64,000 nucleotides of DNA, from assembly GCF_032854445.1 (NCBI RefSeq), contig NC_088295.1:1862501-1926500 (forward strand), in the 5' to 3' direction. Position 1 is the first letter of the stretch, and every line of letters starts with the position of its first letter. Positions 1-64,000 of the stretch are shown piece after piece. The notes under the pieces were generated by a model. It saw only the letters and a list, made by a program, of their open reading frames with translations. It had not been told where the DNA came from and ran no database searches. Both the position numbers and the translations under genes were made by a program. This stretch comes from Liolophura sinensis (taxonomy: Eukaryota > Mollusca > Polyplacophora > Chitonida > Chitonidae).

Positions 1-943
1 ATTTAATATAATCTGTGTTTGTAAATTGTGACCTTTGCAAATATTTTTAATCATTATTTATTAGTTTTTGTTTTATCTTTGCATCATTTTTACCATTTCC
101 TTGATCATTCCATAAATCAATGGCAATAGTGTTACAAATCAGGTGCGTCATTTTAAGCTTATGTTTTAGATGTGTGCTACTTCCTGTACTTATAGCCTTT
201 GTCTTTGTGGTCTTTTGTATATACTTATTATATAGATATATATATATATATATTTTAAGCAAAGATTAACTATCCAGATTTCTAGCCGGTTGTGTTTTAC
301 TCGATCTGTCATGGGTCGTCATCTTTTATGTTGTGTCTATGCAATTTCTCTTGTGTGTTTTACGGTGATATTTGTTGCATTTCATGCAGTTGGTAGACAG
401 GTATCCCGTACACAAAGTTTATATGTGTGAATGTACAAGGAGAAAGGTGTTTTCTCAGGTCAGTTACTGTTGTGTGCTCAGTCTATATCGGGGTTGTCCG
501 ACGGGTACATTCATGCTGACATTGTGTACTGTTCGATTGCATCTCATTAAAGTTTGTCGTTGACAGAACCACTTCAACATTCACTAAACATTTTCCTCAT
601 GTGTTTCTGTATCTTTGGAAACACCTCCTTTTCTACTATAAGCAGGATGTCATACATACATATATATGTATATCAAAATTCAAGAGAAGATTTACAGTGC
701 ATAATATTGTGTAACTTGGTGTTAAAACTGCTAATGTCTGGCTCATGGATGTCATAAGCCTTTGTGAGATTTCCCTTGTACAGTATTTTTGTACCTCTGG
801 CCGTGTGATGTCTTCCAGTGGACTTGCCTGCTGGTGGTCAGTTTATCTGACCATGTGAATCTTGTATTCCCATCATCAGTTGTTACATGTCACGTAGGTT
901 TTGATTAGCTCGCTGATCCACATGGTGATTGTACATGCAGGCT
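1..943. other. Unassigned AT-rich sequence
   Basis: No gene could be supported here. A short TA microsatellite lies around 236-252. The only coding-like signal is the weak exon candidate at 390-458, listed separately. The stretch could belong to the 3' part of a gene lying to the left of the window, but nothing visible proves it. Confidence 0.4.
390..458 (+). CDS. Weak candidate internal exon of an unknown gene
   Basis: An acceptor-like ttcatgcag precedes 390 and a GT follows 458. The 69 nt between them form 23 open codons (LVDRYPVHKVYMCECTRRKV...). No partner exon was found on either side and the protein is not recognised. An open stretch this short bounded by AG and GT is expected often by chance, so this is a note rather than a firm call. 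Confidence 0.15.
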
Positions 944-1580
944 CAGTTCATGGTAACTACAATGTGAACACATGTTAAACACATACGTGTGTACTATTAC
1001 ATCAGTTCGTGGTACCTACAGTGTGAACACATGTTAAACACATACGTGTGTACTATTACATCAGTTTGTGGTACCTACAGTGTGAACACATGTGAAACAC
1101 ATACGTGTGTACTATTAAATGATTTTGTGGTACCTACATACGTGTGTACTATTACATCAGTTTGTGGTACCTACAGTGTGAACACATGTGAAACACATAC
1201 GTGTGTACTATTAAATGATTTTGTGGTACCTACAAAGTGAACACATGTTAAACACATACATGTATACTATTACATCAGTTCATGGCACCTACAGTGGGAA
1301 CACATGTTAAACACATACGTGTGTACTATTACATCAGTTTGTGGTACCTACAGTGTGAACACATGTTAAACACATACGTGTATACTATTATACAGTTCGT
1401 GGTACCTACAGTGTGAACACATGTTAAACACATATGTGTGTACTATTACATCAGTTTGTGGTACCTACAGTGTGAACACATGTTAAACACATACGTGTGT
1501 ACTATTACATCAGTTCGTGGTACCTACAGTGTGAGCACATGTTAAACACATACGTGTGTACTATTACATCAGTTCATGGT
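944..1580. repeat. Minisatellite, about 59-bp unit, ~10 copies
   Basis: A unit containing gtggtacctacagtgtgaac and acacatacgtgtgtactatt recurs about every 59 bp, with point differences and some partial copies. Short open frames across it are by-products of the repetition. Confidence 0.9.
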
Positions 1581-2599
1581 CATTACCATCCAGTTAATCC
1601 ATGATGGCTTCTGGAAGTATTTTACTTAATTTGCTACATTGAAAATTTTATGATAGATTTCAGTGTCTCAAATTAAACAGTTATTGCCTTTTGCCCCTAC
1701 TCTTAAAGAATAGAAAATTAAAGTCATTTGTCCAAGAATTACCCTCAATACCTATTGCTCTGTTGAAAAACTATGAGATTACTAACAATTATTTTGTGTT
1801 GCAAATCCTCAGATTACTCTAATAGCAACTCTTGATTATTCTTGTATCAAACTTTTAGATTGTTCTGTTGGTAAACTCTCAGTAAATTCTGTTGGCAAAC
1901 TCTCAGTTGGCAAACTTGCAGATCTGTTGACAGACTCTCAGATTACTGCTAATTGTCAGGAGCCTGCCATGTACTCTGAGAATGTGATCTTCTTGATGGC
2001 TCAGATAGATAACATCTCCTAGGTTTTACTTTTGAACAATTCAGACGTTAAAGGATCTGAATGTTTTTTGCTTGTTTTTTCATTCTTTGATAAGATTCAG
2101 TTGTGAGATTAGAAGCAATTTCCAGTTTTGCCTGTTTATGTTTGTTTTTCACTTTCACATTAGTGTTTTGGATTGCACAGTGTTCATTGACTCTTTGTTA
2201 CATTTTTGTTGGCGATATTAGGTCTGGCCCCAGTTGTTGTAGTTGTCAGATCTACCTGATTACATTGAGCAAATGAAGCATTAGCTCATATGAGCCCTGT
2301 GGTGCTAACTTACATCTGTTCCCAAACATTGAATAAAATTGTTATTTTGACATTTTAATGTGTTGTTTCTTTCACCTGTCATTTGTTCATCATGCCTGTA
2401 GCCAGAGATGATCATTCAGGCAAATGTGGTCTTGTTTTAATCTACCGTAAATACTGTGTGTTTGGCATGTTGTAAAGTTTTATATCACAGCACCTGCAGA
2501 GAGGATCAGCCTGTGTGAATAATCTTATCAACTAACAACTAGGTTGATGATCAAGTTCATAATTATCTCCAGGTTTACAGAGCACCTGGGAGTTGACTG
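1581..2599. other. Unassigned sequence; possible poly(A) signal near 2332
   Basis: No open frame or splice chain was found. A plus-strand AATAAA-like motif (ttgaataaaattg) lies near 2331-2337 and could mark the end of a transcript from the left. A locally repeated gttggcaaactctcag-type segment lies at 1860-1940. Confidence 0.35.
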
Positions 2600-5500
2600 C
2601 TTTATGGACCTCTCTGGCCAAGTTGTTTAATGCGCTCTTCAGGAGAAGGATCATCTCATGGCCAATGAGCTTGTAAGTGTTACATGACCTATAGGAACCC
2701 TCACTGGCCAAGTTATCTAATGGGTTCTGCAGGAGGAGGATTAGCTCTTGACCAATAAGCTTGTAAGTGTTACATGACCTATAGGAACCCTCACTGGCCA
2801 AGTTATCTAATGGGTTCTGCATGAGGAGGATTAGCTCTTGACCAATGAGCTTGTAAGTGTTACATGACCTATAGGAACCCTCACTGGCCAAGTTATCTAA
2901 TGGGGTCTGCACGAGGAGGATTAGCTCTTGACAAATGAGCTTGTAAGTGTTACATGACCTATAGGAACTCTCGCTGGCCAAGTTGTTTAATGGGTTCTGC
3001 ATGAGGAGGATTAGCTCTTGACCAATAAGCTTGTAAGTGTTACATGACCTATAGGAACCTTCACTGGCCAGGTTATCTAATGGGTTCTGCATGAGGAGGA
3101 TTAGCTCTTGACCAATAAGCTTGTAAGTGTTACATGACCTATAGGAACCCTCACTGGCCAGGTTATCTAATGGGTTCTGCGGGAGGAGGATTAGCTCTTG
3201 ACCAATGAGCTTGTAAGTGTTACATGACCTATAGGAACCCTCACTGGCCAAGTTATCTAATGGGTTCTGCAGGAGGAGGATTAGCTCTTGACCAAAAAAC
3301 TTGTAAGTGTTACATGACCTATGTGGACACTCATTGGCCAGTTTGTCTGATGGCTTCTCCAGAAGAAGGATTATTTCTTGATGACTGAGCTTGTAAATGT
3401 TATGCGAACTATAGGGGCACTGGCTGGACAACATGTCTGACGGGTTCTCCAGAAGGGGGTTTGTAAGTGTTGAATGAACTGTATGGACACTCACTGGCCA
3501 GTTTGTCTGATGGCTTCTCCAGAAGAAGGATTATTTCTTGATGACTGAGCTTGTAAATGTTACGTGAACTATAGGGGCACTGGCTGGACAACATGTCTGA
3601 CGGGTTCTCCAGAAGGGGGTTTGTAAGTGTTGAATGAACTGTATGGACACTCACTGGCCAGTTTGTCTGATGGCTTTTCCAGGAGAAGGATTATTTCTTG
3701 ATGACTGAGCTTGTAAATGTTACGTGAACTATAGGGGCACTGGCTGGACAACATGTCTGACGGGTTCTCTAGAAGGGGGTTTGTAAGTGTCGAATGAACT
3801 GTATGGACACTCACTGGCCAGTTTGTCTGATGGCTTTTCCAGAAGAAGGATTATTTCTTGATGGCTGAGCTTGTAAATGTTACGTGAACTATAGGGGCAC
3901 TGGCTGGACAACATGTCTGACGGGTTCTCCAGAAGGGGGCTTGTAAGTGTCGAATGAACTGTATGGACACTCACTGGCCAGTTTGTCTGATGGCTTCTCC
4001 AGAAGAAGGATTATTTCTTGATGACTGAGCTTGTAAATGTTACGTGAACTATAGGGGCACTGGCTGGACAACATGTCTGACAGGTTCTCCAGAAGGGGGT
4101 TACATGACCTATGTGGACACTCACTGGCCAGTTTGTCTGATGGCTTCTCCAGAAGAAGGATTATTTCTTGATGACTGAGCTTGTAAATGTTATGTGAACT
4201 ATAGGGGCACTGGCTGGACAACATGTCTGACGGGTTCTCCAGAAGGGGGTTTGTAAGTGTCGAATGAACTGTATGGACACTCACTGGCCAGTTTGTCTGA
4301 TGGCTTCTCCAGGAGAAGGATTGTTTCTTGATGACTGAGCTTGTAAATGTTATGTGAACTATAGGGGCACTGGCTGGACAACATGTCTGACGGGTTCTCC
4401 AGAAGGGGGCTTGTAAGTGTCGAATGAACTGTATGGACACTCACTGGCCAGTTTGTCTGATGGCTTCTCCAGGAGAAGGATTGTTTCTTGATGACTGAGC
4501 TTGTAAATGTTACGTGAACTATAGGGGCACTGGCTGGACAACATGTCTGACAGGTTCTCCAGAAGGGGGCTTGTAAGTGTTACATGACCTATGTGGACAC
4601 TCACTGGCCAGTTTGTCTGATGGGTTATCCATGAGGAGAGTTAGCTCTTGACCAATGAGCTTCTAAGTGTCATGTGAACTGTAGGAACCCTCGCTGGCCA
4701 AGTTATCTAATGGGTTCTGCAGGAGGAGGATTAGCTCTTGACCAAAAAACTTGTAAGTGTTACATGACCTATGTGGACACTCATTGGCCAGTTTGTCTGA
4801 TGGCTTCTCCAGGAGAAGGATTATTTCTTGATGACTGAGCTTGTAAATGTTACGTGAACTATAGGGGCACTGGCTGGACAACATGTCTGACGGGTTCTCC
4901 AGAAGGGGGTTTGTAAGTGTCGAATGAACTGTATGGACACTCACTGGCCAGTTTGTCTGATGGCTTCTCCAGAAGAAGGATTATTTCTTGATGACTGAGC
5001 TTGTAAATGTTATGCGAACTATAGGGGCACTGGCTGGACAACATGTCTGACAGGTTCTCCAGAAGGGGGTTACATGACCTATGTGGACACTCACTGGCCA
5101 GTTTGTCTGATGGCTTCTCCAGGAGAAGGATTATTTCTTGATGACTGAGCTTGTAAATGTTATGTGAACTATAGGGGCACTGGCTGGACAACATGTCTGA
5201 CGGGTTCTCTAGAAGGGGGTTTGTAAGTGTCGAATGAACTGTATGGACACTCACTGGCCAGTTTGTCTGATGGCTTCTCCAGGAGAAGGATTATTTCTTG
5301 ATGACTGAGCTTGTAAATGTTACGTGAACTATAGGGGCACTGGCTGGACAACATGTCTGACGGGTTCTTCAGAAGGGGGTTTGTAAGTGTTGAATGAACT
5401 GTATGGACACTCACTGGCCAGTTTGTCTGATGGCTTCTCCAGAAGAAGGATTATTTCTTTATGACTGAGCTTGTAAATGTTACGTGAACTATAGGGGCAC

Positions 5501-5775
5501 TGGCTGGACAACATGTCTGACGGGTTCTCCAGAAGGGGGTTTGTAAGTGTCGAATGAACTGTATGGACACTCACTGGCCAGTTTGTCTGATGGGTTATCC
5601 ATGAGGAGAGTTAGCTCTTGACCAATGAGCTTCTAAGTGTCATGTGAACTGTAGGAACCCTCGCTGGCCAAGTTATCTAATGGGTTCTGCAGGAGGAGGA
5701 TTAGCTCTTGACCACTGAGCTTGCAAGTATCGCATGAGCTGTATCAACATTCACTGGTCAGTTTGTGTAATGGGT
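2600..5775. repeat. Large composite minisatellite (90-bp and 160-bp units)
   Basis: From about 2640 to 3300 a 90-bp unit (ttgtaagtgttacatgacct...) repeats head to tail. From about 3300 to 5600 a 160-bp higher-order unit takes over, made of one 90-bp-like and one 70-bp-like variant, with occasional unit deletions (4080-4120, 5070-5090) and returns of the 90-bp form (4620-4770, 5590-5720). The 90-bp unit is a multiple of three, so the minus strand stays open for about 320 codons at 2532-3494. The 160-bp unit is not, so frames break there. I read this as satellite DNA rather than a repeat-protein gene. Confidence 0.9.
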
Positions 5776-6955
5776 TCTCCAGTAGTCATTTTTTTTTTGG
5801 AAAGGAATAAATTGACCACTCTCTGCAAACCAATACGGTATGTGCTTTTAAGTCGTTTAATTAAAAAAATATCTGAACATGAAAAGAGATAAGTATGCAT
5901 TTTAGATGTCAGTTTCACTTAAAATCAATCAACGTTTAGTTCAAATTGATGAATGTTAATTGATGTACATACAGCAGGACAATGCGCATGCTTTTACGTG
6001 AATTTGTTGACGTCATGAGCCATATATGATCTTTAATTAAATGTTGTTTTTAGAAATGAAAACTCAATCATATAAAACATACCATAACATATTGCGCATA
6101 ACATGTTTAACTCTGTAACTTTATTTCCAGAAGCAATCTGTGTAACTTTAAATTACACTTTTGACAAAGCTTTAATCACTCTATTCCTGCAGTCATGTAT
6201 GGTAAAAAAAACAAATGATACGGGATGATTATTTGTCGGCTTTGGTTGGGGGGATGGGGGGAGGGTTGCTAAAGAGGTTTACCCTGCGACCACATGTCAT
6301 TCAGTGACGAAACATTTTCCACGAATTCTAGTCATTTACGGTTCATGGTGCTGAAACTTGGTTCATTGCCCATGTGTTTAATACACGAATAAAGTTCAAA
6401 TTTCGAGCCGTTTCGCTTATGGCCGTTTTTGAACTTTGGCCGTCCTTGAGACGGTTTGTCATAATTTGAACTGCAGCTTGTTATGTGGCATCACTTTGAC
6501 AAGTGATAACATATATTAAATCTACGAATTTCGTGCTGTTCTGTTCATTTTCATTGAAATTATGGCCGTTTTGTTCCGTTTTAGTTTTTGACATATATTT
6601 TATATGACTGTTCAACTGAATGTTCGAACTGATGTGGGATACGTCGCGAAAGCAATACTTGCAGAATGGCTGCTTTAATCAAGCATTCACCGACGGTCAC
6701 CATAATTCCTTTTTGGCGCCAGTGCCTGTGCCTACATTCTAAAGATATAAAATTAAAAGCAATGAAAACGTTGAAATGAAGTATGAATCTGATAAAAACC
6801 ACGTCACGTTTCAACCACGTCACGTCTTTTTGTTCTTTTTTTTTGAAATAGTTCGTTTCAAGGTCCATCCAGCAAATGCATTCTTATATCTATAAATATA
6901 TGGTTTTTCATTGATGAAATCAAGTAATGTGTGCGTGTTGAGTGGCAAAACCGAA
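5776..6955. other. Unassigned AT-rich intergenic sequence
   Basis: No tandem repeat, RNA gene or supported coding exon was seen. A short G-rich tract occurs at 6246-6266. Confidence 0.4.
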
Positions 6956-7113
6956 AGTGACGTCTCTGGACACAATATGACCAGAAAAAATTCAGAGTTT
7001 CAAATACATTTTGCTAGGTAGAAAAAATTAAATCTTTAGTGACGTCTCTGGACACAATATGACCAAAAAAAATTCATAGTTTCAAATGCATTTTGCTGGG
7101 TAAAAAAATTCTA
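6956..7113. repeat. Direct tandem duplication, ~82 bp, two copies
   Basis: The segment beginning agtgacgtctctggacacaa at 6956 is repeated at 7038 with a few substitutions and an A-run length change. Confidence 0.8.
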
Positions 7114-7333
7114 AAATAATAAATAAATGGAACTATTTTTATGGACAGTGTTCAGTCCTCTTTCATTTGACATATGCTTTACACTAAGATTTTCTTTGCC
7201 TTGAAACGTTTTGAGTTTCAGTTATTTTTGCTTTATACCATGTTATTTTACACACTTCTTAAAATGCTTAAATGAATCAACAAAAAATAAAACAGAGGAC
7301 GTCAAAAGCTGTCGACAATAAGTAAATTTTATT

Positions 7334-7387
7334 ATACATACATGTATATTATAATGATGGTTCATATTATAATATACATGTATGTAT
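7334..7387. repeat. Perfect inverted repeat, 22-bp arms, 10-bp loop
   Basis: 7334-7355 and 7366-7387 are exact reverse complements, separated by the 10-bp loop gatggttcat. The arms are AT-rich (core acatgtata). The element could extrude a cruciform or be the remnant of a small foldback transposon. No coding sequence or target-site duplication is evident. Confidence 0.9.
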
Positions 7388-7498
7388 CTTAACATTTGTC
7401 GTAATTAACAAAAGGCATTGGCCACAAATGCTGATGATGTGAGCAATTTGTGTCCTAAAACTGTAGTCGTTGAAACCTGGACACTAAAAGTTGATGCA

Positions 7499-7722
7499 AT
7501 GTTGACAATGATAAAAATACTACGCGTATATAGCAATATGATGCAAAGTTGACAGCAATAAAAATACTACACGTATATAGCAATATGATGCAAAGTTGAC
7601 AGCAATAAAAATACTACACGTATATAGCAATATGATGCAAAGTTGACAGCAATAAAAATACTACACGTATATAGCAATATGATGCAAAGTTGACAGCAAT
7701 AAAAATACTACACGTATACAGA
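7499..7722. repeat. Minisatellite, 47-bp unit, 4-5 copies
   Basis: The unit contains gatgcaaagttgacagcaat and actacacgtatatagcaata, and the copies are almost identical. Confidence 0.9.
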
Positions 7723-8639
7723 CAACATATACTAAACAGTTGAGTATACTTAAAACTTTTATAGACTTTCAATGTTTGATCAAAACTAAATTCAAAGAAC
7801 TACTCCATTTGCAAAATATATTTGTTTAAAAACGAATGTTTAAGTTGATAAAGATTAATCTTAACCTTAATTGTTGATTCTAAATTGTAGATATGCAGTT
7901 ATCATAAACACAGTACATCTCTCAATTACATGTGTTAAATTTAATTTCTCCGTCGCTTCCACTTTTACTTAATCTTACGCCACGTAAAGACAAATTATCT
8001 CACCCATTGCTGACGTATCTTCTCAAACTGAAGCAAATTTGCCTTAGACGAGGTCATATCTGTCTGACATCGCATGCGCATCTGGCAAATTGTACCGAAG
8101 ATTTTGTTCTTGAAGAAACAGTCCCATCGTAACCCTTGAAATGATCTCTATCCGATCAGAAGGAACGCTAGAAATGCCTCAGTCACGACAGACACCCCGT
8201 CGGACAATCAGTGCTTGACAGTGCAGGTCATATTGCAACATATAGCGAATTATCAAACAAAACAGAGAAAATCGTTAATATCAGCAAAAATCATTAAAAA
8301 TAAAAAAGTAAGTGTTGTAGCTGGATTGTGGAGACTTCTCTAACAAAACTACACATGCCAAGATCTTGCATACGTGTTTTACGTACATGCATAGTTCAGT
8401 ATAATGTCTATACTAACTTCGAAGGAAAAGCATAACTTAGAAATGCGATCAGAAATAAAACACATCACGTGAAACATAGATAATTATTGTGAGACATTAT
8501 GAAATTCATCTTGTCCGTCGACCGAATGAATGTCAGATATATTAAATATGGAGGTAGCACATTTAACGCTGTTGAATAACGCGCATATTAAGAATATTTG
8601 TGTTATTCACATGTATAATGATGCATTAAGGCTGTCAAC
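7723..8639. other. Unassigned AT-rich sequence
   Basis: Nothing beyond short chance open frames could be seen here. Confidence 0.4.
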
Positions 8640-8890
8640 ATTTCCTTTCTCGTCTGCACACACGCAGCTAGTCCGTCGTTTGCAAAAATATGATTGGTCC
8701 ACATTTCCGTTCTCGTCTGCACACACACAGCTAGTTCGTTATTTGCAAAAACGTGATTTGTTCACATTTCCTTTCCCGTCTGCACATACACATATATAGC
8801 TAGTCCGTCATTTGCAAAAACGAGATTGGTCCACACTTCCTTTCCTGTCTGCACATACACATATAGCTAGTACGTCATTTGCAGAAACAT
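8640..8890. repeat. Degenerate minisatellite, ~62-bp unit, 4 copies
   Basis: Copies share cacatttcctttc..gtctgcaca, then cagctagtccgt..tttgcaaaa, with indels in the CA-rich part (acacatatag). An 89-codon open frame across it is a by-product. Confidence 0.8.
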
Positions 8891-9319
8891 GATTGATATT
8901 TTCATTTCACTGACTTTATGCAGACCCCATAAATAACGGCGTGGTCGTGTGTTTATGTCGTCCTGTTGGAATAGAGGGAAAAACCAAGTTAGAAATGTTA
9001 TCTGCATGGTCGTTCTGTCAGTGTTCGTTCCGTTAATATTAACAGTTTCATGTACACTTCTAAAACTGTAGTATGTGTTCTCTCAGTAGCTTGGATAACA
9101 ACATTTAAATGTCTTTAACGTTTTCAAATCCAAGACACTATTAATATAGGACAAGCCAATGCTTCAGGTGCTGCGTTGTTCATAGTTCATGGTTCATAGC
9201 AGTTCTATAAGTTGTAAGTTCTCGGACTAGCGAATTTGGACCATCCAGATCTTTATATGACTCACGGTGATGTTATGCCGATATTAAAACAGCACCAAAA
9301 ACACGCCATGAGTGGTGCC

Positions 9320-9324
9320 AAAAA
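9320..9324 (-). terminator. Pol III terminator of the tRNA-Ile gene
   Basis: A run of five T on the minus strand starts 6 nt downstream of the tRNA 3' end, the usual place and form of an RNA polymerase III stop. Confidence 0.8.
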
Positions 9325-9330
9325 CATAGC

Positions 9331-9439
9331 TGCTCCAGGTGAGGATCGAACTCACGACCTCCGCATTCCTCAGACCGTGTACACACGGTGAAGGTACTGT
9401 CTATAAGTACGGCGCGCTAACCGACTGAGCCACTGGAGC
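9331..9439 (-). tRNA. trnI-UAU: tRNA-Ile (anticodon UAU) with intron
   Basis: The minus strand folds into a tRNA. The acceptor stem GCTCCAG/CTGGAGC pairs fully with discriminator A. The D arm is of the GGCTCAGTCGGTTAGCGC type (A box). The anticodon stem CCGTA/TGCGG encloses loop CTTATA..A with anticodon TAT. The T arm is GTGAG-TTCGATC-CTCAC (B box). About 32 nt of extra sequence lies after position 37 and forms its own hairpin (accgtgt/acacggt), as expected for the intron that eukaryotic tRNA-Ile(UAU) genes carry. CCA is not encoded. All stems are intact, so it looks functional. Confidence 0.93.
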
Positions 9440-10019
9440 GCTGAGTGGTGGCAAGCTAAACTAACATTATAAAGGAAGACCAAACCGTGCTCTTATTGCC
9501 ACCTTAAATTGACCGATTTTTATGTAGATTGCAGTTAATTTAATATATGGTTGTATTTCTGGTAATAAATAAGCACCACAGACAGCAAAATAAATGAATT
9601 GTTGAGTATTTCTCAGGTCAGTTCGGTACAAGGTGCACGTCAACAAAATCCAACATGGCGCTGTCAGTGTCATCAGGGCGATGTTGTTGACGTGTTTGAC
9701 AATCTCAGACAGTAACCAGTTCTTGATTTTGGAATGTATGTCATTATTAGGACTGACGGTGGCTGACATATCTGTGTTTTGTGTTCGTGTTACTGAAGGT
9801 AAACACTGGAATGTTCATCCTATGTACATTTCATCCGTGTTGTTGTTGTTGTTGTCGTAATTTTTGTTGTGGAGTGGGGTTACTAACCCAGAGAGGGTAC
9901 ATACGACATACGAGGAGAAACCTCAGCAGATATGCCTGAAGTCTGGTAGTACAATGAGCGATAGACATCTACGGCTGAACACATAAACATGAAAACTTAC
10001 ACTCTGTTCATTCTAGACC
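9440..10019. other. Unassigned sequence
   Basis: Short overlapping open frames occur on both strands around 9467-9860, but no splice chain or recognisable protein supports them. Confidence 0.35.
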
Positions 10020-10192
10020 TAACAGCTCTTTCTCCATGCCCACCTCACCATGTTTGGGTCATTCATAGCCCCCAATACATTCCTACAATAGCGTTACAGT
10101 GGTCTCGCCGGGAGGTAGTCCACGCAAGCCATTCAACCACCACTCTGTAGAGCTTGTCGCTGGTCCACTTGCTTGTACCAGATATGCAACAT
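10020..10192 (+). repeat. Dispersed repeat, copy 1 (second copy at 13228-13410)
   Basis: About 170 bp running from ctttctccatgcccacctca to ccagatatgcaacatatat is more than 90% identical by eye to 13228-13410. The family is not recognised and has no coding capacity. Confidence 0.85.
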
Positions 10193-11589
10193 ATATCTCC
10201 ATGTCACCATGTCACAAATCCCTCGAATGCAGATTTGACTCGATCTGAAATAAGGTTCATAACGTCAAGATGAAGGTGTTAAAATCTATTCTACCTCTAA
10301 AAATGAAGAAAATGTCATAAAAACGGCATATTGCATGCAGCTTTGTACTGCTGATCTCGTTCCCTCCCCGCCAAAGGTCATACATTTTGGACCGATCATC
10401 GGCAAGCTTATTCCATTACCGTTAACCTGGATATTTCAAAGCTGTGTGTGTATGATGTCGTGTCTTAATGTTGAGTGACGTAGGGATGTGAAATGCACTG
10501 TAGTATGACGTCATACTGCTGAGCTCATAATGAAACGTCATAAAACAAATGTTCCTTTTTTTATGTCGTGTCATCCCGGTGTAAACTATCAAAAATGTAA
10601 AAACAGAAGTGATATCTATAAACTATGCGATATAACACTTTTTTTATCACTGAAGGAAATTCCGATAGTTCACCTTTATGTAAATCATAAAAGTAAATCT
10701 GACAAGTAAACAAAGTTAAATAGGATGAAGTCATATTACCCGGGGAGGTAAATGTACCGGCCCGTGTGTTGCCTGACACACTTGATGTTGTTTGAAAGGT
10801 TATTTCTATTTAATATGTGTATTTGCACATAGCCGGAAACTAGCAGCAGTTTAGAATCGGAATTTATACTGATTTAAAACAGTTGATCTTGTGTACATAG
10901 TTATGAAATGTGTATATACATGCACCTCTTCTCTTTTTGGAGCATGTTTGTTCAGATATGGCACTTCACTACACATAAAGTTTTAAGTATAATTGTTTAC
11001 CTGCCATAAAATTTAACAAAATACATGTGACCTGGAACTTGTGCATTCATCTACAGGTAGTTATATGCAAATGGCAAAGTGCCTTAAGACAAAAGTAGTT
11101 TGATTTCTGATTTATTAATATCACATTGATTTTACAAACTTTTCTGTCTTTTCTGCCTTATATATGCATGTACTCTGAACAGATTACCAACAACAAGCGT
11201 AGTTTGTACATGTGTCTAAATTACTAATGGCCATTGTTACGTGGTCAAAACATTAGGTTGTGTGTTAACAAAAGCTAATCTGAACTAGGTAGGGCTATAA
11301 ACATGTAACACGGATTAAGGGTTGTCAGCTGTTTTTTATCAGTGAGTGTAGATAATCATTGCTGATGCTAAGTCAAACAATTTCCAGGTAACAATGTTGG
11401 TATTTGGAACAAAACACAGTGTAGTTGAAAACGGGTGAGCACTAGTTTTAGTATACCAACCTTGTTTAGTACAGCCAGGCAGGTAAACAGAACCTTCATG
11501 AGGGTATATATCATTGTCATATGACTGAAAAATTGTTCATTGTGACGTCAAACCCTGTGCGCTCAAGAGAGTATACGTTAGATATCTTC
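10193..11589. other. Intergenic sequence upstream of TMF1
   Basis: No gene was supported. Around 11505-11560 there is a truncated 3' end of the SINE family seen at 36420-36766 (catatgactgaaaaattgtt). The TMF1 promoter and any upstream non-coding exon are expected in this stretch or just before the 51-bp array, but no TATA-like element could be assigned with confidence. Confidence 0.35.
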
Positions 11590-12815
11590 TATTTTCTCAG
11601 AGTGCAGGGACAGTTGTCCAGCTAAAGCAGGGTGTGGAAACAGTTGCCTGATTAAAGCAGAGATTTGTTCTACTGTTTCAGGGTGTAGAAACAGTTGCCT
11701 GATTAAAGCAGAGATTTCTTCTGCTATTTCAGGGTGGGGGAGCAGTTGCCTAATTAAAGCAGAGATTTGTTCTACTGTTTCGGGGTGTGGAAACAATTGC
11801 CTGATTAAAGCAGAGAATTGTTTTACTGTTTCAGGGTAGGGGAACAGTTGCCTGATTAAAGCAGAGAATTGTTTTACTGTTTCAGGGTGTAGAAACAGTT
11901 GCCTGATTAAAGCAGAGAATTGTTTTACTGTTTCAGGGTGGGGGAACAGTTGCCTGATTAAAGCAGAGAATTGTTTTACTGCTTCAGGGTAGGGGAACAG
12001 TTGCCTGATTAAAGCAGAGAATTGTTTTACTGTTTCAGGGTGGGGGAGCAGTTGCCTAATTAAAGCAGAGAGTTGTTCTACTGTTTCAGGTTGGAGGAAC
12101 AGTTGCCTGATTAAAGCAGAGAATTGTTTTACTGTTTCAGGGTGGAGGAACAGTTGCCTGATTAAAGCAGAGAATTGTTTTACTGTTTCAGGGTAGGGGA
12201 ACAGTTGCCTGATTAAAGCAGAGAATTGTTTTACTGTTTCAGGGTGGGGGAACAGTTGCCTGATTAAAGCAGAGAGTTGTTTTACTGTTTCAGGGTAGGG
12301 GAACAGTTGCCTGATTAAAGCAGAGATTTGTTTTACTGTTTCAGGGTGGGGGAGCAGTTGCCTGATTAAAGCAGAGAATTGTTCTACTGTTTCAGGGTGG
12401 AGGAACAGTTGCCTGATTAAAGCAGAGAATTGTTTTACTGTTTCAGGGTGGGGGAACAGTTGCCTGATTAAAGCAGAGAGTTGTTCTACTGTTTCAGGGT
12501 AGGGGAACAATTGCCTGATTAAAGCAGAGATTTGTTTTACTGTTTCAGGGTGGGGGAACAGTTGCCTGATTAAAGCAGAGAGTTGTTCTACTGTTTCAGG
12601 GTGGGCAAACAGTTGCCTGATTAAAGCAGAGAATTGTTTTACTGTTTCGGGGGTGTGGAAACAATTGCCTGATTAAAGCAGAGAGTTGTTCTACTGTTTC
12701 AGGTTGGGGGAACAGTTGCCTGACTAAAGCAGACATGTCTTCTACTGTTTCAGGGCGCGGGAACAGTTGCGTGACTTAAGCAGAGATATGTTCTACTGTT
12801 TTAGGGCGAGGGAAC
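11590..12815. repeat. 51-bp minisatellite just upstream of the TMF1 start codon
   Basis: About 24 copies of a 51-bp unit. On the plus strand each reads ttgttttactgtttcag|ggtggggg, then aacagttgcctgattaaagc. The pyrimidine-rich tract followed by cag resembles a 3' splice site. The last, diverged copy (ttctactgttttag at 12791-12804) is followed by ggcgagggaacagttgcctg, homologous to the unit, and the ATG comes 76 bp later. The array may therefore derive from the acceptor of the TMF1 start-codon exon. Because 51 is 3x17, the minus strand stays open for 310 codons (17-residue repeats such as RQLFPHPETVKQFSALI). I do not consider that a gene. Confidence 0.9.
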
Positions 12816-12880
12816 AGTTGCCTGACCTGGGCTGAGTAAGGCCCGTTGATTGATGTCTGTTGGTGGAGGTAGTGTACACC

Positions 12881-12983
12881 ATGAGCTGGTGGGACACTAG
12901 TGGGCTGACCAGCTTTGCCTCCAATGTGGTCAAGAGTGCCCAGAAGAAAATAGATAAAGTTTTGGACATTGATGAAGAGCGAG
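12881..12983 (+). CDS. TMF1: TMF1 exon 1: N-terminal vesicle-capture motif
   Basis: Encodes the first 34 residues plus one base and ends at GAG|gtaaga. The MSWWD start followed by an amphipathic, basic stretch ending in DKVLDIDEE matches the conserved TMF1 N-terminus. That segment is known from golgin work as sufficient to capture Golgi-bound vesicles; here it is one separate exon. The in-frame non-ATG codons upstream are not needed. The ATG is chosen because the family starts at this Met-Ser-Trp. Confidence 0.95.
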
Positions 12984-15900
12984 GTAAGATTCATGTTCAT
13001 GACTGCATTTCACCGCATATTTTTCAGTCATTGCCAAATGAAGGAGTTAAGTGATGGAGAACTACCATTTTATACACTTACATGATCATTATATTCACTT
13101 CATTATGTGCACGGGAACGGGAATCCTGAGAAAGTCATAGTGGATAATTTGATGCCAGTAGCTTGCTTCCAGCTCCCAACTATCAGAAATTTGCAGCTAG
13201 TTATGATTCCTCTACTGCTGTAGCAAGTGTGGCCTTTCTCCACCCCCACCCCCACCTCACCATGTTTGGGTCATTCATAGCTCCCAAAACATTCCTACAA
13301 TACCGTTACAGTGGTCTCGCCGGGAGGTAGTCCACGCAAGCCATTCAACCACCACTTTGTAGAGCTTGTCGCTGGTCCACTTGCTTGTACCAGATATACA
13401 ACATATATACATCCTCATGTCATTCTGTGAAGAAATCATGCAGCATTATCAACGGGGTGTGAGTCTCAGTTATGTTATCTCATGTCATTCTGTGAAGAAA
13501 TCATGCAGCAATATCAACGGGGTGTGAGTCTCAGTTATGTTATCTCATGTCATTCTGTGAAGAAATCATGCAGCATTATCAACGGGGTGTGAGTCTCAGT
13601 TATGTTATCTCATGTCATTCTGTGAAGAAATCATGCAGTATTATCAACGGGGTGTGAGTCTCAGTTATGTTATCTCATGTCATTCTGTGAAGAAATCATG
13701 CAGTATTATCAACGGGGTGTGAGTCTCAGTTATGTTATCTCATGTCATTCTGTGAAGAAATCATGCAGCAATATCAACGGGGTGTGAGTCTCAGTTATGT
13801 TATCTCATGTCATTCTGTGAAGAAATCATGCAGCATTATCAACGGGGTGTGAGTCTCAGTTATGTTATCTCATGTCATTCTGTGAAGAAATCATGCAGCA
13901 TTATCAACGGGGTGTGAGTCTCAGTTATGTTATCTCATGTCATTCTGTGAAGAAATCATGCAGCAATATCAACGGGGTGTGAGTCTCAGTTATGTTATCT
14001 CATGTCATTCTGTGAAGAAATCATGCAGCAATATCAACGGGGTGTGAGTCTCAGTTATGTTATCTCATGTCATTTTTCTGTGAAGAAATCATGAAGCATT
14101 ATCAATGGGGGACTGAGTCTCAGTGATGTTATGTAGAGGATATTGCACAGTGGAGGTTGAAAACAGTAAATTTTGCCGATCAAGAGGTGGAAATGATAAC
14201 TCATGAGACACAAATTGTGAAAATATCACTTCATTGAAGGAAATACAGACATTTCACCTTTATATAGCAAGTAACAAATCATGTTTGTTGTTATTAAATA
14301 TCGCAAAGATGTGGTTGCAGTATTGCCAGTGTAGTGTTTAACCAAAATCATTCAGTTATTGTTAAATATCCACATGTACCTTGCTGGATTAACTCCTTTT
14401 AATCACCCTGTGTTTTTTTTTTTCAGTTGCAGCTGCACCCCAGAGTTCATCCAGCGTTATAAAGGGTGGGGAGAGTGAGGGTGACTTCTGGAACACATGG
14501 CTTGGTTCCCCAGGTGACAAAAAGCAGGAGAAGCCTTCTAGAGCTAGCAAATCACCAACATCAAAGGATTCGTCAAGGAAGAAGGGTGCATCCCGTTCCT
14601 GGACGTCATGGGGCATTGAGGAGAGTGGGACTGAGGCGGAACAACTCACCACCCAGGGGATCAGCCTTAGACAGGAGACAATTTCGACCCCGAGGGGGAA
14701 TCTGAGAAGGAGTGGAGGTAAGCTCAGTACAAAGACCACTGGAGAGAAAACAAGCGAGGCAGAGACGAAGGTTCAACATGGGATGGGTAAGGAGTCTGGG
14801 ACCACAGGGAGTGATGGACTTAGCCAGAGGGTAAGCCCAAGCCCTGATGGCAGCAAACAAGGTACTGAAAGTGATGTGACAATTGCAGGCCATTGTGATG
14901 TTAAAGGCACAGAAGACAGTTTGGTACCTCATGAGTCCACAGCCATGTGGATGGGAGAGGATGACAACACTGGTGGTTCGAGCCCCTCAGAGAGGGGGCA
15001 GTGATGAGAAGACCAGAATGCATCAGCATTCAGCAGAATTAGAGGGGGATGACCATGTAATGTCAGCCATCCAGGAGAGGGATGTGTGCCTACAGGAGCC
15101 AGATTCCCAAAGCCTATCTGACAGGACTGAAGAGGCATTAGGACAGGTGGACATGTCAGATACCCAGAACCATTCTGACAGGAGCGAACAGGTATCAGGG
15201 CAGTCTGATATAGGTCAGACTGCGGAGCCAAATGTGACTCAGACTTCTGACGTAGAAGGTATTCCTGAAAGGGGCTTAACAGAAAACATGTTGTATGAAA
15301 CAGCCCAAGATACACCTGAAATTGGTTTAATAGAAAATGTAGCGAAGGCTGATACAGCCGAAGATACTCTTCAAACTGGTTCATTGAACGATATGCAACA
15401 AACAGACTGCGAAAAAGATTTGTCACAGGTGAATGAAGATCTCTTGTCTTTTGATACATCAAAACAGTGTCGTGAGGGTGAAACAGTAGGAGGCTTGTTG
15501 TCAAGTGACACACCTGTCCATAAAGTGGATGGTGTGACTGTATTGAGCATGGGTCAGAATGGCTCGTCAGAACACAGACATAGCAATGATAGGGGAGGGG
15601 AATCACCAGGTATTATAGAAGAGAGTTTGCCTCAGGTTGCCTCCACAAAGAATACAGAAGAGCCTCCAGTTGTACTCATGGAGGGTACGCCCAACACAAC
15701 AGGTACAGAATGTGACGGTGAAGAGTGTGTAAAGACAGATACTCACCTGGAATGTATACCTGAGACACCTGGGTTAGAGGATACAGGTGATACAGATGCA
15801 TTAGCTGTGAGGACTGAGGCTGGCGCTGAGGCAAATTCAGTGAGTGATGACCTCATTACCCAAGGACATACAGGTAGTTCTGCCTCCCAGGTTTGCCAGG

Positions 15901-18900
15901 ATGAGGGAAGTGCAGAGGCCCCACCCATCATTACACAAGTGACAGGTATGTTGCTGAGTGTTGCTGACCAGATACTGGACAGGAGTGCCAGTACTTCCAG
16001 CTCTATGGAGATTGTGTCAGAGACTGAGATGGAACAGAGTAAAGATAGCAAGGTATCTGGAGAAGGGATGGTCATGGATATTGATGTTTCTGGTCCCACC
16101 CCACTAGGTGGCGCTGCAGTACAACATGAGCAATCTGACAGCATTCTAGACACTTTTGCCTCTGTAGAAACTGTGGCTCATCGGGAGGAAGACAACTCTG
16201 TTCCCTCCTCACCAGGTGGCGCTGCAGTACAACATGAGCAGTCTGACAGCAGCCTGGATACATGCGCTTCTGTGGACACTGTTGTACATCGTGAGGGAGA
16301 TAACTCTGATGAGAACATGGAGGATGAGAGTCTGGAGAAGGAGACAGAATTGTCTGCCAGTGATGGCTGCTCCATGACGGTGAGCTCATCTAGTTCCGTG
16401 GTGAAGACGATGCTGGAGGAAGCAATGGAGGACAACCTGAAGCATGAAGAGTGTGACAGTCATTCCCACAGCTCCAGCGACAAGTCTGACTTTGTCAAGT
16501 CTGAGTTTAGTGATAAGAGTATCAGTGGCCATGAGTCGGGAGACGAGATTGATACGACCACATCATCTGACATAGAGATCATCTCCACACCCACACCTAA
16601 CGGTGATGGGCAGGGGCGTCTCTTTGATCTCTCCCCACTGAAGATCGCACTAGCGAGGGCAAATAGCCGGGGCAGCTCCAAACATAGGCGCAGTGACAGT
16701 CAGTCCAGCTCCAGTACAAACAGTAAACCAGAACAGCTCAGCCCTGGACGGGATATGGAGTTTGCGGAGGATGGTGGGGACACTATGATGGATTTGAGCG
16801 GGCACTTCCACCGTGGTGCTGCTCCTGAGCAGGGTGAGTAGAAATGTGATGGTAACAACAGGGTAACTTTTCAAATATTGCCAAAATTAAACAGGGTCAC
16901 AGTTTTTCATACTTACATGTATATTTGGCTGCCCAAAGTATTAAAACTAAAAGCCAAAAAGGCCCAAATTGAGATAAAGTAAAAATTTGAAACTTGTTTT
17001 AGACAATTAATTTGGTGCTGAAAATGTGTAGGTTAAAGTAACTTGTTTATTTATTTATTTATTTGATTGGTGTTTTACACCGTACTCAAGAATATTTCAC
17101 TGATATGATGGCGACCAGCATTATGGTGGGAGGAAAGCAGGCAGAGCCTGGTGAAAACCCATGACCATCCGCAGGTTGCTGACAGACCTTCCCACATATG
17201 GCCGGAGAGAAAGCTAATGTTACTTGTTAGTACACATGTAAATCTATATCCTTTTCAAAACAACATGGGATGTGGCTGTAGTGAGAAGTATGCTGTGTAC
17301 AGAATAAATTTATTTCACACTAGACGTAAAAGTGCTAATGAAAAGATAATCCTCAACGGCGTTTCAAGCGTTATCAAGGGGATGGTCATTTTCAGGGAGA
17401 ATAGACTTGATAGAAATTAGTGGTGAAATAACAACCACATATGTTATATGGATAGACTGTTCAGCCTCTTTGGCTATCACTGGTATTGCCTATAATAGCA
17501 CAGTAACTTTTCACTGCCTGTTTGTTTTAATAAAAGAGCATCCATCACCGTTCATAACACTGCTTACTGTTGTGTAATTGTGTGTCTAGCAATAAATCAG
17601 GTCCGAACGTACATGCATTAGATTTGAAACAGATAAATACATCCCCAAATAATGAGATACAAAAGGGTGCCCAAGTTAAGAAGCCTGTAATGATATGTCA
17701 CTCAGCTTATTCATTTATTTGTTGATTTGTTTATGTCATTGTTAAATACTGTATTTCAGAATATTTCACACAGTGCTTTTCATATTTTATCATTATTGAC
17801 GAGATCATTGTAAGATGCAGACAAGGAGTCTGATAATACAAACAAATGTCGTTTGTGTGCACTTTTAGTTAACCTTTGGTGCAGTCTGTAAATGTGGTTA
17901 GGACAGGTGAGAAATTGGTGTTGTCACTGTAATGTGGTTAGGACAGGTGAGAAATTGGTGTTGTCACTGTAATGGAATATACTGCATGTAAGGAAGGGTT
18001 CATTGAGATGAAAATATTTTTAGGTTGGTATTTTTTTTCAACTTACTTGGGATTGAAGAGAGATAATGACACTATTTTCTGCGTTCTAAATCTTCAGATT
18101 TATCTCACAACACCTATTTCCTGTTTATATACAGAAACTTGGTTCCCCTTTGCATTCATACCCAGTTGAATTTTGCTTCACAGGGCAGACTATGAGGAGC
18201 TCACACCTAATGTCTGAGGAAACAAAAAACAATCCTTACGAAACAGAAAAGCTACTAAAGGTGGGTTGTCCATGTGCTGTCATTTAAAGAGGTTATTCTG
18301 AAGACTTTTGCTCCAACAAAACTTCATGGTTGCTAATGAAATCAAATTTTCTGTACTTAGCAAAGAAATATCTCAAATGATTGCCTTTCAGTAAATATCA
18401 GACCAGCCAAAATATCTTATATAGGGTTGAAGTAATTCTGAAGTTTGAAAATAGTTATAATTCAACCATTACACATGTACATGTATAAGTTTTAGGAACA
18501 TTATCACCAATTGTGAACCGTAGCACATGTATGTTCCCAATTGTGAACTGTAACGTGTATATTACCAGTTGTGGACGGTAGCACATGTGTGTTCCCAATT
18601 GTGAAGCGTAGCACGTGTATATTACCAATTGTGAACTGTAGCATGTGTATATTACCAATTGTGGACGGTAGCACATGTGTTTCCAGTTGTGAACTGTATC
18701 ATGTGTATATTAAGAATTGTGAACCGTAGCACGTGTATATTACCAATTGTGAACCGTAGCACGTGTATATTACCAATTGTGAACTGTAGCATGTGTATAT
18801 TACAAATTATGAACGGTAGCACGTGTATATTACCATTGTGAACGGTAGCACATGTATATTACCAATTGTGAACTGTAGCACATGTATATTACCAGTTGTG

Positions 18901-21900
18901 AACTGTAGCACGTGTACACACAAGGCTGATATTTTGTGAAAGGTAATTATTTGGGTTATTCTAAAATAATAGCAAAAATTTGATTACATTTGCACTCATC
19001 GATTGTGTTAAATTTATCTGTTATAGCCTCTTGAAAACGTTTTACAGATCTACAGTAGAACAGCTGCAATTTTTAGCCACTCAATTTTGGAAGAGGAGAG
19101 CAGCTTCACAATGCAAGCATGTTTCTTTATTTTAGATACTTTTACACTGGACACTATTTTAAGGCTGCAGAAGTTTCCTATTTTTTTCATAGTACAGTTG
19201 TTTGAACTACATGTATGCATGTGCATGTCGCTGCAGGTGTCTGCATGTTACCAGGACTTTCAGAGTCAAGATGCTACTGGTGCACCTGACATGGTAATAG
19301 ACAAGAATAGACTCTTGTGGGTGACTGGTTATTGAATCCCTAGGGTGAAGCTTTTACTCCCTGAAGCTATTACTGACTAAAGGCGTATGAGGTCATTGCT
19401 GTAGTAACAACTGCATCTAAATGGTACATTTCATAGACAGCCGGAATAATGATGGACATTTGCTTGTAAATCTTAAAAGGTATTTACCTATTTTATTGAT
19501 AAGTCAGTAAGTACATATATATATGTGTAGGTCAGTAACAAGTAAGACATTTACCTGTGATGTGGACCTGTGATAGGCCAGTATTTGCACATGTTTGTCT
19601 GAGTCAGTAACGTGTCTAATTGTAGACTCCTCTGCATATTTAAAATACCAGATCATTGCATTGATAAGACACATTCAGAATACAAGGACTGATAGATTGG
19701 CAGTAGAATGCTAGAAGCTGGCCAGTGGTGTGCTAGTATTGAACCAGTGTCACGATTTATTCTGGACAATAGTTTTTCATTCTGATGGTATGCTACATTG
19801 TACTATAGCAGTCTTGATCTTTCAGTCCTTCGTGTTTAATCTCAGACATTGCATATAATACAGGAACACCTTTTGTGAACAGTTACATGAAAAAAAAACA
19901 CCAAAGGGCAGACACCCATTTTAGAACTCATGAATTATTTGTGTTAAAACACAATCAATATTTTATATATGGATATTTGCCGCCTCCAGAGCTCTCTGCT
20001 AACTGTGTTACAAAGCTGTTTTACCAGAGAATGACTCCATATTTATCAGTGGCTGGGTAAGGAATGACGAGACAGGCCAGGGATACATGTGGTACGAGGG
20101 TGGGTAAGGAATGACGAGACATGCTAGGGATACATGTAGTAGGAGGCTGGGTAAGGATTGACAAGACAGGCCAGGGATACATGTGGTATGAGGGTGGGTA
20201 AGGAATGACGAGACAGGCCAGGGATACATGTGGTACGAGGGTGGGTAAGGAATGACGAGACATGCTAGGGATACATGTAGTAGGAGGCTGGGTAAGGATT
20301 GACAAGACAGGCCAGGGATACATGTGGTATGAGGGTGGGTAAGGAATGACGAGACAGGCCAGGGATACATGTGGTATGAGGCTGGGTAAGGAATGACGCG
20401 ACAGGCCAGGGATACATGTGGTATGAGGGTGCGTATGGAATGACGAGGCTGGCCAGGGATACATGTGGTATGAGGCCAGGTAAGGAATGACGAGACAGGC
20501 CAGGGATACATGTGGTATGAGGCTGGGTAAGGAATGACGCGACAGGCCAGGGATACATGTGGTATGAGGGTGGGTAAGGAATGACGAGACAGGCCAGGGA
20601 TACATGTGGTATGAGGCTGGGTAAGGAATGACGAGACAGGCCAGGGATACATGTGGTATGAGGGTGCGTATGGAATGACGAGGCTGGCCAGGGATACATG
20701 TGGTATGAGGCCAGGTAAGGAATGACGAGACAGGCCAGGGATACATGTGGTATGAGGCTGGGTAAGGAATGACGAGACAGGCCAGGGATACATGTGGTAT
20801 GAGGCTTGGTAAGGAATGACGAGACAGGCTAGGGATACATGTGGTACGAGGCTGGGTAAGGAATGACAAGATAGGCCAGGGATACATGTGGTATGAGACC
20901 AGGTAAGGAATGACGAAACAGGCCAGTGATACATGTGGTACGAGGGTGGGTAAGGAATGATGAGACAGGCCAGTGATACATGTGGTACGAGGCTGGGTAA
21001 GGAATGACGAAACAGGCCAGGAATACATGTGGTATGAGTGTATCAGTAATTCTGACTCATATACATGCTTCAGAATGAGCTGAACAAAACTAGGCCAATT
21101 CTTTCTCACACCCAACAATCAGGCAGTTTTGACAAATTGTGGTCATGGAATGGATTGATACATAGTGGTTCTAAGCGTTGTTGGCGAAATTGTTTTGAGA
21201 ATGAACCCTAACGACGGGGAAATCGTTTTGAGAATGAACCCTAACGATGGGGAAATCGTTTTGAGAATGAACCCTAACAATGGCGAAATTGTTTTGAGAT
21301 TGAACCGAAACAAACAGTGAAATCCTTTTGAGAATGAACCCTAACAACAGCGAAATCATTTTGAGAATGAACCCTAACGACGGGGAAATTGCCTGCTTCA
21401 TGGATCTTAGCATCATGGTAGAGGACTCTTGTTTTCTGGTGTGTGGATGAACTGCTACTCTGCAATGTGCTTCGTGCTTGTTTATTGCTCAAGTTATGCA
21501 CATGTTGAGTTCGCTTCTGCAATTAGTCAATGACTTTGTATGACCTCAACATTTACATTTTAATGCTGTTGTTTAGATGTAGAAGATTGTTGTGCTGGAT
21601 GTAGCAGATCATCTGACATATTGTCAGACTTCAGTACACAAGTTGTGTGCTCACAGAGATCACTGAGTGTTGGAATGTCACATGTTGACATGACTTTGTA
21701 TACAGGAATAAGGACCTGCATGACTGTTCTATTCTAATTTTGCATGTGCAGCCTGGGACAGCTCAGACAAAGGAGTGGGCACAGGTGAGCAGATACCTGT
21801 GCTACTGTGTGATAATCCTGACTACATCACCCAGCTTGATGTGTAGTCATCACAGTGTCCCAACCCATCCTTCTCGCTTGCGTTCTTATTTCTAAGTCTG

Positions 21901-24900
21901 CTTATCTAACAATGTAACAGTTTTGGGCGAGGGAGGCATTGACACCTCAATACCAGGAAGGATAAGGGGATGTTAAAAAAATATGAGATTTTAAATTGTT
22001 AATGATTTTTTTTCCGCTTTAATATACATGTTATCCTTTGGTTGCTGTGGCACATACATATGTGTGTATATATTTGTATTTAAAATATGCATCAAGTGGT
22101 GAAAGTCGTGACATATAGCAAACATATCAATTAGTCTTATAAAAAAATGATGACATAAAGTCAGTGTAAGTGTAGTTTTACCTGAAAATTTGTGATATCT
22201 GATTACAGGTGTTCCAAAGTAATGCTTTAGTGAATGTTCTAGTGACGTTTTGTTTTTGGCTGTGTGACTGTAAACTCATCCTGACTCTGGAACAAATTTA
22301 CATTCCACGTCACACATTATAGGTACATCTGTCACCAGTCTGAAGAGACATACAACCCTTACTGATACAAGCACTGTGTTCATTATAATAGTACCATCTT
22401 AATAGATAAAGTATGCGATTAATTTGTCATATAATCAAATGTATTTAACCATGAACTTATCAGTAACAATGGTAGACTAAGAAACTGTGCTAGCTTCAAA
22501 GTTCTTTACTAAATATGCAGTTTGTTGATATACATGTAGAAGTTGATGATAGCCACTAACACCTTTTCATTGTACTCATGTAGTGTCTGAGACCTGATTA
22601 GGGCAGGCTAGATGTTAACACTATACATACAAAGGCTAGATGTTCACACTATACATACAAAGGCTAGATGTTCACACTGAACATACAAAGGCTAGATGTT
22701 CACACTGTACATACAAAGGCTAGATGTTAACACTCAACATACAAAGGCTAGATGTTCACACTGTACAAACAAAGGCTAGATGTTCACAGAATACATACAA
22801 AGGCTAGATGTTCACACTATACATACAAAGGCTAGATGTTCACACTGTACATACAAAGGCTAGATGTTCACACTGTACATACAAAGGCTAGATGTTCACA
22901 CTGTACATACAAAGGCTAGATGTTCACACTGTACATATAAAGGCTAGATGTTCACACTGTACATACAAAGGCTAGATGTTCACACTGTACATACAAAGGC
23001 CAGATGTTCGCACTGTACATACAAAGGCTAGATGTTTTACACTGAACATACAAAGGCTAGATGTTCACACTATACATACAAAGGCTGGATGTTCACACTA
23101 TACATACAAAGGCCAGATGTTCGCACTGTACATACAAAGGCTAGATGTTCACACTGAACATACAAAGGCCAGATGTTCACACTATACATACAAAGGCTAG
23201 ATGTTCACACTGTACATACAAAGGCCAGATGTTCACACTGTACATGCAAAGGCTAGATGTTCACAGAATACATACAAAGGCTAGATGTTCACACTGTACC
23301 TACAAGGGCTAGATGTTCACACTGTATAGGTGTTCACACTGTACAAACAAAGGCTAGATGTTCACACTGTATAGGTGTTCACACTGTACAAAGGCTAGAT
23401 GTTCACACTGTACATACAAAGGCTAGATGTTCACACTGTACATACAAAGGCTAGATGTTCACACTGTACATATAAAGGCTAGATGTTCACACTGTACATA
23501 CAAAGGCTAGATGTTCACACTGAACATATAAAGGCTAGATGTTCACACTGTACATACAAAAGCTAGATGTTCACACTGTACATACAAAGGCCAGATGTTC
23601 ACACTGTACATACAAAGGCTAGATGTTCACACTGTACATGCAAAGGCTAGATGTTCACAGAATACATACAAAGGCTAGATGTTCACACTGTACATACAAA
23701 GGCTAGATGTTCACACTGTACAAACAAAGGCTAGATGTTCACAATACATACAAAGGCTAGATGTTCACAGAATACATACAAAGGCTAGATGTTCACACTG
23801 TACATACAAAGGCTAGATGTTCACACTATACATACAAAGGCTAGATGTTCACACTGTACATACAAAGGCTAGATGTTCACACTATACATACAAAGGCTAG
23901 ATGTTCACACTGTACATACAAAGGCTAGATGTTCACACTGTACATACAAAGGCTAGATGTTCACACTGAACATACAAAGGCTAGATGTTCACAGAATACA
24001 TACAAAGGCTAGATGTTCACACTGTACAAACAAAGGCTAGATGTTCACACTGTACATACAAAGGCCAGATGTTCACACTGTACATACAAAGGCTAGATGT
24101 TCACAGAATACATACAAAGGCTAGATGTTCACACTGTACATACAAAGGCTAGATGTTCACACTGGACATACAAAGGCTAGATGTTCACACTATACATACA
24201 AAGGCTAGATGTTCACACTGTACATACAAAGGCCAGATGTTCACACTGTACATGCAAAGGCTAGATGTTCACAGAATACATACAAAGGCTAGATGTTCAC
24301 ACTGTACAAACAAAGGCTAGATGTTCACACTGTATAGGTGTTCACACTGTACAAAGGCTAGATGTTCACACTGTACATACAAAGGCTAGATGTTCACAGA
24401 ATACATGCAAAGGCTAGATGTTCACACTGTACATACAAAGGCTAGATGTTCACACTATACATACAAAGGCTAGATGTTCACACTGTACGTACAAAGGCCA
24501 GATGTTCACACTGTACATGCAAAGGCTAGATGTTCACAGAATACATACAAAGGCTAGATGTTCACACTGTATAGGTGTTCACACTGTACAAAGGCTAGAT
24601 GTTCACACTGTACATACAAAGGCTAGATGTTCACAGAATACATGCAAAGGCTAGATGTTCACACTGTACATACAAAGGCTAGATGTTCACACTGTACATA
24701 CAAAGGCTAGATGTTCACACTGTACAAACAAAGGCTAGATGTTCACACTGTACATACAAAGGCTAGATGTTCACACTGTACGGAAATTTAGGGGCAGCTT
24801 TTTTATCTTGTAGATGAGCTTTTGCCAGTATACCATCCACAAGGTCTTGTAGTGCATGATCATTGTGACATGTTTGTGACTTTGTGTTTCTTGTTTTTCC

Positions 24901-27900
24901 AGGTAGCGTTATATTTTGTTTCGTTTGACATTATTATTTCACTTATTTAGTAAATACAGGGATTTGAATGTTGAATCAATTTTTTAAAGTTCTCAAAACT
25001 TCTCAAAACTTTTGTCACTTGTTTCAGTTTGTGGTTAAATGCTATTTTAACACTTGCTATTTTAACACTCTTTCAGTAACTTACTATGACCTCAACATTT
25101 ACATCCCAGTGCTGTTGTTTAGATGTAGTAGATTGTTGTGCTGGGTGTAGCTGATCATCTGACATATTTATGACTGAGCTTATTTATTTCTCTCATTTCT
25201 TCATGTGATGTGAACAGCAAAACAAATCTATATGATATTTAATGGATAAATATTTCTTTCTTTAATGACTTTAAATTGATCACTTTTCATAAGAATTTTC
25301 TGTGGACGTGTGCTACATATATTAGACATTACTGTCATCCTCTTCAGTTTTGTGTAGCAGAATTTGTTGGTTTAATGTCCAGATCAAAGGTACTGTAATG
25401 TTTTAAATTTTGTACCCAGCATGCATTTCTTGAAGGCAGGTGTTAGAGCATACGTGGAAACTTGAGAACATACTACAGCATTTTTGAAAACATGATGAAA
25501 CAATTTTGAGAACACACTGCAGAACATACTATAGCAACTTTGAGAACATAGATGCATGACAGCAACTTTGGGAACATAATGCAGCACCTTTGAGAACATA
25601 TTACATGCATGCATCTTGAGAACATACTGTATATAGCAGCTTTCAGAACATATTGTATACATCAGCTTTCAGAACACACTATATTTAGCAGATTTTAGAA
25701 CATTACAGCAGCTTTGAGAACATATTGTGTACAGCAGCTTTGAGAACATACTGTGTGCAGCAGCTTTGAGAACATATTGTATACAGCAGCTTTGAGATCA
25801 TACTGTGAAGTACTTAATTTTTGCATGGAACTAATTTCTGCGGATTTCGGGGTCATTAATTTACTGCGAAAAATAATTCCAGCGAAAAAAATATCCAATA
25901 TTGAATCATGTACAGGTAGTAGTAATAATGAAATGAAATCTTTGCCAGGGTGGCCGGAGCTGCTCTAAGAAAGCCCGACAGGCCAGCTAAATTTTTTAAA
26001 CTCTGGTGCTAAGTTATGGTGGGTATAAAACAAAGTGGGAGTTTATTCATCTTTAGTTTGATCAATTTTCGCTATGCCCGTAAAGTGAAAGAAAAATAGA
26101 TACCAGCACGTGCTGGCTTCTAATGAATGTCGCTCTGATACATGCTATCCCATTGGCTGTGTCTCTCTTGTATGCAGCAACTATGAAACCTATGCTATCC
26201 CATTGGCTGTGTCTCTCTTGTATGCAGCAACTATGAAACCTATGCTATCCCATTGGCTGTGTCTCTCTTGTATGCAGCAACTATGAAACCTATGCTATCC
26301 CATTGGCTGTGTCTCTCTTGTATGCAGCAACTATGAAACCTATGCTATCCCATTGGCTGTGTCTCTCTTGTATGCAGCAACTATGAAACCCATGCTATCC
26401 CATTGGCTGTGTCTCTCTTGTATGCAGCAACTATGAAACCCATGCTATCCCATTGGCTGTGTCTCTCTTGTATGCAGCAACTATGAAACCCATGCCATCC
26501 CATTGGCTGTGTCTCTCCTGTGGTCCAGTGAATGAGCTTCTAACAACCTGTGAAGTGTGTACAACCATACAATGGCTGTTTGACAGCTATGGCAATGTTT
26601 GCATTTTCTGACCTGCTACAGAGGACGATTAAAACTGAAAACAATGCAAAACTTACCCTGTTGCTTGATAAAGAATGAGGGACTGGTGCCGATAATGGTG
26701 AATTCATATGTTTGGCATTGAACTGCTCAAAAGGTGACAGGTCACTTCGCCAGTTGTTTAAAAGCACTCATCAATGATTCGAAAAGAAGTGACACCTGTT
26801 TGAGTACTGCTTACGGTAGGTGCGCAAGTAATCTTCTCACATAATGATAATCCATCCCCCATTGTTTTAATCTGTGATCCAGATCATGAGGATTAGCAAC
26901 ACCGCAGGAAACAAAGGAGGATTAAAACCACCCATGATGATACCTGTTGTATGTGCTCGAATAATTTTGGCTATATTATATCTTGGAAAATTTTGTTTTT
27001 CAGTATACTCTTAAATACGCAAAAATTAATTCCTGCAAACATATTTTTGGAGAAAATCCGCGAAAATAAATTCCAGCGAAAAATAAGTACTTTACAGTAT
27101 TGTATAGTAGTAGGACATATTACAGTAGCTTTGAGAACATATTGTATACAGCAGCTTTGAGAGCACACTGTATACAGCAGATTTTAGGACATATTACAGC
27201 AGCTTTGAGAACATACTACATACTGAGAACATATTGTATACAGCAGCTTGGAGAACATATTGTATACAGCAGCTTTGAGAACATACTACATACAGCAGAT
27301 TTTAGGACATTACAGCAGCTTTGAGAACATACTACATACAGCAGCTTTGAGAACATACTACAACAACTTTGAGAACATACTACATACATGTACCTTGAGA
27401 ACATATTGTATGTAGCAGCTTTGAGAACATACTACATTTAGCAGCTTTGAGAACATACTACAGCAACTTTGAGAACACACTACATACAGCAGCTTTGAGA
27501 ACATACTACAACAACTTTGAGAACATACTATATACATGTACCTTGAGAACATATTGTATACAGCAGCTTTGAGAACATACTACATTTAGCAGCTTTGAGA
27601 ACATACTACAGTAGCTTTGAGAACATATTGTATACAGCAGCTTGGAGAACGTATTGTATACAGCAGCTTTGAGAACATACTACAACAACTTTGAGAACAT
27701 ACTACAGCGACTTTGAGAACATACTACATACATGTACCTTGGGAACATACTGTATGCAGCAACTATGAAACCTATTTTGTGATACACTCTATTTGTCGTT
27801 GACAGAAAATGGCAGAGATGGCTGAGGTAATAAACGCCAGAGAAAATAAACTGGTGCAGTTAAGCAAAGAAAACAACGATCTCCTTGAGGCTAACAGCAT

Positions 27901-30900
27901 TTTGCGCAAGTAAGTTATGATGTTACAATGTTTTCTGCAGATCTGACACCATACCAGTGTATAGCTATGATGTTATGATGTTTCCTGCAGAACTGATAGC
28001 ATACCAGTGTATAGCTATGGTGTTACGATGTTTCCTGCAGAGCTGATAGCATACCAGTGTATAGCTATGGTGTTACGATGTTTCCTGCAGAGCTGATATC
28101 ATACCAGTGTATAGCTATGGTGTTACGATGTTTCCTGCAGAGCTGATATCATACCAGTGTATAGCTATGGTGTTATGATGTTTCCTGCAGAACTGATAGC
28201 ATACCAGTGTATAGCTGTGGTGTTACGATGTTTCCTGCAGAACTGATAGCATACCAGTGTATAGCTGTGGTGTTATGATGTTTCCTGCAGAACTGATAGC
28301 ATACCAGTGTATAGCTGTGGTGTTACGATGTTTCCTGCAGAGCTGATAGCATACCAGTGTATAGCTATGGTGTTACGATGTTTCCTGCAGAGTTGATAGC
28401 ATACCAGTGTATAGCTATGGTGTTACGATGTTTCCTGCAGAAATGATAGCATACCAGTGTATAGCTATGGTGTTACGATGTTTCCTGCAGAGCTGATAGC
28501 ATACCAGTGTATAGCTATGGTGTTACGATGTTTCCTGCAGAAATGAGCTGATAGCATACCAGTGTATAGCTATGGTGTTACGATGTTTCCTGCAGAACTG
28601 ATAGCATACCAGTGTATAGCTATGGTGTTACAATGTTTCCTGCAGAATTGATAGCATACCAGTGTATAGCTATGGTGTTACGATGTTTCCTGCAGAACTG
28701 ATAGCATACCAGTGTATAGCTATGGTGTTACAATGTTTCCTGCAGAGCTGATAGCATACCAGTGTATAGCTATGGTGTTACGATGTTTCCTGCAGAAATG
28801 ATAGCATACCAGTGTATAGCTATGGTGTTACGATGTTTCCTGCAGAGCTGATAGCATACCAGTGTATAGCTATGGTGTTACGATGTTTCCTGCAGAAATG
28901 ATAGCATACCAGTGTATAGCTATGGTGTTACGATGTTTCCTGCAGAGCTGATAGCATACCAGTGTATAGCTATGGTGTTACGATGTTTCCTGCAGAACTG
29001 ATAGCATACCAGTGTATAGCTATGGTGTTACGATGTTTCCTGCAGAGCTGATAGCATACCAGTGTATGGCTATGGTGTTACGATGTTTCCTGCAGAACTG
29101 ATATCATACCAGTGCATAGCTATGGTGTTACGATGTTTCCTGCAGAACTGATAGCATACCAGTGTATAGCTATGGTGTTACAATGTTTCCTGCAGAATTG
29201 ATAGCATACCAGTGTATAGCTATGGTGTTGTGATGTTTCCTGCAGAACTGATAGCATACCATTGTATAGCTATGGTGTTACGATGTTTCCTGCAGAATTG
29301 ATAGCATACCAGTGTATAGCTATGGTGTTACGATGTTTCCTGCAGAGCTGATAGCATACCAGTGTATAGCTATGGTGTTACCATGTTTCCTGCAGAACTG
29401 ATAGCATACCAGTGTATAGCTATGGTGTTACAATGTTTCCTGCAGAATTGATAGCATACCAGTGTATAGCTATGGTGTTTTGATGTTTCCTGCAGAACTG
29501 ATAGCATACCAGTGTATAGCTATGGTGTTACGATGTTTCCTGCAGAGCTGATAGCATACCAGTGTATAGCTGTGGTGTTACGATGTTTCCTGCAGAACTG
29601 ATAGCATACCAGTGTATAGCTATGGTGTTACGATGTTTCCTGCAGAGCTGATAGCATACCAGGGTATAGCTATGGTGTTACGATGTTTCCTGCAGAGCTG
29701 ATAGCATACCAGTGTATGACTATGGTGTTACGATGTTTCCTGCAGAACTGATAGCATACCAGTGTATGGCTATGATGTTATGACGTTTCCTGCAGAATTG
29801 AGAGTATACCAGTGTATAGCTTTCCCAATAAAAGATATGTGTATAGTTAAATGTGCCAAAGGGCCGTCTTAGTCTTAGCCATCTAATGAGTTGTCATGGA
29901 ATAGTAACCTGCCCCTGATCATGAGGTCAGGGTTCAGCCGTAGTTTAAAGCCCTGAAATTTGGCGAGGTGCGATGTTCTTCCATGGGCTCTGCCTAGTTT
30001 TGTGCCATTCATGTATAATAAACATACATACACATATTGTGTTAAAAGTGACATATTCTTGAGTACAGCATAAGGATACACTGAACAAATCAAGTAAATA
30101 TGGATATGTCCCACAAAATCCCTTGATCTACATGTAAAAATGGCATTAAATTCCCTAGTTTGATGACAAGGCTCTTTCGATTTGTTTTAAATCAGCAATT
30201 AAAATTTAAGCATTATTTTGTGTGTTCTCTGCAGATGTCTAGTATTTAGCCACATGTGTACACTTCAGTGTATGTACATGTACAAGTGGCTTTTTTGTGT
30301 GTAAGATTACCCAACACCACATGTACAAGTGGCTTTTTTGTGTGTATGATTACCCAACACTACATTTACAAATGGTTCTTTTGTGTGTGTGATTACCCAA
30401 CACCACATGTACAAATGATTCTTTTGTGTGTGTGATTACCCAACACCACATGTACAAATGGTTCTTTTGTGTGTGTGATTACCCAACACTACATTTACAA
30501 ATGGTTCTTTTGTGTGTGTGATTACCCAACACTACATTTACAAATGGCTTTTTTGTGTGTGTGATTACCTAACACTGTACATGTACAAATGGCTGTTTGT
30601 GTGTGCGATTTCCCAACGTTGTACATGTACAATGGTTCTTTTGTGTGTGTGATTACCCAACACCACATGTACAAATGTTTTTTTTGTGTGTAAGATTACC
30701 CAACACTACATTTACAAATGGCTCTTTTGTGTGTGTGATTACCCAACACTACATTTACAAATGGCTTTTTTGTGTGTATGATTACCCAACACCACATTTT
30801 TTGTGTGTATGATTACCCAACACCACATTTACAAATGTTTTTTTGTGTGTGTGATTACCCAACACCACATGTACAAATGGCTGTTTTGTGTGTATGATTA

Positions 30901-33900
30901 CCCAACACCACACATACAAATGGCTTTTTTGTGTGTGTGATTACCCAACACCACATGTACAAATGGCTTTTTGTGTGTGTGATTACCCAACACCACATTT
31001 TTTGTGTGTATGATTACCAAACACCGTATGTACAAATGGCTGTTTTGTGTGTATGATTACCCAACACTGTACATGTACAATAAGCAGACTAGAAGTGACA
31101 TTTATAGTTTCAGTATATACCTGACACACCCCGTAATTGAGAGCGAAACACTTCTGTTTATTGGATTTCGAGTATAAATAGTAGTTTTGATCGTATTTTT
31201 ATCGATGATTACATTTTGATCTCTGTGATGTGTTTTGATCGTATTTTGATCAATGATTACGTTTTAATCATATGTGTGATGTGTTTTGATCGTATTTTGA
31301 TCGATGATTACATTTTAATCATCTGTGTGATGTGTTTTGATTGTATTTTGATCGATGATTACATTTTAATCATCTGTGTGATGTGTTTTGATCGTATTTT
31401 GATTGATGATTACATTTTAATTATCCCTGTGATGTGAAAATGTTATTTTATAGACGTCTAGTGTTCAAACCTGTCAACAGTAACTACTGAAGTGTAGTTG
31501 TTTCTGACATATTCATGATTTGTGTTCCTCCTGATCTGCATGATTTTCACCTGTAACCTGTCTTATTTCACATGTATAGTCAGCTGAAGCAGTCTGAAGA
31601 GGCACATGAGTTAGAGATGGAGGATGTGAATGCACTGACGGAGGAGTTCACCCAGAGACTGGGTGAGGCCGAGAGGAAGCTGCAGATATCATTAAAGGTG
31701 AGTCAGACAGGTGTCATCTAGGGGTCTGTGCATTCTACATTAGTAAACAGGTAACAATATTGATGTACTGTACTCATGTGCTCAAGTCTTCTGTATCACT
31801 TTTCTGTACCAGTGAATCTGACTGCCATAATGTTCATAGAGCAACAGTGCTGTTGCTTAGAGTTCAAACCCAGGTCTAGCTGGCTTTCTCTCTGGGCATA
31901 CATGGGAAGGTCTTCCAGCAACCTACGGATGGTCAATGGTTGTGGGAAAGGCATAAAATGCATTTCAGATAAATATGTAAATAATGTTTATGGTGAGTTA
32001 TGTGTGTGTGAGTATGGTTTTAACCAACAGTTACGTAAGTCTCAGGCTGTTTTAGGAAATTATGAAAGAAGCAATTCTCAGTTTCTTGACATTTTGTCAG
32101 TTAAAAGTATTAGTGTTCAGTTGGTGTTAATACATATGACAGGGAAGTTTTTGTTATGAACATAAACTCATTTTTAATGTGGTAAACCTTTAATATAATG
32201 ACTGTCTATCTAAGTTACATGTTTATAATAACAGTTAAATATAACAGTTAACAGTTAATAATACTGTTAAATAATAACAGTACATGTATAGTGTTACCTG
32301 TACCTGGAAACCTGTGGCTATTAAAATAAAATAGAGAAAGTTTAGGTTACTCGTACCATTACAGGAGAAAGAAAGTCTGAAGAAGCAGTTGGAGATTACT
32401 CAGGTGGAAATGGTGAAAAAGTAAGTGAAAATGGCTGCAAGACATGTGAAGGGATTTTTACCAGTGTCTCCAGTAATGTGGAAAATGTCAACAGTATCAT
32501 TGAAAAATGGAAAATGTCATTCAGTTAAATTTTTGAATAATAATTTAAAATTGATTGTGCCTTACATTTACTGAAACAAGTAATCATTAATTACTTAATC
32601 TACAATTCCCAACCCTCTGGATTGTACCTATTTGCAAAAGAATGTGTTTTTGTTTGAGGACCATGTTTTTCTTGTCGGGTGTGTGCTTTAACTGCATACT
32701 TCAAAGGGGCACTTTTGTAACTACACTGTACCTGTGGTTTGAAATTGTTGTTTTCTCTTTTGATAGTTTTGATATGGCTGATTATAGAATCTTCTGTGTT
32801 GAAATGAAACCTTGATAACTTACCATATTATTGTTCTTCCAGAGGGGACACCTCAAAATTCCAGAAAATGATGGCAGAGAAGGATGAACAAATACAAGAA
32901 TTGTTAGCAGAGGGTAAGTTGGTTTCTCTTATGACTTATTTACCCGCACCTGCAAAACAGAGACAGGATACATTTACAAACTTATGTGATTCTTATTCTG
33001 TTGTTTTTGGAGTTTTCCCAGGATTAGGATTTCTATTCTCTTGAATGAAAAGTAAAGCAGTTATAAACATTTTTGTAAAAGTGTGAAATTTGCATTCAGA
33101 CTAAGTCAGTAATAAAGTTCATGTGTACTGGATGGATGACATTGAAGAAGCAGAAGAATTACAGCTCCTATAACGTTGTCAGTGTCCCTCGTTGTGTTTT
33201 CTGTTTGTAGGAGAGAAACTGTCAAAACAACAGTTACAAGGGAGTACGATTATTAAAAAACTCCGCTCCAAAGAGAAAGAGACTGAGCAGCTGGTCAAGT
33301 CCCAAAAGTGAGTTGTCTGCCCCCAAGTAAAGTTCTGTCTGCAAATAGTTCCTTTATTGTAACGCAACTGAATTTTCTGTGTGTGTTAAAAAGTTGGCAA
33401 ACCTTGTTTCTAATTGAATGAAGTGGATGGTATAATACCATATGAGGTAGAGTGCTAGTGCAGCACAATGACCCAGCAGCCTTTCATCAATGCTCATGCT
33501 GGCTTCCTCTCTGTTCATACCTGGGAAGGTGTGTCAGCAAACTGGCTGTGGTTTTCCACTGAGGTCTGTGATTTCCTCTCACTATATTGCTGTATGGCGT
33601 TGTGTAAGTGAAATATTCTTGAGTTCAGCATACGCAGCGCTGCATTGCGCCATGACGGTGAGTTACGCGCAGCACTGCATTGTGCCGGGACAGAGTGTCA
33701 CGCACAGCGCTGCATTGCACCGTGACAGTGTGTCACGCGCAGTGCTGCATTGTGCCGTGACGCGCAGCTCTGCATTGCGTCGTGATGGTCTGTTACGTGC
33801 AGTGCTGCATTGTGCCGTGACGGTGTGTTACGCTCAGCGCTGCATTGTCATGTGTTACACACAACACTTCATTCTGTCGTGACAGTTTGTTACACACAAC

Positions 33901-36900
33901 ACTGCATTCTGTTGTGACAGTTTGTTACAGATAACATTGCATTCTGTTGTGACAGTTTGGTACAGATAGCATTGCATTCAGTTGTGACAGTTTGTTACAG
34001 ATAACATTGCATTCAGTTGTGACAGTTTGGTACAGATAACATTGCATTCTGTTGTGACAGTTTGGTACAGATAACATTGCATTCAGTTGTGACAGTTTGG
34101 TACAGATAACATTGCATTCAGTTGTGACAGTTTGGTACAGATAACATTGCATTCAGTTGTGACAGTTTGTCACAGATAACATTGCATTCTGTGATTATTA
34201 CAGACAAAAGCTGGAAGCTCAGAGTTCAGAGTTGCAACATCTGAAACTGGTTTTGGATTCAAAAGAAGACATGGAAAAGAAGCAGACAGGTGAAAATTAG
34301 GTCCACATGACCATCACATTGATCTAATATTGTCATAAATAAACAATGACTAAAACTACTGGAGGGGAGCGGGTGGTAGTCAAGTGGTAGTCAGGTGGTT
34401 AAATGTGCTTGTCTTTCCTTTGCTAGGACAGACGAGCACAGGTTCAGCCTTGTACAGGGAATTTATTGAGAAATAAGTCATAGACCTCCAGGGAAATCCA
34501 TGTTTGGAAAAGCTTGGAATTTAGAGTGGTTTGTGAACAGCATAAGATTGAATAAAAGATTTGGGAGATTAAGATATATGTAAATGTGACCTGTGTGTAT
34601 CTGCATTCCTCCCGTATGTACGGGAGTTTTTTATAGCGATTTGGGATAAAAGGTGAAGTTGAGAAGTCATTATTTTCCATCCACTTCAGGAAGAAATCTG
34701 CTAGCAAACCCACCTGGTATCCTCATAATATTGACAAGATGAAATGGAAATGAAATCATGGTAATTTGAAACTGAGTTGTTCATTTTCCAGATGCTATCA
34801 GTCAGTTGAACAATGCTGTACAGCGTCAGGAGAAGGAGATTGCCAGGCTAAAGGTTTGTGAGTTATCAGAACTGGTTAATACTGGTTAATAGTTGTACAT
34901 ACAGCTTGAACAGCTGTGTCATGACAGACTCCATCATGACATTACCTGTGTCATAACAGAATTCCTAACAGCAAACAGTGTGCTGGTCACACACCTTCAT
35001 TGCTTGAATGTGACCGTAGATGTGGGACAGCAAACCCTGAGGAAACCAGTGCTGGTCACGCACCTTCATTGCTTGAATGTGACAGTAGATGCAGGACAGC
35101 AAACAGTGACGAACACTCCCTACCTGTGAAAACATTGAAGAAAGACCACTCAAAAGAATCCTTAATTCTTTTCAAATTTTCTTTTCAAAATACCTTTCGT
35201 AGGAAATATGAAACATGTGTTTGTTAGTGCTCAGATCCTGATGTATTTGTGGTTTCCTACTATTAAAGTGAGCTGGTGCATTTCGTTCTGTGAAGTATAT
35301 TGTAAACAGGCTTTTTGTTGCGTAAAGGGAGGTGGAACCTTTTATAATCTGACTGTAGCTACATGTAAGTCTCCTGTCCTGTTAGTGCAGGATAGGAAGT
35401 ATGAAAACACTTATAAATAGTGTTTCCTGTTTGGTATGAGTGAACACCCATTAGACATGGTCCCTGATCGCCTGTCCAAGCTGGTCTGACTGAGTGAGAC
35501 TGATGGCGTCGTTGTTGTAGGCTGAGCTAGATGATAACCAAGAGAAGATACGAGGGATGCAGACTGCGCTTGACACCTCCTACAAGTAAGTCATTTTCAC
35601 TGAAACCTTTCTGATGTCTGAAACTTTCTCTGTCAAGATCCAGTGCTGGCAAGATAATGGTAAACGATGAATGAAGCTGTTCCGATAAATGTTTGGTTTG
35701 ATTGAGATACTCTTATGTTGATGTCTGATGTTCATTGTGTTCTGTGTGTGTCTATCAGGGAGATCGCTGAGCTGCACCGCGCTAATGCAGCCAAAGACAG
35801 CCAGGCGCAGGAAGTGGCAGTGAGTGCAGAGATGCAGGCGCGTGAGGAACTGCGCTTAACAGTGGAGCGTGAAAATCAGCGCTACCAACTGGAGAAGGAA
35901 GGCCTTATCATGCAGGTGGTTATTTATTTATGTGCTCAAGAAATTGTTCACTTTTTTGACCACAGTGAGCTTTATGAGGGAAAGATACCAGAGTTTTCCT
36001 TCACCATGTAACTGAAAACCTGACTTACAGTAAGTGACCTAAAGTTTTGCACATGGGTTACCATCATTTACTTTCGCACGACCTGAGCTGGCGTCAAAGA
36101 TGACACAAGAGATTGATTAACCCCCGGCCCGTTTCATTATCCAGCATGGCACTTGGCAGCTCTAGTTGCTAATTCTCACCCATGAATGAAATTGAAGAAA
36201 GTATTAAGACATGCGATGAGTATTTCAAACCTTTAAATCCCAAACACTGTAGAAAACAATGACCAGGCCAAACAAGGAATGTACATGCATATTGTACACT
36301 GCAGAAGAACTGATTATTCGGGTTAGGCCTACCTGGAAGTTACCTCACTCCGTTATCTGGTGAACGGTTGTCTGCTGAGAGCCCTCATGCAATGAAAATG
36401 TGTACAAATGTATATCACCGGCCCGGATAGCACATTTGGTAGAGCATCCGCTTCGGGAGCGGTAGATCCAAGGTCAATCCTGGGTCAAGTCACACGTAAG
36501 ACTTTAAAAGAGGAAGTTGTGGCTTCCTCGCTTGGCGTTCATTATGGATGAGATAGTGCAACGACTGGTTGACTCGTATCAGTATAATGGCTTGGGCGGG
36601 GAGGCTTACTTGCCTTCGGTAAGTCGTCTCAGTGAAGCAGCACTAGATAAAAGAGCGGTGGAAATCCGTCCTGCAACAGGGAGGGTACATTACATGCACC
36701 CGTCATCGTCATATGACTGAAAAATTGTTGAGCACGACGTTAAACCCCAATCACTCACTCACTCACAAATGTATTTCAGCTAAAAACGAATTTCACTGAG
36801 AAATAACTGTCATCAGCTTCCATATCCATGCAATTGCAAATTAGTATCTCAGTCTACACGCACATTTTGTTTCTTTATAGTCTGAACTGTCCTCCTATTG

Positions 36901-39900
36901 CAGAAGAGTTCGTTTTCCCACGTTTTTATATCGGGAACATCCCATTAAACATAGAAAACATACTCCATGCAAGCTTTCCGAAAACTACCTCTGTTTACTT
37001 TACCCCTTTCGGTAGCACTGTGTCAGAGTCCTGCATATCAGGAGATAAGATTGTCATTACATTAGGAGTTCACACAACACCATCACTGTCTTTATAAACA
37101 AAATGTTTAATTTATGATTTCCTTCATACAGTTTTGACCAGACGTGATTTACGTGTTTCCAGCGACAGATAAGATTATTATTCCCCAAAATTGGGGGGAT
37201 CGATGGGTAGATAAGTGGAAATTTTGAGTTCTGTTATTGTAATTGGCTTGTATCTACATGTAGATAAAACCAGTCACGAAAATTTCATCTGAGCTCACTC
37301 AATTAAGTATTAAGTAAATTAAGTATTCATGTTTATGAAATATGGGCAGAAGTTCAAATTTCATATGTGTGCAAATTAAGGACAAGAAATGTATAACTGC
37401 AGTGGGGCAAATGCACATGTGTAGGTGTCGCATTGGTTGCAATTTGACATCTTCATTTCGTCTGCAGGTAGGCCTGGTGTGCATGTGTTGATTCACAGTA
37501 TGCTAAAGTCTGCTACAGCTTTGTATACAAAGAGCCCTGCAGTATAAAAATGGATATTTGACATGACACTCCGCATGGGCAAAGTCACGGTTTATCTGCT
37601 CAGAGTTTTTTTCCCCAAATTCCCATTTATCACAAAATATTATAATAAAACAATCAACCTGTTGCAAAGTGCACGTACTAAAATTATTATGATTAAAACT
37701 GAGGAAAACATGAACTGTTGGTGGTAGAAGCATAGACTTACTGCTCAGTGAAGCGTGAGCTTATTTAACACATTCTTGAACTGTCATTATAATCCCCCTG
37801 ACCACCTGATGCTCTCCTGTGGCACACAGCCAGTAAGAATCAATGCAATGAATCATGGGATACACTTTCCGAGTCCCAAGACGAAACTTTAGGTCATTTA
37901 CCAAAGGCTAAAGACGGCCAAGTCAGGAAAAGCCTGAATTTCAGATCAGTCAAGGTCTTACAAACTGTAGGGAGTCAGCTGTTTAACAGCCTCAGTGTCA
38001 TACATTTTACTGAACCTCCTCTCAAAAATGTGCAACGTTGTACATGTTTTGACTGGCCCCGATTGTGTCCGCTTCGGGAGTAGTAGATTCCCGTGTCACA
38101 CCTAAGACCTTAAAAGAGGAAGTTGTGACTTGCTGGCTTGGCGTTCAGCGTAAAGGGGATAGTACAACGACTGGTTGACACGTATCAGTATAATGGCTTG
38201 GGCAGGGCAGCTTACTTGCCTTCGGTAAGCTGTTTCAGTGAAGCAGCACTGGATAAAAGAGCGGTGGAAATCCATCCTGCAACAGGGAGGCACATTACAT
38301 ACACCCTAAGGATTCCTTTGTCATCATATGACTGAAAAATTGTTAAGTGCGACGTTAAATCCCAAGTACATGTGTTGTGTTTTACAGGACGTTATCATTT
38401 GTCTGTTCAATGCGTGAAATTCTGATTTTGAGCAAAGCGGTTTAATTGTTGTAAACTTATAAATGTTCCAATGTGCAATAAATTTATAACGTGAACTTGT
38501 TGGCAGATTGAAGACTTAAGGATCAGTTTGTCGCGTATGGAGAAGGAGCATGGGAGGAGAGAGGACATGTTGAGACAGGAAATCTCTGACTTACAACAGG
38601 TAATAACTGATGGTCAGTCTCAAGTATCTAGACATCACCATGAAGATCAGGAAGAGAGTCAACTGATTTCAGGTCAAAACCAGTTTTTGGTATAGAAGTA
38701 TGACCTAACATGCAAAACTTTTGTGGCTTGGATTCTGTGGAATAACTGTAACAGTGTTCAAGAAAATGTTACTGTGAATGTGACAGTTTGAATGATGTTG
38801 AATTCTGTGAACTAGCTTGTAAATGCTGCTCTTTTGTTGTTGTTGTATTCAGAGGTTACAGGAAGATGAGGCCAGAAACCAGGAGCTCACTCAGTCTGTT
38901 ACCTCAGGTATGGTGTAATTGTGTCACTAGGGCGCCGTACTCAGGTATGGTGTAATTGTGTCACTAGGGGCCGTATTCAGGTCTGGTGTAATTGTGTCAC
39001 TATGGGGCCGTACTCAGGTATGGTGTAATTGTGTCACTAGGGGGCCGTACTCAGGTATGGTGTAATTGTGTCACTAGGGGGCCATACACAGGTATGGTGT
39101 AATTGTATCACTAGGGGGCCGTACTCCGGTATGGTGTAATTGTGTCACTAGGGGCCGTACTCCGGTATGATGTAATTGTGTCACAAGGGGGCCGTACTCA
39201 GGTATGGTGTAATTGTGTCACTAGGGGGCGTTCTCAGGTATGGGTGTAATTGTGTCACTAGGGGGCCGTACTCAGGTATGGTATGGTGTAATTGTGTCAC
39301 TAGGGGGCCGTACTCAGGTATGGTGTAATTGTGTCACTAGGGGGCCATACTCAGGTATGGTGTAATTGTGTAACTAGGGGCAGTACTCAGGTATGGTGTA
39401 ATTGTGTCACTAGGGGGCTGTTCTCATGTATGGTGTAATTTTGTCACAAGGGGGCCGTACTCAGGTATGGTGTAAAACTGTACTCTGGCACAGGTATACA
39501 ACATAATGATGGATTTAAAATAAAATGTATTTTAAGTCTAGATCCTGTGAACAGTAACAGAAGCAAACAATCACACAACAAGTCAGGGACCTTGGTTTGT
39601 CAACAGTGTCAATAATCACATGGTTATAACTGTTATGGAAAAGCTTTGGGGTTATCAGTATTTATAACAGTGTCGCCCATAAAATATAACAAGGTGGCTT
39701 CTGACAATAGTGAGTAGTCACAAATTTAAATAAAATAATGAGCTAATTGTTTCACTTGTTACCATAGTACCAGGGTTTCGTGACCAAATAATGGCGAACT
39801 TTTAAATGTTGCACAGCCATTACGTGTTCTATTACATAACACTACATTGTGTTCATTCTTGAGGACAATTTAGATTTATTGTTATTGCAAGTAAAAAGAG

Positions 39901-42900
39901 TGGTGTGTCCTGGTACCACCTTTATACCAGCCAAGTTACAGTTTTATCCATTTAAGTTTTGTATTAAAATCGTGGGGCTGTCTCCACGTGGGGCTATCTC
40001 CACGTGGGGGCTGTCTCCACGTGGGGCTGTCTCCACATGGGGGCTGTCTCCACGTGGGGCTATCTCCCCTTGTGGGCTGTCTCCACGTGGGGCTGTCTCC
40101 ATATTTGTGCGTAATCACATCACCTTCAGTCTACTGCTTTCATCTGTAATTTGGTTACCACCACTGAAAACTGAGATAATTTGTACTGTCTGTTCCCACT
40201 CCACAGCGACTCGCCCCCTCCTTCGTCAGATAGAGAACCTCCAGTCCACCTACATGGCCCAGTCCAGCTCGTGGGAAACTGTGGAGAAAAACATCACAGA
40301 GAGGCTAGGTAAGGAGAAACCAGCTCTGTATGTGTAGTGGGTTATTGTCAGCCCATCTCATGGGAACTGTGGAGAAAAACATCACAGAGAGGCTAGGTAA
40401 GGAGAAACCTGCTCTGTATGTCTAGTGTGTTATGGTCAGTCCAGCTCATGGGAAACCTTGGAGAAAAACATCACAGAGAGGTTAGGTAAGGAGAAACTTT
40501 CTCTGCATGTGTAGTACGTTATTGTCAGTCCAGCTCATGGGAAACTGTGGAGAAAAACATCACAGAGAGGCTAGGTAAGGAGAAACCTACTCTGCATGAT
40601 ATGGTCAGTCCAGCTCATGGGAAACCGTGGAGAAAAACATCACAGAGAGGCTAGGTGAGGAGAAACCTACTCTGCATGATTTGGTCAGTCCAGCTCATGG
40701 GAAACCGTGGAGAAAAACATCACAGAGAGGCTAGGTGAGGAGAATCCAGCTCTGTATGTGTAGTGTGTTACTGAACAGGTCTCATGGATTAAAGATTTTA
40801 TAGAAGTTGTGTTGATACAGAGAGAGAGAGATGGCCATAAGTAATCCTGGTGCCATGTGATGTTTGTGGCAGGTGAGGCTCAGATGCATTTAGCCATGGC
40901 TACAGAGAAGGAGCGAGTGGCCAGTGAGAAGGTACTGGAGTTGACAGCACAGGTAACCACACTAGAGGCTCAGAACACCCGGTACAGACAAGAGAAATCT
41001 CAGCTGACCGCTCAGAACGAAATGCTCAAGACCAAAGTAGAGATGCTTGAAGATGGAAAAAACAAGTAAGATCATTTTCGAAGGTGCCTGCAGTTTTTTT
41101 GTTTCGGACCAGTTAAGCAGTTTGTGCAGAGCCCAGCGTGTGTCTGTGAAGGACAAAATGACACATGGGCACAATCACTGGTCAGAACTTAATTGCCAAA
41201 AGGAGGCTTGGGAACTTTTTTGTTTAAAATGTTTAAAAAAAATGATTTCATGAGATCAGGTGATGGCAGATGTAATTTGGAGGTAGAGTAAGGCAGTTTT
41301 AGACTTTCTTGAGAAACTTCAGGCTATTTTCTGACCTTCAATTCCAGTGCCTGTATAAACAGTGTGGATATTTATAGACTCTGCATATATAAATTTTCTG
41401 AGAGTCATTTGCATGAAAATATGTTATACCTCCATCCAGATATGTTCTTTCTTACTGTTGTTTTCTTCTCTCAGTGAGCGTGCACAGATCGAGACGATCC
41501 AGCAGAGTCTGAGCCAGGAGATCAGCGAACTGAAGCGAGAGAAGGTAAGTGAGTCTGTCATCTGTCAGCTCTACCTGTGAGGTTTGTTTACTTCCGTCTG
41601 TGACCATGTACAGATAGAGGCCATCCAGCAGAGTCTGAGCCAGGAGATCAGCGAGCTGAAGCGAGAGAAGGTAAGTGAGTCTGTCATCTGTCAGCTCTAC
41701 CCGTGAGGTGTGTTTACTTCCATCTGTGACCATGTACAGATAGAGGCCATCCAGCAGAGTCTGAGCCAGGAGATCAGCGAACTGAAGCGAGAGAAGGTAA
41801 GTGAGTCTGTCATCTGTCAGCTCTACCTGTGAGGTTTATTTACTTCCGTCTGTGACCATGTACAGATAGAGGCCATCCAGCAGAGTCTGAGTCAGGAGGT
41901 CAGCGAACTGAAGCGAGAGAAGGTAAGTGAGTCTGTCATCTGTCAGCTCTACGTGTGAGGTTTATTTACTTTCGTCTGTGACCATGTACAGATAGAGGTC
42001 ATCCAGCAGAGTCTGAGCCAGGAGATCAGCGAACTGAAGCGAGAGAAGGTAAGTGAGTCTGTCATCTGTCAGCTCTACCTGTGAGGTTTATTTACTTCCG
42101 TCTGTGACCATGTACAGATAGAGGTCATCCAGCAGAGTCTGAGTCAGGAGGTCAGCGAACTGAAGCGAGAGAAGGTAAGTGAGTCTGTCATCTGTCAGCT
42201 CTACCTGTGAGGTTTATTTACTTCCGTCTGTGACCATGTACAGATAGAGGCCATCCAGCAGAGTCTGAGCCAGGAGATCAGCGAACTGAAGCGAGAGAAG
42301 GTAAGTGAGTCTGTCATCTGTCAGCTCTACCCGTGAGGTTTGTTTACTTCCGTCTGTGACCATGTACAGATAGAGGCCATCCAGCAGAGTCTGAGCCAGG
42401 AGATCAGCGAACTGAAGCGAGAGAAGGTAAGTGAGTCTGTCATCTGTCAGCTCTACCTGTGAGGTTTATTTACTTCCGACTGTGACCATGTACAGATAGA
42501 GGCCATCCAGCAGAGTCTGAGCCAGGAGATCAGCGAACTGAAGCGAGAGAAGGTAAGTGAGTCTGTCATCTGTCAGCTCTACCTGTGAGGTTTATTTACT
42601 TCCGTCTGTGACCATGTACAGATAGAGGCCATCCAGCAGAGTCTGAGCCAGGAGATCAGTGAACTGAAGCGAGAGAAGGTAAGTGAGTCTGTCATCTGTC
42701 AGCTCTACCCGTGAGGTTTATTTACTTCCGTCTGTGACCATGCACAGATAGAAGCGATCAGTGAACTGAAACGACAGGAGGTAAGTGAGTCTGTCATCTG
42801 TCATTTCTGCTTGCATGTGTTGCCATACAGAGGTATTGATCAGGCACACCTCTGTGTGTTCTGCTTACCTCCAAACCAAAAGATTGTTTGAAGCAAGAGA

Positions 42901-45900
42901 GTGATACAGTGCATGAATCCCATGACTCTCAGGCATTTGTTCTGCCATTTTGCCAAGCTGCGTTGTTGAATATGCTTTTTCTGAATACAGATGCTTCTGG
43001 AAAATCAGCTTGAGATGGTGAAGACCAAGACAGAAAATGAAAAGAAAAAGGTGGCATTACTCCAGGAGCAGCTCAAAGAAAAGGTTTGTGAATATTGTTT
43101 GAATACGCTTTTTGCAAGGCCATTCGTGATAACGTGTCAGGACGTCCTATTACTTTCTCCATGGCTTGTTTGAGGGTTGAGTTTGAAGGTCATAATTCAG
43201 ACAATGTAAACTAAAACAATGCCGGAAGTCGGTTTCCTCAGTTCATTGTGTAAAATGAAATTAGAAGTTATACCAAAACATTCACCCCGAGCTCTCAAGT
43301 TTCCTTCCCAAAAGCACTCAAGTTTCCTCCACCCAAGCACTCAAGTTTTCTCCACAAAAGCACTCAAGTTTCCTCCACCCAATCAGCAAAGTTTCCTCCA
43401 CCCAAGCACTCAAGTTTCCTCCACCCAATTGTGGAACCACCCAAACTGAAAAGTTTGGCATTCAGCAACTATCAAACAATGAATGAAATAAATATTTTTC
43501 TTTACCTCCCAGAAATCCAATGAATGTCAGATGAAACATCTCAGCGGTTATGTCACATCTGCTTTTGTGCAGACATGAAACCCTGGTTGAACAGCAGAAT
43601 AAAGTACCATTGCCAGTATTTGTGGAGTACTATTTGATACAGTAATAGTGAGACCATTTGTAAATGTACTGGACGAGGCTGGATTACAAATTGTTGTGAT
43701 GCTTTGATGTTGATGATTAAAACCTTTATGCTGCTGTATAGTGCGTGGTTGTTAATTATGTCCGACTGCACAAATGACCCTTAGTCAGTAGTTTATAACA
43801 ACGTTGGGGTAGAGCAAGCTCTGTGAAGCTTTATTCCCGCCAATATTGTCGTGTATGGATATATCTCTGTATGATATATATCTCTCTATGATATACATGT
43901 ATATGGTATATCTCTCTATCAAATATATGGTATATCTCTCTATGATATATATGGTATATTAGTGAATAAAAAATCAATTAATCAGTCAATCAAACAGTTA
44001 TTTAGAATAATATTTTTGGTGACTGTCAGGAAAAAGAGCGTCCACGATCCAGAGGGACGCCCTCACCTGCCCAGTTGAACCGACAAGAGAGTATCCCCAG
44101 TATCCCTGACCCCCTCACTCAGCTGCCTGCCTTCACACAGGTAAGGTTATTTGTTTATTTATTTATTAGGGGTTAAATTGACAAGAGGCCATGTTTCACT
44201 GGTTACGTGTTACCATTTGTCATTTATCACTTTGTCATTGCTTCTCTGGTTTACTCTCTATATCGTAAATCTTTCATTATATTTTACGCTGTACTCCAGA
44301 ATATTTCACGTGTACTATGGGCAGGGAAACTGGAAACCAGGGGGAGCCTAGTGTACTACCTACCATATTGCTGTCTGTCTGCATACTGTTAAGGCTAATG
44401 TAACAGATGTAGAGACCACTGGTGCGGAATGAGGTCTGCCATAGCCCTTTATGTTGTATCCCTTCTTAATTTAGGTTTTTGCTGGTGGACTAAGCATCCT
44501 CAAGGTCTGGCCCCTTTACATCATTTTAGTGTTATTATATGTTAAATGTGATGACAATACAGCATTTTGAGTACTTCTAGACCAGTGATATCTCATGAAT
44601 TTCACTTAACATTACCGTATGTTTTTGACCTAAATCTGCTAGGGCTATGTGGCTAGGGCAAGGGTGGATTTACAAGAGAACTGTCAGCACATTTCACAGG
44701 TTATGTTGGACTCTTTGCCAATTATCATACTCTGGTTTTTATGTTTCTAAAACTAAACTACATTTAACTTAACTTATTAAATTTAGTGTTCTTGTATTGA
44801 CATGTAAATGTGTATGTAGATGTAGTGACTACTGTATAATGATATCTGTGTGCTTGTATTGATATGATTTTCTGCACTTATAAGTCGAGCCAAGCGAAAA
44901 TACTAGCGAGATTGAGATTAGAACTCAAGACTTAGCTTTCTATCTCTATCGCTGTACCAACTGAGCTGGACACCATAAGTTGATGGTTTATGTGATGGCT
45001 ATATGAGGTGCTGTATATTTCCTTATTTTCAATGTGGATGACATAAAAAAAAATGTTGTTTTCAATATATTACATTTCCAGCATCTGTTGTTTTGTGTTA
45101 TTACAAATTTGGGCCATTAAATCTATGGTAAAGTTTCTTTTGGCCGTCAGTTTATTACATTTCTTGACCAACCTTTTGGAAAAGTGAAGATATCAGCATG
45201 TTGTTCATTGGATAGTCTAATCATGTCAGAAAGAGCTGTTCCCAGAGCTGAAGTTACTGTTGGCATGTCTGCATTCTACAGTCTTTTGACCATTAGAACA
45301 GTGTTCCAAAAAGTAGTTGGGGTAATGGGGAAATAAATGAGGGACACCTTTTTGGACTTAAGGCCCGAGACATCAGTCCACTGTGCCTGTCATGTGGATA
45401 TCTAGCAGGTACACGTCTTTGGTGGGGTCAGTGTGTAGCTAGAGCTGTGTGTGTAGACAGGGCCATGTAGAGTCTGACCTCAGGCTATCTGTACAGACTC
45501 AGGGAATACAGGATGTACACATTGATTTGTCTGTAGAGTGTACCAACTTACTGGTTAACTGTTGACTTGTATGAGACCCCAATTCTTCACCCCTGTCCCC
45601 ATCCTAACCCCAACCTCAGTCCTACCCAGCCATCAGTGTCACCATTGTCCAGGAACAGCTTAAGGCCTGCTTGACTGGCTCAGCCCTGAACAGAGCTGTC
45701 TGAAGTCACTGAGCCGTGGCATGCAGTCTGATCTTATTATAACTCGCAGCCTATGCACACCCTATACTACTGTTTATCTAGGTCAGTGTCAGTTTACTGA
45801 ACAGACACCTGCAATGTGTATATCAAATTTAGCCATAGTTTCTAATCTGTTCATTGTAATGTTAATATAATTGTATTAAAAAATACAGAAAATTTACCTT

Positions 45901-48900
45901 TATTTAAATGTATGATGTGAAAATATTAGTACTCCGTTTAATCTAAATGATGATGTTGTTCAGCTAACCCAAATGAAACCCCTGTGCTGGTACACGGATT
46001 TTGTCTGTATTAGTGGTTTACGCATACATGGCTTGGTATCGCTTCTCGGCCTTTTGGCTAAGATCAAAGTGTAGTATCTGTTCTTATCAGCTTAATATCT
46101 GATACGTCCTCCATTGGAGGACATCGATATTAAACTGATTTTTGGAACTTGGTGAGAGACTTGGGGCTTGCTCCATCCTTACCACGGGTTAGCCTGGTAT
46201 TGCAGTACCTCCAGGAATGGCCCACTTCTTAATCAAATCAAAACCAGATTTCCATGCTGCGTTGTATAAGAGCATGTTAACACATGTGATCTGTGTTGTA
46301 GAGAATGAGAATTGCTTATTCAGAACAGCTGCTTAGTGATTTATCAGAGCAGCTATATTCTCTTTACATTTGCTGATGGAAATCTGTAAGTGAGTGGTGA
46401 TATATTTCTGGGATAAGCAACATGATGAGAAGGGATACATCACAGTTGTAAATCAGCTGTGCAAGGTGTTGTGATCGCCTTGTAAACTCTTTGGGGAGCA
46501 CCTGTGTGCAGGTCTTTCATATGTATCTGCATAGTAAATTATCAGCTGTCTGTACTTCAGTACTTAGCCAAATTCATCCACCTTTTCACATATGTAAATT
46601 ATCAGCTGTCTGTACTACACTACTTAGCCCAATTCATCCACCTTTTCACATATGTAAATTATCAGCTGTCTGTACTTCAGTACTTAGCCAAATTCATCCA
46701 CCTTTTCACATATGAAAGAGCAACATTCAGTGCCATTTATGTGCATTTTACTTTGATTTTGGAGACAAAACTACATTGGCTGGATTGGCCAGTGCTCAGA
46801 GCTTCACAAAAAGTATAATTTTGTCAGTCAGCACAGAATAATGCTTTCAGAATATGCTTGAATAAACACCTTGCAAACATGCGGACAGTTTGAAGAATTA
46901 CAGTAGTCGGAATGTATTTGGTCCAGGTTGAATTTATTTCAAAATTCAATAGTTCTGCTTATGGAATTGTGTTTTTGTTGTTTGTTTTTGTTGTTTGTTT
47001 TTTTGGGGGGCTGGTACTTTGAACATGTTCTATTTGAGGCATTCACTGCAGGGGCCTGGCTGACTGAACAGACTTCTGTGTCTTTTTCTCAAATACATGC
47101 CTTCTCCAGTGTACCCACATGGCCAAGATGCCATCATATGTGGAGACGTTTGCCATGTGCTCAGATTGGTGCTTTGTACAAACTTTCTAACTTTATTGTA
47201 CCATAACAAAACTGAAGGTAAAGACCCTGGGATATATGAACTTATGTTGAGACGTTTGTTGTGGACCATGAAAAAACTGAAAGTAAATACCCTGGGATAT
47301 GAAGCTAAATACCCTGGGATATGTGAACTTATGTTTGATACGTTTGTTGTGGACCATGACAAAACTGAAAGTAAATACCCTGGGATATGTGAACTTATGT
47401 TGAGACGTTTGTTGTGTACCATGACAAAACTGAAAGTAAATACCCTGGGATATGAAGCTAAATACCCTGGGATATGTGATCTTATGTTGAGACGTTTGTT
47501 GTGTACCATAACAAAACTGAAGGTAAATACCCTGGGATATGTGAACTTATGTTGAGACGTTTGTTGTGTACCATGACAAGACTGAAAGTAAATTCCCTGT
47601 GATATGAAGCTAAAGACACTGGGATATGTGATCTTATGTTGAGACGTTTGTTGTGTACCATACCAAAACTGAAGGTAAATACCCTGGGATATGTGATCTT
47701 ATGTTGAGATGTTTGTTGTGTACCATGACAAAACTGAAAGTAAATACCCTGGGATATGAAGCTAAATACCTTGGGATATGTGATCTTATGTTGAGACATT
47801 TGTTGTGTACCATAACAAAGCTGAAGGTAAATACCCTGGGATATGTGATCTTATGTTGAGATGTTGGCTGTATGCACATCTTTGGTGTTTTGTTCAAACT
47901 TTGTAACTACATATTGTACAAGGACAAAACTGGAGATGGAGTTGTTTTCTTGCCAGGATGAGCTGGTGGAGAGGAGCCTGATGATGACCCCTCACTCTCC
48001 TAATGGGAACAAGATGACACTGTATGAGACACTAAGACAGACAGGAGCAGCTAATCTGCTGGAGAGCCTCACATCACAGCTCAAACAGAGGGAAGGGGAG
48101 ATAACACAACTACAGGTAAGGGCCATATGGCTTACTGCTCAGGAGAGTAAAATGAGCCAAATCTGTTCCATGGTTCTAAGACAGCTTGTCCATACAAGAA
48201 CATACACTGTTTCTTCTGATGGTATACAATGAAAAAGTTTTAGATAGAGCAGAACAGTGAAATACTTCAGCACTAATCACGTTAATGAAATTGTGCTGTG
48301 ACGTCTTTGCCAGAGTGAGATAGAAGGACTGGAAAGGACGAGAGAGTCGATGGCACGAGAATTGGTGAACCTATCTACCCAGAATGATGACCTCAAGGAT
48401 CAGATAGAGGGTCTGCCCCAGCTGGAGGCCAAGCATGCGGTATGTTGCACTGATAAATTTCCTAATCATCATTCATACAAGTTTTTTCTGAACCCAAGGT
48501 TGTCTTTTCTCCTGGTTAGTGTACAGTGCTGTCCGTCATGTTACAAGTCAGGATAAAGGATAAGGGGGTGGATTTAAGCTTACATTTTGCACATTTAGTT
48601 TTGATAATTCAGCTTTATAGGCTTTAAAATTACTAGATTTTATATCTGTAAATTTGATCAGTTGTGCATGTGGCTCTTGAAACCTATGTGTTTTAAACCT
48701 TACATGACTTACAGTCCTGTACATGTATGTGTCACCTGCATTTAGCCATTTAGCCAGCTGTATTTGGTCAGGTGTGTTTCATGAGTTATATTCCTGTACA
48801 TGTCACATATTTGGTCAGGTGTGTTACAAGAGTTAGTCCAGTGCATGTCACCTGCATTTGATCAGGTTTGTTACATGAGTTAGTCCAGTGCATGTCTCCT

Positions 48901-51900
48901 GCATTTGATCAGGTGTGTTACATGAGTTAGTCCAGTGCATGTCACCTGCATTTGATCAGGTTTGTTACATGAGTTAGTCCTGTGTGTGTCACCTGCATTT
49001 GATCAGGTTTGTTTTATGAGTTAGTCCTGTGAGTGTCACCTGCATTTGGTCAGGTGTGTTTCATGAGTTAGTCCAGTACATGTCACATGCATTTGATTAG
49101 GTGTGTTACATGAGTTAGTCCAGTGCATGTCACCTGCATTTGATCAGGTGTGTTACATGAGTTAGTCCCATGTGTGACACCTGCATTTGATCAGGTGTGT
49201 TACATGAGTTAGTCAAGTGGATGTCACCTGCATTTGGTCAGGTGTGTTACATGAGTTAGTCCAGTGCATGTCACCTGCATTTGGTCAGGTTTGTTACATG
49301 AGTTAGTCCAGTGCATGTCACCTGCATTTGGTCAGGTTTGTTACAAGAGTTAGTCCAGTGTGTGTCACCTGCATTTGATCAGGTTTGTTTTATGAATTAG
49401 TCTTGTGTGTTTCACCTGCATTTGATCAGGTGTGTTACATGAGTTAGTCCAGTGCATGTCACCTGCATTTGATCAGGTTTGTTTTATGAGTTAGTCCTGT
49501 GAGTGTCACCTGCATTTGATCAGGTGTGTTACATGAGTTAGTCCAGTGCGAGTCACGTGCATTTGATCAGGTTTTTTACATGAGTTAGTCCAGTGAATGT
49601 CACCTGCATTTGATCAGGTTATCAGGTTTGTTACATGAGTTAGTCCAGTGCATGTCACCTGCATTTGATCAGGTGTGTTACATGAGTTAGTCCAGTGAAT
49701 GTCACCTGCATTTGATCAGGTGTGTTACATGAGTTAGTCCTGTGTGTGTCACCTGCATTTGGTCAGGTATGTTACATTAGTTAGTACTGTGTGTTTTACC
49801 TGCATTTGATCAGGTGTGTTACATGAGTTAGTCCAGTGCGAGTCACGTGCATTTGATCAGGTTTTTTACATGAGTTAGTCCAGTGCATGTCACCTGCATT
49901 TGGTCAGGTGTGTTACATGAGTTAGTCCTGTGTGTGTCACCTGCATTTGGTCAGGTATGTTACATTAGTTAGTACTGTGTGTTTCACCTGCATTTGATCA
50001 GGTGTGTTACATGAGTTAGTCCTGTGTGTGTCACCTGCATTTGGTCAGGTATGTTACATTAGTTAGTACTGTGTGTGTCACCTGCATTTGATCAGGTGTG
50101 TTACATGAATTAGTCCAGTGCGTGTCACCTGCATTGGATCAGGTTTATTTTATGAGTTAGTCCTTTGAGTGTCACCTGCATTTCATCAGGTGTGTTACAT
50201 GAGTTAGTTCAGTGCATGACACCTGCATTTGGTCAGGTGAGTTACATGAGTTAGTTCAGTGCGTGACACCTGCATTTGGTCATGTGTTTGATGAGTTATA
50301 GTCCTGTGCGCATCACCTGCATTTGGTCAGGTATGTTACATGAGTTAGTTCAGTGCGCGACACCTGTATTTGGTCAGGTGTGTTACATGAGTTAGTTAGT
50401 TACATGAGCAACACCTGTATTTGGTCAGGTGTCTTACATGAGTTAGTTCAGTGCGTGACACCTGTATTTGGTCAGTTGTGTTACATGAGTTAGTTCAGTG
50501 CGTGACACCTGTATTTGGTCAGGTGTCTTACATGAGTTAGTTCAGTACGTGACACCTGCATTTGGTCAGGTGTCTTACATGAGTTATAGTCCTGTATATG
50601 TCACCTGTAATTGATATCTGTAGAACTCTCTCTGGGAGATATATGGGGAGAAAGTTTCATTCACCTTTGTTTGGTTTCTGTTGTGGTAAACTCTTGATTG
50701 ATGTGATGTGTTATTGGCAGGACTTGGAGCAGAGATATAATGCCCTCCTGCAGATGTATGGAGAGAAAGTGGAAGAGACAGAGGAACTGAAATTAGACCT
50801 GCAGGATGTGAAGGAACTCTACAAATCACAGGTATATCCCTCCCCTCTACAAATCACGGTATATCCCTCTCCTCTACAAATCACAGGTATATCCTACCAT
50901 CTACAAATCACAGGTATATCCTCCCCTCTACAAATCACAGGTATATCCCTCCCCTATACAAATCACAGGTATATCCCTACCGTCTACAAATCACAGGTAT
51001 ATCCTCCCCTCTACAAATCACAGGTATATCCCTCCCCTATACAAATCACGGTATATCCCTCCCCTCTACAAATCACAGGTATATCCTCCCCTCTACAAAT
51101 CACAGGTATGTCTCTCCCCTCTACAAATCACAGGTATATCCCTCCCCTCTACAAATCACATGTATATCCCTCCCCTCTACAAATCACAGGTATATCCTCC
51201 CGTCTACAAATCACAGGTATATCCTCCCCTCTACAAATCACAGGTATGTACACACCACTGGAAAACACAGTATATCCCTCGCCTCTACACTCTCACGGTA
51301 TATCCCTCTCCTCTACAAATCACAGGTATAGCCTCCCCTCTACAAATCACAGGTATATCCTCCTCTCTACAAATCACAGGTATATCCTCCTCTCTACAAA
51401 TCACAGGTGTATCCTCCCCTCTACAAATCACAGGTATATCCTCCCGTCTACAAATCACAGGTATATCCCTCCCCTCTGCAAATCACGGTATATCCCTCCC
51501 CTCTACAAATCACAGGTATATCCTCCCCTCTACAAATCACAGGTATATCCTCCTCTCTACAAATCACAGGTATGTACTCCCCGCTGGAAAACACGGTATA
51601 TCCCTCCCCTCTACAAATCACAGGTATATCCTCCCCTCTACAAATCACAGGTACTTCCGTCCCTTCTACAAATCACAGGTGTATCCCTCCTTTCTATAAA
51701 TCACAGGTATATCCCTCCCTTCTACAAATCACAGGTGTATCGCTCATTTCTGTAAGTCACGGGTATATAATTCTCGCTACAGATCACAGGTGTATCCGCC
51801 CCTCTACAAATCACAGGTATATACTCCCCTATACAAATCACAGGTATATCCTTCCCTTCTATAAATCACAGGTATATCCCTCCCCTTTATAAATCACAAG

Positions 51901-52765
51901 TATATCCCTCCCCTCTATAAATCACAGGTATATCCCTCCCTTCTTTGCTTTGTCCATTGCAGTTTTTAAGCAGCCTCCAGGAGTTCACTTAGAGAATGAA
52001 GTAGCAGAACATTCTTTATAAATAACAAATCAAGGAGTTGTTATCCGTACGTTATGACCAGTGCTGATAGCACAGTTGGTAGAGCATCCATTTCGGGGCA
52101 GTAGATCCGTGGTCAATCCTGAGACGCGTCACACCCAAGACCTTATAAAAGAGGAAGTTGTAGCTTCGTCTCTTGGCGTTCACCATTATGGGGATAGTGC
52201 AATAATTGGTTAACCTGAATCAGTATAATGGCTTGTGCCGGGTAGCTTACTTGCTACCGAAGCGAAGCAGCAGTAGATAAAAGAGCGATGGAAATCTGTC
52301 CTGCAGCAAGATGGCACACTACATAAACTCTAAGCACTCCTTCTTCGTTATATGACTGAAAGATTGTTAAGTTGTAAGTAGTAAGTTAAAACCTAAGCAC
52401 ACACTCAGTCTGTACGTTATGTCCTTATAGCCATATTTACATGCACCAAATCTGTATTTGTAAGGTAAGCAAATGGGTCATAAGTGTCTGGATTTCTTGA
52501 AGGAGAATCAGTCAAAAAAAAAATGAATTTATAAATGAAACTAACTGTGTATTTGACCTATTACTTGACATGATATTAAGCTGCCGTGTCAGATTTGACT
52601 GTTATTAGGGGCCCGTGCAGATTAACCTATAACCTGGGTTGTGTAGATTAGCAATGTGACATCTAGTATAAAATGATGACAGGTCATTGTATAAACTTAT
52701 CATGTGCACATGTAACTATGCTGGTTCTTTGCTTTCAGATTGATCATTTGATGAAAGGTCACTGA
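12881..52765 (+). CDS. TMF1: TMF1 (TATA element modulatory factor 1 / ARA160), whole gene
   Basis: Golgin-type Golgi coiled-coil protein. In animals it tethers retrograde vesicles through its N-terminus, and its conserved C-terminal region binds Rab6. Identity rests on the N-terminus (MSWWDTSGLTSFASNVV, then KKIDKVLDI), on LSKQQLQ..IIKKLR, LHRANAAKDSQAQE and TRPLLRQIENLQ, and on the C-terminal LEQRYN.LLQMYGEK.EE.EELKLDL. Coding exons: 12881-12983, 14427-16833, 18184-18260, 21752-21784, 27806-27909, 31580-31697, 32365-32420, 32843-32913, 33211-33307, 34204-34289, 34792-34853, 35521-35585, 35759-35915, 38507-38599, 38853-38907, 40207-40308, 40873-41065, 41475-41544, ten array exons (41614-42780), 42991-43083, 44030-44140, 47957-48115, 48314-48439, 50721-50831, 52739-52765. 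All phases chain apart from the break inside exon 2. Predicted length is about 1706 residues with every array exon and about 1535 without the nine full copies. Vertebrate TMF1 is about 1090; most of the excess is exon 2. Confidence 0.95.
13228..13410 (+). repeat. Dispersed repeat, copy 2
   Basis: Second copy of the element at 10020-10192, inside TMF1 intron 1. Both copies share ctcgccgggaggtagtccac and end at the same place, consistent with a mobile or dispersed family rather than a local tandem event. Confidence 0.85.
13413..14090. repeat. Minisatellite in TMF1 intron 1, 65-bp unit, ~10 copies
   Basis: The unit catgtcattctgtgaagaaa..tatcaacggggtgtgagtct..gttatct is repeated almost without change, differing mainly at one or two positions (gcatta/gcaata/gtatta). 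The last copy diverges. The high identity suggests recent amplification or homogenisation. Confidence 0.95.
14091..14426. other. End of TMF1 intron 1
   Basis: Unique sequence ending in a strong polypyrimidine tract (gtttttttttttcag at 14412-14426), the acceptor of exon 2. Confidence 0.7.
14427..16833 (+). CDS. TMF1: TMF1 exon 2: long acidic Ser/Thr-rich region, with a frame break
   Basis: A 2.4-kb exon between a strong acceptor and donor CAG G|gtgagt. It encodes the low-complexity region between the N-terminal motif and the coiled coil. Near its start are Trp-containing motifs (GDFWNTWLGSP, SRSWTSWGIEE); the rest is rich in Glu, Asp, Ser and Thr and is probably disordered. Within it a 36-residue unit (GGAAVQHEQSDS.LDT.ASV) is tandemly duplicated at 16107 and 16215. 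The frame inherited from exon 1 stops at TGA 15002-15004, while the frame needed for exon 3 is open from before that point to 16833. Skipping one base of the G5 run at 14994-14998 joins the two. An alternative start inside the exon is possible but would lose the conserved N-terminus. Confidence 0.88.
17043..17225 (+). repeat. Dispersed repeat of mollusc type (gaatatttcac family)
   Basis: Contains ttggtgttttacaccgtact, caagaatatttcactgatat, ccagcattatggtgggagg and catccgcaggttgctgacag. I recall such elements as very common in mollusc genomes, but cannot confirm that here. Related fragments lie at 31870-31960 and 33505-33640 (reverse orientation), 44283-44352 (forward) and 29880-30075 (reverse). 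Confidence 0.75.
17891..17970. repeat. 40-bp direct duplication
   Basis: aatgtggttaggacaggtga and the following 20 bp occur twice in a row. Each copy contains ggacag|gtgagaa, a good match to a 5' splice site, although no exon ends there. Confidence 0.85.
18184..18260 (+). CDS. TMF1: TMF1 exon 3
   Basis: 77 nt between gcttcacag and gtgggt. Completes the split codon from exon 2 and then encodes GQTMRSSHLMSEE..KNNPYETEKLLK in phase. Linker before the coiled coil. Confidence 0.85.
18450..18925. repeat. Minisatellite in intron 3, ~30-bp unit, ~14 copies
   Basis: The unit attgtgaaccgtagcacgtg + tatattacca is variable at several positions (acgtg/atgtg/acatg). Confidence 0.9.
18926..20050. other. 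Intron 3, unassigned
   Basis: No repeat array, exon or RNA gene was recognised. Confidence 0.4.
20051..21045. repeat. Minisatellite in intron 3, 47-bp unit, ~21 copies
   Basis: The unit ggtaaggaatgacgagacag + gccagggatacatgtggtat + gaggctg recurs. All three minus-strand frames stay open because the unit lacks stops there; this gives artefactual frames of up to 365 codons. Each unit contains G|GTAAGG, a donor-like hexamer on the plus strand. Confidence 0.95.
21176..21390. repeat. Minisatellite in intron 3, 33-bp unit, ~6 copies
   Basis: The unit gaaatcgttttgagaatgaa + ccctaacgatggg repeats with small changes. Confidence 0.9.
21752..21784 (+). CDS. TMF1: TMF1 exon 4: 33-nt microexon
   Basis: A 33-nt segment between acceptor tgcatgtgcag and strong donor CAG|gtgagc encodes PGTAQTKEWAQ. 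Its phase (0 to 0) fits exactly between exons 3 and 5. Since it is symmetric it could be skipped without changing frame. Support is splice-site quality and phase only, with no clear match to vertebrate TMF1. Confidence 0.55.
21785..22600. other. Intron 4, unassigned part
   Basis: AT-rich, with no exon or array recognised. Confidence 0.4.
22604..24782. repeat. 2.2-kb minisatellite in intron 4, 28-bp unit, ~77 copies
   Basis: The unit aggctagatgttcacactgt + acatacaa varies mainly at gctaga/gccaga, ctgtac/ctatac/agaatac and catac/catgc/aaac. A shortened form (gtataggtgttcacactgta) recurs at 23325, 23370, 24330 and 24570, suggesting a higher-order block copied several times. Confidence 0.97.
24783..25454. 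other. Intron 4, unassigned
   Basis: The segment near 25085-25165 (ctcaacatttacat..ttgttgtgctgg) resembles 21545-21615, a local dispersed duplication. Nothing else could be assigned. Confidence 0.5.
25455..25805. repeat. Degenerate minisatellite, ~26-bp unit (part 1)
   Basis: The unit cagcagctttgagaacatac + tgtata is variable in length. The same family resumes at 27100-27765, so other material appears to interrupt a once continuous array. Confidence 0.85.
25798..25910. mobile_element. MITE-like fragment 1
   Basis: Contains tactgtgaagtacttaattt and gcgaaaaataattccagcga. The reverse complement of 26985-27105 has the same motif types (tactgtaaagtactta..., ttccagcgaaaaata), so the two look like opposite-facing members of one AT-rich foldback family. 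No transposase is present. Confidence 0.5.
26146..26525. repeat. 50-bp minisatellite in intron 4, ~8 copies
   Basis: The unit cctatgctatcccattggct + gtgtctctcttgtatgcag + caactatgaaa is nearly invariant. Each copy contains a pyrimidine-rich tract followed by gcag, a good 3' splice-site look-alike. A related gtatgcagcaactatgaaac occurs once more at about 27754, some 45 bp before the true acceptor of exon 5. Confidence 0.95.
26526..26984. other. Intron 4, unassigned
   Basis: Unique sequence between two repeat blocks, with no supported gene. Confidence 0.4.
26985..27105. mobile_element. MITE-like fragment 2 (inverted relative to 25798-25910)
   Basis: Ends in gaaaaataagtactttacag, the reverse complement of the start of fragment 1 apart from a few changes. 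Together the two flank about 1.1 kb that includes the 50-bp array. Confidence 0.5.
27106..27765. repeat. Degenerate minisatellite, ~26-bp unit (part 2)
   Basis: Same unit as 25455-25805 (agctttgagaacatactaca), here with about 25 copies, ending 40 bp before exon 5. Confidence 0.9.
27806..27909 (+). CDS. TMF1: TMF1 exon 5: start of the coiled coil
   Basis: 104 nt, acceptor cgttgacag, donor AA|gtaagt. Encodes KMAEMAEVINARENKLVQLS then KENNDLLEANSILR. It matches the vertebrate TMF1 segment beginning the first conserved coiled-coil domain. Confidence 0.95.
27925..29822. repeat. 1.9-kb minisatellite in intron 5, 50-bp unit, ~38 copies
   Basis: The unit tgatagcataccagtgtata + gctatggtgttacgatgttt + cctgcagagc begins about 20 bp after the exon 5 donor. 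Each copy carries tttcctgcag, a weak acceptor-like motif. Copies differ mainly at agctg/aactg/aaatg and tacg/taca/tatg. Confidence 0.97.
29880..30075 (-). repeat. Dispersed mollusc-type repeat, reverse orientation
   Basis: The minus strand reads gctgtactcaagaatatgtc and later ggcagagcccatggaagaac, similar in order and motif to 17043-17225 but diverged. Confidence 0.55.
30240..31085. repeat. Minisatellite in intron 5, ~43-bp unit, ~19 copies
   Basis: The unit ttacccaacaccacatgtac + aaatggcttttttgtgtgtg + tga varies in T-run length, with several internal deletions. Confidence 0.95.
31170..31436. repeat. 51-bp minisatellite, ~4-5 copies
   Basis: The unit gtgatgtgttttgatcgtat + tttgatcgatgattacattt + taatcatctgt repeats. 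Confidence 0.9.
31580..31697 (+). CDS. TMF1: TMF1 exon 6
   Basis: 118 nt, acceptor atgtatag, donor AAG|gtgagt. Encodes NQLKQSEEAHELEMEDVNAL then TEEFTQRLGEAERKLQISLK. The EFTQR.xEAE motif is conserved in TMF1. Confidence 0.95.
31870..31960 (-). repeat. Dispersed mollusc-type repeat fragment
   Basis: gggaaggtcttccagcaacc and tacggatggtcaatgg match the reverse complement of 17130-17215. Confidence 0.65.
32365..32420 (+). CDS. TMF1: TMF1 exon 7
   Basis: 56 nt, acceptor ccattacag, donor AA|gtaagt. Encodes EKESLKKQLEITQVEMVK(K), coiled coil. Confidence 0.93.
32843..32913 (+). CDS. TMF1: TMF1 exon 8
   Basis: 71 nt, acceptor gttcttccag, donor G|gtaagt. Encodes GDTSKFQKMMAEKDEQIQEL then LAEG. The KDEQI..L..EGE motif is conserved. 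Confidence 0.95.
33211..33307 (+). CDS. TMF1: TMF1 exon 9
   Basis: 97 nt, acceptor ctgtttgtag, donor AA|gtgagt. Encodes EKLSKQQLQGSTIIKKLRSK then EKETEQLVKSQ. One of the best-conserved TMF1 blocks. Confidence 0.97.
33505..33640 (-). repeat. Dispersed mollusc-type repeat fragment
   Basis: gggaaggtgtgtcagcaaac through gtgaaatattcttgagttca matches the reverse complement of the element at 17043-17225, diverged. Confidence 0.6.
33640..34195. repeat. Two abutting minisatellites upstream of exon 10
   Basis: 33640-33880 is a GC-rich, irregular array (gcgcagcgctgcattg, cgtgacggtg). 33880-34195 is a cleaner 35-bp array (gacagtttggtacagataac + attgcattcagttgt, ~9 copies). The second unit contains ggtacag|ata and ends only 10 bp before the true exon 10 acceptor ttattacag|ACA. 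Confidence 0.92.
34204..34289 (+). CDS. TMF1: TMF1 exon 10
   Basis: 86 nt, acceptor gattattacag, donor G|gtgaaa. Encodes QKLEAQSSELQHLKLVLDSK then EDMEKKQT, coiled coil. Confidence 0.93.
34792..34853 (+). CDS. TMF1: TMF1 exon 11
   Basis: 62 nt, acceptor cattttccag, donor AAG|gtttgt. Encodes DAISQLNNAVQRQEKEIARL K. RQEKE matches the family. Confidence 0.93.
34970..35112. repeat. Two-copy direct repeat, ~66 bp
   Basis: ctggtcacacaccttcattg and ctggtcacgcaccttcattg head two copies ending near gggacagcaaac/aggacagcaaac. Confidence 0.85.
35521..35585 (+). CDS. TMF1: TMF1 exon 12
   Basis: 65 nt, acceptor cgttgttgtag, donor AA|gtaagt. Encodes AELDDNQEKIRGMQTALDTS Y(K), matching the conserved ALDSAYKEL region. 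Confidence 0.95.
35759..35915 (+). CDS. TMF1: TMF1 exon 13
   Basis: 157 nt, acceptor gtgtctatcag, donor CAG|gtggtt. Encodes EIAELHRANAAKDSQAQEVA followed by a long helical stretch ending KEGLIMQ. The HKANAAKDSEAQE-type motif is diagnostic for TMF1. Confidence 0.97.
35916..36419. other. Intron 13, unassigned part
   Basis: Unique sequence with no supported feature. Confidence 0.4.
36420..36766 (+). mobile_element. tRNA-derived SINE, full-length copy in intron 13
   Basis: The head resembles a tRNA: A box tagcacatttggtagagcat, anticodon-loop-like ttcggga, B box ggtcaatcc. The body of about 270 bp contains aaaagaggaagttgtggctt and cagtataatggcttgggcgg. The tail is gactgaaaaattgttgagca..gttaaacccc and ends in a (tcac)n run. 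A 5'-truncated copy is at 38056-38366, a diverged near-full copy at 52070-52415, and 3' fragments at 11505-11560 and 55200-55255. No partner LINE was seen. Confidence 0.85.
36767..38055. other. Intron 13, unassigned
   Basis: AT-rich unique sequence, no exon or RNA gene recognised. Confidence 0.4.
38056..38366 (+). mobile_element. Same SINE family, tRNA head truncated
   Basis: Starts at gtgtccgcttcgggagtagt, then follows the same body (cagtataatggcttgggcag) and tail (gactgaaaaattgttaagtg) as 36420-36766, about 85-90% alike by eye. Confidence 0.85.
38507..38599 (+). CDS. TMF1: TMF1 exon 14
   Basis: 93 nt, phase 0 to 0, acceptor cttgttggcag, donor CAG|gtaata. Encodes IEDLRISLSRMEKEHGRRED then MLRQEISDLQQ. 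Corresponds to VGDLRLALQRTEQ..ARKEDYLRHEI in vertebrates. Confidence 0.96.
38853..38907 (+). CDS. TMF1: TMF1 exon 15
   Basis: 55 nt, acceptor ttgtattcag, donor CCTCAG|gtatgg. Encodes RLQEDEARNQELTQSVTS. This donor is the seed of the following minisatellite. Confidence 0.96.
38897..39480 (+). repeat. Minisatellite made of the exon 15 donor junction, ~37-bp unit, ~15 copies
   Basis: The first unit overlaps the end of exon 15 (acctcag|gtatggtgtaattg). Every later unit repeats tactcag|gtatggtgtaattg followed by tgtcactagggggccg. Each unit therefore carries a CAG|GTATGG sequence like the real donor, giving about 15 candidate 5' splice sites in a row. Confidence 0.93.
39481..39971. other. Intron 15, unassigned
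   Basis: Unique sequence, no feature supported. Confidence 0.4.
39972..40105. repeat. Short minisatellite, ~17-bp unit, ~8 copies
   Basis: The unit ggggctgtctccacgtg alternates with gctatctcc variants. It is in intron 15. Confidence 0.9.
40207..40308 (+). CDS. TMF1: TMF1 exon 16
   Basis: 102 nt, acceptor cactccacag, donor G|gtaagg. Encodes ATRPLLRQIENLQSTYMAQS then SSWETVEKNITERL. The TRPLLRQIENLQ..SSWE.LEKN..RL block is diagnostic for TMF1. Confidence 0.97.
40310..40745 (+). repeat. Tandem copies of the 3' part of exon 16 with its donor
   Basis: About five units of 80-95 bp follow exon 16. Each repeats cagctcatgggaaac..gtgg, agaaaaacatcacagagagg and ctag|gtaagg (or gtgagg). The last ~55 nt of exon 16 and its 5' splice site have thus been copied into the intron, but no acceptor is visible in front of the copies. 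Their coding frame is preserved in the exon-like part. Confidence 0.92.
40873..41065 (+). CDS. TMF1: TMF1 exon 17
   Basis: 193 nt, acceptor tttgtggcag, donor AA|gtaaga. Encodes EAQMHLAMATEKERVASEKV onward to KTKVEMLEDGKN. Matches the vertebrate segment ending ESEKNRLCKLEDENN. Confidence 0.96.
41475..41544 (+). CDS. TMF1: TMF1 exon 18: parent of the exon array
   Basis: 70 nt, acceptor cttctctcag, donor AAG|gtaagt. Encodes (N)ERAQIETIQQSLSQEISEL KREK, the place of ..VRTLEETRKEK in vertebrate TMF1. It enters in phase 2 and leaves in phase 0. The inner sequence gtgcacag|ATCGAG corresponds to the acceptor of each downstream copy. Confidence 0.95.
41614..42780 (+). CDS. TMF1: Array of ten tandem symmetric microexons (TMF1 exons 19-28)
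   Basis: Nine 57-nt exons: 41614-41670, 41740-41796, 41866-41922, 41992-42048, 42118-42174, 42244-42300, 42370-42426, 42496-42552, 42622-42678. A shortened tenth of 33 nt is at 42748-42780 (IEAISELKRQE). Period is 126 bp and every intervening intron is exactly 69 nt. Each exon has acceptor catgtacag (catgcacag in the last) and donor gtaagt. Copies 1, 2, 6, 7, 8 and 9 encode IEAIQQSLSQEISELKREK; copy 3 has EV for EI, copy 4 EV for EA, copy 5 both. All are phase 0 to 0, so any number can be included in frame. Retaining a 69-nt intron would hit an in-frame TGA after QLYL. Whether all, some or one copy is used cannot be told from DNA. Confidence 0.85.
42991..43083 (+). CDS. TMF1: TMF1 exon 29
   Basis: 93 nt, phase 0 to 0, acceptor ctgaatacag, donor AAG|gtttgt. 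Encodes MLLENQLEMVKTKTENEKKK then VALLQEQLKEK, matching TLLNSQLEMERMKVE..KKA in vertebrates. This places the array inside the conserved coiled coil. Confidence 0.96.
43288..43432. repeat. Minisatellite in intron 29, ~25-bp unit, ~6 copies
   Basis: The unit gcactcaagtttcctccacc + caa is pyrimidine-rich with variable spacing. Confidence 0.9.
43433..44029. other. Intron 29, remainder
   Basis: Unique sequence, then an imperfect atatatctctctatgatata microsatellite at 43855-43965, then the exon 30 acceptor. Confidence 0.6.
44030..44140 (+). CDS. TMF1: TMF1 exon 30: Ser/Pro-rich linker
   Basis: 111 nt, phase 0 to 0, acceptor gactgtcag, donor CAG|gtaagg. Encodes EKERPRSRGTPSPAQLNRQE then SIPSIPDPLTQLPAFTQ. 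Corresponds to the EKERKPFS..linker before the C-terminal domain. Confidence 0.94.
44141..46037. other. Intron 30, first part
   Basis: Holds a dispersed mollusc-type repeat fragment (44283-44352: gctgtactccagaatatttc, ggcagggaaactggaaacca) and the tRNA-like relic at 44905-44973. The rest is unassigned. The U2 promoter should lie just before 46038; aacccctgtgctggtacacg at 45978-45997 is in the right place for a proximal sequence element, but the motif is unproven. Confidence 0.45.
44905..44973 (-). other. tRNA-like relic (degenerate tRNA or SINE head)
   Basis: The minus strand has an A-box-like cagctcagttggtacagc and a B-box-like gagttctaatctc at tRNA spacing, but the anticodon arm and acceptor stem do not pair properly. 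Probably a tRNA pseudogene or the head of an old SINE. Confidence 0.5.
46038..46224 (+). ncRNA. U2: U2 spliceosomal snRNA, intact
   Basis: A full-length U2 of 187 nt. The 5' end ATCGCTTCTCGGCCTTTTGG is canonical. GATCAAAGTGTAGTATCTG (46062-46080) holds the branch-site recognition sequence GTAGTA, with the AAAG form typical of invertebrates. Stem-loop IIa (cttatcag..ctgata) and IIb (cctccattggagg) are present. The Sm site is gatttttgg at 46137-46145. The 3' domain gcctggtattgcagtacctc forms stem-loop IV. All conserved blocks are uninterrupted. It lies in TMF1 intron 30, same strand. Confidence 0.96.
46240..46248 (+). promoter_or_regulatory. 3' box-like motif downstream of U2
   Basis: aaaaccaga, 16 nt after the U2 3' end, fits the AAARNNAGA part of the snRNA 3'-end processing box. 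It supports a functional Pol II snRNA gene rather than a retrotransposed pseudogene; no A-tail follows. Confidence 0.5.
46530..46713. repeat. 60-bp direct repeat, 3 copies
   Basis: The unit gtaaattatcagctgtctgt + acttcagtacttagccaaat + tcatccaccttttcacatat is nearly identical across copies. Confidence 0.93.
46714..47204. other. Intron 30, unassigned
   Basis: Unique sequence with a T/G-rich tract near 46975-47010. Confidence 0.4.
47205..47865. repeat. Minisatellite upstream of exon 31, composite ~62/85-bp units
   Basis: Units share ttatgttgagacgtttgttg, tgtaccatgacaaaactgaa and agtaaataccctgggatatg. Some carry an extra aagctaaataccctgggata. Both strands show artefactual open frames. It ends about 90 bp before exon 31. 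Confidence 0.93.
47957..48115 (+). CDS. TMF1: TMF1 exon 31: start of the C-terminal region
   Basis: 159 nt, phase 0 to 0, acceptor ttcttgccag, donor CAG|gtaagg. Encodes DELVERSLMMTPHSPNGNKM onward to LLESLTSQLKQREGEITQLQ. The SQLK.REGEITQLQ motif opens the conserved TMF1 C-terminal region. Confidence 0.96.
48314..48439 (+). CDS. TMF1: TMF1 exon 32
   Basis: 126 nt, phase 0 to 0, acceptor ctttgccag, donor GCG|gtatgt. Encodes SEIEGLERTRESMARELVNL then STQNDDLKDQIEGLPQLEAK HA. Part of the C-terminal domain. Confidence 0.96.
48715..50610. repeat. 1.9-kb minisatellite in intron 32, ~47-bp unit, ~40 copies
   Basis: The unit gttacatgagttagtccagt + gcatgtcacctgcatttgat + caggtgt is quite variable (catg/tgtg/cgtg, gatcagg/ggtcagg). 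Most units contain tcag|gtgtg, resembling a splice junction, although the exon 32 donor itself is gcg|gtatgt. Confidence 0.96.
50721..50831 (+). CDS. TMF1: TMF1 exon 33: conserved C-terminal block
   Basis: 111 nt, phase 0 to 0, acceptor tattggcag, donor TCACAG|gtatat. Encodes DLEQRYNALLQMYGEKVEET then EELKLDLQDVKELYKSQ. This LEQRYN.LLQMYGEK block is the best-conserved TMF1 signature, in the region reported to bind Rab6. Confidence 0.97.
50812..51950 (+). repeat. Minisatellite made of the exon 33 donor junction, ~27-bp unit, ~40 copies
   Basis: The unit ctctacaaatcacag|gtata + tccctcccc repeats the last 15 nt of exon 33, its 5' splice site and about 12 nt of intron. The first unit is the real exon end. 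Roughly 40 potential donors follow. Reading on from exon 33 without splicing stays open to 51755 (VYPSPLQIT-type repeats), so use of later donors would not always truncate the protein. Confidence 0.95.
52070..52415 (+). mobile_element. Same SINE family, diverged copy in intron 33
   Basis: tRNA-like head gctgatagcacagttggtag, agcatccatttcgggg, ggtcaatcc; body aaaagaggaagttgtagctt and cagtataatggcttgtgccg; tail gactgaaagattgttaag. More diverged than the other copies. Confidence 0.82.
52739..52765 (+). CDS. TMF1: TMF1 last coding exon (exon 34)
   Basis: Acceptor ctttgctttcag, then ATT GAT CAT TTG ATG AAA GGT CAC TGA, giving IDHLMKGH and stop. Vertebrate TMF1 ends similarly shortly after the IDELL motif. 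Confidence 0.95.
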   Translation: MDHLMKGH

Positions 52766-53770
52766 CAGTAACTGTTGGACTTCTCACAGTTATCTCCCCT
52801 TACATGTTCAATGTCCCCCCAATCTTGGCAGTGGTGCAGCAGAGTTTTGAAATCCTACAGGATACCCTGGCATTTGACAGGCAATTCCAGGTCATGCACA
52901 AACTGACGCGTTGATGTAAAATTTGGCAGAGGTTTTAAAGCGTGTGCATGGTGTGAGTTGTGATGAAGCTGTTTGCTGAGAATATGGCCTGTGACACTTG
53001 ATTTGTTTGTAAACTTGAGGGAGTTACCTGAGCTAGGGACATATTCAGGTTATTCTTTAGGGTACATTCTGAACTGTACTTCTGAACGGAGCATGGTGTA
53101 AACAGTGATTTGTATAGATGTGATGTAAATAAGTTGCTGTGTGGGGTAGCACAACCTTCTTTATAGTTGCAGGGCTCCATTCTGTGATACACGTACCTAC
53201 AACCTATCACATTTTCAGGTGTTGTAGTGATCATTACCATTTGTGATATTTAACACATTTTGCACATATTCACAGTCCATGACTGAAACATTGAAATAGG
53301 CCATATATGTGAAGGGTGTGGCCAGCTACAAGAATTCATCTTTTATTCTTCGTCTTGTCATATGCTTTATATGCACCTGTGGTACACAACTATTTGGGGA
53401 GAGGGGTGCGACTTGGAGGGGACGAAAACCTTACCTTTAGGGACAGGAAATGCTGCCAGGTAGATTACTTGAGAAATAGCAGGGCAAACTTCAGTAACAC
53501 TGTTTACCTATTTTTTGGGTGGGTGGCCTTAACCACATCCACATCAGTCCGGAACCTGCTATGAAGTCTATTACTCTAATCTGCAGGAATGATTTATCAT
53601 TAGAAAGCTAATTAATAAATCATTTCATGCCAAACCTCTGAAGAAAATTGTAAATGTGGTGAACCAGAAGATGGGGAGGTTGGTATGCAAATATATGTAC
53701 TATTGGACTAAAATTGTACCCTGTGGGATTAAATTATTTTATTGAATAAAATGCCATGGTTAAAAAACAT
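52766..53770 (+). other. TMF1: TMF1 3' untranslated region with poly(A) signal
   Basis: Unique AT-rich sequence following the stop codon. AATAAA at 53745-53750 (ttgaataaaatgcc) is the first good poly(A) signal, giving a 3' UTR of about 1 kb. The end point is inferred. Confidence 0.6.
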
Positions 53771-54599
53771 CTGATATTGTCTGTTCTATGTGTATATACT
53801 AACCTCTGTAATTGAGGATTTACACATTGATTCTAGCATTTAGAAAATGCTAGGACAATATCATTATTAGCTAGCCAGTATAAAGTACAAGCATAGTACA
53901 TATCGTACACTGAGCATTGATGTCCAATACTAGAGAAAGCAATGTTTAACAACGTGTTAGGGGTGGTATCTTTAAAAGTACTGCAGATATTGAGATCAGG
54001 GTGTGCACACATGTAGAGCACAACAGCACAACAGGGGGATATTCCATCGTTAATTGTATGTGTGCATATTTAGTACTGTAATTATTGAATTACTGACTTA
54101 GTGTATTGTGTTTAAGAATCAGTGTTAAAGTGTTAGGGGTGGAATCTCAAAAAGTCTGGCCTGTTTTGAGCTCAGAATAGCATGAGGGGAATATATAAGA
54201 ATGTGTGCGCTGAATTCAGACTGTACTCCAGCAGCAATGCTCCTGCCTATTTATTTTTAAGACCATCTACTGTATAAATACCTGAAGCTACCTGATTTCA
54301 TGAATATCAAAGGCCTGGTCACTGGTTTACAAAATTTTTGGGGGTGGGGGGGCAACTTTTATTGTAAATCATGTCAACTTTTAACATAAAAAAGATGGTA
54401 TTTCCAGAAATTAGGTGGTTTGATTCATGAAACTGACCCAAGAGGTGTAAAGGGTACCTGAAGAGATGGGGTGGTTTCCATGAGGTGTTTAAAGATGGGT
54501 GTTGGTTGCCTGAGGTGTAAAAGGTGTGTGCAGATGTGTGGTGGTTTCCTTGAGGTGTAAACAGTGCCTACAGATGTGTGATGGTTTCCTTGAGGTGTA
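53771..54599. other. Tail-to-tail intergenic sequence
   Basis: No gene was supported. The later part has loosely repeated tgaggtgtaaagggtg elements near 54430-54620 that grade into the 60-bp array. Confidence 0.45.
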
Positions 54600-55195
54600 A
54601 AGGGTGCCTACAGGTGTGGTTTCCTCTGATGCCCGATGCCATGTCTACTGCAGGATCTCTACACTGTATAGAGGTGTGGTTTCCTCTGATGCCTGATGTG
54701 ACACCTCAGGATCACTACACTGTATAGAGGTGTGGTTTCCTCTGATGCCTGATGTCACGTTTACTGCAGGATCACTACACTGTATAGAGGTGTGGTTTCC
54801 TCTGATGTCACACTTACTTCAGGATCACTACACTGTATAGAGGTGTGGTTTCCTCTGATGCCTGATGTCACATTCACTGCAGGATCACTACACTGTGTAG
54901 AGTTGTGGTTTCCTCTGATGCCTGATGTCACGTTTACTGCAGGGTCACTACACTGTATAGAGTTGTGGTTTCCTCTGATGCCTGATGTCACGTTTACTGC
55001 AGGATCACTAAACTGTATAGTGGCGTGGTTTCCTCTGATGCCTGATGTCACACTTACTTCAGGATCACTAAACTGTATACAGGTGTGGTTTCCTCTGATG
55101 CCTGATGTCACACTTACTTCAGGATCACTAAACTGTATACAGGTGTGGTTTCCTCTGATGCCTGTTTCTTGTCTTCTGCAGGATAACTACACTGT
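54600..55195. repeat. 60-bp minisatellite between the two genes, ~10 copies
   Basis: The unit gaggtgtggtttcctctgat + gcctgatgtcacacttactt + caggatcactacactgtata repeats. On the plus strand cacttacttcag|gatc and tttactgcag|gatc resemble 3' splice sites. Both strands stay open over long stretches as a by-product. Confidence 0.95.
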
Positions 55196-55199
55196 ACAG

Positions 55200-55255
55200 A
55201 GGAGTGAGTGCTTGGGGTTTAACGCCGTACTCAACAATTTTTCAGTCATATGACG
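55200..55255 (-). repeat. SINE 3'-end fragment
   Basis: The minus strand reads catatgactgaaaaattgtt then gagtacggcgttaaacccc, the tail of the family at 36420-36766. Confidence 0.8.
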
Positions 55256-55479
55256 ACGACTGTACAGAGGTGTGGTTCTCTCTGATGCCTGGTGTCTTTG
55301 GTTACTACCTGATCACCACACTGTATATCATTAGTTTTAACTTTACCACTGTCTTTTAGCCGAATAGACTTCTTCCCGCAGGTTTTCAATCACCAAGATT
55401 CCACACCAACTTAAGTGTTTTTTACTGAATAAACAAACCAAACAGCAAGACAGAACAAATTTCCATACTTGATGTGCAT

Positions 55480-58400
55480 ATTTCTTTTTCATTATTTATT
55501 ATTAAAACTAAATTTAACATACATTAGTAAAGTCAACATTTTTTAATCTAGTACATGTATTAAAGTGCCTCCAATTAATATCACAATGGCTGCTGAAAGT
55601 GTAGAATAACCATAAGAGCAAATGTAGCAACATTAGAAAACAAAATGGACGACAGGCAAAATGCCATCTCATTCAGCATATTTAACAGTAAGGCCACATG
55701 GTTAAAACAGGAAGTTTCTGTGTTCACATGACTTTTCTTCAACTGGATGGAAACGTGAAATTGTAAAATATGGATTCCCCAAGTTTGGAGACAATGCTGA
55801 AATAGAACAGATAACTGCATGGTATCACATTTGGATATGACAGGGCATTCTTCCCTAACTCCTCAACCACTTCACACATGTCGTGATTTATCATCCTACA
55901 GCACGACAGCAACTGTTTTCTGTACTGATTTATAGTCATTATAAAACATGAAGCAGCTTCAGGCAAATGAAACATCATTTGGATAGAAAATCAGTTTCAA
56001 CGTTATATGCCTAGACGCATGCAAAATGGCAATTTTACACAACAAATACACAACTCACATATAACAAAAGCAACTAAATAAAAGTTTGTAATAATAAAAG
56101 AACTGGATATGTTTGTGAGTGAAGTCGGTCAGTCTGTAATATTTTTTTCTGACACTAATCAGCTTTAAGTGCATGTCTCACATTATCTTCTGAAATTAAA
56201 CATCTCAACACTTTCTTTTGCAAGGGAAAATAAAGTTGCAACGTTTTCTACAACAACAACACCACCTTGCAGAATTTTCACATGCAACTGAACAGTTTTG
56301 AGAAGCACACCATGAATACAGATCTAGAATGAGCAGAGTTTTAAGCATCAATAAGCACACTAGGCAATAGCGAATGAAAACTTGAGCAGTTGTGGAGAGA
56401 ACATACATGGTATAAAATACACAGAATGGCCTCCATGACATTGCACACTTCACATGACTAACAGCAAAACTCCAACAAAGTTAAAATGTTTTGAGACAAT
56501 GAATGTGACATATCAACAGTGTATAAACCTTGGGATGGAATCAAACGAATGTAGAAATATAAAAATATGATTTGTAAATAAGGAAACTTGCAGAGGTTCA
56601 TCAAAGACGAAGAAAAGCCACTATGTGGTATTCACAGTACCTTACATACAGAGCTATGAATGGCCACAACTTGTAACACTAATGCTTACACAGCCATAAC
56701 CAAAACGACATATTTTCAGCTGGACATTTATTGCCATTATAAAAGATGAAAGAGAATTCGTTTTCAAAACGATGCATTTCAGAGACATTTATCAAACTCC
56801 TGAAACTAACCTGTGTATCAAACCATGATACCTGTGCGTGTGGGCTATGGTTGTGACCAGAATATACCGTGCAGAGAACCCTGCTGTCATTCCTTTTGTC
56901 ATTCCTTACCCCTGGAGCACACAGGGTAAGACTGAGGCTGAGACTGACGCTGATCTTGACAGTTTCAGTCTCTGGTACAACGGTAGATCAACTGTTCTCC
57001 ACTTTTGTATACACACTTCATGTGGCCATACTAAAACTGCATGCGACTTGATGTGACGCTATTTCACATTATTTAAATAATCCAAATGTGGCAACCTGTG
57101 TCCAGGTAATTGTTCCACACATACATCTCCATGCACTTGTTCATAGGTACATGTAATAAGCTGCTGAATGCTCTGATGGGGAAAACAGGTATAAGGAAAA
57201 GTGAAGGAGTGCTGAACTTCCCTTCTTATCAGGGATACTTCAAAACTGCCCTACTTTGATGTTAAAAACTGCAATTGGAATACAAAGATTGTAGAAATAT
57301 GGAAATGTTCCCCATCTTCCGCTCAGAAAAAACAATTCCTGTCCACCCCACACTTGTTTTTTCCAAAAAATATGGATGAGTAAAACTACATAGAATTTAG
57401 AAATAACACTTGATAAAATGGTGGCATTCCCATTTGCACCCATGTACATGGAATTCAGATATCCTAAAAATGACTTTTCAATCCCCTTGAAATATGCACA
57501 GCATGTATCTGCATTTGCAAAAAATGCATATGGGTAATATGTGCAAATTATCAATGGACAAAAACACAAAGGTGCATATAGCTCAGCTTTAAGAGGACAA
57601 TAGGCTTACGAATATGTGTTTGATCTACGTGTATGTACAGTAACATTGAGAATGATATGACACATAAAGGACATGACAATCTGCTGCCATCATCAAAAAC
57701 ATTCAACTGTCAAAGCTTAAAATCTTGTTAACACATCAAAAAAATAACGCTTGAGCAGCCAAAATGGAAAAACAGGACGAAAAACTGGAACATAAAAATG
57801 ATTCCACATGACTTGTATCACAATCATCAATCCACATAAACACTTCACATGGTATTTGGCTTATCAAATGTTCCACGTAGCATTTGGCTTGTCCATTTCC
57901 ACATATATATAAGTCATGTTCCACATAGCATTAGGCCTCCGCTTGTCCTCAGCCACATAAAGTCATATTCCGCGACATTAGGCTACGCTTGTCCACTACC
58001 GCGTCATATTCCACATGACATTTGGCTACAATTGTCATCCGCCACATAAAGTCATGTTCCACATGACATCTGGCTATAATTGTCCTCCGCCACATAAAGT
58101 CATGTTCCACATGGCATTTGGCTACACTTGTCCTCCGACATAAAGTCACGTTCCACATGACATTTGGCTACACTTGTCCTTCGCCACATAAAGTCATGTT
58201 CCACATGGCATTTGGCTACACTTGTCCTCCGCCACATAAAGTCATCTTCCACATGACATTTGGCTACGCTTGTCCTCCGCCACATAAAGTCATGTTCCAC
58301 ACAGCATTTGGCTACACTTGTCCTCCGCCACATAAAGTCATCTTCCACATGAAATTTGGCTACAACTGTCCTCCGCCACATAAAGTCATGTTCCACATGA

Positions 58401-58523
58401 CATTTGGCTACACTTGTCCTCCGCCACATAAAGTCATATTCCACGACATTAGGCTACGCTTGTCCACTACCACACAAGATTAGGCTATGCTTGTCCTCTG
58501 CCAAATATCCTGATAGATACTTG
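55480..58523 (-). other. Probable 3' UTR of the minus-strand gene
   Basis: Follows the minus-strand stop codon and contains no supported coding exon. AATAAA on the minus strand at 55495-55500 could end the transcript, giving a 3-kb 3' UTR; nearer signals such as one near 56727 would make it shorter. It holds a 47-bp minisatellite at its stop-codon end. Confidence 0.4.
57845..58495. repeat. Minisatellite next to the stop codon of the minus-strand gene, ~47-bp unit, ~13 copies
   Basis: The unit acttgtcctccgccacataa + agtcatgttccacatgacat + ttggctac repeats. On the minus strand it reads catgtggaacatgactttat, then gtggcggaggacaagtg. It begins about 30 bp after the stop, so it would be transcribed in the 3' UTR. 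Confidence 0.93.
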
Positions 58524-58593
58524 TCAAACCTCAACAGGCTCAGTGGCATCTTCCAGGTCAAAGGGTAATCCATCTGGGTTAGGATCTTCCTCA
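58524..58593 (-). CDS. Minus-strand gene, last coding exon
   Basis: 70 nt, acceptor tgtgttttag. Completes AG|T (Ser), then EEDPNPDGLPFDLEDATEPV EV and TGA at 58526-58524. Confidence 0.85.
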
Positions 58594-61500
58594 CTAAAAC
58601 ACAAGGTAAATTGACATTGAGTTAACAAGATACATGTACAGTTACATGCACAGTTTCAGACTTTTCAGAGTCAAAGGAACATTTCTCACATGACCATACT
58701 AAATGTATCATACTGCACCTGACAAGCTTATTCGCCCAAAACATGTAGAGATTTGTCACATGACCATACTAAATGTATCATACTGCACCTGACAAGCTTA
58801 TTCGCCCAAAACATGTAGAGATTTGTCACATGACCATACTAAATGTATCATACTGCACCTGACATAAGCTTATTTGCCCAAAACATGTAGAGATTTGTCA
58901 CATGACCATACTAAATGTATCATACTGCACCTGACAAGCTTATTCGCCCAAAACATGTAGAGATTTGTCACATGACCATACTAAATGTATCATACTGCAC
59001 CTGACAAGCTTATCGCCCAAAACATGTAGAGATTTGTCACATGACCATACTAAATGTATCATACTGCACCTGACAAGCTTATTCGCCAAAAAAATGTAGA
59101 GAGATTTGTCACATGACCATACTGCAACTCACATAAGCTTATTCAACAAAAAAACTGTATATATTTTCCAGGAAACAAATGTGAATGCATTACATGAACT
59201 TGATTCAGGCAAGGACAAGTATGAGTGATGGTAACAAGGACAAGTATGAGTGATGGTAACAAGGACAAGTATGAGTGATGGTAACAAGGACAAGTATGAG
59301 TATGAGTATGAGATGGTAACAAGGACAAGTATGAGTGATGGTAACAAGTACAAGTATGAGTACGAGATGGTAACAAGAACATGTATGAGTGATGGTAACA
59401 AGGACAAGTATGAGTGATGTAACAAGTACAAGTATCAGTATGAGATGGTAACAAGGACAAGTATGAGTGATGGTAACAAAGACAAGTATGAGTATGAGAT
59501 GGTAACAAGGACAAGTATGAGTGATGGTAACAAGTACAAGTATGAGTATGGGATGGTAACAAGAACATGTATGAGTGATGGTAACAAGTACAAGTATGAG
59601 TATGAGTGATGGTAACAAGGACAAGTATGAGTGATGGTAACAAGGACAAGTATGAGTGATGGTAACAAGTACAAGTATGGGTATGGGATGGTAACAAGGA
59701 CAAGTATGAGTGATGGTAACAAGGACAAGTATGAGTGATGGTAACAAGGACAAGTATCAGTATGAGATGGTAACAAGGACATGTATGAGTGATGGTAACA
59801 AGGACAAGTATGAGTGATGGTAACAAGGACAAATATGAGTGATGGTAACAAGTACAAGTATGAGTATGAGATGGTAACATGGTCAAACATGAGTGATGGT
59901 AACAAGTATGAGTATGAGATGGTAACAAGGACAAGTATGAGTGATGGTAACAAGTACAAGTATGAGTATGATATGGTAACAAGGTCAAATATGAGTGATG
60001 GTAACAAGTACAAGTATGAGTATGAGATGGTAACATGGTCAAGTATGAGTATGAGATGGTAACAAGGACAAGTATGAGTGATGGTAACAAGTATGAGTAT
60101 GAGATGTAACAAGGACAAGTATGAGTGTGAGATGGTAATAAGTACAAGTATGAGTATGAGATGGTAACAAGGACAAGTATGAGTGATGGTAACAAGTACA
60201 AGTATGAGTATGAGATGGTAACAAGGACAAGTATGAGTGATGGTAACAAGGACAAGTATGAGTGATGGTAACAAGTACAAGTATGAGTATGAGATGGTAA
60301 CAAGGACATGTATGAGTGATGGTAACAAGGACAAGTATGAGTGATGGTAACAAGTACAAGTATGAGTATGAGATGGTAACAAGGACAAATACCTGTCATA
60401 GTCAGAGTTTGACTCGTTGGAGTTGTCAGAGATACTACGGGCCACCCCTCCACTGAATGTTGAGATTTTTGGCTGCGTGTAATCGCTGTAAGAGCTGGCC
60501 GGGGCATAGATGTCAGGGCCTGATTTGCTGTCTAAGTGAGGAGCACCTGCCGGGTTCTGACTGATGGCCACAGGGCGAGGGGTGGGGTAGTTCCTGTACC
60601 CACTCCTCACCCCGTAAGACTCTGCGGAACCACCACTGTTCTCTTTAGGTGCCATGGGGGCAGAGACTAGCACAGTTTTGCCCGGACGGAGTGTCCCATT
60701 GGCCTGCATGTGAGTCTCTATATAAGGCACAGGCACTGAGCTGTAGTGACCGGGCGAGTGGCGGGTTAAGACAGGCACTCTGGAGTCAGGGATAACATCA
60801 GTCCTGCTCCTTTCTAGCGAATCAATAGGTGAGGCATAGACTGTGTTTACCACTGTGGGGCGCTCACTGCTGATAGACGTACTCGTTGTTTCTGGTGTAG
60901 GTGTGGTTGGAAAGGGGTTAGCTCTGCCTTCCTCTTCTGTTTCACCATCTTCTAGAGACTGAAACAGATACACAAAGTCAGACAGCGATATACATCTGGT
61001 TCTTCATACGTCAATCATTATATATGATTAACATCGACAAAGTGATGAAAATTAAATTATCTGAGGTTGACACAGATGTAAGTACATATTCACTTCTACC
61101 TTCTTGATGAAAACAAATGTAATTCATAAGGTGTCACTCTCAGTCATAACCATGTAAGCAATACTCATTTACAGTCATAACCATGTAAGTCATACTCACT
61201 TAGTCATAACCATGTAAGCAATACTCATTTACAGTCATAACCATGTAAGCCATACTCATTTACAGTCATAACCATGTAAGCCATACTCATTTACGTGTAT
61301 ACTCATCTGCAGCATGAATCAGGTATTAAAAGACATTTGTGGTCATAACCATGTCAGTCATTGGAGTTTTATTTCAGTCTGATATTCATGACTCACTTGT
61401 CTTGTCTCCACATAATCCTGTAACATCTGTTTGGCCCACTCTAGCAGGGAGAGGCCGTCCGCGGGCACACTGCTTCCCGCATCTTTCTTGTTTAACATGA

Positions 61501-63683
61501 CCAGGACCCGACACAGCTGGTGGATCACACCTCTGTAATATGAGACAGTACCACTGTTTTCACACCTTATATTGCACATCAGCACTGTCCGCACCATATA
61601 TTGCAAATCAGTACTGTCCGCACCATATACTGCAGGTCAGTACTGTTCGCACCATATACTTCACGACAGTACTGTTCGCACCATATACTTCACTACAGTA
61701 CTGTTTCCACCATATACTTCACTACAGTGCTGTTCGTACCATATACTTCACGACAGTACTGTTCACACCATAAACTTCACGTCAGTACTTTTGGCACCAT
61801 ATACTTCACGTCAGTACTGTTCGCACCATATACTTCATGACAGTACTGTTCGCACCATATACTTCACGACAGTACTGTTCGCACTATATGCTTCACTACA
61901 GTACTGTTCGCACCATATACTTCATGACAGTACTGTCCGCACCATATATTGCACATCAGTACTGTCCGCACCATATACTGTAGGACAGTACTGTTCACAC
62001 CATATACTTCACGACAGTACTGTTCGCATCATATACTTCACTACAGTTCTGTTTGCACCATATACTTCATGACAGTACTGTTCGCACCATATACTGTACT
62101 GTTCGCACCATATACTTCACTACAGTACTGTTCGCACCATATGCTTCACTACAGTACTGTTCACACCATATACTTCACTACAATGCTGTCCGTACCATAT
62201 ACTGTACATCAGTACTGTTCAGAACACATATTATCTGTTGGCAGCAAATACTGTCTGTGGGCAGCATATACTGTCAGTTCCACATACTGTAAGACCTACA
62301 GGGAGGCACGGGTTCAGGTTGTTTGACATGATAAGGGTACGCATAAAAATGAAAGAGCAATAAACTGGAGGCCAGGACAAACTCCAACAGAAGATGTGAT
62401 ATACTTAACTAGGGTATACACCTTTACGCCTGTACGATCCATGATTCTCTATTGCCATTGGCTGACAAGTCCCCTTGACTTTATTTTTCTTTGTGACATA
62501 TTCCATGGCGCATCACTGTGACTTCATACCACCAAATCAGCGCTGTCTGCAGTCGACATGGCTTGAATGATTTTTCGCAGTTCAGTTGTATAGAAATGCC
62601 AGAAGGGCTGTCTATTTGATTTGTAGGGACATAATCATTAAGCACCCCTTGAAAAGAGTATTTGGGGATTCAAGCCTTTAGAGTGAAATTTTAAACCTTC
62701 ACCTGTGCCTCAGGCTAAAATTTCACACCCAGGGTTTAAAGCCCCTTATACCATTCTAAAAACTCTGATTAGATGACTTATCAACTTAATATGACAATGT
62801 TTGTGAGTCATTAGGTGATATGACCATACTTGTATGTAGGAATTCTGGCATCATTGGGTTCCATTGCACGCACTCTCTTGCGAATCTGGTTGAGAAGATC
62901 TAGTAGCATTTGAGCATTGGGCTTCATTTTCTCCACTTCCTTCAGGTAATCCTCTTTGTTGATCACAGGTGGTTCTGGATGAACAACTGGAACAGACGAG
63001 AGAGAATACTGTATTACTAAGCAATCAGGGAAGGTCCAGTGTCTTGAAAAAGTACAATGGCAATAAATTCAAACACATAGGTGTAAGAACGCTTAAATTC
63101 ATCAGTGTAATCCAGCCCAATCTGTGAACACTGAAGTACACTCAAAGTATTTCATTTTCTCAAACTCCTAGTAAGAACATGTTCTATTTACAAAATCTGA
63201 CCTATGTGAAGAAATTTTGAAAATTAGAACGCTTAACACTTAATAATTAAACTTACTGAACCCTCTGTTTTCAAACACTGGAATCTGAAATGCAATGAAA
63301 AAATGTTATTTATTAGATTTACTACAACAACATGATGTGCGAACATGTTTCAGTGTAGCCAAGGTTTTCAGCAGCACCCATTACCCCATCAACATTTATT
63401 ACATGAGAGCAGTGATAAATCTGAAATGTAGTGCCATAATGTGGCAGGTCATTCAGTGTGGCACTGACTTTTGCTGCACTATGAAAGTTACCAGCCAGAA
63501 TCTATTCATTACTATGGATAGGGACATGGAGATATACATTGTACATATATATATAGATTGTATATGAATTACAGTAAATAATGTATTCACAGTTCAGAGG
63601 TTAGTTGTCAAGTTACCTTTCTCATGTGTCCCATCTCCATGCTGTTGGTGTGCAGGTATCGTCCCTGAAGGTTCACTCTACCC
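58524..63683 (-). CDS. Unrecognised gene, C-terminal part (six exons, partial at the right edge)
   Basis: Six coding exons chain in phase on the minus strand: 63683-63617, 63284-63257, 62986-62830, 61532-61397, 60958-60393, 58593-58524, about 340 residues. The first four give GRVNLQGRYLHTNSMEMGHM, RKIPVFENRGF, then helical EDYLKEVEKMKPNAQMLLDL, RKRVRAMEPNDARIPTYK, and a second helical block GVIHQLCRVLVMLNKKD..SLLEWAKQMLQDYVE. Exon 5 is Ser/Pro/Thr-rich with possible Tyr-phosphorylation sites (TVVNTVYASP, GPDIYAPASSYSDY) and looks disordered. The end is acidic: NSDYDSEEDPNPDGLPFDLE, DATEPVEV. No signal peptide or membrane span is seen. It looks like an intracellular scaffold or signalling protein, but I do not recognise the family. 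Confidence 0.8.
58685..59140. repeat. Minisatellite in the last intron of the minus-strand gene, ~70-bp unit, ~6 copies
   Basis: The unit ttgtcacatgaccatactaa + atgtatcatactgcacctga + caagcttattcgcccaaaac + atgtagagat is highly uniform until the last, shortened copy. Confidence 0.95.
59210..60390. repeat. Minisatellite abutting a donor of the minus-strand gene, ~25/30-bp units, ~45 copies
   Basis: The unit gtatgagtgatggtaacaag + gacaa alternates with gtatgagtatgagatggtaa forms. It touches the exon donor: on the minus strand GACAG|gtatttgtccttgttacc runs straight into the array. Minus-strand frames stay open for up to 454 codons, purely from repetition. Confidence 0.96.
60393..60958 (-). CDS. 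Minus-strand gene, large Ser/Pro-rich exon
   Basis: 566 nt, acceptor tatctgtttcag, donor GACAG|gtattt. Encodes SLEDGETEEEGRANPFPTTP onward through SAPMAPKENSGGSAESYG to ISDNSNESNSDYD. Low-complexity, probably disordered. Confidence 0.88.
61130..61290. repeat. Minisatellite, ~31-bp unit, ~5-6 copies
   Basis: The unit agtcataaccatgtaagcca + tactcatttac lies in the intron between the fourth and fifth exons listed for the minus-strand gene. Confidence 0.9.
61397..61532 (-). CDS. Minus-strand gene, helical exon 2
   Basis: 136 nt, acceptor tcatattacag, donor CAA|gtgagt. Encodes GVIHQLCRVLVMLNKKDAGS then SVPADGLSLLEWAKQMLQDY VETRQ. Confidence 0.88.
61545..62290. repeat. 29-bp minisatellite beside an acceptor of the minus-strand gene, ~25 copies
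   Basis: The unit agtactgttcgcaccatata + cttcacgac has variants at cttcac/ttgcac/ctgtag. It starts about 12 bp from the exon at 61532. Because 29 bp cycles through all frames, long spurious open frames arise on the plus strand. Confidence 0.95.
62291..62829. other. Intron of the minus-strand gene, unassigned
   Basis: Unique sequence. Near 62655-62770 a partial inverted pattern (ggggattcaagcctttagag, ccagggtttaaagcccctta) may be a foldback element. Confidence 0.45.
62830..62986 (-). CDS. Minus-strand gene, helical exon 1
   Basis: 157 nt, acceptor cgtctgttccag, donor AA|gtatgg. Encodes VHPEPPVINKEDYLKEVEKM, KPNAQMLLDLLNQIRKRVRA, MEPNDARIPTYK. Confidence 0.88.
63257..63284 (-). CDS. Minus-strand gene, 28-nt microexon
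   Basis: Acceptor tgcatttcag, donor A|gtaagt. Encodes IPVFENRGF plus one base. Its phase fits both neighbours exactly, the main support for so short an exon. Confidence 0.75.
63617..63683 (-). CDS. Minus-strand gene, first exon visible
   Basis: 67 nt, acceptor gattttctcag, donor AAG|gtaact. Encodes GRVNLQGRYLHTNSMEMGHM RK. Earlier exons lie beyond the right edge. Confidence 0.8.
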
Positions 63684-63754
63684 CTGAGAAAATCACACAA
63701 GGACACAGACCTACAGTTTACCATTTACTATACTTTCAATGTACAGTACCCAAT

Positions 63755-64000
63755 CCCTAACTCTATACATTTTACCATACTGTACACATTTTATCGTACT
63801 GTACATGTTACCGTATTGTACCCATTTTACCATACTGTACACATTTTACCGTACCTTACCCATTTTATTGTACCAAACACATTTTACCGTACCATACAGA
63901 TTTTACCATAGCATACACATTTTAATGTACTGTACACATTTTACCGTACCGTACCCATTTTATCGTACCTAACACATTATACCATACCGTACAGATTTTA
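63755..64000. repeat. Minisatellite at the right edge, ~19-bp unit
   Basis: The unit cattttaccgtaccgtaca has many substitutions and continues past the window edge. Confidence 0.9.

Follow-up and report, generated by a model that had tools for sequence, protein, structure and literature searches.

The question raised by this locus is whether a row of near-identical short copies, located behind exon 18 of a TMF1-like golgin gene, is spliced into the transcript as a series of additional exons or is passed over as an intronic repeat. The window analysed here is a stretch of 64,000 nt, and all the positions given below refer to it. The assembly to which it belongs was published as Liolophura japonica, and a correction renames the species L. 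sinensis.

The TMF1 gene and the array behind exon 18

The gene and the features around exon 18 are the following:

12881..52765, + strand: TMF1-like golgin gene, modelled without the array as 24 exons encoding 1460 residues
40873..41065, + strand: exon 17, ending in phase 2
41475..41544, + strand: exon 18, 70 nt, phase 2-0, with acceptor tctctcag and donor AAG/GTAAGT; the array repeats its final 57 nt
41614..42678, + strand: nine full copies of 57 nt each, phase 0-0, starting at 41614 + 126n (n = 0-8)
42748..42780, + strand: short copy of 33 nt, phase 0-0, encoding IEAISELKRQE, with 24 nt missing in frame
41545..42747, + strand: ten spacers of 69 nt each, GTAAGT...ACAG, every one with an in-frame TGA
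42991..43083, + strand: next exon after the array, phase 0, encoding MLLENQLEM...

The identity of the gene, which had been proposed from the sequence alone, was confirmed by protein domains and by homology. The Pfam domains TMF_TATA_bd (2.2e-29) and TMF_DNA_bd (9.1e-18) were found in a coiled-coil protein, as befits a golgin, and the closest among the best 120 of 1175 protein matches were TMF1 proteins from molluscs, reaching 65% at most over residues 1080-1460. GT and AG were present at all 23 introns of the model and the phases matched. The model has two weak spots, the 9.5-kb intron at 18261-27805, which may hide missing exons, and the segment 14831-14990, a doubtful intron inside which the frame changes. 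This segment lies in the first large coding stretch (14427-14991), where one frame is open to about 14995 and another from before 14991; the frame change reflects a short intron or, alternatively, a difference of 1 nt close to a run of G.

The ten-copy tandem array at 41475-42780 was borne out base by base. Tandem Repeats Finder (TRF) gave a period of 126, with 96% matches and 0% indels, and a search of the 609-Mb assembly with the unit returned 11 matches among the best candidates scored, all of them in the array. The units number eleven (that of exon 18, which occupies 41488-41544, plus nine full copies and the short one). The full copies encode IEAIQQSLSQEISELKREK, with A>V and I>V variants, and differ from one another by 3.0% on average (2.8% in the exon), six distinct DNA sequences being present among the nine exon copies. 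None of the ten copies contains a stop codon and the reading frame is unbroken. GTAAGT is the donor of every copy, whereas the acceptor is gtacag in the nine full copies and gcacag in the short one.

The sequence-only reading had also proposed that the acceptor of the copies had moved to an inner AG, converting a phase 2-0 exon into a phase 0-0 exon. The phases agree with the spliced gene model, and comparison of the copies one by one upheld the acceptor shift. Upstream of the inner AG, exon 18 carries two more, tcAG at -15, which is its real acceptor, and tgAG at -11. Both are missing in 10/10 copies, which leaves a single AG, at the phase-0 position. The old acceptor would yield 70-nt, frameshifting exons. 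Taken alone, the loss of the two AGs could be due to chance. Since all the copies are in phase 0-0, the frame would survive the inclusion, skipping, gain or loss of any number of them.

Some of the history of the array can be proposed from its edge. Exon 18 and the short copy agree at 16 of the 22 nt upstream of gtgcacag (1 in 20,000 shuffles was as good), which argues that the acceptor region of the copies is homologous to that of exon 18 and that both boundaries of exon 18 were included in the first duplication. Compared with the consensus of the copies, the short copy has changes at 6/33 sites in the exon and at 2/92 in the flanks (P 0.004). A two-stage model may be drawn up, in which exon 18 and its two boundaries were duplicated at an earlier stage, giving rise to the present short copy. 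Loss of the two upstream AGs would then have left one phase-0 acceptor, 13 nt into the old exon, thus avoiding the frameshift, and the nine full copies would have arisen more recently, when the unit of exon 18 plus spacer multiplied in a burst, presumably through unequal exchange. The copies are predicted to be spliced as phase 0-0 exons, lengthening the coiled-coil rod of the golgin. The combination, at 42748-42803, of a diverged short exon with near-identical flanks is explained by the two stages only in part, and it is the least well explained point.

Arrays spanning exon ends in the same gene and genome

In amphioxus, minisatellite-like duplications of exon-intron boundaries, named mirages, were described in Adh, globin, troponin C and PGBD5 genes and, in the available parts of these papers, were reported to leave splicing undisturbed (PMC3087553, PMC3902484). 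The exon 18 array shares several of their features. The tandem array as a whole (41484-42848) contains the donor of exon 18 (41544) together with 61 exonic nt, and its units, like those of amphioxus (which, as far as the available text goes, often carry AG/GT signals), are arranged in tandem across an exon-intron boundary. The copies are homogenised inside the array, and the short copy at the edge has diverged, again as described for amphioxus in those portions. By the features compared, therefore, the exon 18 array is a boundary-spanning minisatellite of the mirage class, which the sequence-only reading had missed. It differs from the amphioxus arrays, as these are described in the accessible text, in its chiton host and in its unit, which comprises a whole in-frame exon, the two boundaries of that exon and a spacer of intron size. 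Neither chiton mirages nor an array at TMF1 exon 18 were found among the titles and abstract beginnings listed from the open-licence literature.

Tandem arrays cover 16,415 of the 39,885 bp of the gene span and contain four of the 23 TMF1 donors (38907, 40308, 41544 and 50831) and none of the 23 acceptors. Given this cover, four donors are no more than would be expected by chance, and no enrichment at exon ends is claimed. Each of the three sister arrays starts within the final 5-49 nt of an exon, whose donor it includes:

38903..39475, + strand: sister array with a 37-bp unit, carrying the donor of exon 38853-38907
40260..40770, + strand: sister array containing the last 46 nt of exon 40207-40308 and its donor
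50817..51944, + strand: sister array with a 27-bp unit, carrying the donor of exon 50721-50831

The second of these starts some 1.2 kb upstream of the 126-bp array and holds five extra copies of 45 or 46 nt at a spacing of 80-89, which would shift the frame. The 27-bp array stays open in the frame of its exon for hundreds of residues past the donor, within a 390-residue stop-to-stop frame at 50583-51755, so that retention of that intron would not soon stop translation.

Boundary arrays were also present elsewhere in the same genome, where 30 CCT/TCP-1 loci were examined out of 50 exon matches. Loci L015, L023 and L026 showed arrays made of the 3' end of an exon plus its donor (66, 60/120 and 109 bp, respectively), and L024 a 41-bp array whose unit carries an acceptor. 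In L022 an array stops 38 nt before the matched exon, and the remaining loci of the 30 had no array at the match. Tandem repeats make up 41% of the window, in 43 merged arrays, versus 12% of the 30 CCT loci.

In the seven other boundary arrays, the stretch of the unit that derives from the intron does not exceed about 43 nt, less than animal introns usually need; in the exon 18 array it measures 69 nt. Among the eight, the exon 18 array alone pairs an intron-sized spacer with an exon length divisible by three. The other boundary arrays look unspliceable, and the finding is of interest because these two properties occur together in a class that otherwise has this appearance.

Inclusion or skipping of the copies

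Splice sites were scored with a matrix built from the 23 introns of the gene itself, which is small and crude, the real sites being scored leave-one-out and the array sites not. The donors of the full copies have the sequence of the exon 18 donor, the best of the gene (12.7), and that of the short copy reaches 11.2. The array acceptors, in contrast, are weak, ranging from -2.0 to 0.6 (short copy, -0.3); 2/23 real acceptors score below 0.4. All the array acceptors fall below the 95th percentile of intronic AGs (6.3), as do 7/23 real acceptors. Sister-array copies have better acceptors (2.3-8.2), yet splicing in any one of them singly would shift the frame. The other introns of the model measure 160-9545 nt (160 being the doubtful intron, followed by 173), and a 69-nt intron would therefore be the shortest in the gene, a size that is not unusual in animals generally.

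The substitutions lean towards coding copies. Seven of the 12 variable exonic sites are synonymous and five nonsynonymous, or 6:4 without the two sites where only exon 18 differs, whereas the expected synonymous share is 0.19-0.27 for transition weights 1-4. The simulated P for this excess was 0.003-0.042 (0.006-0.052 for 6:4) over transition weights 1-8; the changes are few, and P rises to about 0.05 at high transition weight. The short copy gave a dN/dS of 0.12 against exon 18 and of 0.08 against the consensus of the copies (one-sided Fisher 0.023 and 0.011, respectively), values based on six or seven changes (4 synonymous, 2-3 nonsynonymous); a dS of about 1 speaks for an older origin of this copy. 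Exon and spacer were equally variable in the ten units (8/57 and 8/69 sites, P 0.79); nucleotides 1-30 are invariant across the ten spacers, all eight variable sites lying at positions 31-65. The sister array of 80 to 89 bp was tried as a neutral control (six rows, of which row 40351 has a 1-nt deletion) and was set aside, since its 3 synonymous and 3 nonsynonymous changes plus the frameshift, counted by eye, were too few.

Taken together, the sequence evidence gives roughly even chances that the copies of the 126-bp minisatellite are spliced in as phase 0-0 exons and lengthen the TMF1 rod. Inclusion would be favoured by the open, in-frame copies and their splice motifs, the lost AGs, the synonymous excess, the low dN/dS of the short copy, the strong donors and the 69-nt spacer. 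The points against it are real: the acceptors are weak, duplicated exons that are skipped have precedents, the intron is short, and exon and spacer vary alike. A further proposal is that the minisatellite, having acquired a unit with a 69-nt spacer and just one phase-0 acceptor, works as an exon factory, in which each added repeat would be a new exon plus a new intron, the length of the tether being set by an exon VNTR that would differ between individuals and, through partial skipping, between transcripts; we put this forward tentatively, as possible but on the unlikely side. The suggestion made from the sequence alone that the copies are chosen one at a time is unsupported and was rejected, because the copies hardly differ and, being in phase 0-0, could be combined in any number. 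For the same reasons the array does not resemble a Dscam-type mutually exclusive cluster, in which one of several diverged alternative exons is used; here the mean exon difference is 2.8%.

The strongest alternative, to which we give somewhat less than an even chance, is an ordinary intronic mirage seeded at the donor of exon 18, with the pseudo-exons skipped and exon 18 joined to the exon at 42991. The amphioxus mirages (PMC3087553, PMC3902484) provide precedents, and so does, in the available part of the report, the earthworm metallothionein gene, where tandem exon copies also lie beside minisatellite-like intron repeats and the duplicated fourth exons are missing from the transcript (PMC12783039). 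The weak acceptors, the equal variation of exon and spacer, and the three further TMF1 donors inside arrays unable to give in-frame exons singly point in the same direction. So does the junction itself, since joining exon 18 to the exon at 42991 reproduces the spacing of TMF1 from other animals. This was compared in 203 proteins from three protein searches (among the matches listed), of which 59 aligned too weakly and 1 did not span the junction. Of the 143 spanning homologues, many of which are isoforms or near-duplicates, 140 were gap-free from 25 residues before the junction to 15 after it and the other three lack residues in that interval; the skipped form is therefore the ancestral protein, and an array-like insertion was absent from all 143. 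Neither the synonymous excess nor the low dN/dS of the short copy, however, would be expected of an intronic mirage. Such a mirage also requires chance to account for lengths divisible by three (about 1/3 for the unit, and again 1/3 for the 24-nt deletion) and for the absence of both competing AGs from every copy.

Among the matches listed by the three protein searches, which drew on short assembled contigs as well as other sources, no TMF1 transcript of a chiton, and none of the species itself, was recognised. These covered the best 120 of 1175 matches (best, 65%), 81 matches listed (best with full cover, 63%) and, in the third search, two short fragments (74% and 81%) that cover no more than a quarter of the query. 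One match (P0203), a 96-residue frame on a 1,791-bp contig, corresponds at 81%, across 21% of the query, to the exon at 42991 and has intron-like flanks; this contig is possibly genomic DNA of another chiton.

It is improbable that the older short copy alone is a real exon, adding 11 residues, and that the nine full copies are a recent burst, skipped or used accidentally. The coding signal is indeed strongest in the short copy (4 synonymous and 2-3 nonsynonymous changes), which differs from the consensus at 6/33 exonic sites, and the full copies, with a mean difference of 3.0%, are young. Its acceptor is nevertheless equally weak (-0.3) and its donor slightly weaker than theirs (11.2 vs 12.7), and no sequence feature would favour it for the spliceosome. 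We regard as very improbable a noncoding function in which the array is a row of strong donors (U1 sites) that help to define exon 18 or protect the long transcript; the donors are the best of the gene and the first 30 nt of the spacer are invariant, but the coding-like changes would be left unexplained. Equally hard to credit is an assembly artefact in which one or two real copies were inflated: tandem arrays are prone to inflation, HiFi coverage is just 14x, and an aberrantly assembled mirage in a draft genome is mentioned in the available text of PMC3087553, but six distinct exon sequences occur among the nine full copies, the window contains no N, and the mean HiFi read (8,347 bp, in the available text of the assembly paper, PMC11068029) exceeds the 1.3-kb array.

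Relation to known systems and possible consequences for the rod

The array has partial counterparts in other genes. As in the kringle IV-2 coding VNTR of LPA (PMC11201333), the unit contains a complete exon plus spacer and is phase-compatible (57 or 33 nt, with 69-nt spacers); in the available part of that report, copy number alters the length of the LPA protein and leaves the frame intact. The LPA unit measures 5.6 kb, has two exons, is translated and is polymorphic, whereas the TMF1 unit is 126 bp with one putative exon. The array also resembles the gain of introns by tandem genomic duplication at AG/GT proto-splice sites, insofar as described in the text available from PMC3087553 (a further paper on this process is PMC4974935), since its spacer consists of a donor-side and an acceptor-side piece joined together; that process gives one new intron, in contrast to the ten consecutive putative introns in TMF1.

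In schistosome micro-exon genes, small symmetric exons stand in series; they differ from one another, and the frame is kept when they are skipped. Small symmetric exons are common to both systems, but the TMF1 exon was copied almost unchanged and the schistosome exons are diverse.

The origin of new introns and exons is an old question, and mirages were proposed as one source, with support that is no more than suggestive. The globin paper, in its available portions, offers a hypothetical model in which a copy is recruited to serve as an exon, and for this model degenerate repeats in one intron are suggestive (PMC3087553). If the TMF1 copies were spliced, the process would be caught in the act, with ten new exons and ten new introns derived from one unit, nine of the new exons being still about 97% identical, and the array would provide a natural length series for a golgin. 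Whatever the RNA does, boundary-spanning arrays recur in a mollusc, and those described in the papers found, as far as available, are from amphioxus.

Inclusion of all ten copies would add 9 x 19 + 11 = 182 residues (19 per full copy). This is exactly 26 heptads, a one-in-seven coincidence and no more. The alpha helix rises about 0.15 nm per residue, so that 182 residues would correspond to some 27 nm. Golgins have extended rods that are thought to capture vesicles, according to the available text of PMC4707255.

The hydrophobic spacing of the repeated unit read from the sequence, 3-4-4-3-5, held when re-examined. The array has a hydrophobic period of 3.80, compared with 3.57 at the junction without the array and 3.63 in the 31 residues downstream; the 152 residues upstream of the junction have their peak at 4.16, with lesser power at 3.5-3.6. 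Because of the period of 3.80, a long regular heptad coil would not be expected inside the array, but rather breaks or skips.

Two minor repeats were also observed in the gene. The large TMF1 exon contains an in-frame direct duplication of 108 bp (16089-16308), which gives two similar stretches of 36 residues. Similar open stretches (EAALDKRAVEI... and kin) recur in TMF1 introns at 36508-36720, 38129-38335 and near 52246, and are probably a dispersed repeat.
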